From the IMG/VR virus record IMGVR_UViG_3300046009_011724, positions 1 to 33,144 of that record: a DNA stretch of 33,144 bases. One strand, given 5' to 3'. This stretch comes from a virus. The translations under genes and the position numbers were made by a program. A model generated the notes under the pieces. That model had not been told where the DNA came from, searched no databases, and was given only the letters and a program-made list of their open reading frames with translations. How positions within the stretch are numbered: position 1 is the stretch's first letter; every line of letters begins with the position of its first letter. This document shows, in pieces, positions 1 through 33,144 of this stretch.

Positions 1-44
1 GGAGATGCGTAGTTTTTGAGCGAGTAACTTTAGTTAGTTCTAGG

Positions 45-50
45 TTGACA
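45..50 (+). promoter_or_regulatory. TTGACA start-proximal motif
   Basis: TTGACA lies 15 nt before the ATG at 66, and no Shine-Dalgarno sequence is present. It belongs to the recurrent motif series in this genome. A -10 box at normal spacing would fall inside the gene, so an ordinary promoter for this gene is unlikely. Confidence 0.5.
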
Positions 51-65
51 GGTTGGCGGCTACCT

Positions 66-668
66 ATGACCGCCAGCGATTTAGCTAAAGAGTGGGGATG
101 CAGCCGGCAGGCTGTAGCTAAGTGGGTGGCCAAAGGTATGCCATTGAACAGCATGGAGGAGGCCAGCGCATGGAGATCTGCCAATTCCCAGCGCGCCCCC
201 AGGTGCAAAGTTGTCCAAGCAGCCGCGGCCTACACGGATCCGGACGGGCCGGTTAGCCTAGAGGCGTCGGCACCAGGCGAGACGCCGGAGGTGGCGGAGA
301 TCCGGGAGCGATCGAACAGGGCAAAGGTGGCGGAGCGCGAAGCCATGAAGCTGTTGGACCAAGCTAAGGAAGCCAAAGACGTCCATGGCATCCGGCTGGC
401 CTTAGACAAAGTCATCGCCACACAGGAGCGGGCCAGAGATGCGGCCGAGGAGCTTAGCAAGGCGCGGGCGGCGGCCGGGATCATAATGACAGTGACTCAA
501 CACACGCAGACAGTGGAGCGGTTGGCGGCTGAATTTCAGCGCGGCCTAGAGGCGCTGGTCAACAAAGGCAGCCGGCTGGTGGGCAAGAGCGCCCAAGAGA
601 TCCACGAGATCATGCGGGAGGAAACCGGCCGGACTTACGAGGCAATTAAAGCCCGCATGATTGCATGA
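66..668 (+). CDS. Terminase small subunit (Nu1-like)
   Basis: This 200-residue protein probably recognises the packaging site and loads the large terminase. Its N-terminus (about residues 3-26, around SDLAKEWGCSRQAVAKWV) is a winged-helix/HTH of the type found in lambda Nu1. The middle and C-terminus are charged and helical, fitting oligomerisation. The ATG at 66 is preferred over an in-frame TTG at 45 because 45 is part of the TTGACA motif and the HTH begins right after this ATG. Its stop overlaps the large terminase start (ATGA), the standard order for the pair. The family assignment comes from the HTH and position, not from a database hit. Confidence 0.8.
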   Translation: MTASDLAKEWGCSRQAVAKWVAKGMPLNSMEEASAWRSANSQRAPRCKVVQAAAAYTDPDGPVSLEASAPGETPEVAEIRERSNRAKVAEREAMKLLDQAKEAKDVHGIRLALDKVIATQERARDAAEELSKARAAAGIIMTVTQHTQTVERLAAEFQRGLEALVNKGSRLVGKSAQEIHEIMREETGRTYEAIKARMIA

Positions 669-2455
669 CGATCACGTCATCATCATCAGTCCATGGGGTA
701 GGGGCGGCGTTTAAGTTTTTACGCCCTGCCGGGATGGATTCAGTCAGCAAGTGGGCGGAACAAAACATCTGGTTTTCGGAACGGTACAGCCCAAGCAAGC
801 CGGGCAAGGTCAGCCTGGATTCGATGCCCTACCTGCGGGAGGTTCTGGACAGTGCGACAGCTCCCGGGGTGCATGAGCTGACGCTATGTTTTGCCGTGCA
901 GTGCGGAAAAAGCACAGCGCTGCAGCTCATGTTGGCGCACCGACTGACGAACCGAGCCACACCCTGCATGGTGGTACTGCCGTCGCTGAAGCTGGCGCGG
1001 TCCATCAGTGCGGACCGATGGATGGAGCTGGTGCAAAGCAATGCCTGCCTTAGTCGGCTGTGCCCAGATAACGACGACGAGATGAAACTGGACGAGCAGA
1101 GATTTCGATCCGGCACGGTTTGGTGGGTGGGGGCGGGTTCTGAGAGCAATCTTAGTTCACGCAGTGTCGGCATGAGTATAGCCGACGAGATCGACAAGTT
1201 TCCGGACTGGAACACCAAGGAGGCGGCCCCACTGCAGCTGATCGGCGCCCGGATGGAATCTTTTCCTCACTGGCTATATGTCCAGGCAAGCACTCCAACC
1301 GTAGATAGCGGCATTAACATTTGGACAGAATTTCTTCGCGGTGATCAGCGCTACTACATGATCACATGCAACCAATGCCATCACCAGTTCAACTTAGAGT
1401 GGGAGGGCGTGCGCTGGGCGCCAGACGCGTACGACTCGGAAAATAATCTTTGGGATTTTGATAAAATCCGGGCAACTGCTTGCTACGAGTGCCCGGGATG
1501 CCGCAGGCAGATCCCGTTCAGCGAACGAAACGAAATGATGCGCCACGGCAAGTGGAAGCCCACTGCTCATGGCGAACTTGGACGCCGTAGCTATCACCTA
1601 AACGCCCTTTATAGTCCTCACAAAACATGGGGAGAGCTGGCGGTCATGTTTATCCAGGACAAGGAAAGCATTCGCGGGCTGCACCATTTCGTGAACAGCT
1701 ACCTAGCCAAGCCATGGACGCCAAACGCCGCCACGATTAAGCCCACCTTGGTTGAGGACATTATTAAAGCCAGCCCGGAGTATCTGCTTGGTGAAATTCC
1801 TTTGCCCCCGGACGGACTATTTATGTCGATCGACGTGCAGCAGTCAGAGCTTTGGTACGTCATCCGGGCCCACGGTATGCACGCCAATCGCCCATGGTCT
1901 GCCCTGGTGGACTACGGCCAAATCATCGGCTGGGATCTGGCACTAGAAAAGTTTGCCCACAAGTACCACGTCCGCGGCCAGCCGGAGGACGCCCACCAGT
2001 GCCGCGGCGGCTTGGTTGATTCAGGCTACGCCGCCCGCCGGACCGGCGGCGTCTATGAGTTTGTCATCAAATCAAACGGGAAATTTTGGGCCAGCAAAGG
2101 CAGGGCCGGGGTGCCTATGCGCAAAGTGGCCCAACGCCAGATCATCGAGCACCTTGGCCGAAAGCTGATCCTTGCCCAGTACGACGACAACGTCTTTAAA
2201 GAGCGCCTGTACATAAACAAAATTAAAGAGCGCACCGGCGCGGACTGGTGGCTTCCGCGCAACGTCGGCCGCGATTACATCAGCCAGCTAACCAACGAGC
2301 GCCTCACCGAACGCCGCATGAAGTTTGGCCAGCGTGAGCTTGTGTGGGAACGGGTTGGGGCGAACCACTTGGGCGATTGTGAGAAGCTAATTTTAGTGCT
2401 TCTTGAGCACCTGCCCGAGCAGCAGACTAATTCCGACCCTGCCAGCGAAAAGTAG
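665..2455 (+). CDS. Terminase large subunit, GpA family
   Basis: This 596-residue packaging motor and endonuclease has an ATPase half with a Walker A-like AVQCGKS at about 77-83 and a Walker B DEID at 174-177. Two CxxC pairs (C235/C238 and C276/C279, with C273 nearby) could bind zinc, as in other GpA-type terminases. The nuclease half begins near MSIDVQQ, with D390 as a probable metal ligand. A VDSG motif around residue 445 fits the second acidic site. The start is coupled to the small subunit by ATGA. GpA-type terminases usually cut at cos sites, so cos packaging is a reasonable inference. The 3' end overlaps a reverse-strand gene by 29 bp. Confidence 0.93.
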   Translation: MTITSSSSVHGVGAAFKFLRPAGMDSVSKWAEQNIWFSERYSPSKPGKVSLDSMPYLREVLDSATAPGVHELTLCFAVQCGKSTALQLMLAHRLTNRATPCMVVLPSLKLARSISADRWMELVQSNACLSRLCPDNDDEMKLDEQRFRSGTVWWVGAGSESNLSSRSVGMSIADEIDKFPDWNTKEAAPLQLIGARMESFPHWLYVQASTPTVDSGINIWTEFLRGDQRYYMITCNQCHHQFNLEWEGVRWAPDAYDSENNLWDFDKIRATACYECPGCRRQIPFSERNEMMRHGKWKPTAHGELGRRSYHLNALYSPHKTWGELAVMFIQDKESIRGLHHFVNSYLAKPWTPNAATIKPTLVEDIIKASPEYLLGEIPLPPDGLFMSIDVQQSELWYVIRAHGMHANRPWSALVDYGQIIGWDLALEKFAHKYHVRGQPEDAHQCRGGLVDSGYAARRTGGVYEFVIKSNGKFWASKGRAGVPMRKVAQRQIIEHLGRKLILAQYDDNVFKERLYINKIKERTGADWWLPRNVGRDYISQLTNERLTERRMKFGQRELVWERVGANHLGDCEKLILVLLEHLPEQQTNSDPASEK

Positions 2456-2675
2456 TCAGCAACGTCTCTCGCTCCTCACTCGTCAGTTCCTGCCGTTCCA
2501 GCATCTTCACCAGCACAAACAAAATCTGCTTTTGGATGTAAAGCCCCTCCTGCCTTTTGGCCTCCTCGGCCGCCGCCGCCGCCACCACCGCATCGCGCCC
2601 GCGCTTCCAAATAATAAACGCATAGGCCAACACCATCACCGGCAAGGCCAACGATCCTATGGCCATCCAATCCAT
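2427..2675 (-). CDS. Small membrane-anchored protein (moron-like)
   Basis: This 82-residue protein lies on the reverse strand between terminase and connector. It has one N-terminal hydrophobic segment (about residues 3-22, ending AYAFIIWKR) followed by an Ala/Glu/Lys-rich helix, and it ends with a basic tail. A GGAGG lies about 15 nt and an AGG about 9 nt upstream of the ATG. A forward ORF over the same DNA has low-complexity His/Arg/Pro content typical of antisense noise, which favours the reverse gene. The function is unknown. A lone reverse gene in a late operon is typical of a moron expressed in the lysogen, for example in superinfection exclusion. A holin-like or spanin-like role is also possible. 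Confidence 0.55.
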   Translation of the reverse strand: MDWMAIGSLALPVMVLAYAFIIWKRGRDAVVAAAAAEEAKRQEGLYIQKQILFVLVKMLERQELTSEERETLLTTFRWQGRN

Positions 2676-2696
2676 GCAATTAACCTACTTCCTCCG

Positions 2697-2702
2697 TTGA
2701 CA
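2697..2702 (+). promoter_or_regulatory. TTGACA start-proximal motif
   Basis: TTGACA lies 16 nt before the ATG at 2719, with no Shine-Dalgarno sequence between. It is one of the recurrent start-associated copies. Confidence 0.5.
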
Positions 2703-2718
2703 CTGTCCAGTCCCTTCG

Positions 2719-3015
2719 ATGGCCGCCTATACCCGCGAACTAGCGCGGGCTGTTGCCCTGAACGAGCTCAAGCAAGCCTCCGGGGTCACGGCCTCGGCCA
2801 TTGTTGCCTTGGAATCCATGCGCGATTCCGCCATGTCCGGCGTCGATTCCGGGCGTGCCGTGGTGGGCAGCTCCGCCGGCGGCCAGTCCGCCAGCTTTCA
2901 AATCGACATGAAACCCACCGAGCGCGTCACCTTGTTCCAGGCCGCGATTGATTTCCTGCAAGGCAACCGCGTCAGCCGCACCGTCGGCTCTTTCACCAAC
3001 ATCTATGACGCCTAA
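2719..3015 (+). CDS. Head-tail connector, gpW-like position
   Basis: This 98-residue protein lies between the large terminase and portal, exactly where lambda W lies between A and B. It is helical at the N-terminus (ELARAVALNELKQAS) with a Ser/Gly-rich middle, and its C-terminal part (TLFQAAIDFLQGNRV) could form a final helix. gpW stabilises filled heads and gives the tail a docking site. The gene has no Shine-Dalgarno but carries the TTGACA motif 16 nt upstream. Its last 11 nt overlap the portal start. The assignment rests mostly on position and size, because sequence similarity in this family is weak. Confidence 0.5.
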   Translation: MAAYTRELARAVALNELKQASGVTASAIVALESMRDSAMSGVDSGRAVVGSSAGGQSASFQIDMKPTERVTLFQAAIDFLQGNRVSRTVGSFTNIYDA

Positions 3016-4630
3016 GCCCGTCTCCTTGGTTCAGCGGATCGGTGCCGGCGTCAAGGCGTTTGCCGCCGGCTACGGCTCCGGCATCGCCACGTTTCAGCCG
3101 TATGAGGGCGCCGGCTTTTCCCGCAAGCGGCCCATCATCTACGGCGCCCACGCCCGCGACTCCCGCATTGACCTGACCGAATCCACCCGGACCGAGCTCC
3201 TCAAGCTCGCCCGCCACATGTACCGCAACATCGGCCTCGTCAAGGGAGCCGTTGATTCCATCGCCGCCTACTCCATCGGCCCAGGCCTGCGCCCGCAGTA
3301 CCGCGGAGCCGACCAGGAGTTCGGCCAGCTGGCCGAGGCGTACTGGCGCGATGTGATTGCCCCAGCCCCCGAGGTCACCGGCCGCATGACCTGGACGGAT
3401 CTGCTGATGGCGCTTTCCCGCTCCATCGACGTGGACGGAGACGTCTTTGTCGTCCTGACCGATTCCGGAAAACTGCAGGTTGTCGAAGGCCATCGAGTCT
3501 GCGAGGGCGACGACTACGGCACCAGCGACGGCGTCTTCCTCGGCAAGCTCGGCGAGCCCACCGCCTACCTGATCGAGACCAACGACCAGTACCGCAAGAT
3601 CCCCGCCGAGCTCGTCGTCCACCTCATGGAGCTGGAGCGGCCCGACCAGATCCGTGGAGCCTCCGCCTTGGCTCGCGCCCTTAACCACCTGCGCGATCTA
3701 AAGCTGGTTACCGAATTTGAAAAGGACGCCCTCAAGGTTCAGTCCTCCATCGCCGCAGTCATCGTCAGTCAGGATGGCGACCCCCTTGCCAACACAGGTG
3801 GATTTTTTGGAAAGATTCAGGAGCGGGACAGCAGCAACGACGTGGCGCGCGAGGAGATCACCAGCTCCGCCAACATCCCGCGCCTGGCCCCCGGCGAAAA
3901 GATTGAGAACCTTTCCCCCACCCGCCCCGGCACCAACTTTGAAAACTTTGCCAAGTTCCTCATCCGCGACATCGCCCTGGGGCTGAATTTGCCGCCTGAG
4001 TTCGTCTACGATCCAGCTTCTGTCGGCGGGGCCGGCATGCGGTTTGTGGTCGCCAAAGCCCAGCGCCGTTTTGAGCAGCGCCAACGTCTGCTTATCGACC
4101 GCTTCTGCGCCCGCGCCTGGCGTTACTTCATCGCCCGCGCCATCGCCGCCGGCGATCTGCCCGAGGTGGCGGACTACGACCGCGTCTCCTGGCAGACGCC
4201 CAAGAGCCTCACCGTAGACGCCGGACGCGAGGCCATGCAGGCCCGCGAGGACTACAAGGCCGGCCTCTCCACGTTGGCCGATTACTTTGGAGAGCTTGGC
4301 CTCGATTGGCAGGAGCAGATCGAGCAGATGGACCGGGAAAAGAAATTTATCGCCAGCCTGAATCCACCATCCACCGCGCCGGCTGCCGAGGCAACGCCCG
4401 AACAAGCGGCTGTTTTGGACCCCGTGCAGACGCCCGCCGCTCCCGAGGAGCTCGCCGCCTCCGTCACCGAATCCACCGCCATGCAGGCGCAGGTGGAAAT
4501 CATCCCGCCCCAGACCGAAGCCTTCACCATGAAGGACGAGCCGGACTTTACCCTTTCCGAAAAAGAGGCCGACATGGTGGCCAAAGCCATCGGCCTGAAA
4601 AACAGACCCGCCAAAAAGAAGAAGGCGTAG
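3005..4630 (+). CDS. Portal protein, lambda B type
   Basis: This 541-residue protein forms the dodecameric ring through which DNA enters and leaves the head. The segments around SRIDLTESTRTELLKLARHM and YRNIGLVKGAVDSIAAYSIG are typical of lambda-type portals, as is the later LNLPPEFVYDP. The C-terminus is Ala/Pro/Glu-rich and ends in a Lys-rich tail (RPAKKKKA). The ATG at 3005 is chosen because it gives a short overlap with the connector gene. An in-frame upstream start would add about 19 residues without the expected character. The order terminase, connector, portal, protease-scaffold matches lambda A-W-B-C. Confidence 0.9.
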   Translation: MTPKPVSLVQRIGAGVKAFAAGYGSGIATFQPYEGAGFSRKRPIIYGAHARDSRIDLTESTRTELLKLARHMYRNIGLVKGAVDSIAAYSIGPGLRPQYRGADQEFGQLAEAYWRDVIAPAPEVTGRMTWTDLLMALSRSIDVDGDVFVVLTDSGKLQVVEGHRVCEGDDYGTSDGVFLGKLGEPTAYLIETNDQYRKIPAELVVHLMELERPDQIRGASALARALNHLRDLKLVTEFEKDALKVQSSIAAVIVSQDGDPLANTGGFFGKIQERDSSNDVAREEITSSANIPRLAPGEKIENLSPTRPGTNFENFAKFLIRDIALGLNLPPEFVYDPASVGGAGMRFVVAKAQRRFEQRQRLLIDRFCARAWRYFIARAIAAGDLPEVADYDRVSWQTPKSLTVDAGREAMQAREDYKAGLSTLADYFGELGLDWQEQIEQMDREKKFIASLNPPSTAPAAEATPEQAAVLDPVQTPAAPEELAASVTESTAMQAQVEIIPPQTEAFTMKDEPDFTLSEKEADMVAKAIGLKNRPAKKKKA

Positions 4631-4636
4631 TTGACG
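4631..4636 (+). promoter_or_regulatory. TTGACG start-proximal motif (variant)
   Basis: This one-mismatch copy of the TTGACA motif lies directly after the portal stop and 13 nt before the ATG at 4650. That start has no Shine-Dalgarno sequence. Confidence 0.4.
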
Positions 4637-4649
4637 CTGGGCGGCCCGT

Positions 4650-5534
4650 ATGGCCACCAAGCTCAAAAACGTCAGCATCCTCACGGCCGGCGAGGCCAAA
4701 GGTCACAACCTCTTAATCGACGAAACCAGCCTGCAGCAGGCCCTGGCCGTCGCCCAATCCATGGGCCGGATCAAGGTCACCAACGGGCACGGCGCCCAAC
4801 AGGTCATGGACATTCTGGGCTACGTCGAAAACTTCCGCATCGAGGGTAGCCGCCTGCTTGGCGACCTGACCTTGCTCAACAGCGAGAAGGCCGATTACGT
4901 CGCCAACCTCGCCGGGCTTATGCCCGACCAGTTCGGCCTCAGCCTCACCTTTAGCGGCGTGCCCGATGAAAGGGAAGGCCAGCGCTTTGCCCGGGTGACC
5001 GAGATCTACGACGTCTCCGTGGTGACCCAGCCCGCGGCCAATCCCGCCGGCATGTTCAGCGCCTTTGCCGCGCTGCCAGTTGACACCTTTGAAAAGGCCA
5101 TGACCGAAACCAAGGCCGAGAAAGTCGAACTGACCGCCGCCGCTCCGGTGGCCCAACCGGAACCCGAACCCACACCCGCGGCCTTGGCCGAGACGCTCGC
5201 TCCCGCCGCCCTGGCGGAAGCCCCGGTGGCGGAGGACAAAAAGGACGAGGAAAAGGAACCGACGATGCGCGATGTCGTCAACCTCCTCAACCAGCTCCTC
5301 GGCTACATGAAGGACGACAAGGAGGAGGACCTGACCGCCCCCGCCGTCGTCGAGGCCGCCGCCAAGACGGAGCTCACCACCCTTTCACGGATCGAGAAGG
5401 ACGCCGCCGGTGCGGCGCCCGTCCCGGCCCAACCCGCGGACAGCCGTCTGTCCCGCACCGAGATCCTCAACCAATTCAACCAGGAGAAGCACCCCGCCAA
5501 GCGCGTGGAGCTCCTCCGCAAGCTGGGCCTCTAA
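4650..5534 (+). CDS. Prohead protease fused to scaffold domain
   Basis: This 294-residue protein has two clear parts. Residues 1 to about 145 resemble a prohead maturation protease: NGH near residue 47 and GLSLTFSG near residue 100 could provide His and Ser of the active site. From about residue 150 the protein is Ala/Pro/Glu-rich and then helical and charged, as expected for scaffold (MRDVVNLLNQLLGYMKDD and the basic C-terminal helix RVELLRKLGL). This matches the lambda C/Nu3 arrangement. An in-frame ATG at 5100, with its own TTGACA copy, could give a separate scaffold. The protease assignment is by pattern and position. Confidence 0.75.
   Translation: MATKLKNVSILTAGEAKGHNLLIDETSLQQALAVAQSMGRIKVTNGHGAQQVMDILGYVENFRIEGSRLLGDLTLLNSEKADYVANLAGLMPDQFGLSLTFSGVPDEREGQRFARVTEIYDVSVVTQPAANPAGMFSAFAALPVDTFEKAMTETKAEKVELTAAAPVAQPEPEPTPAALAETLAPAALAEAPVAEDKKDEEKEPTMRDVVNLLNQLLGYMKDDKEEDLTAPAVVEAAAKTELTTLSRIEKDAAGAAPVPAQPADSRLSRTEILNQFNQEKHPAKRVELLRKLGL
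5080..5085 (+). promoter_or_regulatory. Internal TTGACA motif before scaffold start
   Basis: TTGACA lies inside the protease-scaffold gene, 14 nt before an in-frame ATG at 5100. The spacing equals that seen before whole genes, and the ATG falls at the boundary between protease and scaffold parts. Confidence 0.45.
5100..5534 (+). CDS. Predicted internal scaffold product (Nu3-like)
   Basis: A second, in-frame start at 5100 would produce the C-terminal 144 residues of the protease-scaffold protein on their own, beginning MTETKAEKVEL. In lambda, Nu3 is made from an internal start within gene C so that scaffold exceeds protease. Here the start is marked by TTGACA at 5080-5085 rather than by a Shine-Dalgarno. 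The product would lack the protease part and keep the Pro/Ala/Glu linker, the helical core and the basic C-terminal helix. This is a prediction from motif spacing and domain boundary. The later in-frame ATG at 5265 is a weaker alternative. Confidence 0.4.
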   Translation: MTETKAEKVELTAAAPVAQPEPEPTPAALAETLAPAALAEAPVAEDKKDEEKEPTMRDVVNLLNQLLGYMKDDKEEDLTAPAVVEAAAKTELTTLSRIEKDAAGAAPVPAQPADSRLSRTEILNQFNQEKHPAKRVELLRKLGL

Positions 5535-5552
5535 AGCCCAAAGGATACCACC

Positions 5553-6443
5553 ATGGCCAACACACTCGGAACCACTAACGCCAATGTGATCGCCCAGCGC
5601 GCGCTGGAGATCCTCGTGGCTGATTACAGCTTTTTGCGTGGCGCCGCCACGGACTTCTCGTCCGAGGCCGCCCGCTACAACGCCTACGTCTACACGCACC
5701 GCCTCTCGGCGCTGACGGCCACGGACTACTCCCAGGCCAACGGCTACGTCGCGGCCGCCGTGACACAGACGGATGTGGGCATCCAACTGGACAAGTTCAA
5801 GCACGTTTCCTACAGCGTGGACGATCAGGAACGGTCGACCAGCGAGATCAACCTGATCGAGCGTTTCGCCGGCGCCGCCGCGCACGCCCTCGGGCTGCAG
5901 ATGGTGGGCGACCTGCTCGCGCTCGTCACCTCCGCTTCGTTCACCAGCGCCATCACCGTCAGCTCCGCCTCGTTCAGCTACGCCTGGGCGGTCTCGGCTG
6001 GTGAGGTGCTCAACAACAACAAGACCCCGTCCAACGACCGCTACGCGGTTCTGGCGCCCAAGTACTTCGGCTCCCTGCTGAAGGACAGCAACGTGGTGGC
6101 CAACCCGCAGATCAGCGGCGACGCCGTCCGCAACGCCGGACTCGGCGCGGTGGCAGGGTTCAACATCAACATGTACCCCTCCATCCCCAGCAACAGCATC
6201 ACGCTCGGCGGCTTCTTTGCCCAGCGCGAGGCGCTGTTGATCGCCTCCCGCGTCCCCGATGTCCCTCAGGGCGTCGAGATTCCGGGCACGATCAGCAACG
6301 TCACCGAGCCCCGCACGGGCCTGACCGTGCAGAGCCGGGAGCACTACGACGTCCAAAAAGGCATCGTCCAGCGCACCCTGGCCCTGATCTACGGCGTGAA
6401 GGCAGGGGAGACCTCCAGCCTCGTTCGGATCAACGGCAGCTAA
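5553..6443 (+). CDS. Major capsid protein (HK97-fold, P22 coat-like)
   Basis: This 296-residue protein follows protease-scaffold and precedes a strong hairpin, the usual place for the most highly expressed head gene. It begins MANTLGTTNANVIAQRALE and has the pattern of P22-like coat proteins: an N-terminal helix, a beta-rich stretch (VGIQLDKFKHVSYSVDDQE) and a long central helix (ERFAGAAAHALGLQMVGDLL). A C-terminal section (REHYDVQKGIVQRTLALIYG) follows. An AAGGA-type ribosome site is present about 8 nt upstream of the ATG. The family is inferred from sequence pattern and gene order. Size and length suit an HK97-fold shell protein without a covalent cross-linking motif that I can identify. 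Confidence 0.85.
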   Translation: MANTLGTTNANVIAQRALEILVADYSFLRGAATDFSSEAARYNAYVYTHRLSALTATDYSQANGYVAAAVTQTDVGIQLDKFKHVSYSVDDQERSTSEINLIERFAGAAAHALGLQMVGDLLALVTSASFTSAITVSSASFSYAWAVSAGEVLNNNKTPSNDRYAVLAPKYFGSLLKDSNVVANPQISGDAVRNAGLGAVAGFNINMYPSIPSNSITLGGFFAQREALLIASRVPDVPQGVEIPGTISNVTEPRTGLTVQSREHYDVQKGIVQRTLALIYGVKAGETSSLVRINGS

Positions 6444-6454
6444 CCTCCTTGGTG

Positions 6455-6496
6455 GGGCGGCGGATTGAGCAATCAGTCCGCCGCCCTTCCTCTTTT
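6455..6496 (+). terminator. Hairpin after major capsid gene (GNRA loop)
   Basis: Positions 6455-6468 pair with 6473-6486 as an uninterrupted 14-bp stem (one U-G pair) closed by a GCAA tetraloop. Pyrimidine-rich sequence ending in TTTT follows. It is a good intrinsic terminator or mRNA 3'-stabilising hairpin that could raise capsid output over downstream genes. Confidence 0.75.
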
Positions 6497-6507
6497 GAGA
6501 TCCTCGC

Positions 6508-6807
6508 ATGTCTGAATTTACCGAGTGCCTGAAAGAAAGCCTCGCCGTCGCTTACGAGCAGTTCGGCACCAGCGCCACCTTTGGATCCACCGCCGTCACC
6601 GGCGTCCTTTCCACCATCACCCGCCGGGAGAATCTTGAGCTCCACGGCTACGATCTGGACTTAAACGCCTCCTTTACCGCCGACAAGTCCGTGATGGCCA
6701 CCGCGCCCACCATCGGCTCCACCGCCCGCATCAATTCCGTCACCTACCGCGTCATCAGCACCGACACCAACGCCGGCTGCTACGTCATCGGCCTGCGCGA
6801 GGGTTAG
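6508..6807 (+). CDS. Head completion / head-tail adaptor candidate
   Basis: This 99-residue protein lies directly after the capsid gene and its hairpin. The N-terminus (MSEFTECLKESLAVAYEQFG) is helical. The rest is beta-rich with many Thr/Ser/Val and ends GCYVIGLREG. Small proteins of this shape after the capsid gene in lambda-like phages are often head-tail joining factors (compare lambda FII). I do not recognise the family from sequence. It is separated by only 5 nt from the accessory glycosyltransferase gene, so it marks the left edge of the inserted cassette. Confidence 0.45.
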   Translation: MSEFTECLKESLAVAYEQFGTSATFGSTAVTGVLSTITRRENLELHGYDLDLNASFTADKSVMATAPTIGSTARINSVTYRVISTDTNAGCYVIGLREG

Positions 6808-6812
6808 GATCC

Positions 6813-8507
6813 ATGCCCCAAGATCCTAAAATCTCCATCTATCTGATTGCCGGCCGGGAGGCCAAGTATATCGGCCGCTGCCTGGATGCGTTTCAGCCCA
6901 TGGCCGATGAGATAGTTGTCTGCATGGCTCGCGGCGGTGCGCCTGATGACGGCACCGAGGAGATCGCAAAGGAGAAGGGCGCCACCATCGTCCACTATCA
7001 AAACGGCCACGGCAAAACCGATTGGCCCCACGTCGATCACTTTGCCGACGCCCGCAACACCGCCCTGGACGCTTGCACCGGGGACGTCGCCATGTGGGTG
7101 GACGCGGACGACCTACCCGCCCCCGGCCTGAAAAACGCCCTGCAAAACGCCGCCAAGGAGCTTTTGAAAAACGACAAGGCCGGCATCTGGGCCGCCGTCT
7201 ACAACGTGACCAATGCGAAGCTGACCCCGATCCGCGAGCGCCTGGTCAAACGCCTGCCCGGGGGCCGCTGGGCCGGCCGCTGGCACTACGCCGTGCACGA
7301 GGCGCTTTTGCCGTTGCCCGGCTACGAGGTGCGGGCCGAGCAGGCCAGCTGGGTGGAGCACCATCCGGAGGGCTACAAAGCAGGCTCTGCCGATCGCAAC
7401 ATCCGCATCCTGCAGGGGGAGCTGGGCGAGGCCGGCAAGTACGCCTACTACCTTCAGCAGGAGCTTTTCCTTTCCGGCAAGCGCGACCAGTCCGCCACCT
7501 GGTCCCACGTCTCCGCCCTGTGGCCCACCCAAGAGCCCACGCTCCGCTACGAGAGCTGGTGCAACTACGGCCAAGCCCTGCCGGACCGGGACCAGCGCAT
7601 GGCCGTTTTTGCCAGGGCCCACCAGTCCAGCCCGTCCCGCCGAGAGGCCCCGTTCTATATGGCTCGGGAAGAAGCCAGCGCCGGCAAGTGGGGCGCCGCC
7701 TACTACCTGCTCAAAAGCGCCATGGTGCTGCCCGATCCCGGCGTCACCCAATGGAACGCCCAGCGGGCCATCTATGATTTTGAGTGCATCGATCTCTACA
7801 TCGCCGCCGCCCGCGCCGTGGGCGACCACGCGGAGGCAGACAAGATTCAAAACCAATGGCGCAAGCTGAAGCCCGTCAAAATCTCCGTCTGCCACGCCAC
7901 CCGCGGCCGCCCGCAGGAGGCCATCAACGCCCGCATCCTTTGGATGAAAAAAGCGGCAGACCCGGCCAGCGTGGAGTGGATCTTCAGCTGCGACGATGAT
8001 GACCCCAAGGCCGATGTCCTCAAGGCATGGGCGCCGCTCAAGGGGAAGGGCGGCTGCATCGCCGCCTGGAACCGGGCGGCCGAGCAGGCCCAGGGAGAGA
8101 TCCTTGTGCAGGGATCCGATGACTGGGATCCGCCGCTCTGGTGGGACAAGATTATTTCCGAACGGATCGGGGACACCACCCGCGAAAGCGTGCTGGCCGT
8201 CAGCGATGGTCACCGCAAGGACCAGCTCCTCTGCATGGCCATCCTCACGCGCAACCGGCTCAAAAAACAAGGCCACTTGTTTGCGCCGGAGTACGACGCC
8301 GCCAGCGGCATTTATTCCGATAACGAGTTCACGTCCAGAGCCTACGCCGACAAGTGCGTCATCGAGGCACGCGACGTCGTCTTCACCCACAACAATCCCA
8401 TGTTCACAGGGCAGAAGGCGGACGAGGAGTTCCTTCGCCACAACTCCGCCACCCACTACGAGACCGGAAAAAAGATTTTTGAGGAGCGCAATCCGTCGGC
8501 TCAATGA
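6813..8507 (+). CDS. Two-domain GT-A glycosyltransferase
   Basis: This 564-residue protein appears to hold two glycosyltransferase (GT2-like) domains. Domain 1 (about 5-175) opens with KISIYLIAGREAKYIGRCLD and contains DEIVVC, then WVDADD near residue 95, a DxD metal/nucleotide-sugar motif. The middle (about 210-350) is helical and TPR-like. Domain 2 (about 352-550) restarts with KISVCHATRGRPQEAINAR and has acidic motifs CDDDD and GSDDWDPP. Both starts have the beta-strand plus R/N pattern of GT2 enzymes. It would transfer sugars from nucleotide donors to an unknown acceptor. It is the first of five coupled accessory genes; its stop overlaps the next start by ATGA. Confidence 0.75.
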   Translation: MPQDPKISIYLIAGREAKYIGRCLDAFQPMADEIVVCMARGGAPDDGTEEIAKEKGATIVHYQNGHGKTDWPHVDHFADARNTALDACTGDVAMWVDADDLPAPGLKNALQNAAKELLKNDKAGIWAAVYNVTNAKLTPIRERLVKRLPGGRWAGRWHYAVHEALLPLPGYEVRAEQASWVEHHPEGYKAGSADRNIRILQGELGEAGKYAYYLQQELFLSGKRDQSATWSHVSALWPTQEPTLRYESWCNYGQALPDRDQRMAVFARAHQSSPSRREAPFYMAREEASAGKWGAAYYLLKSAMVLPDPGVTQWNAQRAIYDFECIDLYIAAARAVGDHAEADKIQNQWRKLKPVKISVCHATRGRPQEAINARILWMKKAADPASVEWIFSCDDDDPKADVLKAWAPLKGKGGCIAAWNRAAEQAQGEILVQGSDDWDPPLWWDKIISERIGDTTRESVLAVSDGHRKDQLLCMAILTRNRLKKQGHLFAPEYDAASGIYSDNEFTSRAYADKCVIEARDVVFTHNNPMFTGQKADEEFLRHNSATHYETGKKIFEERNPSAQ

Positions 8508-9268
8508 TCCACACGCACAACGCCCTGCGGCTGGGCGACAACCTCGTTCAGCTAAACTTCCTGCGCCGCGCCTGCCTGGCTGACCCGGCTCTGGAGGTGA
8601 CCCACTATCACAACCCCCAGCTCTGCCGGTTTGAGGAGATCGACGCCCTGCGGTCCGATATCTCCACACGCCTCCGAATCCGGCCCATCGAGGAGGCCCA
8701 GCCAGGCAGTATCGACAGCTGGCGCAACGCCGGTGGCTGGTGGGAGCGTCACCCGGACCGGCTGAACTTCGCCAAGTTTCATCTGGCTTGGTTCAACGAG
8801 CTGGCCGGCCGGATGGGGATCTCCAACCCGATGCGCACCGTGGATGACTTGCTATTTGATTATCCCACGCTGGACAGCTTCATCCCCATGGCGCCGGAGT
8901 GCGACGTGCTGGTAATCAACTCGCCCGGCCTGTCCGGCCAGTTTCTGAACTACAACCCGGAAGACTTTCGCGACCTTATCGCCCGGCTGGTGCTCAAGGG
9001 TCACCGCGTCCACAGCACCGCGCCCACCGGGCTGTGTCCGCATTTTGAAAACAGGAACGTAACTTTCATCGGCGCGGCATCGGTCAAGGCCAAGGTCATC
9101 GTGGGCACCAGCACCGGCCCCAGCTGGCCGTGCCTAAACGTCCACAACCGGGCCAAGCCCATCATCCTCTGCGCCGATCACGAGCAGGTGCTCCTCACGC
9201 CCGCCAGCCGGATGGCCCGCAGCGTCCACCACGCCATCCACCTTCTGGCCAAGGACGGCTGGCTGTGA
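8504..9268 (+). CDS. GT9/heptosyltransferase-like glycosyltransferase
   Basis: This 254-residue protein resembles GT-B enzymes of the ADP-heptose transferase type. The N-terminal LGDNLVQLNFLRRAC matches the G-D-x-x-x-x-x-x-x-L-R motif that opens GT9 proteins. The C-terminal half has CDVLVINSPGLSGQ and then VIVGTSTGPSWPCLN, which sits where GT9 enzymes place the nucleotide-sugar site. At 254 residues it is shorter than typical heptosyltransferases (about 320-350). It overlaps the preceding glycosyltransferase by ATGA and the next gene by GTGA, so the cassette is translationally coupled. The donor and acceptor cannot be read from the sequence. Confidence 0.65.
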   Translation: MIHTHNALRLGDNLVQLNFLRRACLADPALEVTHYHNPQLCRFEEIDALRSDISTRLRIRPIEEAQPGSIDSWRNAGGWWERHPDRLNFAKFHLAWFNELAGRMGISNPMRTVDDLLFDYPTLDSFIPMAPECDVLVINSPGLSGQFLNYNPEDFRDLIARLVLKGHRVHSTAPTGLCPHFENRNVTFIGAASVKAKVIVGTSTGPSWPCLNVHNRAKPIILCADHEQVLLTPASRMARSVHHAIHLLAKDGWL

Positions 9269-9795
9269 GCGCGTACAGGGAACAGCTCACCCTGGCCATG
9301 GACAATCTGGCCGCCGACAAGGCCGTCCGCTTCATCGGCTACGGCGTGAAGATCGGCGGCCGGGCCCTGGGCACGCTGAAAAACGTGCCGGAGGATCGGC
9401 TGATCGAAACGCCCGTGGCGGAAAACCTGATGGTCGGGCTGGCCACCGGCATGTCGCTGGCCGGCCTGCGGCCGCTCGTCTTCATCGAGCGGATGGATTT
9501 TATCCTCAACGCGCTGGACGCCATCGTGAACCATCTTGGCGCGGCCAGGAAAATCAGCCGCGGGCAGTTCCAGCCCGCCGCCATCCTGCGCGTCGTCGTC
9601 GGCAACCGGCACAAGCCTCTCTACACCGGGCCCACCCACGTGCAGGACTTCACCGAGGCCATCCGGCAGATGGTGGATTTCCCGGTGGTGCGCCTAACCG
9701 GGCCAGAGCAAATCGCGCCCGCTTACTTTGAGGCCCACGAGGCCCTGCACTGCGGCCGCAGCACCATGCTCGTCGAGCACAAGGACATGATCTGA
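9265..9795 (+). CDS. E1-beta / transketolase Pyr-domain protein
   Basis: This 176-residue protein matches the pyrimidine-binding domain of TPP enzymes of the 2-oxoacid dehydrogenase E1-beta/transketolase group. The core run is RLIETPVAENLMVGLATGMS then AGLRPLVFIERMDFILNALD. In E1-beta enzymes the Glu of TPxxE (E53 here) contacts the TPP aminopyrimidine. The ending with GPTHVQDF and VVRLTGPEQ also follows the family. The C-terminal domain (about 120 residues) of normal E1-beta is absent. The GTG at 9265 is chosen because it overlaps the previous stop (GTGA); sequence before it only mirrors the upstream gene. It probably pairs with the protein at 10883. Confidence 0.8.
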   Translation: MSAYREQLTLAMDNLAADKAVRFIGYGVKIGGRALGTLKNVPEDRLIETPVAENLMVGLATGMSLAGLRPLVFIERMDFILNALDAIVNHLGAARKISRGQFQPAAILRVVVGNRHKPLYTGPTHVQDFTEAIRQMVDFPVVRLTGPEQIAPAYFEAHEALHCGRSTMLVEHKDMI

Positions 9796-10886
9796 TGCGC
9801 CAGAACAAGTACAGCGACTACAAGATTTTCAGCTTTCCGGAGAAGGTGGAGAGTTTCCGCACCCGCACGCTTACCGCGCCCGTCTACGTCCGCATCAAGC
9901 CCACCAACCGCTGCAACCACGCCTGCCGCTTTTGCACTTATTCCGACGGCACCACCCGCCCCAAGGACCGGCCGGACCTTCACCTGCAGTCCGCCATGCA
10001 CACCGAGATGAAGGAGCAGGACGTCATGCCCACGTGGAAACTCTTGGAGCTGATGGACGATTTGCGCGAGATGAACGTCCGGGCCGTCACGTTTTCCGGG
10101 GGAGGGGAGCCGCTGTTTCATCCGGCCATCTGCCCGGCCATGACTTCCACCCTGTCCTCCGGCATTGATCTTTCCATCATCACCAACGGCCAGCTGCTGA
10201 CCGGCGAGCGGGCCGAAATTCTTACCCGCGCCAAATGGGTACGCGTGTCCATCGATTACACCAGCGCGGAGCAGATGCACCAGAGCCGGGCCGTGCCGCC
10301 CGCCAGCTTTGAGGCCGTGCTGAAAAACATGCGGCAGTTTGCCTCCGCCAAGACCGCCACGTGCGACTTGGGCGTCAATTTCATCGTCACCCGCTACAAC
10401 TACGAGGGCCTCACCCCGTTTGCCAAAACGCTCAAAGAATGCGGCGTGGAGAATGTGCGCTTCTCGCCCGTCTACGTGCAGGGCTTTAAGGATTATCACA
10501 AGGGCATCGCCGTGCGCGTGCGCGAACAGCTGGCCGAATGCCAGGCGCTGGTGGACGACACCTTTTCCGTCAACAGCACCTACGATCTGGACAGCCCCGG
10601 CAAGAGCCCCGTTCGGCCCTTTCACCGCTGCCTGTACGCCCAAGCTGTCTGCGTGGCCGCAGCCGATCTGAACATCTATGCCTGCCACAACACCGCCTAC
10701 AGCGCCCACGGCCGGATCGCCTCGTTCCAGGACCAGTCATTCCGCCAGGCGTGGTTCAGCCCGGAGGCGCGGGAGTGGCACGCCAAGTTCAACCCCGGCG
10801 TGGCCTGCCTGCACGAATGCGCCAATCACAACAAGGTGGCGCTGTTTGAAAGCCTGGCGTCCGACAGCCACGACGCCTTTGTATGA
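9795..10886 (+). CDS. Radical SAM enzyme with SPASM-like C-terminus
   Basis: This 363-residue protein has the 4Fe-4S cluster motif C40-x3-C44-x2-C47 (RCNHACRFC), which binds S-adenosylmethionine to make a 5'-deoxyadenosyl radical. The SAM-binding FSGGGEPLFH follows at about 100-109. Beyond the barrel are further Cys residues (C279, C286, C297, C338, C342) in a pattern like a SPASM or twitch auxiliary-cluster region. Such enzymes carry out peptide modification, dehydrogenation or epimerisation. The gene sits between the two E1-like subunits with 1-nt and 4-nt overlaps, so all three products are probably made together. The substrate is unknown. Confidence 0.88.
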   Translation: MRQNKYSDYKIFSFPEKVESFRTRTLTAPVYVRIKPTNRCNHACRFCTYSDGTTRPKDRPDLHLQSAMHTEMKEQDVMPTWKLLELMDDLREMNVRAVTFSGGGEPLFHPAICPAMTSTLSSGIDLSIITNGQLLTGERAEILTRAKWVRVSIDYTSAEQMHQSRAVPPASFEAVLKNMRQFASAKTATCDLGVNFIVTRYNYEGLTPFAKTLKECGVENVRFSPVYVQGFKDYHKGIAVRVREQLAECQALVDDTFSVNSTYDLDSPGKSPVRPFHRCLYAQAVCVAAADLNIYACHNTAYSAHGRIASFQDQSFRQAWFSPEAREWHAKFNPGVACLHECANHNKVALFESLASDSHDAFV

Positions 10887-11512
10887 CCGCCCACGACCTT
10901 ATCAGCTTTGAGCTGCGGATCCGCCGCCTATTCAGGGAGGGGAAGCTGCCCTACCTGATCCACCTTTGCGGCGGCAACGAGGTGCAGCTCATCCGGCTGT
11001 TTGCCGAAATCCGCCGGGGAGACTGGGTTTTCTCCACCCACCGGTCCCATTACCACTATCTCCTCCACGGCGGGGATCCGGACACTCTGGAGCAGATGAT
11101 TTGCGAGGGGCGCAGCATGTTTGTCTTTGACCACCGGCTGAATTTCTACAGCTCCAGCGTGCTGGCCGGCACCTGCGGCATCGCCGCCGGGGTGGCCCAC
11201 CGCATCCAGGAGGCCGGCGAGGCCCGCCATGTCTGGTGTTTTGTGGGCGATGGGGCCGAGGACGAGGGCCACTTCTACGAGGCCGTGAACTACGTGGACG
11301 GTAAGGGCCTGCCCTGCACGTTTGTGATTGAGGACAACGACCGCAGCGTGGACACCACCAAAGCCCAGCGGGGCAGGGGACGCATCGGCTGGCCGCCCTG
11401 CGTGCGCCGGTATCATTACGTGCCGGAATACCCCCACGGGGGTGCCGGCCTGAAGGAGATGGTCACCTTTGATCCCTCCATCCGTCCCGTGTGGGATGAC
11501 ATAGCCCGATAA
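10883..11512 (+). CDS. E1-alpha-like TPP-binding subunit
   Basis: This 209-residue protein matches the PP domain of E1-alpha (2-oxoacid dehydrogenase) enzymes. GDGAEDEGHFYEAVNYV starts at residue 122, and EDN at 150-152 closes the Mg-TPP motif that is usually GDG...NN. Before it, SSVLAGTCGIAAGVAHRI parallels the helix preceding the TPP site, and THRSHYHYLLHGG parallels the region around the E1-alpha active-site His. Normal E1-alpha proteins are about 320-400 residues, so this is a trimmed form. It probably forms a heteromer with the Pyr-domain protein at 9265. Which keto acid or ketose it cleaves is not evident. Confidence 0.8.
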   Translation: MTAHDLISFELRIRRLFREGKLPYLIHLCGGNEVQLIRLFAEIRRGDWVFSTHRSHYHYLLHGGDPDTLEQMICEGRSMFVFDHRLNFYSSSVLAGTCGIAAGVAHRIQEAGEARHVWCFVGDGAEDEGHFYEAVNYVDGKGLPCTFVIEDNDRSVDTTKAQRGRGRIGWPPCVRRYHYVPEYPHGGAGLKEMVTFDPSIRPVWDDIAR

Positions 11513-11516
11513 GCCA

Positions 11517-11963
11517 ATGGCCGCCGTCACCATGCTGGATCGTCTGATTGAGGCAGGGCTCAAGGAGCTGCTGTCCGGAGCCGTGACGGGCGTCACCTAT
11601 CACTTGTCCCAGGAGACCATTGAAAAGGATCCGCCCTTTCTGGCCATCCGCGCCACCGTGGCCGCCGAGGTGCCCCGGCCAGGCTCCGGCGTTTTTGAGC
11701 TGCCCGTGGAAATCGTGCTGGCCGAGCGGGCCGACGACACCACCGCCCAGGCGTTCAACACCAAGGCCGCCCAGCTTCTGCAGGCTTTCTATCACGATAC
11801 CTCCACCGTCTCCCGGCTAAACGCCACCACCGCCATCGGTGCCGCCCGCGCCTACCGCTGCGACGTCACCGGCAGCGAGAGCGGCGTGGACGGGGACGAA
11901 AGGCTTTTCACCCGCACCCTGTCCCTGACGGTCATCGCCTATCCCAATTCCACCGGGAGTTGA
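11517..11963 (+). CDS. Tail completion/terminator-like protein
   Basis: This 148-residue protein resumes the structural operon after the accessory cassette. It begins with a helix (MLDRLIEAGLKELLSGAV) followed by alternating beta strands and a central helix (AQAFNTKAAQLLQAFYHD), and it ends in a beta section (TLSLTVIAYP). That layout and the position just before the tail tube gene fit tail terminator or tail completion proteins such as lambda U. The family is not certain from the sequence. It starts 4 nt after the cassette's last stop, so the cassette and tail genes are probably on one transcript. Confidence 0.5.
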   Translation: MAAVTMLDRLIEAGLKELLSGAVTGVTYHLSQETIEKDPPFLAIRATVAAEVPRPGSGVFELPVEIVLAERADDTTAQAFNTKAAQLLQAFYHDTSTVSRLNATTAIGAARAYRCDVTGSESGVDGDERLFTRTLSLTVIAYPNSTGS

Positions 11964-11965
11964 CA
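11960..11965 (+). promoter_or_regulatory. TTGACA start-proximal motif
   Basis: TTGACA overlaps the stop of the tail-completion gene and lies 14 nt before the ATG at 11980. The start has no Shine-Dalgarno sequence. Confidence 0.5.
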
Positions 11966-11979
11966 CTTTTTGGACTGGC

Positions 11980-12327
11980 ATGCCCGCAACCACCATCGGC
12001 CAGACAGGGCTCTCTTTCGGTTTAACCGCGGAGAGCGGAATGCTCGTCCAATCCTTTTCGGAAACCCGCAATGTTGAAAAAGCGGAAGTCCGCAACGCCA
12101 CCGGCGACGTGGTCGGCCTGGCTCTCTACAACCAGACCGATTCGCTTTCCTTCAGCGGAACCATCACCGGCACCTACAGCACCACGGCCGGAGCCGTGCT
12201 GGCCACCCTGGCCAACGCCACCAGCACCGGCGGAAAGATTGTCGTGGATTCCGTGGCCTTCAGCCGTTCCCCGGACGCCTTTGTCACGGTGGACGTGTCC
12301 GCCACCCGCTACCCGAACATGTCCTAA
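11980..12327 (+). CDS. Major tail tube protein candidate
   Basis: This 115-residue, Thr/Ser/Gly/Val-rich beta protein lies between tail completion and chaperone genes, the normal place of the tube gene. It has ESGMLVQSFSETRNVEKAEV, which matches the early strands of small tube proteins, and later LSFSGTITGTYSTTAGAVL. It is shorter than most tube proteins (about 140-250), so it would be a minimal form. The start uses the TTGACA motif. A 6-bp GC hairpin follows the stop. An alternative is a minor tail protein, but no other tube candidate is present in the window. Confidence 0.6.
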   Translation: MPATTIGQTGLSFGLTAESGMLVQSFSETRNVEKAEVRNATGDVVGLALYNQTDSLSFSGTITGTYSTTAGAVLATLANATSTGGKIVVDSVAFSRSPDAFVTVDVSATRYPNMS

Positions 12328-12329
12328 AG

Positions 12330-12346
12330 GGCCGCGCCCTGCGGCC
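12330..12346 (+). other. Short GC hairpin after tail tube gene
   Basis: GGCCGC (12330-12335) pairs with GCGGCC (12341-12346) around a 5-nt loop, 3 nt after the tube gene stop. No T-run follows, so it is more likely an mRNA-stabilising hairpin or chance than a terminator. Confidence 0.3.
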
Positions 12347-12362
12347 TCCATGAGATCCTAAC

Positions 12363-12734
12363 ATGTTCGACAGCTTCTGGGGCACCACCAACCTGAAGAC
12401 CGCCGCCATGGCTCCCAATGACGGGGCCGTACTGCGTCCCTACGATCCCGTCACCTGCACCGTCAGCGAGGACGGCCGCCGCCAGTACACTTTCTGGTTT
12501 TCCGGGGGAGGGGAGACCGTACGGGCCGAGATGCAGCGCACCTGGACCGAGATGCAGTGCGATCCGGAAAGCTGGATCCGCTACGCCCGCGCCGCCCTGG
12601 AGAACCGCGAAACCCTGCTGGGACTGATGAAGCGGGCCGAGCCCATCACCGTCATCCAGCGCGGGGGACAGACCCTGCTGGTGCCCGAGCGCGCCAAGCC
12701 CGAGATCAAAAAAGCCCTGCTCCACAAGCTATGA
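12363..12734 (+). CDS. Tail assembly protein, unknown family
   Basis: This 123-residue protein lies between the tube gene and the putative chaperone. The first half is mixed (FWGTTNLKTAAMAPNDGAV) with a beta stretch around RRQYTFWFSGGGE. The second half is helical (ESWIRYARAALENRETLLG and a basic C-terminal helix ending KKALLHKL). I do not recognise the family. Its placement and helical C-terminus suggest a tail assembly or chaperone role. The start lacks a good Shine-Dalgarno; a GAGATCCT precedes it, as it also does the gene at 6508. Its stop overlaps the next gene by ATGA. Confidence 0.55.
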   Translation: MFDSFWGTTNLKTAAMAPNDGAVLRPYDPVTCTVSEDGRRQYTFWFSGGGETVRAEMQRTWTEMQCDPESWIRYARAALENRETLLGLMKRAEPITVIQRGGQTLLVPERAKPEIKKALLHKL

Positions 12735-13120
12735 GCCAGGAACAGGATTACAGCGCGGAGCTGGACGCGGTCTTTGTCGCCGACGAGCGGCTGTGGCAGG
12801 GCCAAAAAATCGCGCCTTATACCGAGGGATCGCGCCTCCTGCTCAGCCAGGTGCGGTCCGAAAACGACAGCCCGCTGTTCTTTGTCTACAGCTTTCTGTT
12901 TTTGCACCTGGAGCTGGCGAGGGATCGGCGCGCCGCCATCCGGCTGGCCTGGGACCGCGACGCCTTCCGCGAGGCCGTGCTGAATTTCTCCGACAAGTTT
13001 TGCGAGGAGGACCGCCAGCAGGCCGGTGCCATTGTCGCCGCCATGGTGGACCAGGCGTCCAAGGCCCGCACGGAGCCCGTGCCCTCCGGCAAGGCCGGAC
13101 CGCCCGGCCCAAAAGCGTGA
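12731..13120 (+). CDS. Tail assembly chaperone (G-like)
   Basis: This 129-residue, mainly helical protein sits between tube and tape measure genes, the position of lambda G. It contains LFFVYSFLFLHLELARDRRA and a charged central helix, and it ends in a Pro/Gly-rich tail. The last codons include the slippery heptamer CCCAAAA (13108-13114) in the correct phase for a -1 shift into the following ORF, giving a predicted 196-residue fusion like lambda gpGT. The start is the ATG at 12731, which overlaps the previous stop; longer upstream readings only mirror that gene. The chaperone call rests on position, helicity and the frameshift signal. Confidence 0.65.
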   Translation: MSQEQDYSAELDAVFVADERLWQGQKIAPYTEGSRLLLSQVRSENDSPLFFVYSFLFLHLELARDRRAAIRLAWDRDAFREAVLNFSDKFCEEDRQQAGAIVAAMVDQASKARTEPVPSGKAGPPGPKA

Positions 13121-13137
13121 CGCCGGCGGGAGCCGCC
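13108..13137 (+). other. Putative -1 frameshift site (tail chaperone)
   Basis: The heptamer C CCA AAA at 13108-13114 has the X XXY YYZ form in the frame of the gene at 12731, two codons before its stop. Ten nt downstream a hairpin of five GC pairs (13125-13129 with 13133-13137, loop GAG) could stimulate slippage. A -1 shift enters the frame of the ORF at 13117. Confidence 0.6.
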
Positions 13138-13320
13138 CTGGGTGTCCTCCCGCTGGCCAAGGAGTTTGGCTGGAGCCTGCCCTACATCCTTTGGGAGCTG
13201 CCCCTGGCCGTTTTCTACCAGGCCCACACCTGGCTGTTCTGGGGCAAAAAAATCCGCCTGCGCCAGAGCCACCGGCAAAGCGTGGACACGTCTGACATCA
13301 GCCGGATTTTGGGAATCTGA
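13117..13320 (+). CDS. Downstream tail chaperone segment (T-like)
   Basis: Read from its own GTG this is 67 residues; read by -1 frameshift it is the C-terminal 68 residues of a chaperone fusion. It contains LPLAKEFGWSLPYILWELPL followed by an aromatic-rich run and a basic tail, then SDISRILGI. In lambda and many siphophages the T segment after the shift binds the tape measure protein. The GTG overlaps the previous stop by GTGA, so coupled re-initiation is an alternative to frameshifting. The two possibilities predict different product sizes (67 versus about 196 residues). Confidence 0.65.
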   Translation: MTPAGAALGVLPLAKEFGWSLPYILWELPLAVFYQAHTWLFWGKKIRLRQSHRQSVDTSDISRILGI

Positions 13321-13323
13321 TTT

Positions 13324-14190
13324 ATGGGACTCGTCGTCGATGCCAGCAAGCTGGGGCGCGCACTGCAGGCGTTTGTCGGCCAAACGCGCCTGCAGGCCGC
13401 CCAGGAGATGCGGATTCAGGCCCGCAACCTCGCGGTGCGGCTGGCCAACGCCACCCAGCCCTTCGGCGAATCGGAGGCCGTCCGCCAGAAATCTGAAAAA
13501 AAGATCCGCACGGAGATCGGACGCGTCTACATGCCCACGTGGCTGGCCAGCTCCATCATTTCCCGCTCCGGCAAATCCGCCGGACGCAGCCCCACCCAGA
13601 CGCCGCAGCAGGCCGCCCGAGCTTTCTCCTCCCTCGTGCTCAACGCCGGCCGGTCCACGGGGAAAAGAAAATACCGCGGCCTGGCGGATGCCGACATGCT
13701 CCTGCACCGCCTGCAGGTCAAGCCGCTCATCGGCAGCCTGGTCAGCCGGTTTGACGACGGCGACGCCCACCGCCGCGCCCGCTACGGAAAAAACCAGCGT
13801 GTCCCCAAAAACCAGTACGTGCGCCTGATCCCCACCAATCCGCAGGCCATGGAAAAGTACATCCGCCGCCGGCAGGATAATGTCGGCGTGGCCAAGTCCG
13901 GCTGGGCCGTGGCCGCCGACAAAATCAGCCAGCTGGGAGGAATCAAAGCCGGCATGCGCGGAATCCCGCCGTGGGTGCGCCGTCACGCCAAAAGGTATCA
14001 GACCGGCGAGGCCGCCGATTATGCCGATGCCAAGGACAAGCCTTTCGTGGAATTGCGCAACACCGTTCGCTACATCCTTCAGGTCATCAGCCCGGACACC
14101 ATTCGCAAAACCATTGACATTCAGATCCTCGCCATGATCAAACGCCTGGGCATCATCGCCGCCGCCGAGGCCAAAAAAGCGGGATTGTAG
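13324..14190 (+). CDS. Minor tail protein, unknown family
   Basis: This 288-residue basic protein lies between the chaperone and the tape measure-like gene. The N-terminus is helical (GLVVDASKLGRALQAF then AAQEMRIQARNLAVRLANAT). The centre is rich in Arg, Ser and Gln. The C-terminus is a long helix (TIRKTIDIQILAMIKRLGII) ending AAEAKKAGL. The opening resembles the N-terminal helices of HK97 gp10-like tail or neck proteins, but it is about twice as long. I cannot assign a firm family. A TTGACA plus ATG occurs near the 3' end but would make only 18 residues and is treated as chance. Confidence 0.6.
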   Translation: MGLVVDASKLGRALQAFVGQTRLQAAQEMRIQARNLAVRLANATQPFGESEAVRQKSEKKIRTEIGRVYMPTWLASSIISRSGKSAGRSPTQTPQQAARAFSSLVLNAGRSTGKRKYRGLADADMLLHRLQVKPLIGSLVSRFDDGDAHRRARYGKNQRVPKNQYVRLIPTNPQAMEKYIRRRQDNVGVAKSGWAVAADKISQLGGIKAGMRGIPPWVRRHAKRYQTGEAADYADAKDKPFVELRNTVRYILQVISPDTIRKTIDIQILAMIKRLGIIAAAEAKKAGL

Positions 14191-14196
14191 GGACTT

Positions 14197-15636
14197 ATGG
14201 CCGCCTCCGCCGAAGCCGTCGCGCGATTAAGCCTGGACGCCAAGGGCTTTGATAACCAGGCCCGCAGCTCGTTCCGCGAGTTCAACAAGCAGCTGACCAC
14301 CGTCAAGGATGCCACCGATGCCGCCATGCGCGGGGCGGAGGCCCTGCAAAAGGTTTTCATCAAATCCCTGTTTGGCACCGCCGTCATCGGCGCGGCCAAC
14401 CTTGTTGCCGATACCATCCGTGATGTCGGCAACCAGCTTTCCGCCGCCGGGCAGGCCGCCGAGCAAGCCAACCAAAAACTGAACCAGCTGGGGCAGATCA
14501 CCGGCCTGGAACAGGGCAGGTCCGCCGCCGGAGCCCTGCAGGAAAGCCTCAAAAAAACCAACGACACCCTGGCCGAGCTGGACGCCTCCGGCGGGTACAA
14601 TCTTAAAAACCTCGTCGCCTCCCTGTCCGGCGCCAAGGACGTGATGAAAGACTTGGCCGAAACCACCCAAAGCCAGATCGACCTTACCCTGAAGCTGGCC
14701 GCCGCCGAGGAGGCCCGCCGCCAGAAGGAGCGGGCCGGCATGACGGATCAGGAGCGGCAGCGCGCGGATCTGGAAGACCGCCTGACCAAGGAGGCCAAGG
14801 CCCTGACTTCCCAAATCACCGATCCCAAGGCCCGGGCCGAAGCCGAGGCCAGCCTGGCCCAAGCCCGCAACACCCAGCTCTCCGAGTTCGATACCAAGGG
14901 CGCCGACGCCGCCGACCGCAAGGCCCGCGACGAACAGGTCAAATCCGACGACGCCCGCCGCTCCCGCGACATGAAGGAATTTCAGGACGCCCTGGACGAG
15001 CAGAACGAGGAGACCGCCCGCCAGTCCGCCAAGGCGCTGGAAAAGGCCCTGGAGGATCTGGAAATTCAGGCCAAGATGGTGGAGCTCAACACCGAGCGGC
15101 TGGATCTGCAGGGCCAGATGGGGGACTTGCAGAAGGAAAGAAGCCAGGAAGTGGCCCGCGCCGATGCGGAAAGCCTGGGCGCCTCCACCGCCGGCCGGCA
15201 GGCGCTGACCTCCGCCCAAAGAAAGCAGGCCGCCCGCAACCGGCAGGATAATTTCCGCTTTGAGCAGGAAAACCTGCAGCGCAAAACCGACGAGATGAAC
15301 GCGCAAAGCCAGGCGCAGGCCAACGAGCTGATGGCCTTGCGGGACCTGCGCAGCCGGGAGGGATCCGGCGCCATGGACCGCACCGGGCGCAGCGTGGCCG
15401 ACCGCATTGCGGAGCTGGAAAAATCCGATCTGATCGACCGCTCCTTTGGCGCCAAGCGTTTCAGCACGGCCGAAGCCCGCCGCCGTATCGCCGAGGAGGA
15501 TGCCGCCCGCAACAATCCATCCATGCGGGAAACAAGCGCCGACAAGCTAGAAGCCATTGATTCCCGCCTGGAAAAAATCCGAGAGCTGCTCAACAAAAAC
15601 CTCGAAACCCTCACCAATTTTAACACCTCCAACTAG
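14197..15636 (+). CDS. Tape measure-like coiled-coil protein
   Basis: This 479-residue protein is dominated by Ala/Lys/Glu/Gln heptad-like helices. It begins with an amphipathic region (EAVARLSLDAKGFDNQARSS), which parallels the opening of many tape measure proteins. One mildly hydrophobic stretch lies around LFGTAVIGAANLVADTI at about 50-70. Long charged coiled coils follow, and it ends in ESLEK-type helices with NLETLTNFNTSN. Position after the chaperone supports a tail-length ruler. With about 0.15 nm per residue it would measure roughly 70 nm, a short siphovirus tail. No lysin domain is visible. Confidence 0.65.
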   Translation: MAASAEAVARLSLDAKGFDNQARSSFREFNKQLTTVKDATDAAMRGAEALQKVFIKSLFGTAVIGAANLVADTIRDVGNQLSAAGQAAEQANQKLNQLGQITGLEQGRSAAGALQESLKKTNDTLAELDASGGYNLKNLVASLSGAKDVMKDLAETTQSQIDLTLKLAAAEEARRQKERAGMTDQERQRADLEDRLTKEAKALTSQITDPKARAEAEASLAQARNTQLSEFDTKGADAADRKARDEQVKSDDARRSRDMKEFQDALDEQNEETARQSAKALEKALEDLEIQAKMVELNTERLDLQGQMGDLQKERSQEVARADAESLGASTAGRQALTSAQRKQAARNRQDNFRFEQENLQRKTDEMNAQSQAQANELMALRDLRSREGSGAMDRTGRSVADRIAELEKSDLIDRSFGAKRFSTAEARRRIAEEDAARNNPSMRETSADKLEAIDSRLEKIRELLNKNLETLTNFNTSN

Positions 15637-15638
15637 CC

Positions 15639-16355
15639 ATGCCCTCCACCCTCCTTGGCCAGCCCGCCTCCACCCAGAAGGTATTCCAGTCCCAGACCAT
15701 CAGCCGCGATGCCTTGGGCATGATCCGCATGACGGAGACCTACACCATCCGCGCCTCGGCGCTGGCCTCAACCCTCCCCGTCCGCGGCACGCTTCATTCC
15801 TCCTGGTCCACGGCCACCCCCGCCTACACCCGCATGACCGTGGAGGAGTCCGGCTACACCTTGCGCCAGGGGGATCTGGCCGATCTTTCCGTCACCTTCA
15901 CCGGCCTGCTCACCGTCAGCGGACTGCCCGCGCCCATGGTCCGCTACGTGCCCGGGCAGGTGGATGCCCCCACGCGGGTGGAGATCCGCTTTGTCCAGCC
16001 GTTCCAAAACGCCGTGCTTTATTCCGTCGGCGCCTTGGCCCCCGCCACTATCGCCGGCTATCCGATCCCCCGGGGCCTGCCCAGCGGGCCCAGCCAGGAC
16101 TGGTCGGTGCGCAACACCACGGCCGCCGCCACCACCATCAACCGTTCCCCCATGCTGATTGAGGCTTTTGATATGGAGCAGCAGGGGCTTTTTGCGGTCT
16201 GCCGCGTGCTCGTCGGACAGTCCGTCCTGGTCGTGCCCGTCGTCAGCACCCGCAGGGTGAATGACGGTGGCCTGCCCGCAGGGGGTGCGGCGGTGGGCGT
16301 CATCCCGGGGGGCTACACCGGCAAGCTGTTTACCGGCAGCGGCGGAGCGGTCTAG
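15639..16355 (+). CDS. Distal tail/tail-tip protein candidate
   Basis: This 238-residue beta-rich protein follows the tape measure, where distal tail proteins usually lie. It shows alternating strands (VRGTLHSSWSTATPAYTRMT, LADLSVTFTGLLTVSGLP) and a Gly-rich C-terminus ending KLFTGSGGAV. No enzymatic motif is visible. It starts 3 nt after the previous stop and lacks a clear Shine-Dalgarno, so it is probably coupled. I do not recognise a family. Confidence 0.55.
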   Translation: MPSTLLGQPASTQKVFQSQTISRDALGMIRMTETYTIRASALASTLPVRGTLHSSWSTATPAYTRMTVEESGYTLRQGDLADLSVTFTGLLTVSGLPAPMVRYVPGQVDAPTRVEIRFVQPFQNAVLYSVGALAPATIAGYPIPRGLPSGPSQDWSVRNTTAAATTINRSPMLIEAFDMEQQGLFAVCRVLVGQSVLVVPVVSTRRVNDGGLPAGGAAVGVIPGGYTGKLFTGSGGAV

Positions 16356-16357
16356 CC

Positions 16358-16780
16358 GTGCCCGTCGAGCCGCAGCTGCCCGAGCTGCCCCAGGGCGGGC
16401 TCAAGCTGGGTGCGGAATGGCACCGGCGCGTTGTGCGCCGCATCGAGCACATCAAGCCCGTGGCCAAAAAAGGCGGCGGCATCAAGGTGGAGCCCAAGGA
16501 TGAGGGCCACGTCCTGTCCCTGGACGGATCCGTGGGAAACCCCATCACCTACACTTACGCCTCCGTGCTGGCCGGCAACACCGGCATCTCCGTGAGCATC
16601 ACGCCCGTGCAGGTCTGCAGCGGCGCCACCTCCGTCACCCTTTACCTGCTGACCACCGCGGCCGCCAACAGCGGTGCCAGCGGATTTTTGCTGTCCGGCG
16701 GCACCACCAGCAAGATCGTCCCCGCCGATCCGTCCGGCTTCGGCGCCGGTGACACCGCGCTCCTTCTCCATGGCACTTAA
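16358..16780 (+). CDS. Tail protein, unknown
   Basis: This 140-residue protein starts with GTG 3 nt after the previous stop. A Pro/Leu-rich opening (EPQLPELPQGGLKLGAEW) is followed by a basic stretch with HRRVVRRIEHIKPVAKKGGG. A Ser/Thr/Val/Gly-rich beta part follows (YASVLAGNTGISVSITPVQV), ending near GDTALLLHGT. The layout suggests an assembly or anchoring N-terminus and a structural beta domain at the tail tip. No family was recognised. Its last 11 nt overlap the next gene. Confidence 0.5.
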   Translation: MPVEPQLPELPQGGLKLGAEWHRRVVRRIEHIKPVAKKGGGIKVEPKDEGHVLSLDGSVGNPITYTYASVLAGNTGISVSITPVQVCSGATSVTLYLLTTAAANSGASGFLLSGGTTSKIVPADPSGFGAGDTALLLHGT

Positions 16781-17804
16781 TATCGATCTGCCCGTCAATC
16801 CCGTGGCCGGCCTGCTGTCCGACGCCGCCGGCTCCTCCTTCCCGCTCACCTACACCCGCAACGATTCCGTCACCCTGCGTGTCCGCCTGATGGACCGCAC
16901 CATCACCGGGGATTATGTCGATAGCACCGCCAACCCGGTGACCATCACCGCCGCCGTGGGGCCCGTGCAGGGCTACCCCGTGCGCGGGTTTTTTCAGCTT
17001 TCCACCACGACGGGCACTTCCGCCCAGATTGCCTACAACGCCGCCACCTCCGCCGTGGCTTCCGCCGTCTCCGCCGTGGCCGGCAACGTCACCGTGGAGG
17101 CGTGGGGATCGGGCGGATCCGCGTGGCTGGTCACCGCCGCCACCGCCAACACCGCGCTGTCCTTTTCCGGCGTCACCGTCAGCCTGTTTCCGGCCAGCCA
17201 GATCCGCGTCAGCACCCTGCAGGCCCCCGCCTCCGGCGTCACCGCCGCCCAGGTGGTGGAGCTGTGCCGCACGGCCGCCGTCAGCACCTCCGTCTTTTCC
17301 ACCGCGTCCACCGCCAACGTCGTCACCCTGTCCCTGTTGCAGGACGGATCGACCACCCGCAATGAAACCTACCGCCTGCTGATCGGCTCCGATGCCGTCG
17401 GGGGCTTCTACAGCCTGTCCTTTGACGGCAACACCTCCGCCGCCGTGTCCCTGGGCGCTTCCAGCTCCCAGCTGCAGACCGCCCTGCAGGCCGTCAGCGG
17501 CCTGTCCGGCAAGGTGTCCGTGTCCGAGCTGGACGGCGGGGGCGGCCACATGATCAGCTTTGTCGGCACCCTAGGCCTGACCAACATCACCACCGCGCTG
17601 TTGCTGGACATCGGCGGCGTGCAGTTTGCCACGTTCCGCACCGGCACGCTGACGATGACCGGCCTGAATCTGGAGCAGCTCTTTATCGATGCCGGCGCCA
17701 ACACCGCCACCGCCATGCTGGAGGTGCAGGTGCAGGCCGACGGCACCCCGGGCACCTTCATCCAGCAGGAAATCACCCTGCGCCGGGATCTCGTCCTGCC
17801 GTAG
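16770..17804 (+). CDS. Beta-rich tail protein
   Basis: This 344-residue protein begins MALNIDLPVNPVAGLLSD and is very rich in Ala, Ser, Thr and Val, with repeated strand-turn patterns. Two similar sections occur (AQIAYNAATSAVASAVSAVA and SSQLQTALQAVSGLSGKVSV), suggesting an internal duplication of a helix-plus-strand unit. The C-terminus (MLEVQVQADGTPGTFIQQEI, then LRRDLVLP) looks like a beta sandwich edge. The ATG at 16770 is chosen because it overlaps the previous stop region. Longer upstream readings are shadows. Its 3' end overlaps a reverse-strand gene by 32 bp. It is probably a tail-tip or baseplate component. Confidence 0.6.
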   Translation: MALNIDLPVNPVAGLLSDAAGSSFPLTYTRNDSVTLRVRLMDRTITGDYVDSTANPVTITAAVGPVQGYPVRGFFQLSTTTGTSAQIAYNAATSAVASAVSAVAGNVTVEAWGSGGSAWLVTAATANTALSFSGVTVSLFPASQIRVSTLQAPASGVTAAQVVELCRTAAVSTSVFSTASTANVVTLSLLQDGSTTRNETYRLLIGSDAVGGFYSLSFDGNTSAAVSLGASSSQLQTALQAVSGLSGKVSVSELDGGGGHMISFVGTLGLTNITTALLLDIGGVQFATFRTGTLTMTGLNLEQLFIDAGANTATAMLEVQVQADGTPGTFIQQEITLRRDLVLP

Positions 17805-18105
17805 GCGCCGGGTCCTCCGGGCCCCATTTCCCAATCGGGCATTTTTCGTGCGGCAGGCGCAGCTTGGCGCCCGAGCAGCCGCACTTCAGGCACCGGCCCC
17901 GCCCGCCGAACGCCTCCGCCTTCCAGTGCTCACACGCCTGGCAGATGGTCCGGCGCGCCTCCAGCGTCTCCGGGTGTACCACCGCAAAGCCTTCCCGCGC
18001 CCAGCGGAATCCGCTGGCCGCCGCCGTCCGGATCATCCGGGCCAGCGGGGGAGGAGATCCCGCGCGGCGGGCGGCCACCCGGGCCCGCCACTGTTCCAAC
18101 GTCAC
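17773..18105 (-). CDS. Zinc-ribbon-like small protein
   Basis: This 110-residue reverse-strand protein has an N-terminal helix (VTLEQWRARVAARRA) and a C-terminal half with four closely placed Cys (ICQACEHW and CLKCGCSG), followed by KLRLPHEKCPIGKWG. This CxxC...CxxCxC...CPxGKW pattern is common in short phage proteins of unknown function near tail genes and probably binds zinc or iron. Its GTG overlaps the stop of the upstream reverse gene (GTGA), so the two form an operon. The 3' end overlaps the forward gene ending at 17804. The role is unknown. Confidence 0.7.
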   Translation of the reverse strand: MTLEQWRARVAARRAGSPPPLARMIRTAAASGFRWAREGFAVVHPETLEARRTICQACEHWKAEAFGGRGRCLKCGCSGAKLRLPHEKCPIGKWGPEDPAPTAGRDPGAG

Positions 18106-19112
18106 ACCACCGCCCCCAGCGTGATCTCCACCGTGGCCTGAAAAAAAACATCCAAGGAGTAGTCCGAGGTGGCAAAATAACATCCGGCGGGGGAGGCGTT
18201 GGATTCGGTGTAATTGGTTTGGCTGCGGGAATAATACCACCAGGTGGGCGGTAGGCAGCACTGGGCCGCATTGCCGCCGTAGTAGTTCTTGGCCGTGATC
18301 GTTTCGTTGTAGATCGTGCCGCCATCCGCGCTTCGCACGATAATGGTAAGAGTGGCGGTCGCGTCTCCGGTGTCGGCCGGAGTTTCTGAATTTTGCAGGG
18401 GATTGCCCGCATCGTAGGGATTGTCCGTCACGGTGCCCGTGCATTCGTTCACGCAGGCTTGCTCCGCCTCGGAAACACAGTCGCTGGGCAAAAACTGCGG
18501 CACCCCGCGGTACACGCGGAACTGTGTGTCGCATCCCGGCGTGGTCGTCTGGCAGCGCATCTGCAGCTGCAGAGCCGGGAACGCGGAACTTCCCCAGGAG
18601 ACGGTCACCGCCGTGTTGCTGCTGGTGGCGGTGCAGGGATCGTCCGGAATGGGCGGCGAGGCGCACATGTCCCCGATGCCGGGGCAACCCGTGTCCGTCT
18701 GCGCCCGCGTGCCGGTGAAGGTTCCCCAGATCGAAATCAGCCCCGCCGTGGTGACCGAGGCCGTCACGCTCGTCAGCGTGGTGTCATAATCGTCGGTCAG
18801 GGTGTTGACCCCGTCAAAGCACGGGCCCAAGACCACGCAGGAATCAATCACCGAGGTGATGGCCAGCGTGTAGGAGCCGGTGGCCGAAATGGCCGTCACC
18901 GCCAGCCGGGCCGGGCAGTCGTCGCCTTCTTTTAGAAGGGAACAGGCGCGGTTTTCCTGCACCGCCACCGCCGTGGTGTTCACCTCATGGCTGATGTTGA
19001 GCAGGTTATCCTCACAGGGGACGGAGACGACGTTGATGCTCACCGCCGTCATCTGGTCCGGGCTGCCACAGCCGCAGCACGTTCCGGCCGGCAGGCCCAG
19101 TGTGTAACCCAT
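18102..19112 (-). CDS. Cys-rich secreted or adhesin-like protein
   Basis: This 336-residue reverse-strand protein is rich in Cys and Thr/Ser/Asn. It opens MGYTLGLPAGTCCGCGSPD, then shows many spaced Cys (VVSVPCEDNLL, ENRACSLL, GDMCASPPIP, CVSEAEQACVNECTG, QCCLPPTWWYYS). The beta-strand-like body suggests a disulfide- or metal-stabilised fibre or adhesin. No signal peptide is evident, so surface location would be through the virion. The ATG at 19112 is preferred over one further upstream because TTGACA lies 15 nt before it, matching the genome's motif. The partner gene (110 residues) follows by GTGA. The function is inferred only from composition and tail context. Confidence 0.65.
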   Translation of the reverse strand: MGYTLGLPAGTCCGCGSPDQMTAVSINVVSVPCEDNLLNISHEVNTTAVAVQENRACSLLKEGDDCPARLAVTAISATGSYTLAITSVIDSCVVLGPCFDGVNTLTDDYDTTLTSVTASVTTAGLISIWGTFTGTRAQTDTGCPGIGDMCASPPIPDDPCTATSSNTAVTVSWGSSAFPALQLQMRCQTTTPGCDTQFRVYRGVPQFLPSDCVSEAEQACVNECTGTVTDNPYDAGNPLQNSETPADTGDATATLTIIVRSADGGTIYNETITAKNYYGGNAAQCCLPPTWWYYSRSQTNYTESNASPAGCYFATSDYSLDVFFQATVEITLGAVV

Positions 19113-19127
19113 TGCCGCAGAGACGCG

Positions 19128-19133
19128 TGTCAA
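19128..19133 (-). promoter_or_regulatory. TTGACA start-proximal motif, reverse strand
   Basis: On the reverse strand TTGACA lies 15 nt before the ATG at 19112, the same spacing as on the forward strand. It decides the start of the Cys-rich gene. Confidence 0.5.
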
Positions 19134-19147
19134 GGAGTGCGGGGGAA

Positions 19148-19153
19148 TTGACA
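19148..19153 (+). promoter_or_regulatory. TTGACA start-proximal motif
   Basis: TTGACA lies 14 nt before the GTG at 19168. It is 14 nt from the reverse-strand copy, back to back in a 55-nt divergent intergenic region. Confidence 0.5.
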
Positions 19154-19167
19154 CTGCCCACCGCTCC

Positions 19168-19503
19168 GTGGCCGCAGGTGTCTACAATCTTACCGTCGAA
19201 CAAGGCGTCGATCTTACCTTGCAGGTCAACGTGCAGGACGGCACCGGAGCCACCTACAGCCTGACCGGCTCCAGCGCCGCCGCCCAGATCCGCGACACGT
19301 ATAACGGCAGCCTGCTGGCCAGCTTTTCCGTCGTCACCTCCACCGGCGTGGCCGGTCGTTTGGACCTGGCGCTCAATGCCGCCACCGCCAGCGCCCTGCC
19401 GCTTTCCGGCGGCAAGTGGGACCTGCTGCTGACCACCAGCGGAGGCACCAAAGTGCGGCTGTTAAACGGCAGCGTCACCGTCAGCGGCGAGGTCACCGAA
19501 TGA
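19168..19503 (+). CDS. Baseplate/fibre base protein, BppU-like
   Basis: This 111-residue beta protein starts with GTG and reads GVYNLTVEQGVDLTLQVNVQ, followed by AAAQIRDTYNGSLLASFSVV and SGGKWDLLLTTSGGTKVRLL. This ligand-free immunoglobulin-like pattern (D/N at turns, a paired strand ending GSVTVSGEV) is typical of small phage fibre-base proteins such as the N-domain of BppU. It lies first in the forward fibre block. Its stop overlaps the next gene (ATGA). The family call is a pattern judgement. Confidence 0.55.
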   Translation: MAAGVYNLTVEQGVDLTLQVNVQDGTGATYSLTGSSAAAQIRDTYNGSLLASFSVVTSTGVAGRLDLALNAATASALPLSGGKWDLLLTTSGGTKVRLLNGSVTVSGEVTE

Positions 19504-19700
19504 GCAGCCCCGTCGTGGCCACCATTGCCGGGCCCGCCAGCGTGACGGTGGCCAGCGGCATTTTTGTGCCCGAGGCCGGGTCCGCCCCCGCCGCCCATGC
19601 GTCCAGCCATGCCACCGGTGGGAGCGATCCCGTCAGCCCGTCGTCGATTGGGGCGCTTTCCGCAGGCGAGGGGATCGCCTACGCCATCGCCCTTGGCTGA
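19500..19700 (+). CDS. Short fibre-linker protein
   Basis: This 66-residue protein is coupled to the previous gene by ATGA. It has a Val/Ala/Ser-rich start and then HASSHATGGSDPVSPSSIGA, a motif very common in phage tail fibres (H-x-x-H-x-x-G-G-x-D followed by IGA). It may be a free linker or a small fibre subunit that joins base and shaft. It may also be the remains of a longer fibre that was split; no frameshift is needed to explain it, and its start is well coupled. Confidence 0.55.
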   Translation: MSSPVVATIAGPASVTVASGIFVPEAGSAPAAHASSHATGGSDPVSPSSIGALSAGEGIAYAIALG

Positions 19701-19720
19701 CAAGTCTCTGATATAAAGCC

Positions 19721-20827
19721 ATGAAGCAGATCGTTTCCAACTACAGCTACAGCCCCACGACCAATGTGGTGACCCTCACCGGCGTCAATATCGACGCCGA
19801 TCAGCTCCTTTTAATCGTTGCGCCGGAGGTGGGCCGCACGATGTACAACTTTGCCAGCGTGACTGGCACCGTCAGCGCCGGGGTCAACACCCGCGTGACG
19901 CTGAACGCCTCCACCGCGGGCCTGACCACCACCAGCCCGCTGGTGATTTTTTATGATGACCAGGCCGGCGCGCAGTCCGTCACCGGCACCGTGGCGCTGG
20001 ATCCCGCCAGCCTGATTGCGTTGGAGAATGTGACCGTCACGGTCGGCAGCTCCGTCTCTATCTCCAACTTCCCCTCCACCCAGACCATCTCCGGAACGGT
20101 CACGGCGAATGTCGGAAACTATTCAGCTCAGGTCACTGGCTATGCAGGTGGAGCCCTATCAACCGTTACGGCAATGCCAGTCGCCCTTGTTGATCGTGGG
20201 GTTTATGGCGGCGGAATTATGTCTTACGATGGTTCAAACACATCTCTTAATGTAAGTATCAAAGGCACAGTCCCAGCCATCTCTGGCACGGTCACGGCGA
20301 ATGCTTTTGTTCAATCTGGCTTTGGCCTCGGTGAAGATATTGCCGCCGGAATGACTGAAGCTGGAGGCATCCCCATCTCCGGCACGGTCACGGCGAATGT
20401 TAGATTTGCCGCTGATGTTGGAGAAACAATGCCACCTCAAGCCATCGCTCTTGGTTTTTATAGCGGTGATGACGCGGGGATTGCCGCAGTTAATGACAGC
20501 ACTAGAAGGCTTCCCATCTCCGGCACGGTCACGGCATCTGCACCAAACGGCTCACTAACGACACGCTTTGGAACGCCGACCACCGCCAACACGGCCTTTG
20601 CGACCAGCGCAGTGACCAACGCTTCCAGAAAATATCTCCTTATCCAAAATGTAACCACTGGAAGCAATGTGATTACCGTGGGCATCGGCTTCACCCCCAC
20701 AACCACCCAAGGCATTCAACTGACCGCAGGGGCTGGGATCACCTTTGAATCGTCCTATATTCCCACGGGAGCCGTCTATGTGCTATCCAGCGTGACGGCC
20801 TCTAACTTCACGGTGTTGGAGGCGTAG
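19721..20827 (+). CDS. Modular tail fibre with ISGTVTAN repeats
   Basis: This 368-residue protein is beta-rich and Thr/Val/Gly-rich. The N-terminal part (QIVSNYSYSPTTNVVTLTGV) and the C-terminal part (NASRKYLLIQNVTTGSNVIT) are typical of fibre or adhesin domains. Four copies of ISGTVTA(N/S) occur, encoded by near-identical 25-nt DNA units at 20087, 20279, 20375 and 20516 with in-frame spacing. The segments between units are more AT-rich than the flanks. This suggests units are exchanged or gained by recombination through the repeats. A CTGACA, not TTGACA, lies 18 nt upstream. It is probably a receptor-binding or shaft protein. Confidence 0.65.
   Translation: MKQIVSNYSYSPTTNVVTLTGVNIDADQLLLIVAPEVGRTMYNFASVTGTVSAGVNTRVTLNASTAGLTTTSPLVIFYDDQAGAQSVTGTVALDPASLIALENVTVTVGSSVSISNFPSTQTISGTVTANVGNYSAQVTGYAGGALSTVTAMPVALVDRGVYGGGIMSYDGSNTSLNVSIKGTVPAISGTVTANAFVQSGFGLGEDIAAGMTEAGGIPISGTVTANVRFAADVGETMPPQAIALGFYSGDDAGIAAVNDSTRRLPISGTVTASAPNGSLTTRFGTPTTANTAFATSAVTNASRKYLLIQNVTTGSNVITVGIGFTPTTTQGIQLTAGAGITFESSYIPTGAVYVLSSVTASNFTVLEA
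20087..20540 (+). repeat. Four dispersed 25-nt in-frame repeats
   Basis: Copies at 20087-20111, 20279-20303, 20375-20399 and 20516-20540 encode ISGTVTA(N/S). Spacings of 192, 96 and 141 nt are all multiples of three. The first three copies differ by only one or two bases; the last has a changed 3' end. DNA-level identity exceeds what the protein repeat needs. Confidence 0.8.
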
Positions 20828-20831
20828 GGCT

Positions 20832-21539
20832 ATGGGCTTCTTCGGCGGCGGCGGGAGTGCGGCATCCAACATGGTCGGAGCGACCAGTTCCACCGCAGGC
20901 ACGGCGGGCTTGGTTCCCGCTCCGGCGGCGGGGGAACAGCTTGCCGTATTGTCAGGAGACGGAACATTTAAGTCGCCATTCGTCAGGCCAACCGTGACGA
21001 ATTGGGGGGCTGGAAGGCTTTACACCCCGTGGAATGGTGAAAATAACAATGTTGCCGCAACAGCAAATGCAAACATAAGGGCAAAGTTTAATCCGATTTT
21101 TTTGCCAAGCGGGTCAATTTCAAGCCTAGTTTTTTTCGCCGCTAACGCCCCCGCCACAACATCAACAGGATATTTGGCCGTGTATAATTCTGACAATACA
21201 GGCAAGCCGCTAAACATTGTGACCTCTGGTAGCTTTACACACGCCACCTCAGATTCCAGCACTGTAAAAACAGTAAGTATAAGCCCAAGCGTATCTATTA
21301 AAGCTGGCCTTTATTATCTTTCCTACCACAATAATATTACTGGCACACAAACATCAACAAGAATTGCCCAAAGGTCACTTTCGCAGCACATTTATTTTAT
21401 TGGAGCTAACTCAAGTGCTGATGAAACTTCAAACAATGTCCCATACATGACCATAGCATCGGCGGGCACTTGGCCCAACCCAGCGACATTTGACGGATTG
21501 GACGGATCATCCCCAGCCTATTTTTATATTGGAATGTGA
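20832..21539 (+). CDS. Tail fibre, receptor-binding candidate
   Basis: This 235-residue protein opens with a Gly-rich stretch, then SNMVGATSSTAGTAGLVPAP and LAVLSGDGTFKS, a well-known fibre motif that begins many phage tail proteins. The remainder is beta-rich with Asn/Ser/Thr (YLAVYNSDNTGKPLNIVTSG). From about 21000 the DNA becomes clearly AT-rich compared with upstream, pointing to replacement of the receptor-binding part by recombination. The stop overlaps the next gene, which may be its chaperone. Confidence 0.7.
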   Translation: MGFFGGGGSAASNMVGATSSTAGTAGLVPAPAAGEQLAVLSGDGTFKSPFVRPTVTNWGAGRLYTPWNGENNNVAATANANIRAKFNPIFLPSGSISSLVFFAANAPATTSTGYLAVYNSDNTGKPLNIVTSGSFTHATSDSSTVKTVSISPSVSIKAGLYYLSYHNNITGTQTSTRIAQRSLSQHIYFIGANSSADETSNNVPYMTIASAGTWPNPATFDGLDGSSPAYFYIGM

Positions 21540-21859
21540 TGAAAAACGAAGTTTATCACAATGGAGTTTTAATATCTGTCAAGGACGACAGAACTCTAAA
21601 TGAGGCCAAAGAAATAAAAATTGGAATGGCTAGGCATTATTATTCCGATGCCATATCAACCGCTGGGTTGGATTCCATTACCCAACAAAACGCCGCCCTC
21701 GGCATCTACCCGCCAGAGCGTTGCGAGGCCATCAAGTCCTACATCGCCGCCTGCCGAAACGAATACCTGCGGTGCAAGGAACTGATTATGGCCGCCCAGA
21801 CCAACGACGAGGCCGATGCCGTCCAGTTCCTCGCCCCGCCCGTGCCGGAGAATTTGTGA
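21539..21859 (+). CDS. Fibre-associated protein (chaperone?)
   Basis: This 106-residue protein follows the fibre with a 1-nt overlap (TGATG); a GTG at 21536 is an alternative start. The first third (KNEVYHNGVLISVKDDRT) is AT-rich DNA like the fibre end, while the rest (YPPERCEAIKSYIAACRNEY) returns to the GC-rich style. It ends AQFLAPPVP-like with a short tail. Placement and co-variation with the fibre suggest a fibre assembly chaperone or cap. I do not recognise the family. Confidence 0.5.
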   Translation: MKNEVYHNGVLISVKDDRTLNEAKEIKIGMARHYYSDAISTAGLDSITQQNAALGIYPPERCEAIKSYIAACRNEYLRCKELIMAAQTNDEADAVQFLAPPVPENL

Positions 21860-21862
21860 CCC

Positions 21863-22003
21863 ATGGCCACCGCCTACACCTACGGCGACTTCATCGCCGC
21901 GCTTGAGTATCTGGAGGCCGAGGGCTACATCGAACGCTTCTACGATTCAAGCGGCTCGGAGTGCGTCCGCATCTGTGAGGGCGCCGAGGAGTGCGAGGTG
22001 TGA
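21863..22003 (+). CDS. Small acidic protein, unknown
   Basis: A 46-residue ORF starts with ATG 3 nt after the fibre-associated gene. It reads MATAYTYGDFIAALEYLEAE with a C-terminal pattern of three spaced Cys (ECVRICEGAEEC). The composition is acidic, and an amphipathic helix at about 9-22 is likely. It overlaps the next gene by GTGA, which supports expression. The function is unknown; its position at the fibre-lysis boundary is neutral on this. Confidence 0.45.
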   Translation: MATAYTYGDFIAALEYLEAEGYIERFYDSSGSECVRICEGAEECEV

Positions 22004-22224
22004 GTGATTCGGATATTTTGACCGAGCTGCGCATCGCCGTGGCGAGGATTGAGCAGCGCCAGATCCATATCCTGGAATTATTCGAGGATCACAAGGGCAA
22101 GATGAAGGCCCTAGAGGACGAGGCCGGCACGATCAAGGGCCGGGTCTGGCTGATCTCCACCATCGTTTTCGGCGTGCTGGCCGCCGCCTGGGAAATCATC
22201 AAAAACCGCCTGCTGGGTCACTAA
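22000..22224 (+). CDS. XhlA-like lysis protein or holin
   Basis: This 74-residue protein starts with GTG overlapping the previous stop. An N-terminal coiled coil (ELRIAVARIEQRQIHILELF) is followed by one C-terminal transmembrane segment (WLISTIVFGVLAAAWEII) and a short basic tail. This is the plan of XhlA/hemolysin-type lysis proteins and some holins. It begins the lysis block (small membrane proteins, Rz/Rz1-like pair, endolysin). A GTG at 21991 would add three residues but has no coupling. Confidence 0.5.
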   Translation: MSDSDILTELRIAVARIEQRQIHILELFEDHKGKMKALEDEAGTIKGRVWLISTIVFGVLAAAWEIIKNRLLGH

Positions 22225-22257
22225 TCCCGCTTTCCACCTGCCCCTTCCCGCCACCCT

Positions 22258-22263
22258 TTGACA
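22258..22263 (+). promoter_or_regulatory. TTGACA start-proximal motif
   Basis: TTGACA lies 13 nt before the ATG at 22277 of the small holin-like gene. No Shine-Dalgarno is present. Confidence 0.5.
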
Positions 22264-22276
22264 CAAAGGGTTAGAT

Positions 22277-22441
22277 ATGGACCTAATCACCCACCTTGCA
22301 TCGAACTGGCAGTCCTACCTGGGCGTCATCACCGCCGTGCTGGGCGCGGCCATTGCCGTCGCCACCGTCATCCCCGGGGACGAGCCGGAACGGACTCTGC
22401 AAAAGATCGTCGATTTTATTCAGTCAATCTCCCGCAAGTAG
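22277..22441 (+). CDS. Small holin-like membrane protein
   Basis: This 54-residue protein has one hydrophobic segment (LGVITAVLGAAIAVATVIPG) with a short N-terminus and a C-terminal helix (LQKIVDFIQSISRK). One-segment proteins just before the spanin-endolysin genes are often holins or antiholins. It is placed between the XhlA-like and spanin-like genes and carries the TTGACA start motif. The role is inferred from location and topology only. Confidence 0.5.
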   Translation: MDLITHLASNWQSYLGVITAVLGAAIAVATVIPGDEPERTLQKIVDFIQSISRK

Positions 22442-22451
22442 GGGAGGGCAA

Positions 22452-22628
22452 GTGATTACCGGTGCCCTTACCGTCCTCGGCACCCTTCTGGCCCTGGTGC
22501 TTTGGTGGCTGCAAAACCGCGGCAAAAACCGGCATGAGTACCGGGACGCCGTTATCGAGGCCGAGCGCCGCAAGCGGGATCAGCAGATTGATTCGTGGTG
22601 GACTAAGCGTCCTCCTGCTGATTCTTAG
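22452..22628 (+). CDS. Rz-like inner-membrane spanin
   Basis: This 58-residue protein starts with GTG and has a strong ribosome site (GGGGAGGG at 22441-22448). An N-terminal transmembrane segment (ITGALTVLGTLLALVLWWL) is followed by a charged periplasmic helix (RHEYRDAVIEAERRKRDQQI). A lipoprotein gene begins inside it in another frame, as with lambda Rz1 inside Rz. The length is short for Rz (about 150 in lambda), so it would be a compact spanin; a second holin is the alternative. Confidence 0.5.
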   Translation: MITGALTVLGTLLALVLWWLQNRGKNRHEYRDAVIEAERRKRDQQIDSWWTKRPPADS

Positions 22629-22842
22629 CCTTTCCGGCTGTGCCACCGTCACGCCGATTGTGGACGGCCCGCCACCCAGGCCCGAAACGATTGAGGCGCT
22701 CATCTACGACTGGGACCGGATCGAAAGGAAAGAAGGCCCCGCTCCGGCTCCGTATAGGGACCAGTATGTCGCCGCGCTCAAGGCGCTATCTGCTTCTTTG
22801 GCTGAGACAGAGCGCTGGCGTCACCGGGCCGAAAGCAAATGA
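22588..22842 (+). CDS. Rz1-like outer-membrane lipoprotein
   Basis: This 84-residue predicted lipoprotein has a signal peptide (IRGGLSVLLLILSLSGC) whose LSGC lipobox would be cleaved before Cys18. The mature part is Pro-rich at first (VDGPPPRPETIEAL) and then helical (YVAALKALSASLAETERWRH). It overlaps the Rz-like gene in another frame, the classic nested spanin arrangement, and implies a host with an outer membrane. The TTG at 22588 gives a normal short signal peptide; an ATG at 22534 would add 18 residues and is the alternative. It ends with an ATGA overlap to endolysin. Confidence 0.6.
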   Translation: MIRGGLSVLLLILSLSGCATVTPIVDGPPPRPETIEALIYDWDRIERKEGPAPAPYRDQYVAALKALSASLAETERWRHRAESK

Positions 22843-23363
22843 CCTGGCGCCAGATTGTTGACCGAAGCGAGGGCCACATCGCTAGGCTGGCCCCGGGCTT
22901 TAAGGAGCGGGTGGCGAAATGGTACCAGGAACTGATCATGAAAAAGATTCCCGTGCTGATTTACTGCAGCACGCGGACGCCGGCCGAGCAGGACGAGCTG
23001 TTTAAGAAGCGGCCCAAGGTGACCAACGCCCGGGGCACGCCGGTGTGCCAGAGCTTCCACTGTTACGGCCGGGCGGTGGACGCGGTGCCGCTGGCCCAGA
23101 GCAGCACCAACGGGCTGACCGCCTGCTGGGACGACGTAAAGACGTACGCCGTGATGTCGGAGATCGGGGAAAAGTACCGGCTGCGGACGTTATCCTGGGA
23201 GACGCCTCACTTTGAAGACGCGGACTACAAAGACTGGCGTGAGCTGGCAGGCAAAACCGAGAGCGAAAACAGCCCCGGGATCAGTGGCGGTACGAAGTTG
23301 GTTCGTAAATCTTCCCGCCTTCCACTTTCCACCTCCCGCAAGGTTTCTCTGCGTAAGCCATGA
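22839..23363 (+). CDS. Endolysin, M15-type peptidase
   Basis: This 174-residue peptidoglycan peptidase fits the VanY/L-alanyl-D-glutamate peptidase group (M15). The zinc site is visible: S72-F-H74-x-x-G-x-A-x-D81 (SFHCYGRAVDAV), then H124 in WETPHFED, with E121 as the probable catalytic base. A long N-terminal helix region precedes it. The C-terminal 30 residues (after about 140) are basic and Ser-rich and may be a wall- or membrane-binding tail. It completes the lysis set and overlaps the following gene by ATGA. Confidence 0.8.
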   Translation: MTWRQIVDRSEGHIARLAPGFKERVAKWYQELIMKKIPVLIYCSTRTPAEQDELFKKRPKVTNARGTPVCQSFHCYGRAVDAVPLAQSSTNGLTACWDDVKTYAVMSEIGEKYRLRTLSWETPHFEDADYKDWRELAGKTESENSPGISGGTKLVRKSSRLPLSTSRKVSLRKP

Positions 23364-23698
23364 GCGCGCCGGTCACGCCGCCGATGAGCAAGGAGCATGA
23401 GCTCCACCTGCAGAGCATCCTGGAGGTGTTTGTCCGGGACTTTTCCAAAAAGTACCGCAAGGGGCAGGCCGAACACGGCGGGGCGCTGTGGATGCGGCCG
23501 TGTTGGTCGGACGCCATCTCGGAGGTTTTGGATCTCGTGTCGTACGTCTACACCCACAAGGTCCAGCTGGCCGTGATAGCTGATCTGGCCCTTAAGGGAG
23601 CCGAGGATAGTTCAGTCGCAGCGGCCGACAGCCGGGCCGCTTGTGTAAAAATTTTGCAAGTTCTTCAGGGCATCCCGGGTTACGAGGATAAAAAGTAA
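23360..23698 (+). CDS. Small protein, possible MazG-like
   Basis: This 112-residue protein is coupled to endolysin. The core SKKYRKGQAEHGGALWMRPC followed by ISEVLDLVSYVYTHKVQL resembles short phage proteins with a K-x-x-G-Q-x-E-H-G-G and E-x-x-D pattern, some of which are annotated as MazG-like nucleotide pyrophosphohydrolases. The full acidic metal site of MazG is not clear here. Other members of the pattern have no known function. The C-terminus is helical (ACVKILQVLQGIPGYED). Confidence 0.4.
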   Translation: MSAPVTPPMSKEHELHLQSILEVFVRDFSKKYRKGQAEHGGALWMRPCWSDAISEVLDLVSYVYTHKVQLAVIADLALKGAEDSSVAAADSRAACVKILQVLQGIPGYEDKK

Positions 23699-23714
23699 CA
23701 AGGCCCGCAAGCCT

Positions 23715-23720
23715 TTGACA
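23715..23720 (+). promoter_or_regulatory. TTGACA start-proximal motif
   Basis: TTGACA lies 14 nt before the GTG at 23735 of the phosphoesterase gene, which has no Shine-Dalgarno sequence. Confidence 0.5.
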
Positions 23721-23734
23721 CTCAAACTTTCGCA

Positions 23735-24472
23735 GTGAACGTCGTCCGCAAGTGGAGACGCTGGATGGCGGTGGGCTGTACCCACGCCGGCTACATAGAT
23801 CGAGCCGCCTGGGAACAGGTGCTGGCCTTTAAGCGCCGCTGGCGCCCCGTGGAGACCATCCATTTGGGGGATTTTCTGGATACGGCCGCCTGGCGCGCCG
23901 GTGCCCGCAAGGATCCGGACGATCCGGACCGCTCCGCCAGCTTTTCAGACGACTACCTGCACGGCATGACGCATCTCAAAGAGCTTGAAGTGACTACCGT
24001 CCTAGCCGGGAATCATGAAGCGAGACTTTGGTCGCTGGTGCGTTCGCCGTCCGCCGTGGTGGCCTACGCGGCAGAGCAGGGGACGCAGGCCATCGAGCAG
24101 ACGATTAAAAAGCTAAAGGCCCGGCTGTTGCCCTACGACATCGAGGAAGGGCTTTTCCTTCTGGGAGACACCGTATTTCTGCACGGCTTCCAGTGCTCCG
24201 TCAGCGCCGTGCGGGACACGGTGGAATCCATCGGAAAAAACATCGTCATGGCGCATCTGCACCGGCCGGAGATTGCCCGGGGCCGGGTGCTGCGTTCGCC
24301 GGTGGGGATCTGTGTGGGAACGCTGGCCAACATCGGGGCCATGGGGTACGCCCGGGCCCGCCGGGCCACGTACCAGTGGGGCCACGGCTTTGCCTATGGG
24401 GAATACTGCCAGGATGCGTGCGTCAGCTGGCTGGCCACGCCGGTGAAGGGGGAGTGGCGCTTTCCGCTGTGA
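23735..24472 (+). CDS. Calcineurin-like metallophosphoesterase
   Basis: This 245-residue enzyme carries the blocks GCTH (14-17), LGDFLD (44-49), GNHE (92-95), a His after VFL (H150) and AHLH (173-176). These blocks give the two-metal site of the calcineurin-like phosphoesterase fold. The first block normally has an Asp two residues before the His (DxH); here that residue is Cys15, which could weaken or alter metal binding. The substrate cannot be told and could be a nucleotide, nucleic acid or phosphorylated protein. It begins with GTG and a TTGACA motif, and its stop overlaps the next gene (GTGA). Confidence 0.8.
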   Translation: MNVVRKWRRWMAVGCTHAGYIDRAAWEQVLAFKRRWRPVETIHLGDFLDTAAWRAGARKDPDDPDRSASFSDDYLHGMTHLKELEVTTVLAGNHEARLWSLVRSPSAVVAYAAEQGTQAIEQTIKKLKARLLPYDIEEGLFLLGDTVFLHGFQCSVSAVRDTVESIGKNIVMAHLHRPEIARGRVLRSPVGICVGTLANIGAMGYARARRATYQWGHGFAYGEYCQDACVSWLATPVKGEWRFPL

Positions 24473-24747
24473 AGGGTAAGGTGGGCTGGGCAGAGGCAAT
24501 TCAGCGGGCCTTTGCCCAGGAGGCGGACGTGGTGCCGCCGGGGTGGCAGACGCTCAACGAAGTGGCCGTCGAGATGGGTAAAAACAAGTATTACGTGTGC
24601 CGGCAACTAAACGAAATGGTTCGGCTTGGCCGGGCTGAGACCAAAAAATTCCGCACCTGGTCCAAGGGCGGACGCGACCATCGCGGGGAGCGCAGGGGCT
24701 ACCTAAGGGCCAATCGTCACTATCGGCTGATAGCCAAAAGGGGATAA
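24469..24747 (+). CDS. Small winged-helix-like DNA-binding protein
   Basis: This 92-residue basic protein is coupled to the phosphoesterase by GTGA. The centre (GWQTLNEVAVEMGKNKYYVC then RQLNEMVRLGRAETKKFR) has the helix-turn-helix plus wing pattern of a small winged-helix domain. The C-terminus is rich in Arg and ends NRHYRLIAKRG. It could be a transcription regulator or a DNA-associated factor. No family is recognised with certainty. It converges with the reverse RHH gene (1-nt gap). Confidence 0.55.
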   Translation: MKGKVGWAEAIQRAFAQEADVVPPGWQTLNEVAVEMGKNKYYVCRQLNEMVRLGRAETKKFRTWSKGGRDHRGERRGYLRANRHYRLIAKRG

Positions 24748-24748
24748 C

Positions 24749-24958
24749 TTATCTCTTAATTTTTGCCCGTGACGGACCTTTGGCAAATATGGCAGGGCTC
24801 TCCTTGGTAAAACCCTGCTCTCGGGCTGCCTCCTTAATTAACAGCTGGGTGATGAAGACGCTTAAAGACATGCCGGAGCGGTCGGCCAGATCCATGGCTT
24901 TCTTTTTGACCTCGCTGGGCAGGTAGACGTTGGTCCGCTCCTTTTTCACGACACACAT
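24749..24958 (-). CDS. RHH (Arc/CopG-like) regulator, leftward
   Basis: This 69-residue protein on the reverse strand has a clear ribbon-helix-helix fold: the strand ERTNVYLPSEV, then helix 1 KKKAMDLADRSGM and helix 2 LSVFITQLLIKEAARE, followed by a basic tail (PSRAKIKR). RHH proteins bind operators as dimers. It is a paralogue of the forward RHH gene at 25061 (shared TN-YLP-EVKK and AD...S-T-LI pattern). The two are divergent with a 102-nt intergenic region that has a palindrome. No CI-type repressor is present in the window, so one of the pair is a good candidate lysogeny regulator. Confidence 0.8.
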   Translation of the reverse strand: MCVVKKERTNVYLPSEVKKKAMDLADRSGMSLSVFITQLLIKEAAREQGFTKESPAIFAKGPSRAKIKR

Positions 24959-25034
24959 TATGCGCTAAAACGACACCCCCGCAAGCCGTCCAAAAAAAAA
25001 TTTGGAAAAAGCAGATTTTTGTTGACGGCATAAA

Positions 25035-25057
25035 TATGGCGCACAGCGTGCGTCATA
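25035..25057. promoter_or_regulatory. Palindromic operator candidate
   Basis: Arms TATGGCGCAC (25035-25044) and GTGCGTCATA (25048-25057) are inverted around AGC, with one mismatch. The site lies just before the forward RHH start (25061), within the divergent intergenic region. It fits an operator bound by one or both RHH dimers. TTGACG at 25022 lies just upstream of it, but no clear -10 sits at normal spacing. Confidence 0.55.
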
Positions 25058-25060
25058 GTT

Positions 25061-25219
25061 ATGGCACCCCGTGACAAGAGCGAGCCGACCAACCTTTACC
25101 TTCCGCTGGAGGTGAAAAAAGCCGGAATTAAAATGGCCGACGATCGCCGCCTTTCCTTTTCCCAGCTGGTCACTGAACTCATCGAGCGCCACGCGCTTGA
25201 GATCGAGGAAGCAAGATAG
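25061..25219 (+). CDS. RHH (Arc/CopG-like) regulator, rightward
   Basis: This 52-residue protein reads EPTNLYLPLEVKKAGIKMAD and then LSFSQLVTELIERHALEIEE. It follows the RHH plan of strand, helix, turn and helix, and it is a paralogue of the reverse gene ending at 24749. It is a minimal form without a C-terminal extension. A palindrome lies immediately upstream, so autoregulation is likely. Divergent orientation to a related gene recalls a Cro/CI or Arc/Mnt type switch. The xis-like gene begins 8 nt after its stop, so it may share that transcript. Confidence 0.75.
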   Translation: MAPRDKSEPTNLYLPLEVKKAGIKMADDRRLSFSQLVTELIERHALEIEEAR

Positions 25220-25226
25220 TCCGGCC

Positions 25227-25586
25227 ATGAGCGTGGGGGCTTTTAACGGTGACGGTGCCAGGGAAAACGGGATGCCCCCGCGCGCGCATGAAAAGCGCAC
25301 GCTAAACCAGCCGCTTAACTTGCGGGAATTGTCGGAGGCGTACGGGATAACGTACCACCGGGCCCGCTCCCTGTCCTTTGAAGCCGGTTTTCCGATGGTG
25401 CGTGGGCTGGTGTTTCCGCGGGCGTTTGAGGATTGGATGTCGGCAGGCCCGCGTTCACGTAGTTGCGCAAGTCCTCAACAGAGTGGCGCTGATACAGGTC
25501 GTGAACCAAGGTCGAGGAATGGTTTACGAGTCTCATGGCAACAGCTTGCACAATCCCTGCCCTTCGCAGGTTCGTCACTCGGGTAG
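25227..25586 (+). CDS. Excisionase-like HTH protein
   Basis: This 119-residue protein has a MerR/Xis-like HTH in its N-terminal half: LNLRELSEAYGITYHRARSL then FEAGFPMVRGLVFPRAFEDW (about 31-72). The C-terminal 45 residues have no domain character and lie on the strand opposite the integrase gene's 3' end, so the true functional part is probably the first 75 residues. Excisionases bend attachment-site DNA and direct the integrase to excise. Position next to integrase and the regulator supports this. The antisense overlap with the integrase is 272 bp. Confidence 0.6.
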   Translation: MSVGAFNGDGARENGMPPRAHEKRTLNQPLNLRELSEAYGITYHRARSLSFEAGFPMVRGLVFPRAFEDWMSAGPRSRSCASPQQSGADTGREPRSRNGLRVSWQQLAQSLPFAGSSLG

Positions 25587-26460
25587 CGCGCAGGCCATGG
25601 AAACTATGATGTTTAAGCCCCACCAGATTAAAGAAGCGGCGCCAGTAGCAGGAGACCTTGGTGCCGGCTCCAGGCCACTCGAAGGTGTGGGAGCGCGGCG
25701 TGGCTTTCAGCTTGCGGAACAGGGGAAGCAAGCCGTCGGGAATGGGGATGGTGTAGGCGCAGCCGGATCCTCCCTTGGGCTCGGGGAACGTCATGGTGCC
25801 GGCCTCCAGGTCGATGCAGGACAAGGGCAGTCGGGTCTCCTTCATCCGGCAGCCGGTGTGGTAGGCGATCTCGAAGCTGGTGCGCATCCAGTCGGGGATG
25901 TAGCGGCTGGCCAGCGCCTCCCGGCAGCGGGCGACATGCTCCTCGGTAAAGACCGGCTTGCGGGTGACCGGGCTTTTGCGGGAACGGAAATCCACCATGG
26001 CCATGCTGGTCATGTGACCCAGCAGCCGGCCGTTTCGGTGGATCCATTTAAGGATCTTAATGTCCTGCAGGGCTTGGTTGCGGCCGACGAAGCCGCCCCC
26101 GGTGCGGGGCGTGGCCGTGCGCCAGGCGATGTAGTCGTGGGCCGTGGCCGGGGCAAAGTCTTCAAGGGCCACTCGGCGTTCGCACATGAAGCGGATCAGG
26201 TTTCGCCAGCTGTTGCGGTAGTAGATCCGGGTGTTGTCGCCGACGGGGTGGGTTTCGATAAGGCGATCCACCCAGGTGAGATCTTTGCTTCGCTTGTCCT
26301 GCTCGTGGACGGAAAGGTCGGCGGCTTCTTGCCGGGCCTTGGCGCGGTGCAGCGTGTTGTCCGTCCGGTAGCGCGTGGCCTTGGACCTGAGCTTTCTGTC
26401 CTTGGTTTTGTACCTGATCCAATACCAAGGACTGTCGGATCTTTTGTAAATGTAGGCCAC
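25315..26460 (-). CDS. Tyrosine integrase
   Basis: This 381-residue protein starts at a GTG and reads VAYIYKRSDSPWYWIRYKT, a usual integrase N-terminus. The core-binding domain spans about 62-165, and the catalytic domain has R205 (HTGCRMKE), K229, H288 and R291 (HGLR), H314 (VNHSS) and Y323 (LVHDLYQRH). All expected catalytic residues are present. The reading further upstream (Met at 26517) has no integrase character, so 26460 is chosen. The last about 40 residues are Pro/Thr-rich and antisense to the excisionase-like gene. Integrase transcription runs away from attP. Confidence 0.92.
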   Translation of the reverse strand: MAYIYKRSDSPWYWIRYKTKDRKLRSKATRYRTDNTLHRAKARQEAADLSVHEQDKRSKDLTWVDRLIETHPVGDNTRIYYRNSWRNLIRFMCERRVALEDFAPATAHDYIAWRTATPRTGGGFVGRNQALQDIKILKWIHRNGRLLGHMTSMAMVDFRSRKSPVTRKPVFTEEHVARCREALASRYIPDWMRTSFEIAYHTGCRMKETRLPLSCIDLEAGTMTFPEPKGGSGCAYTIPIPDGLLPLFRKLKATPRSHTFEWPGAGTKVSCYWRRFFNLVGLKHHSFHGLRATRVTNLRRAGIVQAVAMRLVNHSSTLVHDLYQRHSVEDLRNYVNAGLPTSNPQTPAETPAHAPSENRLQRTGSGPGGTLSRTPPTIPAS

Positions 26461-26501
26461 GTAATCATCGTAACCAATCACCCAAAAACAGAAAGAAAAT
26501 A

Positions 26502-26723
26502 ATGAAACTCGACACATTAAAACACCAAAAAACTGAAATCGTTGCTCGCCGTGGGTTCAAATCCCACCCCGTCCGATCGTTGTCTGACAGTTACTTACAG
26601 GCCGAACGTAACAAAAACGTAACAAATCAAAGCCCCACGGAGGCTGAAAAGGCCCGCGAGGTGATGCTCCTCGTGCGCGGCCTGGCTGAACAGAAAACCG
26701 CGTGGCTCTGGGGGTCCCGATGA
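26502..26723 (+). CDS. Uncertain small ORF reading through attP
   Basis: A 73-residue ORF runs from ATG 26502 through the tRNA-like att core to a stop that overlaps the next gene's ATG. Its second half (SPTEAEKAREVMLLVRGLAE) looks protein-like, while the first half (RRGFKSHPVRS) is only the tRNA fragment in translation. The real start may be after attP, for example TTG 26580. If the 26502 start were used, integration would replace its 5' end with host DNA. Stop-start coupling to the next gene supports expression of at least the 3' part. Confidence 0.35.
   Translation: MKLDTLKHQKTEIVARRGFKSHPVRSLSDSYLQAERNKNVTNQSPTEAEKAREVMLLVRGLAEQKTAWLWGSR
26551..26575 (+). other. attP core: 3' part of a tRNA gene
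   Basis: GTGGG-TTCAAAT-CCCAC (26551-26567) folds as a perfect T-arm with a canonical TTCAAAT loop. CCCGTCC plus G (26568-26575) supplies the acceptor 3' strand and discriminator base. No 5' half of a tRNA is present. Phages that integrate in tRNA genes carry just this part in attP. It lies 90 nt upstream of the integrase start. Confidence 0.8.
26607..26626 (+). repeat. Tandem CGTAACAAA pair
   Basis: CGTAACAAA occurs twice (26607-26615 and 26618-26626), an 11-nt period, about 40 nt from the att core. It could be integrase or excisionase arm sites. The evidence is short. Confidence 0.35.
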
Positions 26724-26872
26724 CCTGGGACGTTATTGTCGACCTAGCCAAGATGGTGGCCGTCATTACCGGCTGGGCCCTAATCGTGGGAGCTGGCTGG
26801 GGGCTGCTGGTGTTTGCCGTCAGCTTTGCCGCCTGGTTTGCCAAGAAGGTGAAAGACGAGGCCCAGCAGTGA
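26720..26872 (+). CDS. Small membrane protein
   Basis: A 50-residue ORF from ATG 26720 to 26872 reads MTWDVIVDLAKMVAVITGWA, then a long hydrophobic part (LIVGAGWGLLVFAVSFAAWF) and a charged tail KKVKDEAQQ. One or two membrane segments are likely. Its ATG overlaps the previous stop and its stop overlaps the next start by GTGA, so it is the first member of a tightly coupled early operon. Small membrane proteins at this place could act in host takeover or superinfection exclusion; nothing specific can be said. Confidence 0.55.
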   Translation: MTWDVIVDLAKMVAVITGWALIVGAGWGLLVFAVSFAAWFAKKVKDEAQQ

Positions 26873-27069
26873 GTGAGGCCGCTAAGAAGGTGGTGGACAA
26901 GCTGACGGAAGGGTTGCTGGCCAAGTTTAATGTGACGGCAGACCTGGTGCGGCACGAGCAGCAGGGCATGGATCCGGAAGAGCTGCGGGAACTGATCGCT
27001 AAGCGGCCGGAGGAGCCGGCGCCGGTGGGCTATGAGCATTTTGAACACCTGCGCGAGGAGGGGGCATGA
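26869..27069 (+). CDS. Small early protein, unknown
   Basis: This 66-residue protein starts with GTG coupled to the previous gene. The N-terminal helix (EAAKKVVDKLTEGLLAKFNV) is followed by an acidic middle (DPEELRELIAKRPEEP) and the tail YEHFEHLREEGA. It is soluble and charged. No family was recognised. Early phage proteins of this type often inhibit host enzymes, but this is not shown by the sequence. Confidence 0.55.
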   Translation: MSEAAKKVVDKLTEGLLAKFNVTADLVRHEQQGMDPEELRELIAKRPEEPAPVGYEHFEHLREEGA

Positions 27070-27230
27070 CTGTGGTGTGTGTAGACGGTGAAAGACGGAA
27101 GCTGACCCCTGGCGGCAAGTGGTTGCCCGGATGCACGGAAGGCACGGAAAGCTACATCCACCCGATTTATGGGGTACAGGCCACGGTGACCAAAGGCGCG
27201 GTGAAGGCGGCGGACAAGGGGCAGAAATGA
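27066..27230 (+). CDS. Small early protein, unknown
   Basis: This 54-residue ORF overlaps the previous stop (ATGA). MTVVCVDGERRKLTPGGKWL looks like a beta-hairpin domain, followed by YIHPIYGVQATVTKGAVKAA with a basic C-terminus. It is similar in size to neighbours and has coupled starts on both sides. The function is unknown. Confidence 0.5.
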   Translation: MTVVCVDGERRKLTPGGKWLPGCTEGTESYIHPIYGVQATVTKGAVKAADKGQK

Positions 27231-27415
27231 CACAGGTGGTCATTACCATCCGACAAGACGGCAGCGAGGCCGTGGACTGCCAGGTGAAAAACGGCTTATC
27301 GGTGTTCCCAACGCAAAACGAAAAGCTGGGCCAGCAGTTTGTCCGCAATTTTATTGAAACCTGCCTGCCGGTATACGGCAAGGATTTGTCCAGCAAGGAG
27401 GGCAAAACCAGATGA
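27227..27415 (+). CDS. Small early protein, unknown
   Basis: This 62-residue protein starts with ATG overlapping the previous stop. The first part is a beta pair (TQVVITIRQDGSEAVDCQVK), and the middle has a helix (EKLGQQFVRNFIETCLPVYG). The C-terminus ends SSKEGKTR. No family is recognised. It is coupled to the next gene by ATGA. Confidence 0.5.
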   Translation: MTQVVITIRQDGSEAVDCQVKNGLSVFPTQNEKLGQQFVRNFIETCLPVYGKDLSSKEGKTR

Positions 27416-27582
27416 GCTTTGCCAAACAGCTTTTGGCGTTTGCCGGGTTTGTGACGATTGCGGACACGGGCCGAGCGGTGCACGTGATCATTGATCGGCG
27501 AAAGAAGAACGCCCGGCTTAAGCCGCACGATTCCATCCGCGGTTATTACAAAAAGCTAAAGCACGTGGAGAAAGGCAAATGA
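27412..27582 (+). CDS. Small basic early protein
   Basis: This 56-residue ORF overlaps its neighbours by ATGA on both sides. It reads MSFAKQLLAFAGFVTIADTG and then a basic stretch (IIDRRKKNARLKPHDS), ending YYKKLKHVEKGK. The strongly basic C-terminal half suggests nucleic-acid contact. No family was recognised. Confidence 0.5.
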   Translation: MSFAKQLLAFAGFVTIADTGRAVHVIIDRRKKNARLKPHDSIRGYYKKLKHVEKGK

Positions 27583-28046
27583 AATACTTAAACGAGCTGG
27601 ACCCAGTGACGTCTGCGCTGACCTACCGCGTCTCACAGCTTGAGCGCAAGATCAATGACGAGATTTTGCCGGCCGTAAAGGAGATGACCAGCGCGCTGGC
27701 CACAATGAGACAAAACGCGGCTGTGGCCAGGATGGAGCTTAAACGGAGGAACTTGCAGGAGGCAGAGGTCCTGGCTGGATCTATCCTGTCTTGGAAGGAC
27801 ATCGCGGTACCCGCGGAGCTAAAGATTGCCAAAAGCAAAATAGGCAAAGGCCAGCGGCGGGGATCCGGCCGCAACCGGACAGCGGCTGTGGTAGCCAAGC
27901 GGTGGGCGCTTTGGAAAATGCAAAGGGCGCAGGGCTACACGGTGGAACAGATTGCCCAGGCGTGGGGCTGCAACCACAGCAGCATTACCAACGCTGAGAA
28001 GCACAAGTTTCAGGCCGGCTACAGCGGGAGGCCGAGCAGCAAATGA
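27579..28046 (+). CDS. Coiled-coil + DnaA-like HTH protein (copy A)
   Basis: This 155-residue protein has an N-terminal helical part with coiled-coil character (ERKINDEILPAVKEMTSAL, 22-40). A basic linker (SKIGKGQRRGSGRNRT) leads to an HTH of the type RNRTxxVVAxRWxxW...ARAW-C-H(T/S)SxxNA at 98-140. The CNHSSITNA segment parallels the DHxTVxxA signature of DnaA domain IV and of phage initiators. A related gene lies at 29998. The conserved DNA-binding part and the variable N-terminus suggest two DNA-binding proteins with different partners, possibly origin or regulatory binders. Confidence 0.65.
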   Translation: MKYLNELDPVTSALTYRVSQLERKINDEILPAVKEMTSALATMRQNAAVARMELKRRNLQEAEVLAGSILSWKDIAVPAELKIAKSKIGKGQRRGSGRNRTAAVVAKRWALWKMQRAQGYTVEQIAQAWGCNHSSITNAEKHKFQAGYSGRPSSK

Positions 28047-28306
28047 GCCGTTTTTCTTTGCGAAAGCGGGAGACGGCATGCAAGACGAGGCCGGTGCTAC
28101 GCCGGTGCCGGTGGATGGCGCAGATGTTGAGGGAAACGGGTGAGCTGCCCAGCTGTGAGAAGCTGGGTCAAGAGTTTGAGGTTTCCTACAAAACCATTGC
28201 TCGGGACATCGACCTAATGCGGGACTTCATGGGCTACCCAATTCAGTACGACCGCCTTACTTACACGTGGAAGCTGTCAGGCCCGCTACCGGAGCCAGTG
28301 CTTTAA
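28043..28306 (+). CDS. Winged-HTH regulator (DeoR/WYL N-terminal type)
   Basis: This 87-residue protein is basic at the N-terminus (RFSLRKRETACKTRPVLRRC), followed by LPSCEKLGQEFEVSYKTIAR and DIDLMRDFMGYPIQYDRLTY. The segment from about 33 to 80 matches the HTH_11/DeoR DNA-binding region found at the start of WYL-type regulators (VSxxTIxRDIxxMRxxxGxPIxYD). No effector domain follows. It overlaps the previous stop (ATGA). A role as early transcription regulator is likely. Confidence 0.65.
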   Translation: MSRFSLRKRETACKTRPVLRRCRWMAQMLRETGELPSCEKLGQEFEVSYKTIARDIDLMRDFMGYPIQYDRLTYTWKLSGPLPEPVL

Positions 28307-28311
28307 AAATT

Positions 28312-28428
28312 ATGGCAAACAAAAACACAATGCGGTTACGGAAAATTCGAGATGGCTATGGCGAAAAGCGTGGGCATGCGGTGGACACCAAAAGAAAGCC
28401 AAAGCCGGAAAGGAACAAAAAACAGTGA
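28312..28428 (+). CDS. Tiny highly basic protein
   Basis: A 38-residue ORF (ATG 28312, TGA 28426-28428) reads MANKNTMRLRKIRDGYGEKR followed by a Lys/Arg/Pro-rich tail. About a third of its residues are basic. Its stop overlaps the next gene's GTG by GTGA, which supports translation. It could bind nucleic acid or be a remnant; the function is unknown. Confidence 0.4.
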   Translation: MANKNTMRLRKIRDGYGEKRGHAVDTKRKPKPERNKKQ

Positions 28429-28616
28429 TTGAACCAACTGACGTAAGGGATCTGGAGCAGGAAGGCGTAATTGGGCATGCCAGCTGGAGCGCTGGCGTGC
28501 AGGACGCGTTTATGAACGCCAGGCGAGACATTGAGATTCAAGGGCTAAAGGCCCGGGTGGAACGCTTGGAGGAAGTTCTAGTGGATTTTATCAAAAAACA
28601 AGGAGGCAACAAATGA
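28425..28616 (+). CDS. Small early coiled-coil protein
   Basis: This 63-residue protein starts with GTG overlapping the previous stop. An acidic first half (IEPTDVRDLEQEGVIGHASW) is followed by a helix with heptad pattern (IEIQGLKARVERLEEVLVDF), ending IKKQGGNK. The stop overlaps the next ATG by ATGA. No family was recognised. Confidence 0.5.
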   Translation: MIEPTDVRDLEQEGVIGHASWSAGVQDAFMNARRDIEIQGLKARVERLEEVLVDFIKKQGGNK

Positions 28617-28711
28617 GTGAACTAGAACTGATCGTGCGACTGGCCATACCGGCCGCGGCCGTGGGGCTGCTGGCGCTGGCGTGGCCGGTTCTAAAAAGCT
28701 GGGACGCGTAG
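28613..28711 (+). CDS. Micro membrane protein
   Basis: A 32-residue ORF reads MSELELIVRLAIPAAAVGLL, then ALAWPVLKSWDA. A strong AGGAGG ribosome site lies just upstream (28601-28606). It has one hydrophobic segment spanning most of its length. It is coupled on both sides. Functions of such microproteins vary; none can be assigned. Confidence 0.45.
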   Translation: MSELELIVRLAIPAAAVGLLALAWPVLKSWDA

Positions 28712-29220
28712 TGACCTACGCAGGCCACCATTGTGATGCGGCCGACAGGCCGGAGGCGAGCCATACCCCCTGCATGGCTAGCTTATGCGACAACCCCATC
28801 GAGGCCCTTTATAGGGAAGCGACGGAATCGTACAGCAGTGGTGGCCTGCCCGGCTTTCAAAAATGGCTGACGATCACCACGGCGGATCAGGCCAGGCAGC
28901 TGACGGTGGAGACGCTATCCCGCGTGCTGCCGATGTTGGTGAAGCCGGGGAACGTGCGGCTGAGGGTGTATGCCCTAATGTTTGCGATCAACTCCGACGC
29001 GCTGAATGGCGTGTGGACGCAGACGGCCGCGGCCAAGGAAATGGGAGTGACGCGGGCAGCGGTAAGCAAGCAGGTGCAGTGGTGGCTGGATTTCTTGGGA
29101 TTCCGACGCAACGCGCACACCAAAAGCGCGGAGGCGGTGGAAAGTTATCGAACGGTGCAGCGGGAGCGGCACTGGAGGCGGCAATCAATAGGCAAAAAAG
29201 GAGGCAAAAAATGCAAATAA
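28711..29220 (+). CDS. HTH early protein
   Basis: This 169-residue protein from GTG 28711 (overlapping the previous TAG by one base) has a Cys/His-containing start of uncertain reality (TYAGHHCDAADRPEA). The Met at 28774 is an alternative start. The body has a helix bundle (QARQLTVETLSRVLPMLVKP) and an HTH (TQTAAAKEMGVTRAAVSKQV, about 120-145), followed by a basic C-terminus. It resembles small phage replication- or packaging-associated HTH proteins. The next gene begins inside its 3' end with its own ribosome site. Confidence 0.55.
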   Translation: MTYAGHHCDAADRPEASHTPCMASLCDNPIEALYREATESYSSGGLPGFQKWLTITTADQARQLTVETLSRVLPMLVKPGNVRLRVYALMFAINSDALNGVWTQTAAAKEMGVTRAAVSKQVQWWLDFLGFRRNAHTKSAEAVESYRTVQRERHWRRQSIGKKGGKKCK

Positions 29221-29843
29221 TTGAATTAAAGCGCTTGGACCGTGAAGGTCGGGCGGTGGAGAAGGTGCCCGGGGTGCGGATTACGCCCAACGGGCTGGTG
29301 TTTGAAAAGGCCTTAAACATCGAGCAATGGAAAGAGGTGGGCCGGTGGCTGCAAAGCTGCCGCCGGGCGCAGACCTGGCTGGATGCGGACTGGCTGAACT
29401 ACGGCAAAAAGTCGTACGACGAGGCGGATCTGCAGGAGGCGTTGGATCAGCTGGAGTTTAACTTCGGACCCAAAACAGACGCGTTACTAACCCTAGGCAA
29501 CGTGCCGATCGAAAAGCGCCGGCCGGGCCTAACGGCACAGCATTACCTTGAGCTGCAGAAGCTGAAAACGGTGAAGGAGCAGGACAAGTGGGCGAAGCTG
29601 GCGGAAGCGGAAAAGCTGACGCCCAACGATCTGAAAAGATCGATCGCCGCGGGTGAGGTGGTGCGCGGATCGGACGAGCGATCGAGCGGGATCTTTACCT
29701 TGGCGGCTTGGGTGACGGAGTTTGAGGTGTGGAAGCGGTCTCTGGACGATGGCTGGCGGGGAGACCTGGCTTGGCACGCCAAGGTGCGCGAGCAGATCAA
29801 GCCGGTCATCGAGTTTGTAGAGTACGTCAAGGCTAGGGACTAG
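29211..29843 (+). CDS. Phage protein, WLxYGxxxY family, unknown role
   Basis: This 210-residue protein has a strong ribosome site (AAGGAGG) and starts MQIIELKRLDREGRAVEKV. The middle (AQTWLDADWLNYGKKSYDEA, then TLGNVPIEKRRPGLTAQHYL and KEQDKWAKLAEAEKLTPNDL) matches a recurring phage pattern: a W-x-x-x-D-W-L-x-Y-G box, an R-R-x-x-L-x-x-x-H-Y box and an E-Q-x-x-W box. It appears near replication genes in other phages, sometimes labelled ParB-like. The exact function is unknown. The C-terminal 60 residues are a helical tail. Confidence 0.6.
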   Translation: MQIIELKRLDREGRAVEKVPGVRITPNGLVFEKALNIEQWKEVGRWLQSCRRAQTWLDADWLNYGKKSYDEADLQEALDQLEFNFGPKTDALLTLGNVPIEKRRPGLTAQHYLELQKLKTVKEQDKWAKLAEAEKLTPNDLKRSIAAGEVVRGSDERSSGIFTLAAWVTEFEVWKRSLDDGWRGDLAWHAKVREQIKPVIEFVEYVKARD

Positions 29844-30077
29844 GTGCCGGATCTGGCTTGGCTGCGCGACGTGCTGGGCACGTTGCGGGGGACGCTTGTG
29901 CGGATCCGGGAGGCAAGCGCCAACCCGGAGGTGCGCACATCCATCGCCCTGGTGGACACGTGCCTGATTATTTTAGGAAAAACAAAGGAGGAAGGTCATG
30001 GACAACAAATTGATCGAGGCTGCGAAAAACTACCGCCTGACGGTGCTGGAAAAGAAGTCAGCCCACTGGGAGCGTGA
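29844..30077 (+). CDS. Small early protein, uncertain end
   Basis: A 77-residue ORF starts with GTG directly after the preceding stop. The first 50 residues (LAWLRDVLGTLRGTLVRIRE and then RTSIALVDTCLIILGKTKEE) form an amphipathic and partly hydrophobic region. The last 27 residues are only the overlap with the next gene in another frame. The GTG has no clear ribosome site apart from coupling to the preceding gene. The first part probably is real; the precise 3' end is less sure. Confidence 0.45.
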   Translation: MPDLAWLRDVLGTLRGTLVRIREASANPEVRTSIALVDTCLIILGKTKEEGHGQQIDRGCEKLPPDGAGKEVSPLGA

Positions 30078-30411
30078 ACTTGATGAGCTAAAAAAGGCAC
30101 TGAATCGGCTGCAAAATGAGGCGGTCCTGCGGACGGCGTTAAAGGCCCCAGAGCTGCAACTTCCGGTGCTGGAGGTGCCAAAGGAAATCAGCTATCGGCC
30201 GGTTAACGGTAAAAAGACAAGAAACCGCACGCCGGACGTGGTGGCACAGAGATGGGAGTTTTGGAAAAAGCAGTACGCGGCCGGGATGACCGTTTCCATG
30301 ATTGCCAGGGCGTGGGACTGCGATCACGCCACGGTATGTAACGCACGGAAATGTGGCTGGAAGCCGTCGATCCGGGGAAAGCGGCGGGGAATTGTGGTAA
30401 AATCATGCTGA
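29998..30411 (+). CDS. Coiled-coil + DnaA-like HTH protein (copy B)
   Basis: This 137-residue protein is the paralogue of the one at 27579. A strong GGAGGAAGG ribosome site lies upstream. An N-terminal charged coiled coil (LEKKSAHWERELDELKKALN) is followed by a Val/Pro-rich linker and RNRTPDVVAQRWEFWKKQ, then ARAWDCDHATVCNARKCGW at 103-121. The DCDHATV segment is close to the DHxTV signature of DnaA domain IV. It directly precedes the primase gene, so involvement at the replication origin is plausible. Its 3' end overlaps the primase start by 7 nt. Confidence 0.65.
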   Translation: MDNKLIEAAKNYRLTVLEKKSAHWERELDELKKALNRLQNEAVLRTALKAPELQLPVLEVPKEISYRPVNGKKTRNRTPDVVAQRWEFWKKQYAAGMTVSMIARAWDCDHATVCNARKCGWKPSIRGKRRGIVVKSC

Positions 30412-31271
30412 CGATTGACCAGCTAAAGGAGCGGATTCCTCTGCCCGACGCCGCCAAGCGGCTGGGGATCGCGGGCTTTCCGGACGGGCCGGGCAAGATG
30501 TGTAGCCCGATCCGGCAGGGGGACGATAACCCGAGCTTTTCGGTATGGCAGGGCGACAAGGGACTGGTCTGGACGGATCACGGCACCAAGGAAAGCGGCG
30601 ATCAAATCACGCTAATTGAAAAGGTGCGCGGGGTATCTGCCAAGGAGGCGATACGGATGATGCGCGAATGGGCAGGGGATCTGGCTCCTGCACCAGTCCG
30701 GAAGGACGGCAAACCGCAGCCAAGAATTGTAAAGGTGTACGATTACCTAGATGCAGACGGCAAGTTAAAGCACCAGACGCTGCGTTATGAACCCAAGATG
30801 TTTCGCCAGCGGAGGCCGGCCGCGGAAGGCGAAAGGGCTGGGAACAAACAGGCCAGCCGGGACCGTGAGGGAAACTGGTGGCTGTGGACATTGGCCGGGA
30901 TCACACCGGTCCTTTATCGGTTACCGCAGTTACTGGCCAACCCGGAGCTGGTGGTCGGGATTTTTGAGGGCGAGAAGGATGCGGATGCTGCCGCCGCAGC
31001 TGATGGAAACATTGCAGCGACCACGTCGCCGATGGGGGCTGGGAAATGGCGTGAGGAATACACGCAGACGCTGGCCAAAAGGCGGGTAGTTATTGTGCCG
31101 GACCGAGACAAGGCAGGACAGGATCACGGGCTGGCGGTGGCTAAGGCTCTGCGGGACAAAGGAGGCTGCCAGGTGCGAATTGTGAGGTGGGAGCTCCTAT
31201 GGCCATCGGCTCCGATGGATGGAAAGGTGGATTTTTATGACTGGATGGACGTGTGGAGGAAATCGGCATGA
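30405..31271 (+). CDS. TOPRIM primase-like protein
   Basis: This 288-residue protein is a phage primase of the DnaG/TOPRIM type. The N-terminal part (KMCSPIRQGDDNPSFSVWQG, then VWTDHGTKESGDQITL) matches the region near a CHC2-like zinc domain, although only one Cys (C33) is visible there, so a normal zinc finger is absent or degenerate. The TOPRIM core begins with IFEGEKDADAA (E188/E190) and VIVPDRDKAGQD (D233/D235), which coordinate Mg. It would synthesise RNA primers at phage forks. The ATPase gene follows with ATGA coupling. Confidence 0.8.
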   Translation: MLTIDQLKERIPLPDAAKRLGIAGFPDGPGKMCSPIRQGDDNPSFSVWQGDKGLVWTDHGTKESGDQITLIEKVRGVSAKEAIRMMREWAGDLAPAPVRKDGKPQPRIVKVYDYLDADGKLKHQTLRYEPKMFRQRRPAAEGERAGNKQASRDREGNWWLWTLAGITPVLYRLPQLLANPELVVGIFEGEKDADAAAAADGNIAATTSPMGAGKWREEYTQTLAKRRVVIVPDRDKAGQDHGLAVAKALRDKGGCQVRIVRWELLWPSAPMDGKVDFYDWMDVWRKSA

Positions 31272-32890
31272 AGGATGGGCAAGTGCTGGATGCTTTATGG
31301 GAGGCCAGTGCAGATGTTTCTGATTTTATAGGGCATGCGGAAGCGGGGCCGGAGGTGGTCAGCAGCGTTCTGCCCAAGGTCAGGCTGCCTGGGAATGGTC
31401 ACCGAATAGGTCAGACGGCTGAGGATCTGGGGAAAGCATTGAGGGAGCAGGATCTGTTTGAGCGGGACGGTATCGTGCTGATGGTGAACCGACGAGGCCG
31501 TCTGTCGGTGATGACCTCCGAGAAGTTTCATAGCTGGATTGAGGATTACGTGGCGCCTTACAAGCTAGGAGAGCACGGCGAGGAGGCGGCCAGCATGTCC
31601 GACAAATGTGCGTCAGGGGTGTTGGCTAGTGAGCAATTTATCCGGGAACTACGGCCGATTCGCAGGGTGGCAACCGTAAGACTGCCTGTGATTCGAAAGG
31701 ATGGGACGCTGGAGCTGTTGCCGGAAGGGTACGATGCAGAAACACAGGTGCTGACCAGGTCGGAAATGGAGTTGCAGGACGACATGACGTTGGAACAAGC
31801 CAAGGCTGTTTTTGAGGAGTGGATGGTGGATTTCCCGTGGCCCACCAATGAGGCTGAGGCCGCTAGGTCAAAGGCTGTGGCGTTGGCGGCAATGTTTGCG
31901 CCGTATCTTGACCTGATGCTGGCCCCGCGGGAACCACGGCCAGCGTTCATCTTTTCAGCCAACTCGGAAGGGGCTGGCAAGACGTTACTGTGTCGGCTGG
32001 CGGTCTGCCCGGTGTTTGGGCCTATGAAGATTACGGCACCTCCGGAAGGCAGTGAAAGCGAGGAGCTTACCAAGGCGCTGAACGCGGCCGCGATCAATGG
32101 GGAGCCTTACCTGGTGTTTGATAACTGGAGGGGTGAGATTAAGTCGTCCAGCTTGGAGGCTTTTATTACGGCCAACGTATGGGCCGGCCGGGTGTTGGGT
32201 GCATCTCGTAATTTTGAGGTGGAAAAGTCCTGCCTGATTTACGTGACCGCCAATACCGCCAGGGTAAATGCGGACATGCGTCGGAGGTGTTTGCAGCTGT
32301 CTCTGCACGTTCAGGAGGCAAAGATTGAGGAAAGGCGGTACAGCCGAGCTATCAGTGAGGAGGACATTTTGTCGGCCCGGCCGCAGTTATTGGGTGCCTT
32401 GTGGGCGTTTGTTAAGCACTGGGACGCACAAGGCCGGATGCCCGGATCCGTAAATCACAGCAGTTTCCCCAGATGGTCGGCTCAGGTGGGTGGCATTGTG
32501 CAGCTTGTTACTGGGATTCACCCATGCACTGCGCCTTTGGTAAGTGCGGATGATACTTTGGCCGACATGGAGAAGCTGGTGGGAGCCGTGATGGTAGACG
32601 AGACACAGCCGGTCTTAGAGTTTCGTCCGGCAGAGTTAATGGCAAAATCTCGTGAGATGGGGCTTTTTGCTTGGGTATTAGATGAAACGCCTCCAGACGA
32701 GGAAAGGCAGGACAAGCAGGTAAGGCGTGAAAGGTCAGCCTTTGGTAAGATCTTGGCTAGGTTTGATGGTAGAACGTTTGGTGTTAAGCGCTTGGAGGTT
32801 AGGGGCGAGGGTCATGCCAGAATGATTCAAGTGCACCATGTGCCCTGCCATGTTGCGGACCATGTCGCAACGCAACCCGCTCCCGTTTAA
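31268..32890 (+). CDS. Replicative helicase-like P-loop ATPase
   Basis: This 540-residue protein has an N-terminal domain of about 200 residues without an evident motif, then a P-loop ATPase core. Walker A is SEGAGKT (233-239), Walker B is YLVFDNW (281-287) and the sensor/arginine region is VTANTARVNADMRRRC (326-341). This layout is found in phage and plasmid helicase-like ATPases that work with TOPRIM primases, so the pair forms the replication core. The start at 31268 is coupled by ATGA. CATGGT-type iterons begin in its 3' end (32835, 32859) and continue into the noncoding region. Confidence 0.75.
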   Translation: MKDGQVLDALWEASADVSDFIGHAEAGPEVVSSVLPKVRLPGNGHRIGQTAEDLGKALREQDLFERDGIVLMVNRRGRLSVMTSEKFHSWIEDYVAPYKLGEHGEEAASMSDKCASGVLASEQFIRELRPIRRVATVRLPVIRKDGTLELLPEGYDAETQVLTRSEMELQDDMTLEQAKAVFEEWMVDFPWPTNEAEAARSKAVALAAMFAPYLDLMLAPREPRPAFIFSANSEGAGKTLLCRLAVCPVFGPMKITAPPEGSESEELTKALNAAAINGEPYLVFDNWRGEIKSSSLEAFITANVWAGRVLGASRNFEVEKSCLIYVTANTARVNADMRRRCLQLSLHVQEAKIEERRYSRAISEEDILSARPQLLGALWAFVKHWDAQGRMPGSVNHSSFPRWSAQVGGIVQLVTGIHPCTAPLVSADDTLADMEKLVGAVMVDETQPVLEFRPAELMAKSREMGLFAWVLDETPPDEERQDKQVRRERSAFGKILARFDGRTFGVKRLEVRGEGHARMIQVHHVPCHVADHVATQPAPV

Positions 32891-32909
32891 TTGGTTTCAT
32901 TAAAGTAGT

Positions 32910-33021
32910 CATGGTCATCATGGTAAGTTGCCTATACACACCTATCTGTTGCCAAAGATCTCCAGCGCGGGCGCGCGGGCGCGCGCGCGCATTTGTATGG
33001 GGACTTACCATGTTGACCATG
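32910..33021. repeat. 19-bp inverted repeat around a GC-only tract
   Basis: CATGGTCATCATGGTAAGT (32910-32928) and ACTTACCATGTTGACCATG (33003-33021) are inverted copies with one mismatch. Between them lies a 26-nt run of only G and C (32965-32990), mostly alternating, a candidate Z-DNA or early-melting block marker. It is a strong candidate origin or regulatory element. Confidence 0.75.
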
Positions 33022-33037
33022 TCGTCATGTTTAGTAG

Positions 33038-33054
33038 TTGCTTTCTTATATAAT
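33038..33054 (+). promoter_or_regulatory. Candidate rightward promoter with TATAAT
   Basis: A perfect TATAAT lies at 33049-33054 inside the iteron cluster. No good -35 is found at 17 nt. If the genome is circular this would drive the terminase and late genes and would be flanked by CATGGT sites on both sides. Confidence 0.35.
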
Positions 33055-33144
33055 CTTACAAACAAGCATGGTCACCTGCATGGTAGGTGCATGGTCGAAA
33101 ACCATGAGCAAGGAATCTCTTTGATCTGTTATATGCATGCGTCC

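Follow-up and report, generated by a model that had tools for sequence, protein, structure and literature searches.

A TTGACA word before start codons in a family of uncultured phages, with a proposed internal scaffold start in the protease gene

Overview

A six-letter word, TTGACA, stands at a narrowly bounded distance before start codons in an uncultured virus and its relatives, and one copy lies inside the head-protease gene where a putative scaffold protein begins. The window analysed here is the whole 33,144-nucleotide stretch of the virus record IMGVR_UViG_3300046009_011724. At 5080-5085 of the + strand TTGACA is followed, after a gap of 14 nt, by an in-frame ATG at 5100-5102, and this part of the original prediction, which had been made from the letters of the window, held. 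Its two wider ideas, that TTGACA marks gene starts and that this copy starts a scaffold, are supported; the separate scaffold polypeptide remains an inference, with no protein or RNA data behind it. There is little doubt that the TTGACA motif is a real functional signal, and ATG 5100 is likely to be a real scaffold start, the latter being inferred from sequence alone. The explanation as a whole, a family-wide gene-start signal together with an internal scaffold unit, is favoured by a modest margin. If it is right, gene starts across a large set of uncultured freshwater phages, among them starts that lie within other genes and escape gene finders, could be read off from six letters, and a kind of gene-start signal distinct from known promoters and from Shine-Dalgarno sites could be cleanly tested.

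Genome and host context

The window encodes a terminase large subunit, a lambda-type portal and a P22-like coat protein (portal, phrog_21, E 2e-57; coat, phrog_283, E 3e-30; profile matches to head proteases were weak), and its genes run in the order terminase, small gene, portal, protease-scaffold ORF, coat (Table 1). The closest cultured relative is Verrucomicrobia phage P8625 (coat 31% identity). A terminase-based search of genome contigs gave five loci, including a phage contig within a Verrucomicrobia metagenome-assembled genome (MAG), and a coat-based search of genome contigs gave no match. Because of the P8625 relationship and the related phage contig inside the MAG, a verrucomicrobial host is likely, but it has not been shown.

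Several features of the wider genome were observed in passing. Glycosyltransferase, transketolase-like and radical-SAM genes lie at 6813-10886, after the coat gene and ahead of the later (tail-region) genes. The GC skew flips sign near 22 kb (20000-24000), where GC content also dips, though the likely genes remain on the + strand. The packaging module is mosaic: the terminase (window 665-2455) is only about 30% identical in several relatives (L047, L043 and others) that share the coat and protease, and about 30% identical between lineages whose coats are 76-85% identical.

Table 1. Positions of the motif copies and of the features discussed in the window
Feature	Position	Strand	Remarks
TTGACA	45..50	+	15 nt before ATG 66, terminase small subunit
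TTGACA	2697..2702	+	16 nt before ATG 2719; small gpW-position gene, between those for terminase and portal
One-mismatch motif TTGACG	4631..4636	+	13 nt before protease ATG
Full protease-scaffold ORF, 294 aa	4650..5534	+	between portal and coat genes
Protease domain, residues 1-130	4650..5039	+	T4 gp21 / herpesvirus assemblin fold, from fold model
Internal TTGACA in protease ORF	5080..5085	+	codons GTT GAC ACC, Val144-Asp145-Thr146
Proposed scaffold start codon	5100..5102	+	in-frame internal ATG, codon 151, 150 codons into the ORF
Proposed separate scaffold protein, 144 aa	5100..5534	+	begins MTETKAEKVEL; model of low confidence outside helices
Major capsid protein, P22-coat-like	5553..6443	+	downstream partner of scaffold
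Intrinsic-terminator-like hairpin, strong	6454..6487	+	GC stem and T-rich tail directly 3' of coat gene; would close the scaffold-coat unit
TTGACA	11960..11965	+	14 nt before ATG 11980; TGA stop of the upstream ORF inside the motif
Internal in-frame TTGACA	14114..14119	+	14 nt before ATG 14134, near 3' end of ORF 13324-14190
TTGACA	19148..19153	+	14 nt before GTG 19168
TTGACA	22258..22263	+	13 nt before ATG 22277 (54-aa ORF)
TTGACA	23715..23720	+	14 nt before GTG 23735 (metallophosphoesterase)

Placement of TTGACA before start codons

TTGACA is no more frequent in the window than expected: the two strands together hold 10 copies, shuffled sequences hold 11.3 +/- 3.6, and 71 of 100 shuffles have 10 or more. 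The count alone is thus at chance level and shows no enrichment; the placement of the copies before starts is not due to chance. An ATG or GTG lies 13-16 nt downstream of all eight sense-strand copies (background 0.117, P = 3.6e-8), and TTGACA ranks first among 2391 hexamers of the window for start-codon placement. The runner-up, TGACAC (P = 1.6e-4), overlaps TTGACA, and the best hexamer of the other strand reaches 4e-4. Besides the copy at 5080, six sense copies precede ORF starts (66, 2719, 11980, 19168, 22277 and 23735) and a seventh precedes an internal methionine at 14134. The claim that the same spacing precedes full genes therefore held only in part, since the spacing is 13-16 nt rather than exactly 14 and the codon at 14134 does not begin a full gene.

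Two further sequence features were seen near starts. An inverted repeat, TGTCAA-N14-TTGACA, occupies 19128-19153 and includes one of the only two antisense copies in the window. A GAGATCCT/AGATCC-like word stands just before several starts (6508, 12363, 14134) and could pair with the GGATC adjoining the 16S anti-Shine-Dalgarno.

The same placement is found throughout the family. In the window and 80 relatives (81 sequences, 909 kb) TTGACA occurs 255 times in the sense and 17 times in the antisense orientation, and 231 of the 255 sense copies have an ATG 13-16 nt downstream. Since relatives share descent, non-redundant sites were used as well, and across this family and a second subfamily (coat 48% identical) 68 of 75 such sites have ATG or GTG at 13-17 nt. 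The genes preceded by the motif are unrelated and include those for the terminase small subunit, the gpW-position protein, the protease and the scaffold, a tail-region gene of the 11980 type, and others. An alignment of 59 non-redundant sites shows TTGACA, a preference for C or T as the next base, a start codon at 12-17 nt and a purine at base 7 in 43 of the 59; beyond TTGACAY and the start codon it has no further strongly conserved columns, and the purine excess is modest and was found post hoc.

Antisense copies are scarce in the same genomes. Under synonymous shuffles the window family has 7 against 43 expected (rank 7 of 4049 hexamers) and the second subfamily has 0 against 7.1 expected, no antisense copy being present in its 203 kb. 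There is no such depletion in the P8625 clade (31 against 32.6 expected) or in two Verrucomicrobia genomes (37 against 32). The near-cognates TTGACC, TTGACG and TTGACT are depleted on the sense strand only in the window family, again under synonymous shuffles. As a separate observation, the coding DNA of the relatives (L002-L081) avoids palindromes (TTCGAA, CAATTG, GTTAAC, CATATG, CGCGCG) and GGACC/GGTCC words in such shuffles, which may point to restriction pressure.

Conservation of the internal sites

The site within the protease gene is almost invariant. In-frame GTT-GAC-A with an ATG at +14 or +17 is present in 86 of 87 distinct protease genes (+14 in 78, +17 in 8, none in 1). The exception, L005, is likely an assembly chimera, retained in the counts nonetheless; the upstream half of its positions 1-1100 resembles, as read from the translation, an unrelated bacterial protein fused to the scaffold. 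In the first set of 81 sequences, 17 were left out because the upstream DNA was too short, and in 63 of the 64 usable ones GTT GAC A is in frame and is followed by ATG at +14 or +17. When a protease-based search was added, TTGACA was found in the same phase in all 136 full-length protease ORFs from 156 sequences; the other 20 have no full-length protease ORF, and the 156 count many contigs twice, the distinct genes numbering 87.

This conservation is shown at the level of codons. The motif valine is GTT in 86 of 86 genes and the aspartate GAC in 87 of 87, whereas GTT makes up 576 of the 2081 valine codons in these genes. Parsimony on the gene tree gives no synonymous change at Val144 or Asp145, against 3-19 changes at 12 other valine columns and 6-18 at seven other aspartate columns. 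Synonymous change is low from the motif until a few codons after the ATG, and the columns upstream vary freely. Variation is low again close to the 3' end of the scaffold; the large clade has mostly two codon states in this stretch, and the low divergence there may reflect recombination. That caution applies weakly to the motif as well, yet the motif is also kept in divergent clades. The outcome named in advance as refuting, a synonymous disappearance of TTGACA from close relatives whose scaffold is intact, was seen neither in the 86 non-chimeric distinct genes nor in 23 loci of the second subfamily.

All 23 loci of the second subfamily have the internal motif, followed by ATG or GTG at +14 or +17, although the flanking residues differ. 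Two natural recombinants combine the subfamilies. In both L143 and L257 the protease part is 80% identical to that of the window and about 40% to that of the second subfamily, and the scaffold part is 69-92% (L143) or 71-79% (L257) identical to second-subfamily members and only 28-40% to the window; the coat of L143 also falls in the second subfamily. Because the protease part is window-like and the scaffold part belongs with the second subfamily, with the split at the motif, the exchange falls at the internal start, and in L143 the scaffold travels with the coat.

A second internal site, at 14114, behaves differently with respect to its start codon. All 39 distinct genes share the codons ATT/CTT-GAC there, and 10 of the 39 keep TTGACA without a start codon at +14, the site being ATG-less in one clade. 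The motif is therefore not a pure mark of start codons. In the window an 18-codon in-frame stretch follows the site to 14190 and ends just before the next gene (14197).

In the sister clade, that of P8625, the word is placed at a different distance. Of its 122 non-redundant sites, 26 have spacings of 28-31 nt, against 7.75 in each 4-nt bin at other distances, and the sites have an A/T-rich stretch at -13 to -9 (the -10 region). In six members (L225-L229 and L230) an internal TTGACA precedes, by 29 nt, an ATG where the scaffold would begin; in L225 and L230, the only two for which the reading frame was checked, the TTGACA and ATG are in frame within one ORF and open a coiled-coil-like product of about 150-158 residues. 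The hidden scaffold site in each clade thus obeys the gene-start spacing of that clade. The device is not universal, as TTGACA is missing from the 1000 nt upstream of the coat gene in L235, L236 and P8625 itself.

Protease, scaffold and downstream hairpin

A fold model built from 31 sequences is confident for residues 1-130 and mostly disordered for 131-203, with a helix and a C-terminal helical pair thereafter. The scaffold part is accordingly predicted by the model to comprise a disordered Glu/Pro/Ala-rich stretch, a helix and a two-helix C-terminal end. The best match of the protease model (residues 1-132) in a structure search is the T4 prohead protease gp21 (5jbl_B, Z 10.9, 125 residues, 3.3 A), and herpesvirus assemblins also match (Z up to 7.5). 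The ClpP/S49 type is absent from the list of fold matches, which excludes nothing. His47 and Ser98 are invariant in the 31 sequences, though a catalytic role for them has not been shown. Neither Pfam nor a PDB sequence search returned a match for the protease, and the scaffold alone gave no meaningful hit in a structure search, as expected because the protein is mostly disordered.

The motif occupies codons 144-146, past the confident protease fold, and the claim that the internal start falls exactly where the protease part ends accordingly held. A strong terminator-like hairpin is present at 6454-6487, after the coat gene. Similar hairpins with differing stem sequences lie 3' of the coat gene in 10 of the first 14 distinct loci, the scan having taken in only those 14 of 22 non-redundant loci. 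The presence of the conserved hairpin is shown. Because it follows the coat gene in the window and in relatives, scaffold and coat look like one transcription unit, which is an inference from sequence alone.

A proposed gene-start signal and how it may be read

In the best explanation, TTGACA(C/T) 13-17 nt before ATG or GTG would be a family-specific gene-start signal, and the copy at 5080 would open a second reading unit inside the protease gene. Starting at ATG 5100, this unit would yield a separate 144-residue scaffold, more abundant than the protease-scaffold fusion and made together with the coat protein, and would end at the putative terminator at 6454-6487. The motif would act on DNA, as a one-box, short-leader promoter read by the host polymerase and an unidentified phage factor; the mRNA would start about 7 nt after the motif and have a leader of 6-10 nt. 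The existence of the short protein, its relative amount and the manner in which the motif is read are inferred only.

Reading at the level of DNA, held to be slightly more likely than not, is preferred to a ribosome-recruiting word, because antisense copies have been purged and because the second internal site retains TTGACA even in genes with no start codon there. The purine at base 7 and the terminator hairpin after the coat gene were also counted in its favour. Against it, the sites have neither a -10 box nor a -35 partner, and nothing apart from TTGACAY and the start codon is conserved as an element, an unusual state for a promoter. The distance to the start codon also varies little (12-17 nt), as it does for translation signals, and TTGACC/G/T are depleted in the sense orientation alone, the pattern to be expected of an RNA-level signal. 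Restriction avoidance might also account for part of the antisense loss, since palindromic sites are depleted in these genomes as well.

Two candidate readers of the motif were rejected, as the helix-turn-helix protein at 27579-28046 had no match in 11 records and the small helix-turn-helix protein at 28043-28306 occurs in only 7 of 10 family members searched and not in P8625. A host-wide motif was likewise rejected, TTGACA being present at -25 to -12 in 0 of 101 and 0 of 150 gene starts of two Verrucomicrobia genomes. Whole-genome pattern counts in three MAGs were 17, 104 and 34, against 8, 40 and 18 for a reversed control, an excess that may be due to composition. Separately, two Verrucomicrobia genomes (L186-L205) show little Shine-Dalgarno excess at roughly called gene starts (13 of 101 against 8 in the control, and 21 of 150 against 10).

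Alternative explanations

The closest rival operates on RNA: UUGACA in the mRNA would recruit the ribosome, through a host or phage factor and without a Shine-Dalgarno sequence, to a start 13-17 nt downstream, and the scaffold would be made by internal initiation of translation on the protease mRNA. It is rated clearly below the DNA-level reading. In its support are the tight 12-17 nt spacing to ATG or GTG in the 59 non-redundant sites, the exchange of ATG and GTG at the same place in the second subfamily, the lack of a second DNA box in the aligned sites, the depletion of TTGACC/G/T on the sense strand alone, and the synonymous constraint that spans the motif to just after the ATG. Against it stand the purging of antisense copies, which an RNA signal does not need, the 10 of 39 distinct genes that keep the second internal TTGACA without a start codon, and the two Verrucomicrobia genomes that lack the motif at their own gene starts. 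Direct Shine-Dalgarno pairing of UUGACA with the 16S tail was rejected, since 12 genomes of one candidate host order all have standard tails that lack TGTCAA; this finding also counts against the rival as a whole, though the host is not established. A bolder version holds that the family bypasses both sigma-70 promoters and Shine-Dalgarno sites, with UUGACA about 14 nt before AUG recruiting the ribosome through a dedicated factor; it too is judged rather less probable than its negation. Were it true, UUGACA copies, even inside other genes, would create new protein products.

Ordinary sigma-70 promoters, in which TTGACA is the -35 box and transcripts start about 30 nt downstream, are an unlikely explanation for the window family. 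They would fit the P8625 clade, where TTGACA lies 28-31 nt before ATG with an A/T-rich -10 region, as in leaderless sigma-70 promoters, and where some members use TTGACA at the scaffold start. In the window family, however, the start point would fall 13-17 nt inside the gene, the aligned sites have no -10 hexamer 16-18 nt after TTGACA, and window positions 1-16500 contain 0 promoter-like pairs against 2.4 in shuffles. The possibility that protein constraint on Val-Asp, together with chance, explains the internal TTGACA is virtually ruled out. Val-Asp is indeed conserved at the site in the family, but its codons are uniform where codons elsewhere in the same genes are mixed, the motif is kept in the second subfamily despite differing flanking residues, and the same word precedes unrelated genes. 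The codon test refutes this reading unless unrecognised recombination has homogenised just these codons in all lineages. Finally, TTGACA might be kept because it links exchangeable gene modules in recombination, and not for any role in expression. The breakpoints of natural recombinants do fall at the motif, and the genomes are mosaic in the terminase and coat identities given above, but recombination needs neither the fixed spacing to the start codon nor the strict orientation (255 sense, 17 antisense), and this account is very improbable.

Comparison with known systems

The nested scaffold arrangement is already known from lambda and Mu, while the TTGACAY signal appears undescribed in the literature searched: no description of a comparable TTGACA start motif was found in the open-licence PMC literature, and the P8625 genome paper does not mention promoter, start codon or Shine. 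In lambda, C/Nu3 is a protease gene with a nested scaffold gene that begins at an in-frame internal start, and the interactions of C, Nu3, B and E have been described (PMC3224144). The lambda C protease is of the ClpP/S49 type. The window resembles lambda in gene order and in that the scaffold, translated from an in-frame internal start, would correspond to the C-terminal portion of the protease ORF. It differs in its T4 gp21/assemblin-fold protease, P22-like coat, TTGACA-marked start and lack of a Shine-Dalgarno sequence. The likeness to lambda C/Nu3 that had been proposed thus holds for the arrangement only, the protease model best matching the gp21/assemblin fold. Mu and Mu-like phages also have an in-frame scaffold start in the protease gene, with a Shine-Dalgarno sequence 8-9 nt upstream (PMC4378225); by contrast none (GGAG, GAGG or AGGA) was read by eye in the window at 5086-5099. 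The features of a nested scaffold that are met here are a single ORF with an N-terminal protease and a C-terminal scaffold, and a conserved in-frame start at the domain border.

The Start-Associated Sequences of Cluster K mycobacteriophages are short oriented repeats that precede many starts and are nearly absent from the host (PMC3203893). They resemble the present motif as a short oriented word repeated before many start codons of one phage group. They differ in being 13 bp long (5'-GGGATAGGAGCCC), in lying 3-7 bp from the start and in containing a Shine-Dalgarno core, whereas TTGACAY lies at 12-17 nt and no 16S pairing was found for it. In Shigella virF a protein shortened at its N terminus, VirF21, is made from a leaderless mRNA whose promoter lies within the gene (PMC5101355), but this concerns one bacterial regulator gene and its internal promoter, not a start signal used across a genome.

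In P8625 and its relatives TTGACA likewise precedes several homologous genes, and the scaffold start of some of these phages is also marked by an internal TTGACA-ATG. That clade differs in its 28-31 nt spacing, its A/T-rich -10 region of the leaderless sigma-70 type and its lack of antisense depletion, and the P8625 protease is annotated as ClpP-like, unlike the gp21/assemblin-fold protease of the window. A sister clade that uses the same word at twice the distance provides a natural comparison for how such signals change.

Follow-up and report, generated by a model that had tools for sequence, protein, structure and literature searches.

We identified a five-gene viral cassette that probably oxidises a sugar, adds two carbons to it and attaches the sugar to a glycan. 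It occupies positions 6813-11512 (4,700 nt, 14.2%) of the 33,144-nt viral sequence analysed here (the window), and related viruses replace parts of it with other enzymes that might do the same job. We interpret it as one form of an exchangeable glycan-decoration slot, with oxidation and two-carbon (C2) ligation, in the late (virion) operon of a group of siphophage-like viruses; we give this reading as a whole a probability of about 0.55. The two glycosyltransferases, GT2x2 and the GT9-fold protein B, would build the glycan or transfer it. The radical SAM enzyme (RSAM) would convert a sugar hydroxyl to a carbonyl, a step assigned to a Zn-alcohol dehydrogenase (Zn-ADH) in related modules. PP and PYR would form a minimal thiamine-diphosphate (TPP, ThDP) enzyme that adds an acyl-anion C2 unit to this carbonyl. 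The donor may be pyruvate for the E1 type and a hydroxy-keto compound for the transketolase type, and the product would be a C-branched or chain-extended sugar. Most likely, the decorated glycan would coat the phage's own structural proteins. A more specific proposal, to which we give somewhat less than even odds, is that a phage dehydrogenase (radical SAM or Zn-dependent) and a minimal ThDP carboligase, swappable with a split transketolase, make C2-branched or chain-extended virion sugars in a slot that switches glycotype.

Gene content and integrity of the cassette

The five genes (Table 1) are all intact and overlap at every junction (GT2x2/B, ATGA; B/PYR, GTGA; PYR/RSAM, TGATG; RSAM/PP, ATGA). 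The original prediction gave the same genes and junctions, and put the cassette at about 14% of the window. A start at 9130 for PYR, from a longer mechanically called reading frame, was rejected; the GTG at 9265, with its 4-nt overlap with B, is required. Only 5 nt separate the cassette from the preceding gene and 4 nt from the following one, which leaves scant space for a promoter of its own. The cassette is preceded by genes for terminase, portal and capsid. A location between head-completion and tail-completion genes had been predicted, which agrees with the position found; as to gene identity, g7 has a sub-threshold match, and g13 matched no functional family in Pfam or PHROG. The terminase is closest to that of Akkermansia phage Moulinsart, at 30.5% only, which we considered insufficient for naming a host.

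Table 1. Cassette genes, slot boundaries and capsid gene in the window.
Feature	Position	Strand	Length (aa)	Basis
Major capsid protein	5553..6443	+		PHROG 283 major head protein, 3.4e-30
g7, probable head-tail attachment gene, upstream slot boundary	6508..6807	+		Phage_attach, E 0.0032, below cut-off
GT2x2, two-domain GT-A glycosyltransferase	6813..8507	+	564	Pfam Glycos_transf_2, 4.4e-14
B, minimal GT9-fold glycosyltransferase	8504..9268	+	254	AlphaFold pLDDT 95.4
PYR, E1-beta-type pyrimidine-binding domain, GTG start	9265..9795	+	176	Transket_pyr, 1.2e-8
RSAM, radical SAM enzyme	9795..10886	+	363	Radical_SAM, 3.9e-17
PP, E1-alpha-type diphosphate-binding domain	10883..11512	+	209	E1_dh, 1.6e-15
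g13, probable tail-completion gene, downstream slot boundary	11517..11963	+		by position only

Pfam matches for four of the genes agree with the families first proposed for them (GT-A, E1-beta Pyr, radical SAM and E1-alpha PP). GT2x2 is covered by PHROG 13126 (residues 5-353) and PHROG 14945 (355-529). The window's B had no match in Pfam, including Glyco_transf_9. However, its description as GT9-like is borne out by the AlphaFold model, which matches the GT9 heptosyltransferases WaaC (Z 14.3, 235 of 254 residues) and TibC (Z 13.2) and places B in the GT-B fold, as in WaaC. An LGD motif is invariant in the alignment of B, at D12; the catalytic Asp of WaaC sits in the equivalent GD motif.

PYR and PP both match PHROG 34187, and their profile matches are to the pyruvate dehydrogenase E1-beta structures (PYR, best 2.5e-16) and to E1-alpha 1ni4 (PP, 5e-20). 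E53 and H125 of PYR are invariant in the alignment, and PP has the GDG and N152 Mg motif, with N152 in at least 90% of alignment rows. The ThDP/Mg motif and the catalytic Glu are thus both present, as in E1 alpha/beta domains. No transketolase_C domain was among the domains found in PYR. We know of no E1-type carboligase as small as this pair.

RSAM has a CxxxCxxC motif (C40, C44, C47) and four further cysteines (C279, C297, C338, C342), all invariant in the alignment; we read the C-terminal region that holds these four as twitch-like. In model comparisons the Z scores were 25.1 for DesII, 24.9 for SkfB, 23.6 for BlsE and 16.5 for BtrN. DesII and BlsE, at 15-22% identity, are also among its best PDB sequence matches. 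The SPASM/twitch enzymes that it resembles carry out differing reactions (thioether formation by SkfB, decarboxylation by BlsE and deamination by DesII). We propose that RSAM is a sugar-alcohol dehydrogenase.

The five-gene set was found in the same order at 53 distinct loci (50 intact, and three interrupted by contig ends only), which rejects a chance assembly. The original prediction had considered that the five families might be absent together elsewhere, or inactivated in most relatives; instead, their co-occurrence is widespread, and the genes have stayed intact under constraint. Values of dN/dS were 0.04-0.23 for cassette genes vs 0.20-0.31 for the capsid gene, indicating purifying selection that is tighter on the cassette in nearly all comparisons. 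A scan of genome contigs yielded two weak matches along with five close relatives, one of them from a Prochlorococcus contig and the other four from MAG contigs.

Exchange of enzymes and of whole cassettes

The PP and PYR pair (mini-E1) was identified at 140 distinct loci, mostly in phages. RSAM is present at 69 of these and a Zn-ADH at 66, and none has both; the RSAM-type count includes three divergent radical SAM proteins (L086, L088 and L090, about 21-25% identical to that of the window), which leave the exclusion unaffected. Nearly all of the oxidoreductases (125 of 135) lie no more than 150 nt from PP or PYR. Of the loci that encode neither oxidoreductase, two (L144, L152) are apparently untruncated. 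At least two RSAM/Zn-ADH swaps are needed on the PP tree, and gene orders are parallel: B-PYR-[ZADH]-PP matches B-PYR-[RSAM]-PP, and the SDR-ZADH-[PP-PYR] order of cyanophages has its counterpart in SDR-RSAM-[PP-PYR] of a DPANN archaeon. The rule that fused PP-PYR always accompanies Zn-ADH holds for viral loci with an oxidoreductase, but is broken by an archaeal fusion that adjoins RSAM (L241).

The Zn-ADH family retains its GHE and GxGxxG motifs. Thus, the clean swap points to the same net reaction for RSAM, alcohol oxidation. In other aminoglycoside pathways, a Zn/NAD dehydrogenase performs the step equivalent to that of BtrN. RSAM might instead be an epimerase, decarboxylase, deaminase or peptide maturase with a coincidental TPP partner, given that its nearest folds include a deaminase (DesII), a decarboxylase (BlsE) and a RiPP maturase (SkfB), but exchange with a motif-retaining Zn-ADH makes this quite improbable. 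All 95 distinct RSAM genes are accompanied by a TPP enzyme (90 by mini-E1 and five by a split transketolase). By gene content, the coupling of TPP enzyme and RSAM is obligate, and both oxidoreductase and TPP enzyme are exchangeable.

Whole cassettes are also exchanged, as seen in gene content between g7 and g13. Among sister phages located via the major capsid protein, we found 66 distinct slots, which hold this cassette, a version with split transketolase, or methyltransferase cassettes. GT2x2 is the constant first gene (66 of 66), g7 is conserved ahead of the slot, and g13 is conserved behind it regardless of the cassette carried. In four slots a split transketolase takes the place of the E1 pair, and it adjoins the same RSAM. 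GT9b, an alternative small GT-like protein (221 aa) encoded in methyltransferase-type slots, shares an N-terminal LGD motif with B; kinship of the two was unsupported when their profiles were compared (hhalign probability 2.4%). The several alternative cassettes suggest that virion glycans vary among sister phages as bacterial serotype loci do.

Two of the enzyme classes put forward for adding C2 branches to keto sugars are E1-type alpha/beta enzymes and split-gene transketolases (PMC12247030), and partner classes for this step in antibiotics have been proposed (PMC12247030, PMC4425429). The enzymes exchanged here belong to these partner classes, and the carbon-branched sugar of the original prediction gains strong, though indirect, support from the RSAM/Zn-ADH and E1/transketolase exchanges. 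It is the reactions themselves (oxidation and C-C ligation), along with the substrate, for which a heptose-like sugar is the lead, and the virion target, that we infer.

Homologues adjoin NDP-heptose genes and GT9; the linked heptose-pathway genes encode a PfkB/HldE-like kinase, SIS isomerase, cytidylyltransferase, epimerase and GT9. This linkage, and the substitution of split transketolase for the E1 pair in four slots, would also fit a TPP pair that is a small transketolase-like supplier of an unusual ketose or heptose precursor, with the oxidoreductase acting on the precursor and the finished sugar unbranched. We consider this unlikely: the window cassette lacks a kinase, isomerase or nucleotidyltransferase for activation of the product, and mini-E1 is by sequence of the E1 alpha/beta type (2-oxo-acid donor), not the transketolase type. 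It is highly improbable that the pair is ordinary auxiliary metabolism that boosts host pyruvate or carbon metabolism, although in cyanophages the homologues carry the annotation "transketolase central region". Within the window we recognised no E2/lipoyl partner, the pair nearly always adjoins an oxidoreductase and often glycosyltransferases, and methyltransferases take its place at the same slot; we therefore rejected a canonical role.

Predicted target of the glycan

The late-operon position favours the virion as target, which we consider more likely than the host envelope. With unchanged chemistry, the cassette might instead remodel the LPS or capsule of the host and so serve superinfection exclusion or lysogenic conversion. 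An integrase is encoded at 25315-26517, so the phage may be temperate, and cyanophage homologues are found within LPS-like (polysaccharide) clusters. Set against this are the location inside the late structural operon with gaps of 4-5 nt, and the position of the module behind the capsid gene in an unrelated phage group (L063/L070/L074) and beside the terminase in another (L068/L076). In addition, glycosylation of capsid and tail tube has been reported for structural-operon glycosyltransferases of mycobacteriophages (PMC11600133). We consider an envelope target rather unlikely. In some phages the module is outside the structural operon (near recombination genes in L069/L072, and within polysaccharide clusters in cyanophages), so virion targeting is not general.

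Comparison with known systems

No description of a phage-encoded TPP/radical SAM glycan cassette was found in the literature searched. To our knowledge, carbon-branched sugar chemistry has so far been proposed only for bacterial polysaccharides and antibiotics. If our reading is correct, phages encode their own C-C bond-forming sugar chemistry, a viral route to carbon-branched sugars via a two-subunit E1-type ThDP enzyme of unusually small size, and related phages swap cassettes and thereby change glycotype. The repeated RSAM/Zn-ADH and E1/transketolase exchanges serve as a natural experiment from which the reactions can be predicted.

The alphaKADH2 E1-type alpha/beta enzymes, proposed to introduce C2 branches into keto sugars, include AviB1/AviB2 (avilamycin), Pau11/Pau12 (paulomycin) and KbDH-alpha/beta (kibdelomycin) (PMC12247030, PMC4425429). 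As in the phage module, a split E1-alpha/E1-beta-type ThDP pair adjoins glycosyltransferases, and a sugar carbonyl is needed first. Unlike these systems, the phage pair is virus-encoded, is known from sequence and has a dedicated RSAM or Zn-ADH adjacent. Its subunits are 209 and 176 aa, vs about 325 and 345 aa for Pau11/Pau12, and it lacks C-terminal regions of the AviB/Pau-type subunits, including the beta C-terminal (transketolase_C) domain. Miharamycin and amipurimycin clusters encode split-gene transketolases, with an oxidoreductase-then-transketolase route to the branched sugar proposed (PMC12247030). Sister phages similarly pair a split transketolase with RSAM, but the phage TPP class is exchangeable in one slot, and the phage oxidoreductase is a radical SAM protein.

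BtrN, the alcohol dehydrogenase of butirosin biosynthesis, has an auxiliary cluster with four Cys ligands (PMC9012708). RSAM likewise combines a radical SAM core with four C-terminal cysteines and a proposed alcohol-to-ketone oxidation, although its fold is nearer to DesII and BlsE. These act on nucleotide-linked sugars and are close to RSAM in fold and sequence, but catalyse deamination and decarboxylation.

In cyanophages S-SM2 and P-TIM68, a fused PP-PYR homologue adjoins genes for Zn-ADH, sugar kinase, epimerase and nucleotidyltransferase (PMC3037559). The oxidoreductase there is Zn-ADH rather than RSAM, and the gene is annotated only as transketolase-like, its function undiscussed (PMC3037559). 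Parts of the machinery were thus already deposited, unexplained, in these two genomes. Cassettes of cluster O mycobacteriophages, as described, have no TPP or radical SAM enzyme, but include glycosyltransferase and methyltransferase genes within the structural operon, with capsid and tail tube glycosylation reported (PMC4351075, PMC11600133). The glycosyltransferase genes here are embedded in the structural operon, in a conserved g7-g13 slot, as in phage virion-glycosylation cassettes.

The cassette in the late operon

In the viral record (G000, 33,144 bp), terminase, portal and capsid genes lie upstream of the cassette, whose five ORFs overlap successively by 4, 4, 1 and 4 nt and are separated from the flanking genes by gaps of 5 and 4 nt. 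The original prediction of genes overlapping by 1-4 nt between head- and tail-completion genes is borne out, the flanks being assigned as probable or by position. Domain searches agree with the predicted two-domain GT2 (GT2x2), Transket_pyr of the E1-beta type (Pyr), radical SAM (RSAM) and E1-alpha-type PP families. Gene B, predicted to be GT9-like, had no family match in domain searches; its AlphaFold model (pLDDT 95) does resemble GT9 heptosyltransferases (WaaC, Z 14.3; TibC, Z 13.2), and its LGD motif, at D12, is invariant. The GC skew of the window changes sign at ~22-23 kb, consistent with a gene-module switch.

Features of the window and of compared loci
Locus	Feature	Position	Remark
Window	five-gene cassette	6813-11512	+ strand
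Window	probable head-tail attachment gene	6508-6807	upstream flank of cassette
Window	tail-completion gene, by position	11517-11963	downstream flank of cassette
Window	long Cys-rich ORF, 350 aa	18102-19154	- strand (opposite), among presumed tail genes
Window	small ribbon-helix-helix-like protein	24749-24958	- strand, adjoins integrase
Window	integrase, tyrosine-type	25315-26517	- strand
L241	mini-E1 fusion + RSAM + SDR, archaeal glycan cluster	2677-13044	DPANN archaeon, 329-kb contig
L085	distant radical SAM locus	9998-14661	podovirus ctQWt234, MW202801
L272	alternative slot cassette	8886-10859	sister phage
L281	alternative slot cassette	9323-10620	sister phage
L283	alternative slot cassette	3001-4151	sister phage
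L063	second radical SAM protein	5437-6222
L053	second radical SAM protein	7265-8005
L088	second radical SAM protein	6626-7486

PP and Pyr comprise only 209 and 176 aa, and no transketolase_C domain was found in either. PP retains the thiamine-diphosphate (ThDP, TPP)/Mg motif (GDG, N152), E53 and H125 of Pyr are invariant, and among solved structures the best matches are pyruvate dehydrogenase E1-alpha (1ni4, 5e-20) and E1-beta (1ik6, 2.5e-16), respectively. PHROG 34187 covers both as a single 405-aa fusion, the form that this mini-E1 (PP and Pyr, paired or fused) takes in cyanophages.

RSAM carries the core motif CxxxCxxC and four more invariant Cys (279, 297, 338, 342); the twitch-domain radical SAM dehydrogenase BtrN uses four Cys to ligate its auxiliary cluster (PMC9012708). 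Sequence searches of the PDB returned BlsE and DesII, profile searches added MoaA and BtrN, and the nearest predicted folds are DesII (Z 25.1), SkfB (24.9) and BlsE (23.6), with BtrN at 16.5. A second, different radical SAM protein adjoins the module in some loci (L063, L053 and L088), which suggests an additional sugar modification.

An IMG/VR scan with PP identified 95 relatives. The predicted co-occurrence of the five families elsewhere was found, with gene order unchanged, in 53 distinct loci (50 fully intact, 3 cut by contig ends). Inactivation in most relatives, named beforehand as counter-evidence, was not seen: dN/dS of the cassette against relatives is 0.04-0.23, mostly below that of the capsid gene in the same relatives (0.20-0.31).

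Exchange of oxidoreductases and TPP enzymes

Among 140 distinct loci (from four viral scans, named phages and one genome scan), a radical SAM gene lies near PP in 69 and a Zn-binding alcohol dehydrogenase (Zn-ADH, ZADH) gene in 66. The two never occur together (0/140), and neither is present in 5 loci, 3 of them at contig ends. The oxidoreductase is at most 150 nt from PP or Pyr in 125/135 cases, and the Zn-ADH motifs are retained (GHE in 65/66, GxGxxG in 66/66). The PP tree, with fused PP-Pyr and Zn-ADH on one side and a large radical SAM group on the other, requires at least two changes of oxidoreductase type. Nested inside the radical SAM group, clade L063-L074 carries Zn-ADH between B-Pyr and PP, the place of the radical SAM gene in the window. 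Where cyanophages encode SDR-ZADH-[PP-Pyr], SDR-RSAM-[PP-Pyr] is found in a DPANN archaeal genome. From these sequence comparisons, the exchange implies that both oxidoreductases would perform one net reaction, alcohol to carbonyl.

Sister phages were identified by a scan with the capsid protein (76-100% identity), and 66 distinct slots that are complete and bounded by the flanking genes seen in the window were compared. All 66 begin with GT2x2. Next come B-PYR-RSAM-PP in 47 slots and B-split transketolase-methyltransferase-RSAM in 4; the other 15 contain methyltransferase cassettes, one form of which includes a DUF5672 protein, and a different small GT-like gene. A TPP enzyme is encoded near every one of the 95 distinct RSAM genes counted at an identity of at least 35% (mini-E1, 90; split transketolase, 5). 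The enzyme classes proposed for C2 addition to preformed keto sugars are split E1-alpha/beta, split-gene transketolases and YerE (PMC12247030, PMC4425429, PMC4753412). The proposal of oxidation and then C2 ligation draws its strongest support from the presence of the first two classes next to the same RSAM at one slot.

The tabulated alternative cassettes encode a DUF5672 protein, differing class I methyltransferases, and a protein of 221-222 aa that matches no family, carries an N-terminal LGD motif and may be a further minimal GT.

The module outside the sister phages

Few of the sampled cellular genomes encode mini-E1 (1/395 Thermodesulfobacteriota and 6/279 Nanobdellota, the latter matching at 219 bits or more and ordinary E1-alpha at 102 bits or less). 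In L241 it adjoins a PfkB-SIS fusion, cytidylyltransferase, epimerase and GT9, apparently an NDP-heptose pathway with a heptosyltransferase; here an archaeal glycan cluster employs the phage-type module. The gene kinds near mini-E1 in cyanophages match those in L241. Because of these heptose-type neighbours and the GT9 fold of B, a heptose-like substrate is a reasonable lead rather than a result.

The module follows the capsid gene in one unrelated phage group (L063, L070, L074) and adjoins terminase in another (L068, L076). It adjoins recombination genes in L069 and L072; in loci of the L069/L072/L211 type these are RecE/RecT/RusA-like, an odd site for virion glycosylation genes. A DNA methylase separates PP from Pyr in L069. 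The distant radical SAM protein of L085 (23% identity) is encoded one gene past the capsid gene, among GT, PhyH-like dioxygenase, methyltransferase, NodB-like and GT genes; in this unrelated phage the region is a parallel decoration slot.

Proposed chemistry and known systems

The genetics demonstrate that coupling is obligate, that the alternatives exclude each other, that slot contents are exchanged and that the genes are constrained. We propose that GT2x2 and B would build or transfer a glycan; that RSAM, given its exchange and fold, would oxidize a sugar hydroxyl; that PP/Pyr with ThDP, judging from family and exchange, would add an acyl-anion C2 unit to the carbonyl; and that the product, given the position of the genes, would decorate the virion. 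Since no description of structural-operon glycosylation combined with C2-branching enzymes in a virus was found in the literature searched, there is a substantial chance that this viral chemistry is previously undescribed. Glycosylation genes inside phage structural operons are already known (PMC4351075, PMC11600133), as are C2-branching enzymes from bacteria.

Follow-up and report, generated by a model that had tools for sequence, protein, structure and literature searches.

A divergent ribbon-helix-helix pair as a probable lysis-lysogeny switch in a temperate phage of Verrucomicrobia

Introduction

Which genes decide between lysis and lysogeny in a phage that carries an integrase and appears to have no CI-like repressor? 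In most known phages, this choice is handled by a different kind of repressor pair from the one described here. Where a CI-like repressor is missing, the phage is often judged not to be temperate, or else to have an unknown repressor. The question is raised by the IMG/VR virus record IMGVR_UViG_3300046009_011724, analysed from position 1 to 33,144 (33,144 bases, hereafter the window). Its plus strand carries terminase, portal, and endolysin genes at the left and primase and helicase-like genes at the right; the genes of note on the minus strand are the integrase gene (int) and that of a small ribbon-helix-helix (RHH) protein, RHH1. Elsewhere in the window (9184-11512), a transketolase/E1-beta-like gene, a radical SAM gene, and an E1-alpha-like gene lie together, adjoining a glycosyltransferase gene.

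A preliminary description of this DNA proposed that RHH1 and a second such protein, RHH2, encoded beside xis and int, act as the equivalent of CI and Cro. Both open reading frames lie where it had placed them, and the order of RHH2 followed by xis, with int antisense, is kept in relatives. Should the pair prove to be the switch, judging by the missing CI-like repressor would give the wrong verdict on an entire phage family. The two proteins, of 52-66 aa, and the predicted operators lend themselves to a direct in vitro test of the idea. The genes and attachment site of the locus are as follows:

24749-24958, minus strand: RHH1, annotated as 69 aa; probable start at GTG 24947-24949, the start used by relatives, giving 66 aa
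25061-25219, plus strand: RHH2, 52 aa, paralogue of RHH1
25227-25586, plus strand: xis-like small protein, behind RHH2 and antisense to the end of int; same place in relatives
25315-26517, minus strand: tyrosine integrase, int (Phage_integrase, E 5e-9; PHROG 1 integrase, E 1e-29)
26549-26575, plus strand: attP core CCGTGGGTTCAAATCCCACCCCGTCCG, exact 3' end of tRNA-Ser(CGA), 27-nt identity
26605-26626, plus strand: two direct repeats AACGTAACAAA, possible arm sites for integrase or Xis

A conserved locus in temperate relatives

Relatives were gathered by scanning viral contigs with int, RHH1, and RHH2. The viral records are metagenomic contigs that may be incomplete, and 18 further ones were used, falling into group A (L003, L004, L005, and L007), group B (L009, L010, L012, L049, L054, L055, L068, and L069), and group C (L061-L066). 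The preliminary description had suggested looking for the pair in other temperate phages. In all 18 contigs RHH1 and RHH2 are divergent, xis follows RHH2, and int runs antisense to the end of xis; another contig, L011, has the same arrangement. A search of 50,697 sequenced-phage records gave no match to RHH1, matches to RHH2 only at E 3 or worse, and two weak matches to the integrase. The wider Verrucomicrobia genomes held one RHH match with no paired partner seen near it, and in contig L056 an RHH-like protein stands alone, its divergent partner not seen.

With no match in Pfam, the gene is named xis for its position and an HTH-like sequence. The gene overlaps the 3' end of int antisense by 272 nt (25315-25586), and the overlap is kept in relatives. 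A similar overlap occurs in L019, a chromosomal element of the host family, where an HTH_3 protein lies beside xis in the position of the RHH pair.

Verrucomicrobia genomes from the same family as MAG UBA3063 carry a tRNA-Ser(CGA) whose 3' end is identical to the 27-nt attP core. Among the relatives, too, wherever a core can be recognised, a tRNA 3' end lies upstream of int; none was found in L069. Both parts of a temperate-phage lysogeny module are thus present, an integrase and an attP that matches a host site, and on this sequence evidence the phage is a temperate phage of Verrucomicrobia. The search for an integrated prophage copy turned up nothing more than a short phage contig within a single MAG (L013). 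Just past attP on the early side, a GC-rich hairpin-like stretch was noticed by eye (26640-26680). Several relatives keep a peptide that it encodes as well; the stretch could be a structural RNA or coding.

The int of L003 shows just 45% identity and belongs to another clade, and the attP core is different, matching tRNA-Met, which relatives of that clade target; yet the RHH pair is 82-87% identical.

In most relatives, a variable cargo gene lies behind RHH1 on the same strand (L003, L004/L006, L009, L012, L055, L061, L064, L068, and L069), its start often overlapping the preceding stop; the window and L010 are without it. The cargo is either a signal-peptide-like protein, most of these belonging to one family (VGGGGxSxRI), or a small membrane-like protein. 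Examples of the VGGGGxSxRI family, which has no clear Pfam match, lie at 6216-6680 in L003, 9740-10183 in L009, 9752-10237 in L012, and 5231-5749 in L061. Since variable cargo behind a repressor gene resembles the cI-rex arrangement of lambda, RHH1 is likely to be the gene that the lysogen expresses.

Two paralogous proteins with a ribbon-helix-helix fold

The preliminary description took the two proteins to be paralogues, and this is borne out: RHH1 and RHH2 share 44-45% identity across 40-41 aa (E about 1e-7), and a profile-profile comparison joins them with 98% probability (E 1.3e-13). Their predicted DNA-contact strands are nearly identical (TNVYLP and TNLYLP). Both are under purifying selection, with dN/dS of 0.12-0.33 and 0.04-0.19 in group A.

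Neither sequence reaches the curated cut-off of an RHH family: RHH1 matches Pfam RHH_5 with E 1.5e-4 and 21.9 bits, below the cut-off of 26, and the Pfam scan gave no match for RHH2. RHH1 also matches the Arc-like PHROG 582 (E 0.004). The top PDB match of the RHH1 profile is P22 Arc (E 0.001), and that of the RHH2 profile is a CopG-family RHH protein (E 0.0015). AlphaFold models of both are two-helix folds, with the strand not assigned in the monomers. RHH structures head their Foldseek lists at E 0.3-1, values that are weak, as expected, because the chains are so short. By profile similarity and the two-helix models, RHH1 and RHH2 have the ribbon-helix-helix (MetJ/Arc) fold. RHH1 is proposed to be the lysogeny-side repressor, in the role of Mnt or CI, and RHH2 the lytic-side repressor, in the role of Arc or Cro.

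Two like predicted operators on two promoters

The region between the two genes, described earlier as 102 nt long, is truly divergent, and its length needs a correction. RHH1 probably starts at GTG 24947-24949 because relatives start there and the -10-like CATAAT of its promoter overlaps the upstream ATG of the annotated gene. The spacer is therefore about 111 nt long. Its predicted sites, and one candidate inside xis, are listed here:

24951-24965: O1, operator ACACACATTATGCGC, on the RHH1 promoter and start; best score in the window, 17.7 bits
24957-24984, minus strand: RHH1 promoter candidate TTGCGG-16-CATAAT, with the -10 inside O1; same place in nearly all relatives
25022-25027, plus strand: TTGACG, -35-like element for RHH2-xis, conserved among the aligned spacers; the -10 is weak
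25035-25057: palindrome TATGGCGCAC-AGC-GTGCGTCATA, noted in the preliminary description; contains O2
25039-25053: O2, operator GCGCACAGCGTGCGT, on the RHH2-xis promoter; second best score in the window, 14.1 bits
25284-25298: possible third operator GCGCATGAAAAGCGC, inside xis; third best score, 10.8 bits

The palindrome reported earlier is present and is weak when taken alone. The best dyad of the spacer has p about 0.1, so that palindrome strength by itself was not decisive as proof; an extended 35-nt dyad in the spacer has p 0.003. What makes the palindrome convincing is an operator motif conserved across relatives rather than the strength of a 10-nt dyad. In an alignment of the spacers, TGCGCA-type sites stand at both sides. 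The 15-bp operator model is of the type GCGCAYA-N-TRTGCGC.

The model was built only from the operators of group C, the distant relatives, and then run over about 33,130 positions of the window. Its two best matches are O1 and O2. In a column-shuffled control, both top window matches fell in the spacer for 7 of 2000 models. The spacer also holds the top match in the other loci and genomes tested, and both top matches in most of them. The exceptions are L007 and L068, with one strong spacer site each, and L009, with one strong and several weaker sites. The half-sites of an operator are about 10-11 bp apart, a spacing that would suit paired RHH dimers by analogy with the known binding mode of Arc and CopG.

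The one contested operator of the preliminary description thus gives way to two like predicted operators, one per promoter; the site at 24951-24965, revealed by the conserved motif, had been missed. Outside the spacer, the window has one further candidate only, the site inside xis. This is also found in L004, L005, and L007 and may reflect coding conservation. A double operator-like site lies inside a gene in four of the five group C genomes searched; in the genome inspected, it is a glycosyltransferase-like gene downstream of the major capsid gene (L076 6285-6310, G033). It could be either a second regulatory site or coding conservation.

A strict sigma-70 scan found nothing above chance, and the RHH1 promoter candidate does not exceed chance when judged from the window alone. 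Across nearly all relatives, however, a sigma-70-like RHH1 promoter lies at a fixed distance with its -10 on O1 (in L012, TTGACA-17-TAAAAT). The RHH2 promoter has a conserved -35 across relatives, TTGACG or TTGCCA-like, and a weak -10.

How far would control by the pair reach?

From these features, we infer DNA binding and read-through, which protein represses which promoter, expression in the lysogen, and the control of lytic genes beyond xis. In the lysogen, RHH1 would be made from its conserved promoter, bind O2, and shut the RHH2-xis promoter, and the prophage would stay integrated. Upon infection or induction, the RHH2-xis promoter would fire and RHH2 would be produced. This protein would bind O1 (and O2) and, in the manner of Cro and Arc, shut RHH1 and hold its own operon in check. 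The RHH2 transcript would make Xis and run antisense over int.

The operator scan of the window found no operators at int or early promoters. With the predicted operators sited at the pair, plus the weak candidate in xis, direct control would not extend beyond RHH1 and RHH2-xis; further lytic genes would come under the pair's control only by read-through. The RHH2-xis promoter and the early genes are on one strand, with attP between them. The interval from attP to the early genes has no above-chance promoter in most relatives tested, the exceptions being L012 and L055, with promoter-like sites near attP. The RHH2-xis transcript could therefore run on, on the circular genome, through attP into the early replication genes. 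This means that excision and lytic transcription would be coupled. One could even consider the RHH pair the sole switch and integration a part of it, the prophage being silenced by RHH1 and severed from its lytic promoter until excision reconnects them; this stricter version is possible but doubtful.

Could another repressor hold the lytic genes? The preliminary description saw no CI-like repressor, and this holds for the two families searched: no HTH_3 match above the cut-off in 9 records and no Peptidase_S24 match in 15, searches that would miss a repressor of another family. A CI-like HTH_3 or S24 repressor was accordingly rejected as the switch. If a separate regulator did hold the lytic genes, the pair would be a local controller of excision that sets Xis levels, much as immI of P22 is secondary to immC. 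Just as a local controller would have it, the pair's own promoters carry the predicted operators, the early and int regions carry none, and no gene other than xis stands directly behind RHH2. Small HTH proteins are also encoded elsewhere in the window (24469-24747, 28043-28306, and 28681-29220). However, some near-full-length relatives lack the genes at 28043 and 28681. The wHTH-like gene at 24469, kept in most relatives, sits behind a phosphoesterase gene at the end of the late-gene strand, and the early genes lack an above-chance promoter of their own in most relatives. Together with the HTH_3 and S24 results, this makes a purely local role rather unlikely. It is far less probable still that the RHH proteins, rather than forming a transcription switch, assist in recombination or partition or belong to a toxin-antitoxin module. 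Antitoxins and relaxosome and partition proteins often have RHH folds, as the Foldseek lists reflect, and the genes adjoin xis and int. The predicted sites, though, are at the two RHH promoters and not at attP, and L003 keeps the pair with an integrase and attP core of another clade. No toxin or ParA-like match was found among the neighbour genes scanned, and a toxin-antitoxin or partition module was rejected.

The reading of the pair as a lysis-lysogeny switch is the probable one. The paralogous pair, its conserved divergent order, the like operators, and attP are read directly from the sequence. In its favour are the paralogy, the conservation across 18 contigs, the purifying selection, and the two top operator matches on the pair's promoters, as well as the fixed RHH1 promoter with its -10 on O1, the variable cargo, and an attP matching a host tRNA. 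The persistence of the pair in L003 beside another integrase and a tRNA-Met core, and the HTH_3 and S24 searches, point the same way. Against it are early genes with no predicted operator, the weak -10 of RHH2, the promoter-like sites near attP in L012 and L055, the failure to find an integrated copy, the possible incompleteness of the records, and the chance that a repressor of another family escaped the searches. The in silico case that the pair regulates itself and xis is strong; that it is the main lysis-lysogeny switch is the best available reading, and a probable one. Of the proposed CI/Cro equivalence, the paralogy, divergence, like predicted operators, temperate int/attP, and negative HTH_3 and S24 repressor searches stand, and direct control is predicted only for RHH1 and RHH2-xis. 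On balance, the evidence leans towards an RHH-based switch of a temperate Verrucomicrobia phage, an Arc/Mnt-like pair wired over xis in the manner of a repressor and Cro.

Comparison with known systems

The open-access literature searched described no RHH pair as the main switch of a bacterial phage and no immunity system for temperate Verrucomicrobia phages. The lambda regulators CI and Cro are divergent, each of their promoters has like operators, and cargo lies behind the repressor gene (cI-rex). The present locus is similar in its divergent regulators, its like predicted operators, and, in relatives, the cargo behind the repressor gene. The HTH fold, an SOS-cleavable CI, and three sites per operator region belong to lambda only and were not found here, nor was the lambda-type combination of an HTH_3 fold with an S24 peptidase.

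In the Pseudomonas phage Pf4, Pf4r and XisF4 are divergent, repress each other, and decide between lysis and lysogeny (PMC7379572). There, too, the repressor gene and the excisionase side of the locus are divergent. Pf4r, however, resembles the P2 repressor C and not an RHH protein, and the excisionase itself is the opposing regulator, whereas here a second RHH protein precedes xis. F55 of the archaeal virus SSV1 is an RHH protein that keeps lysogeny by repressing the early genes and itself (PMC5569661). In contrast to the pair, it is a single protein in an archaeal host, with tandem-repeat sites at several early promoters and no divergent paralogue described. For the proposed read-through, Tn916 offers an analogy only: integration separates a promoter from downstream genes and circularisation reconnects them (PMC11658703), in a conjugative element with an antitermination system.

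The preliminary description named Arc/Mnt of P22 as a partial parallel, and Arc is the top solved match of the RHH1 profile. In P22, arc-ant and mnt are divergently transcribed, and arc precedes the effector gene ant as RHH2 here precedes xis. Arc and Mnt are short paralogous RHH proteins of 53 and 82 aa (PMC7549136); here, too, are two short, paralogous, divergent RHH proteins. In P22, Arc and Mnt regulate the antirepressor Ant, and a full CI-type repressor is encoded as well (immC); the present phage differs, with xis behind RHH2 and no HTH_3 or S24 repressor found. P22 has operators between the two genes, recognised by both proteins; here, like operators are predicted on both promoters. If the switch reading is true, Arc/Mnt, known as a side system, has a relative that serves as the main one.
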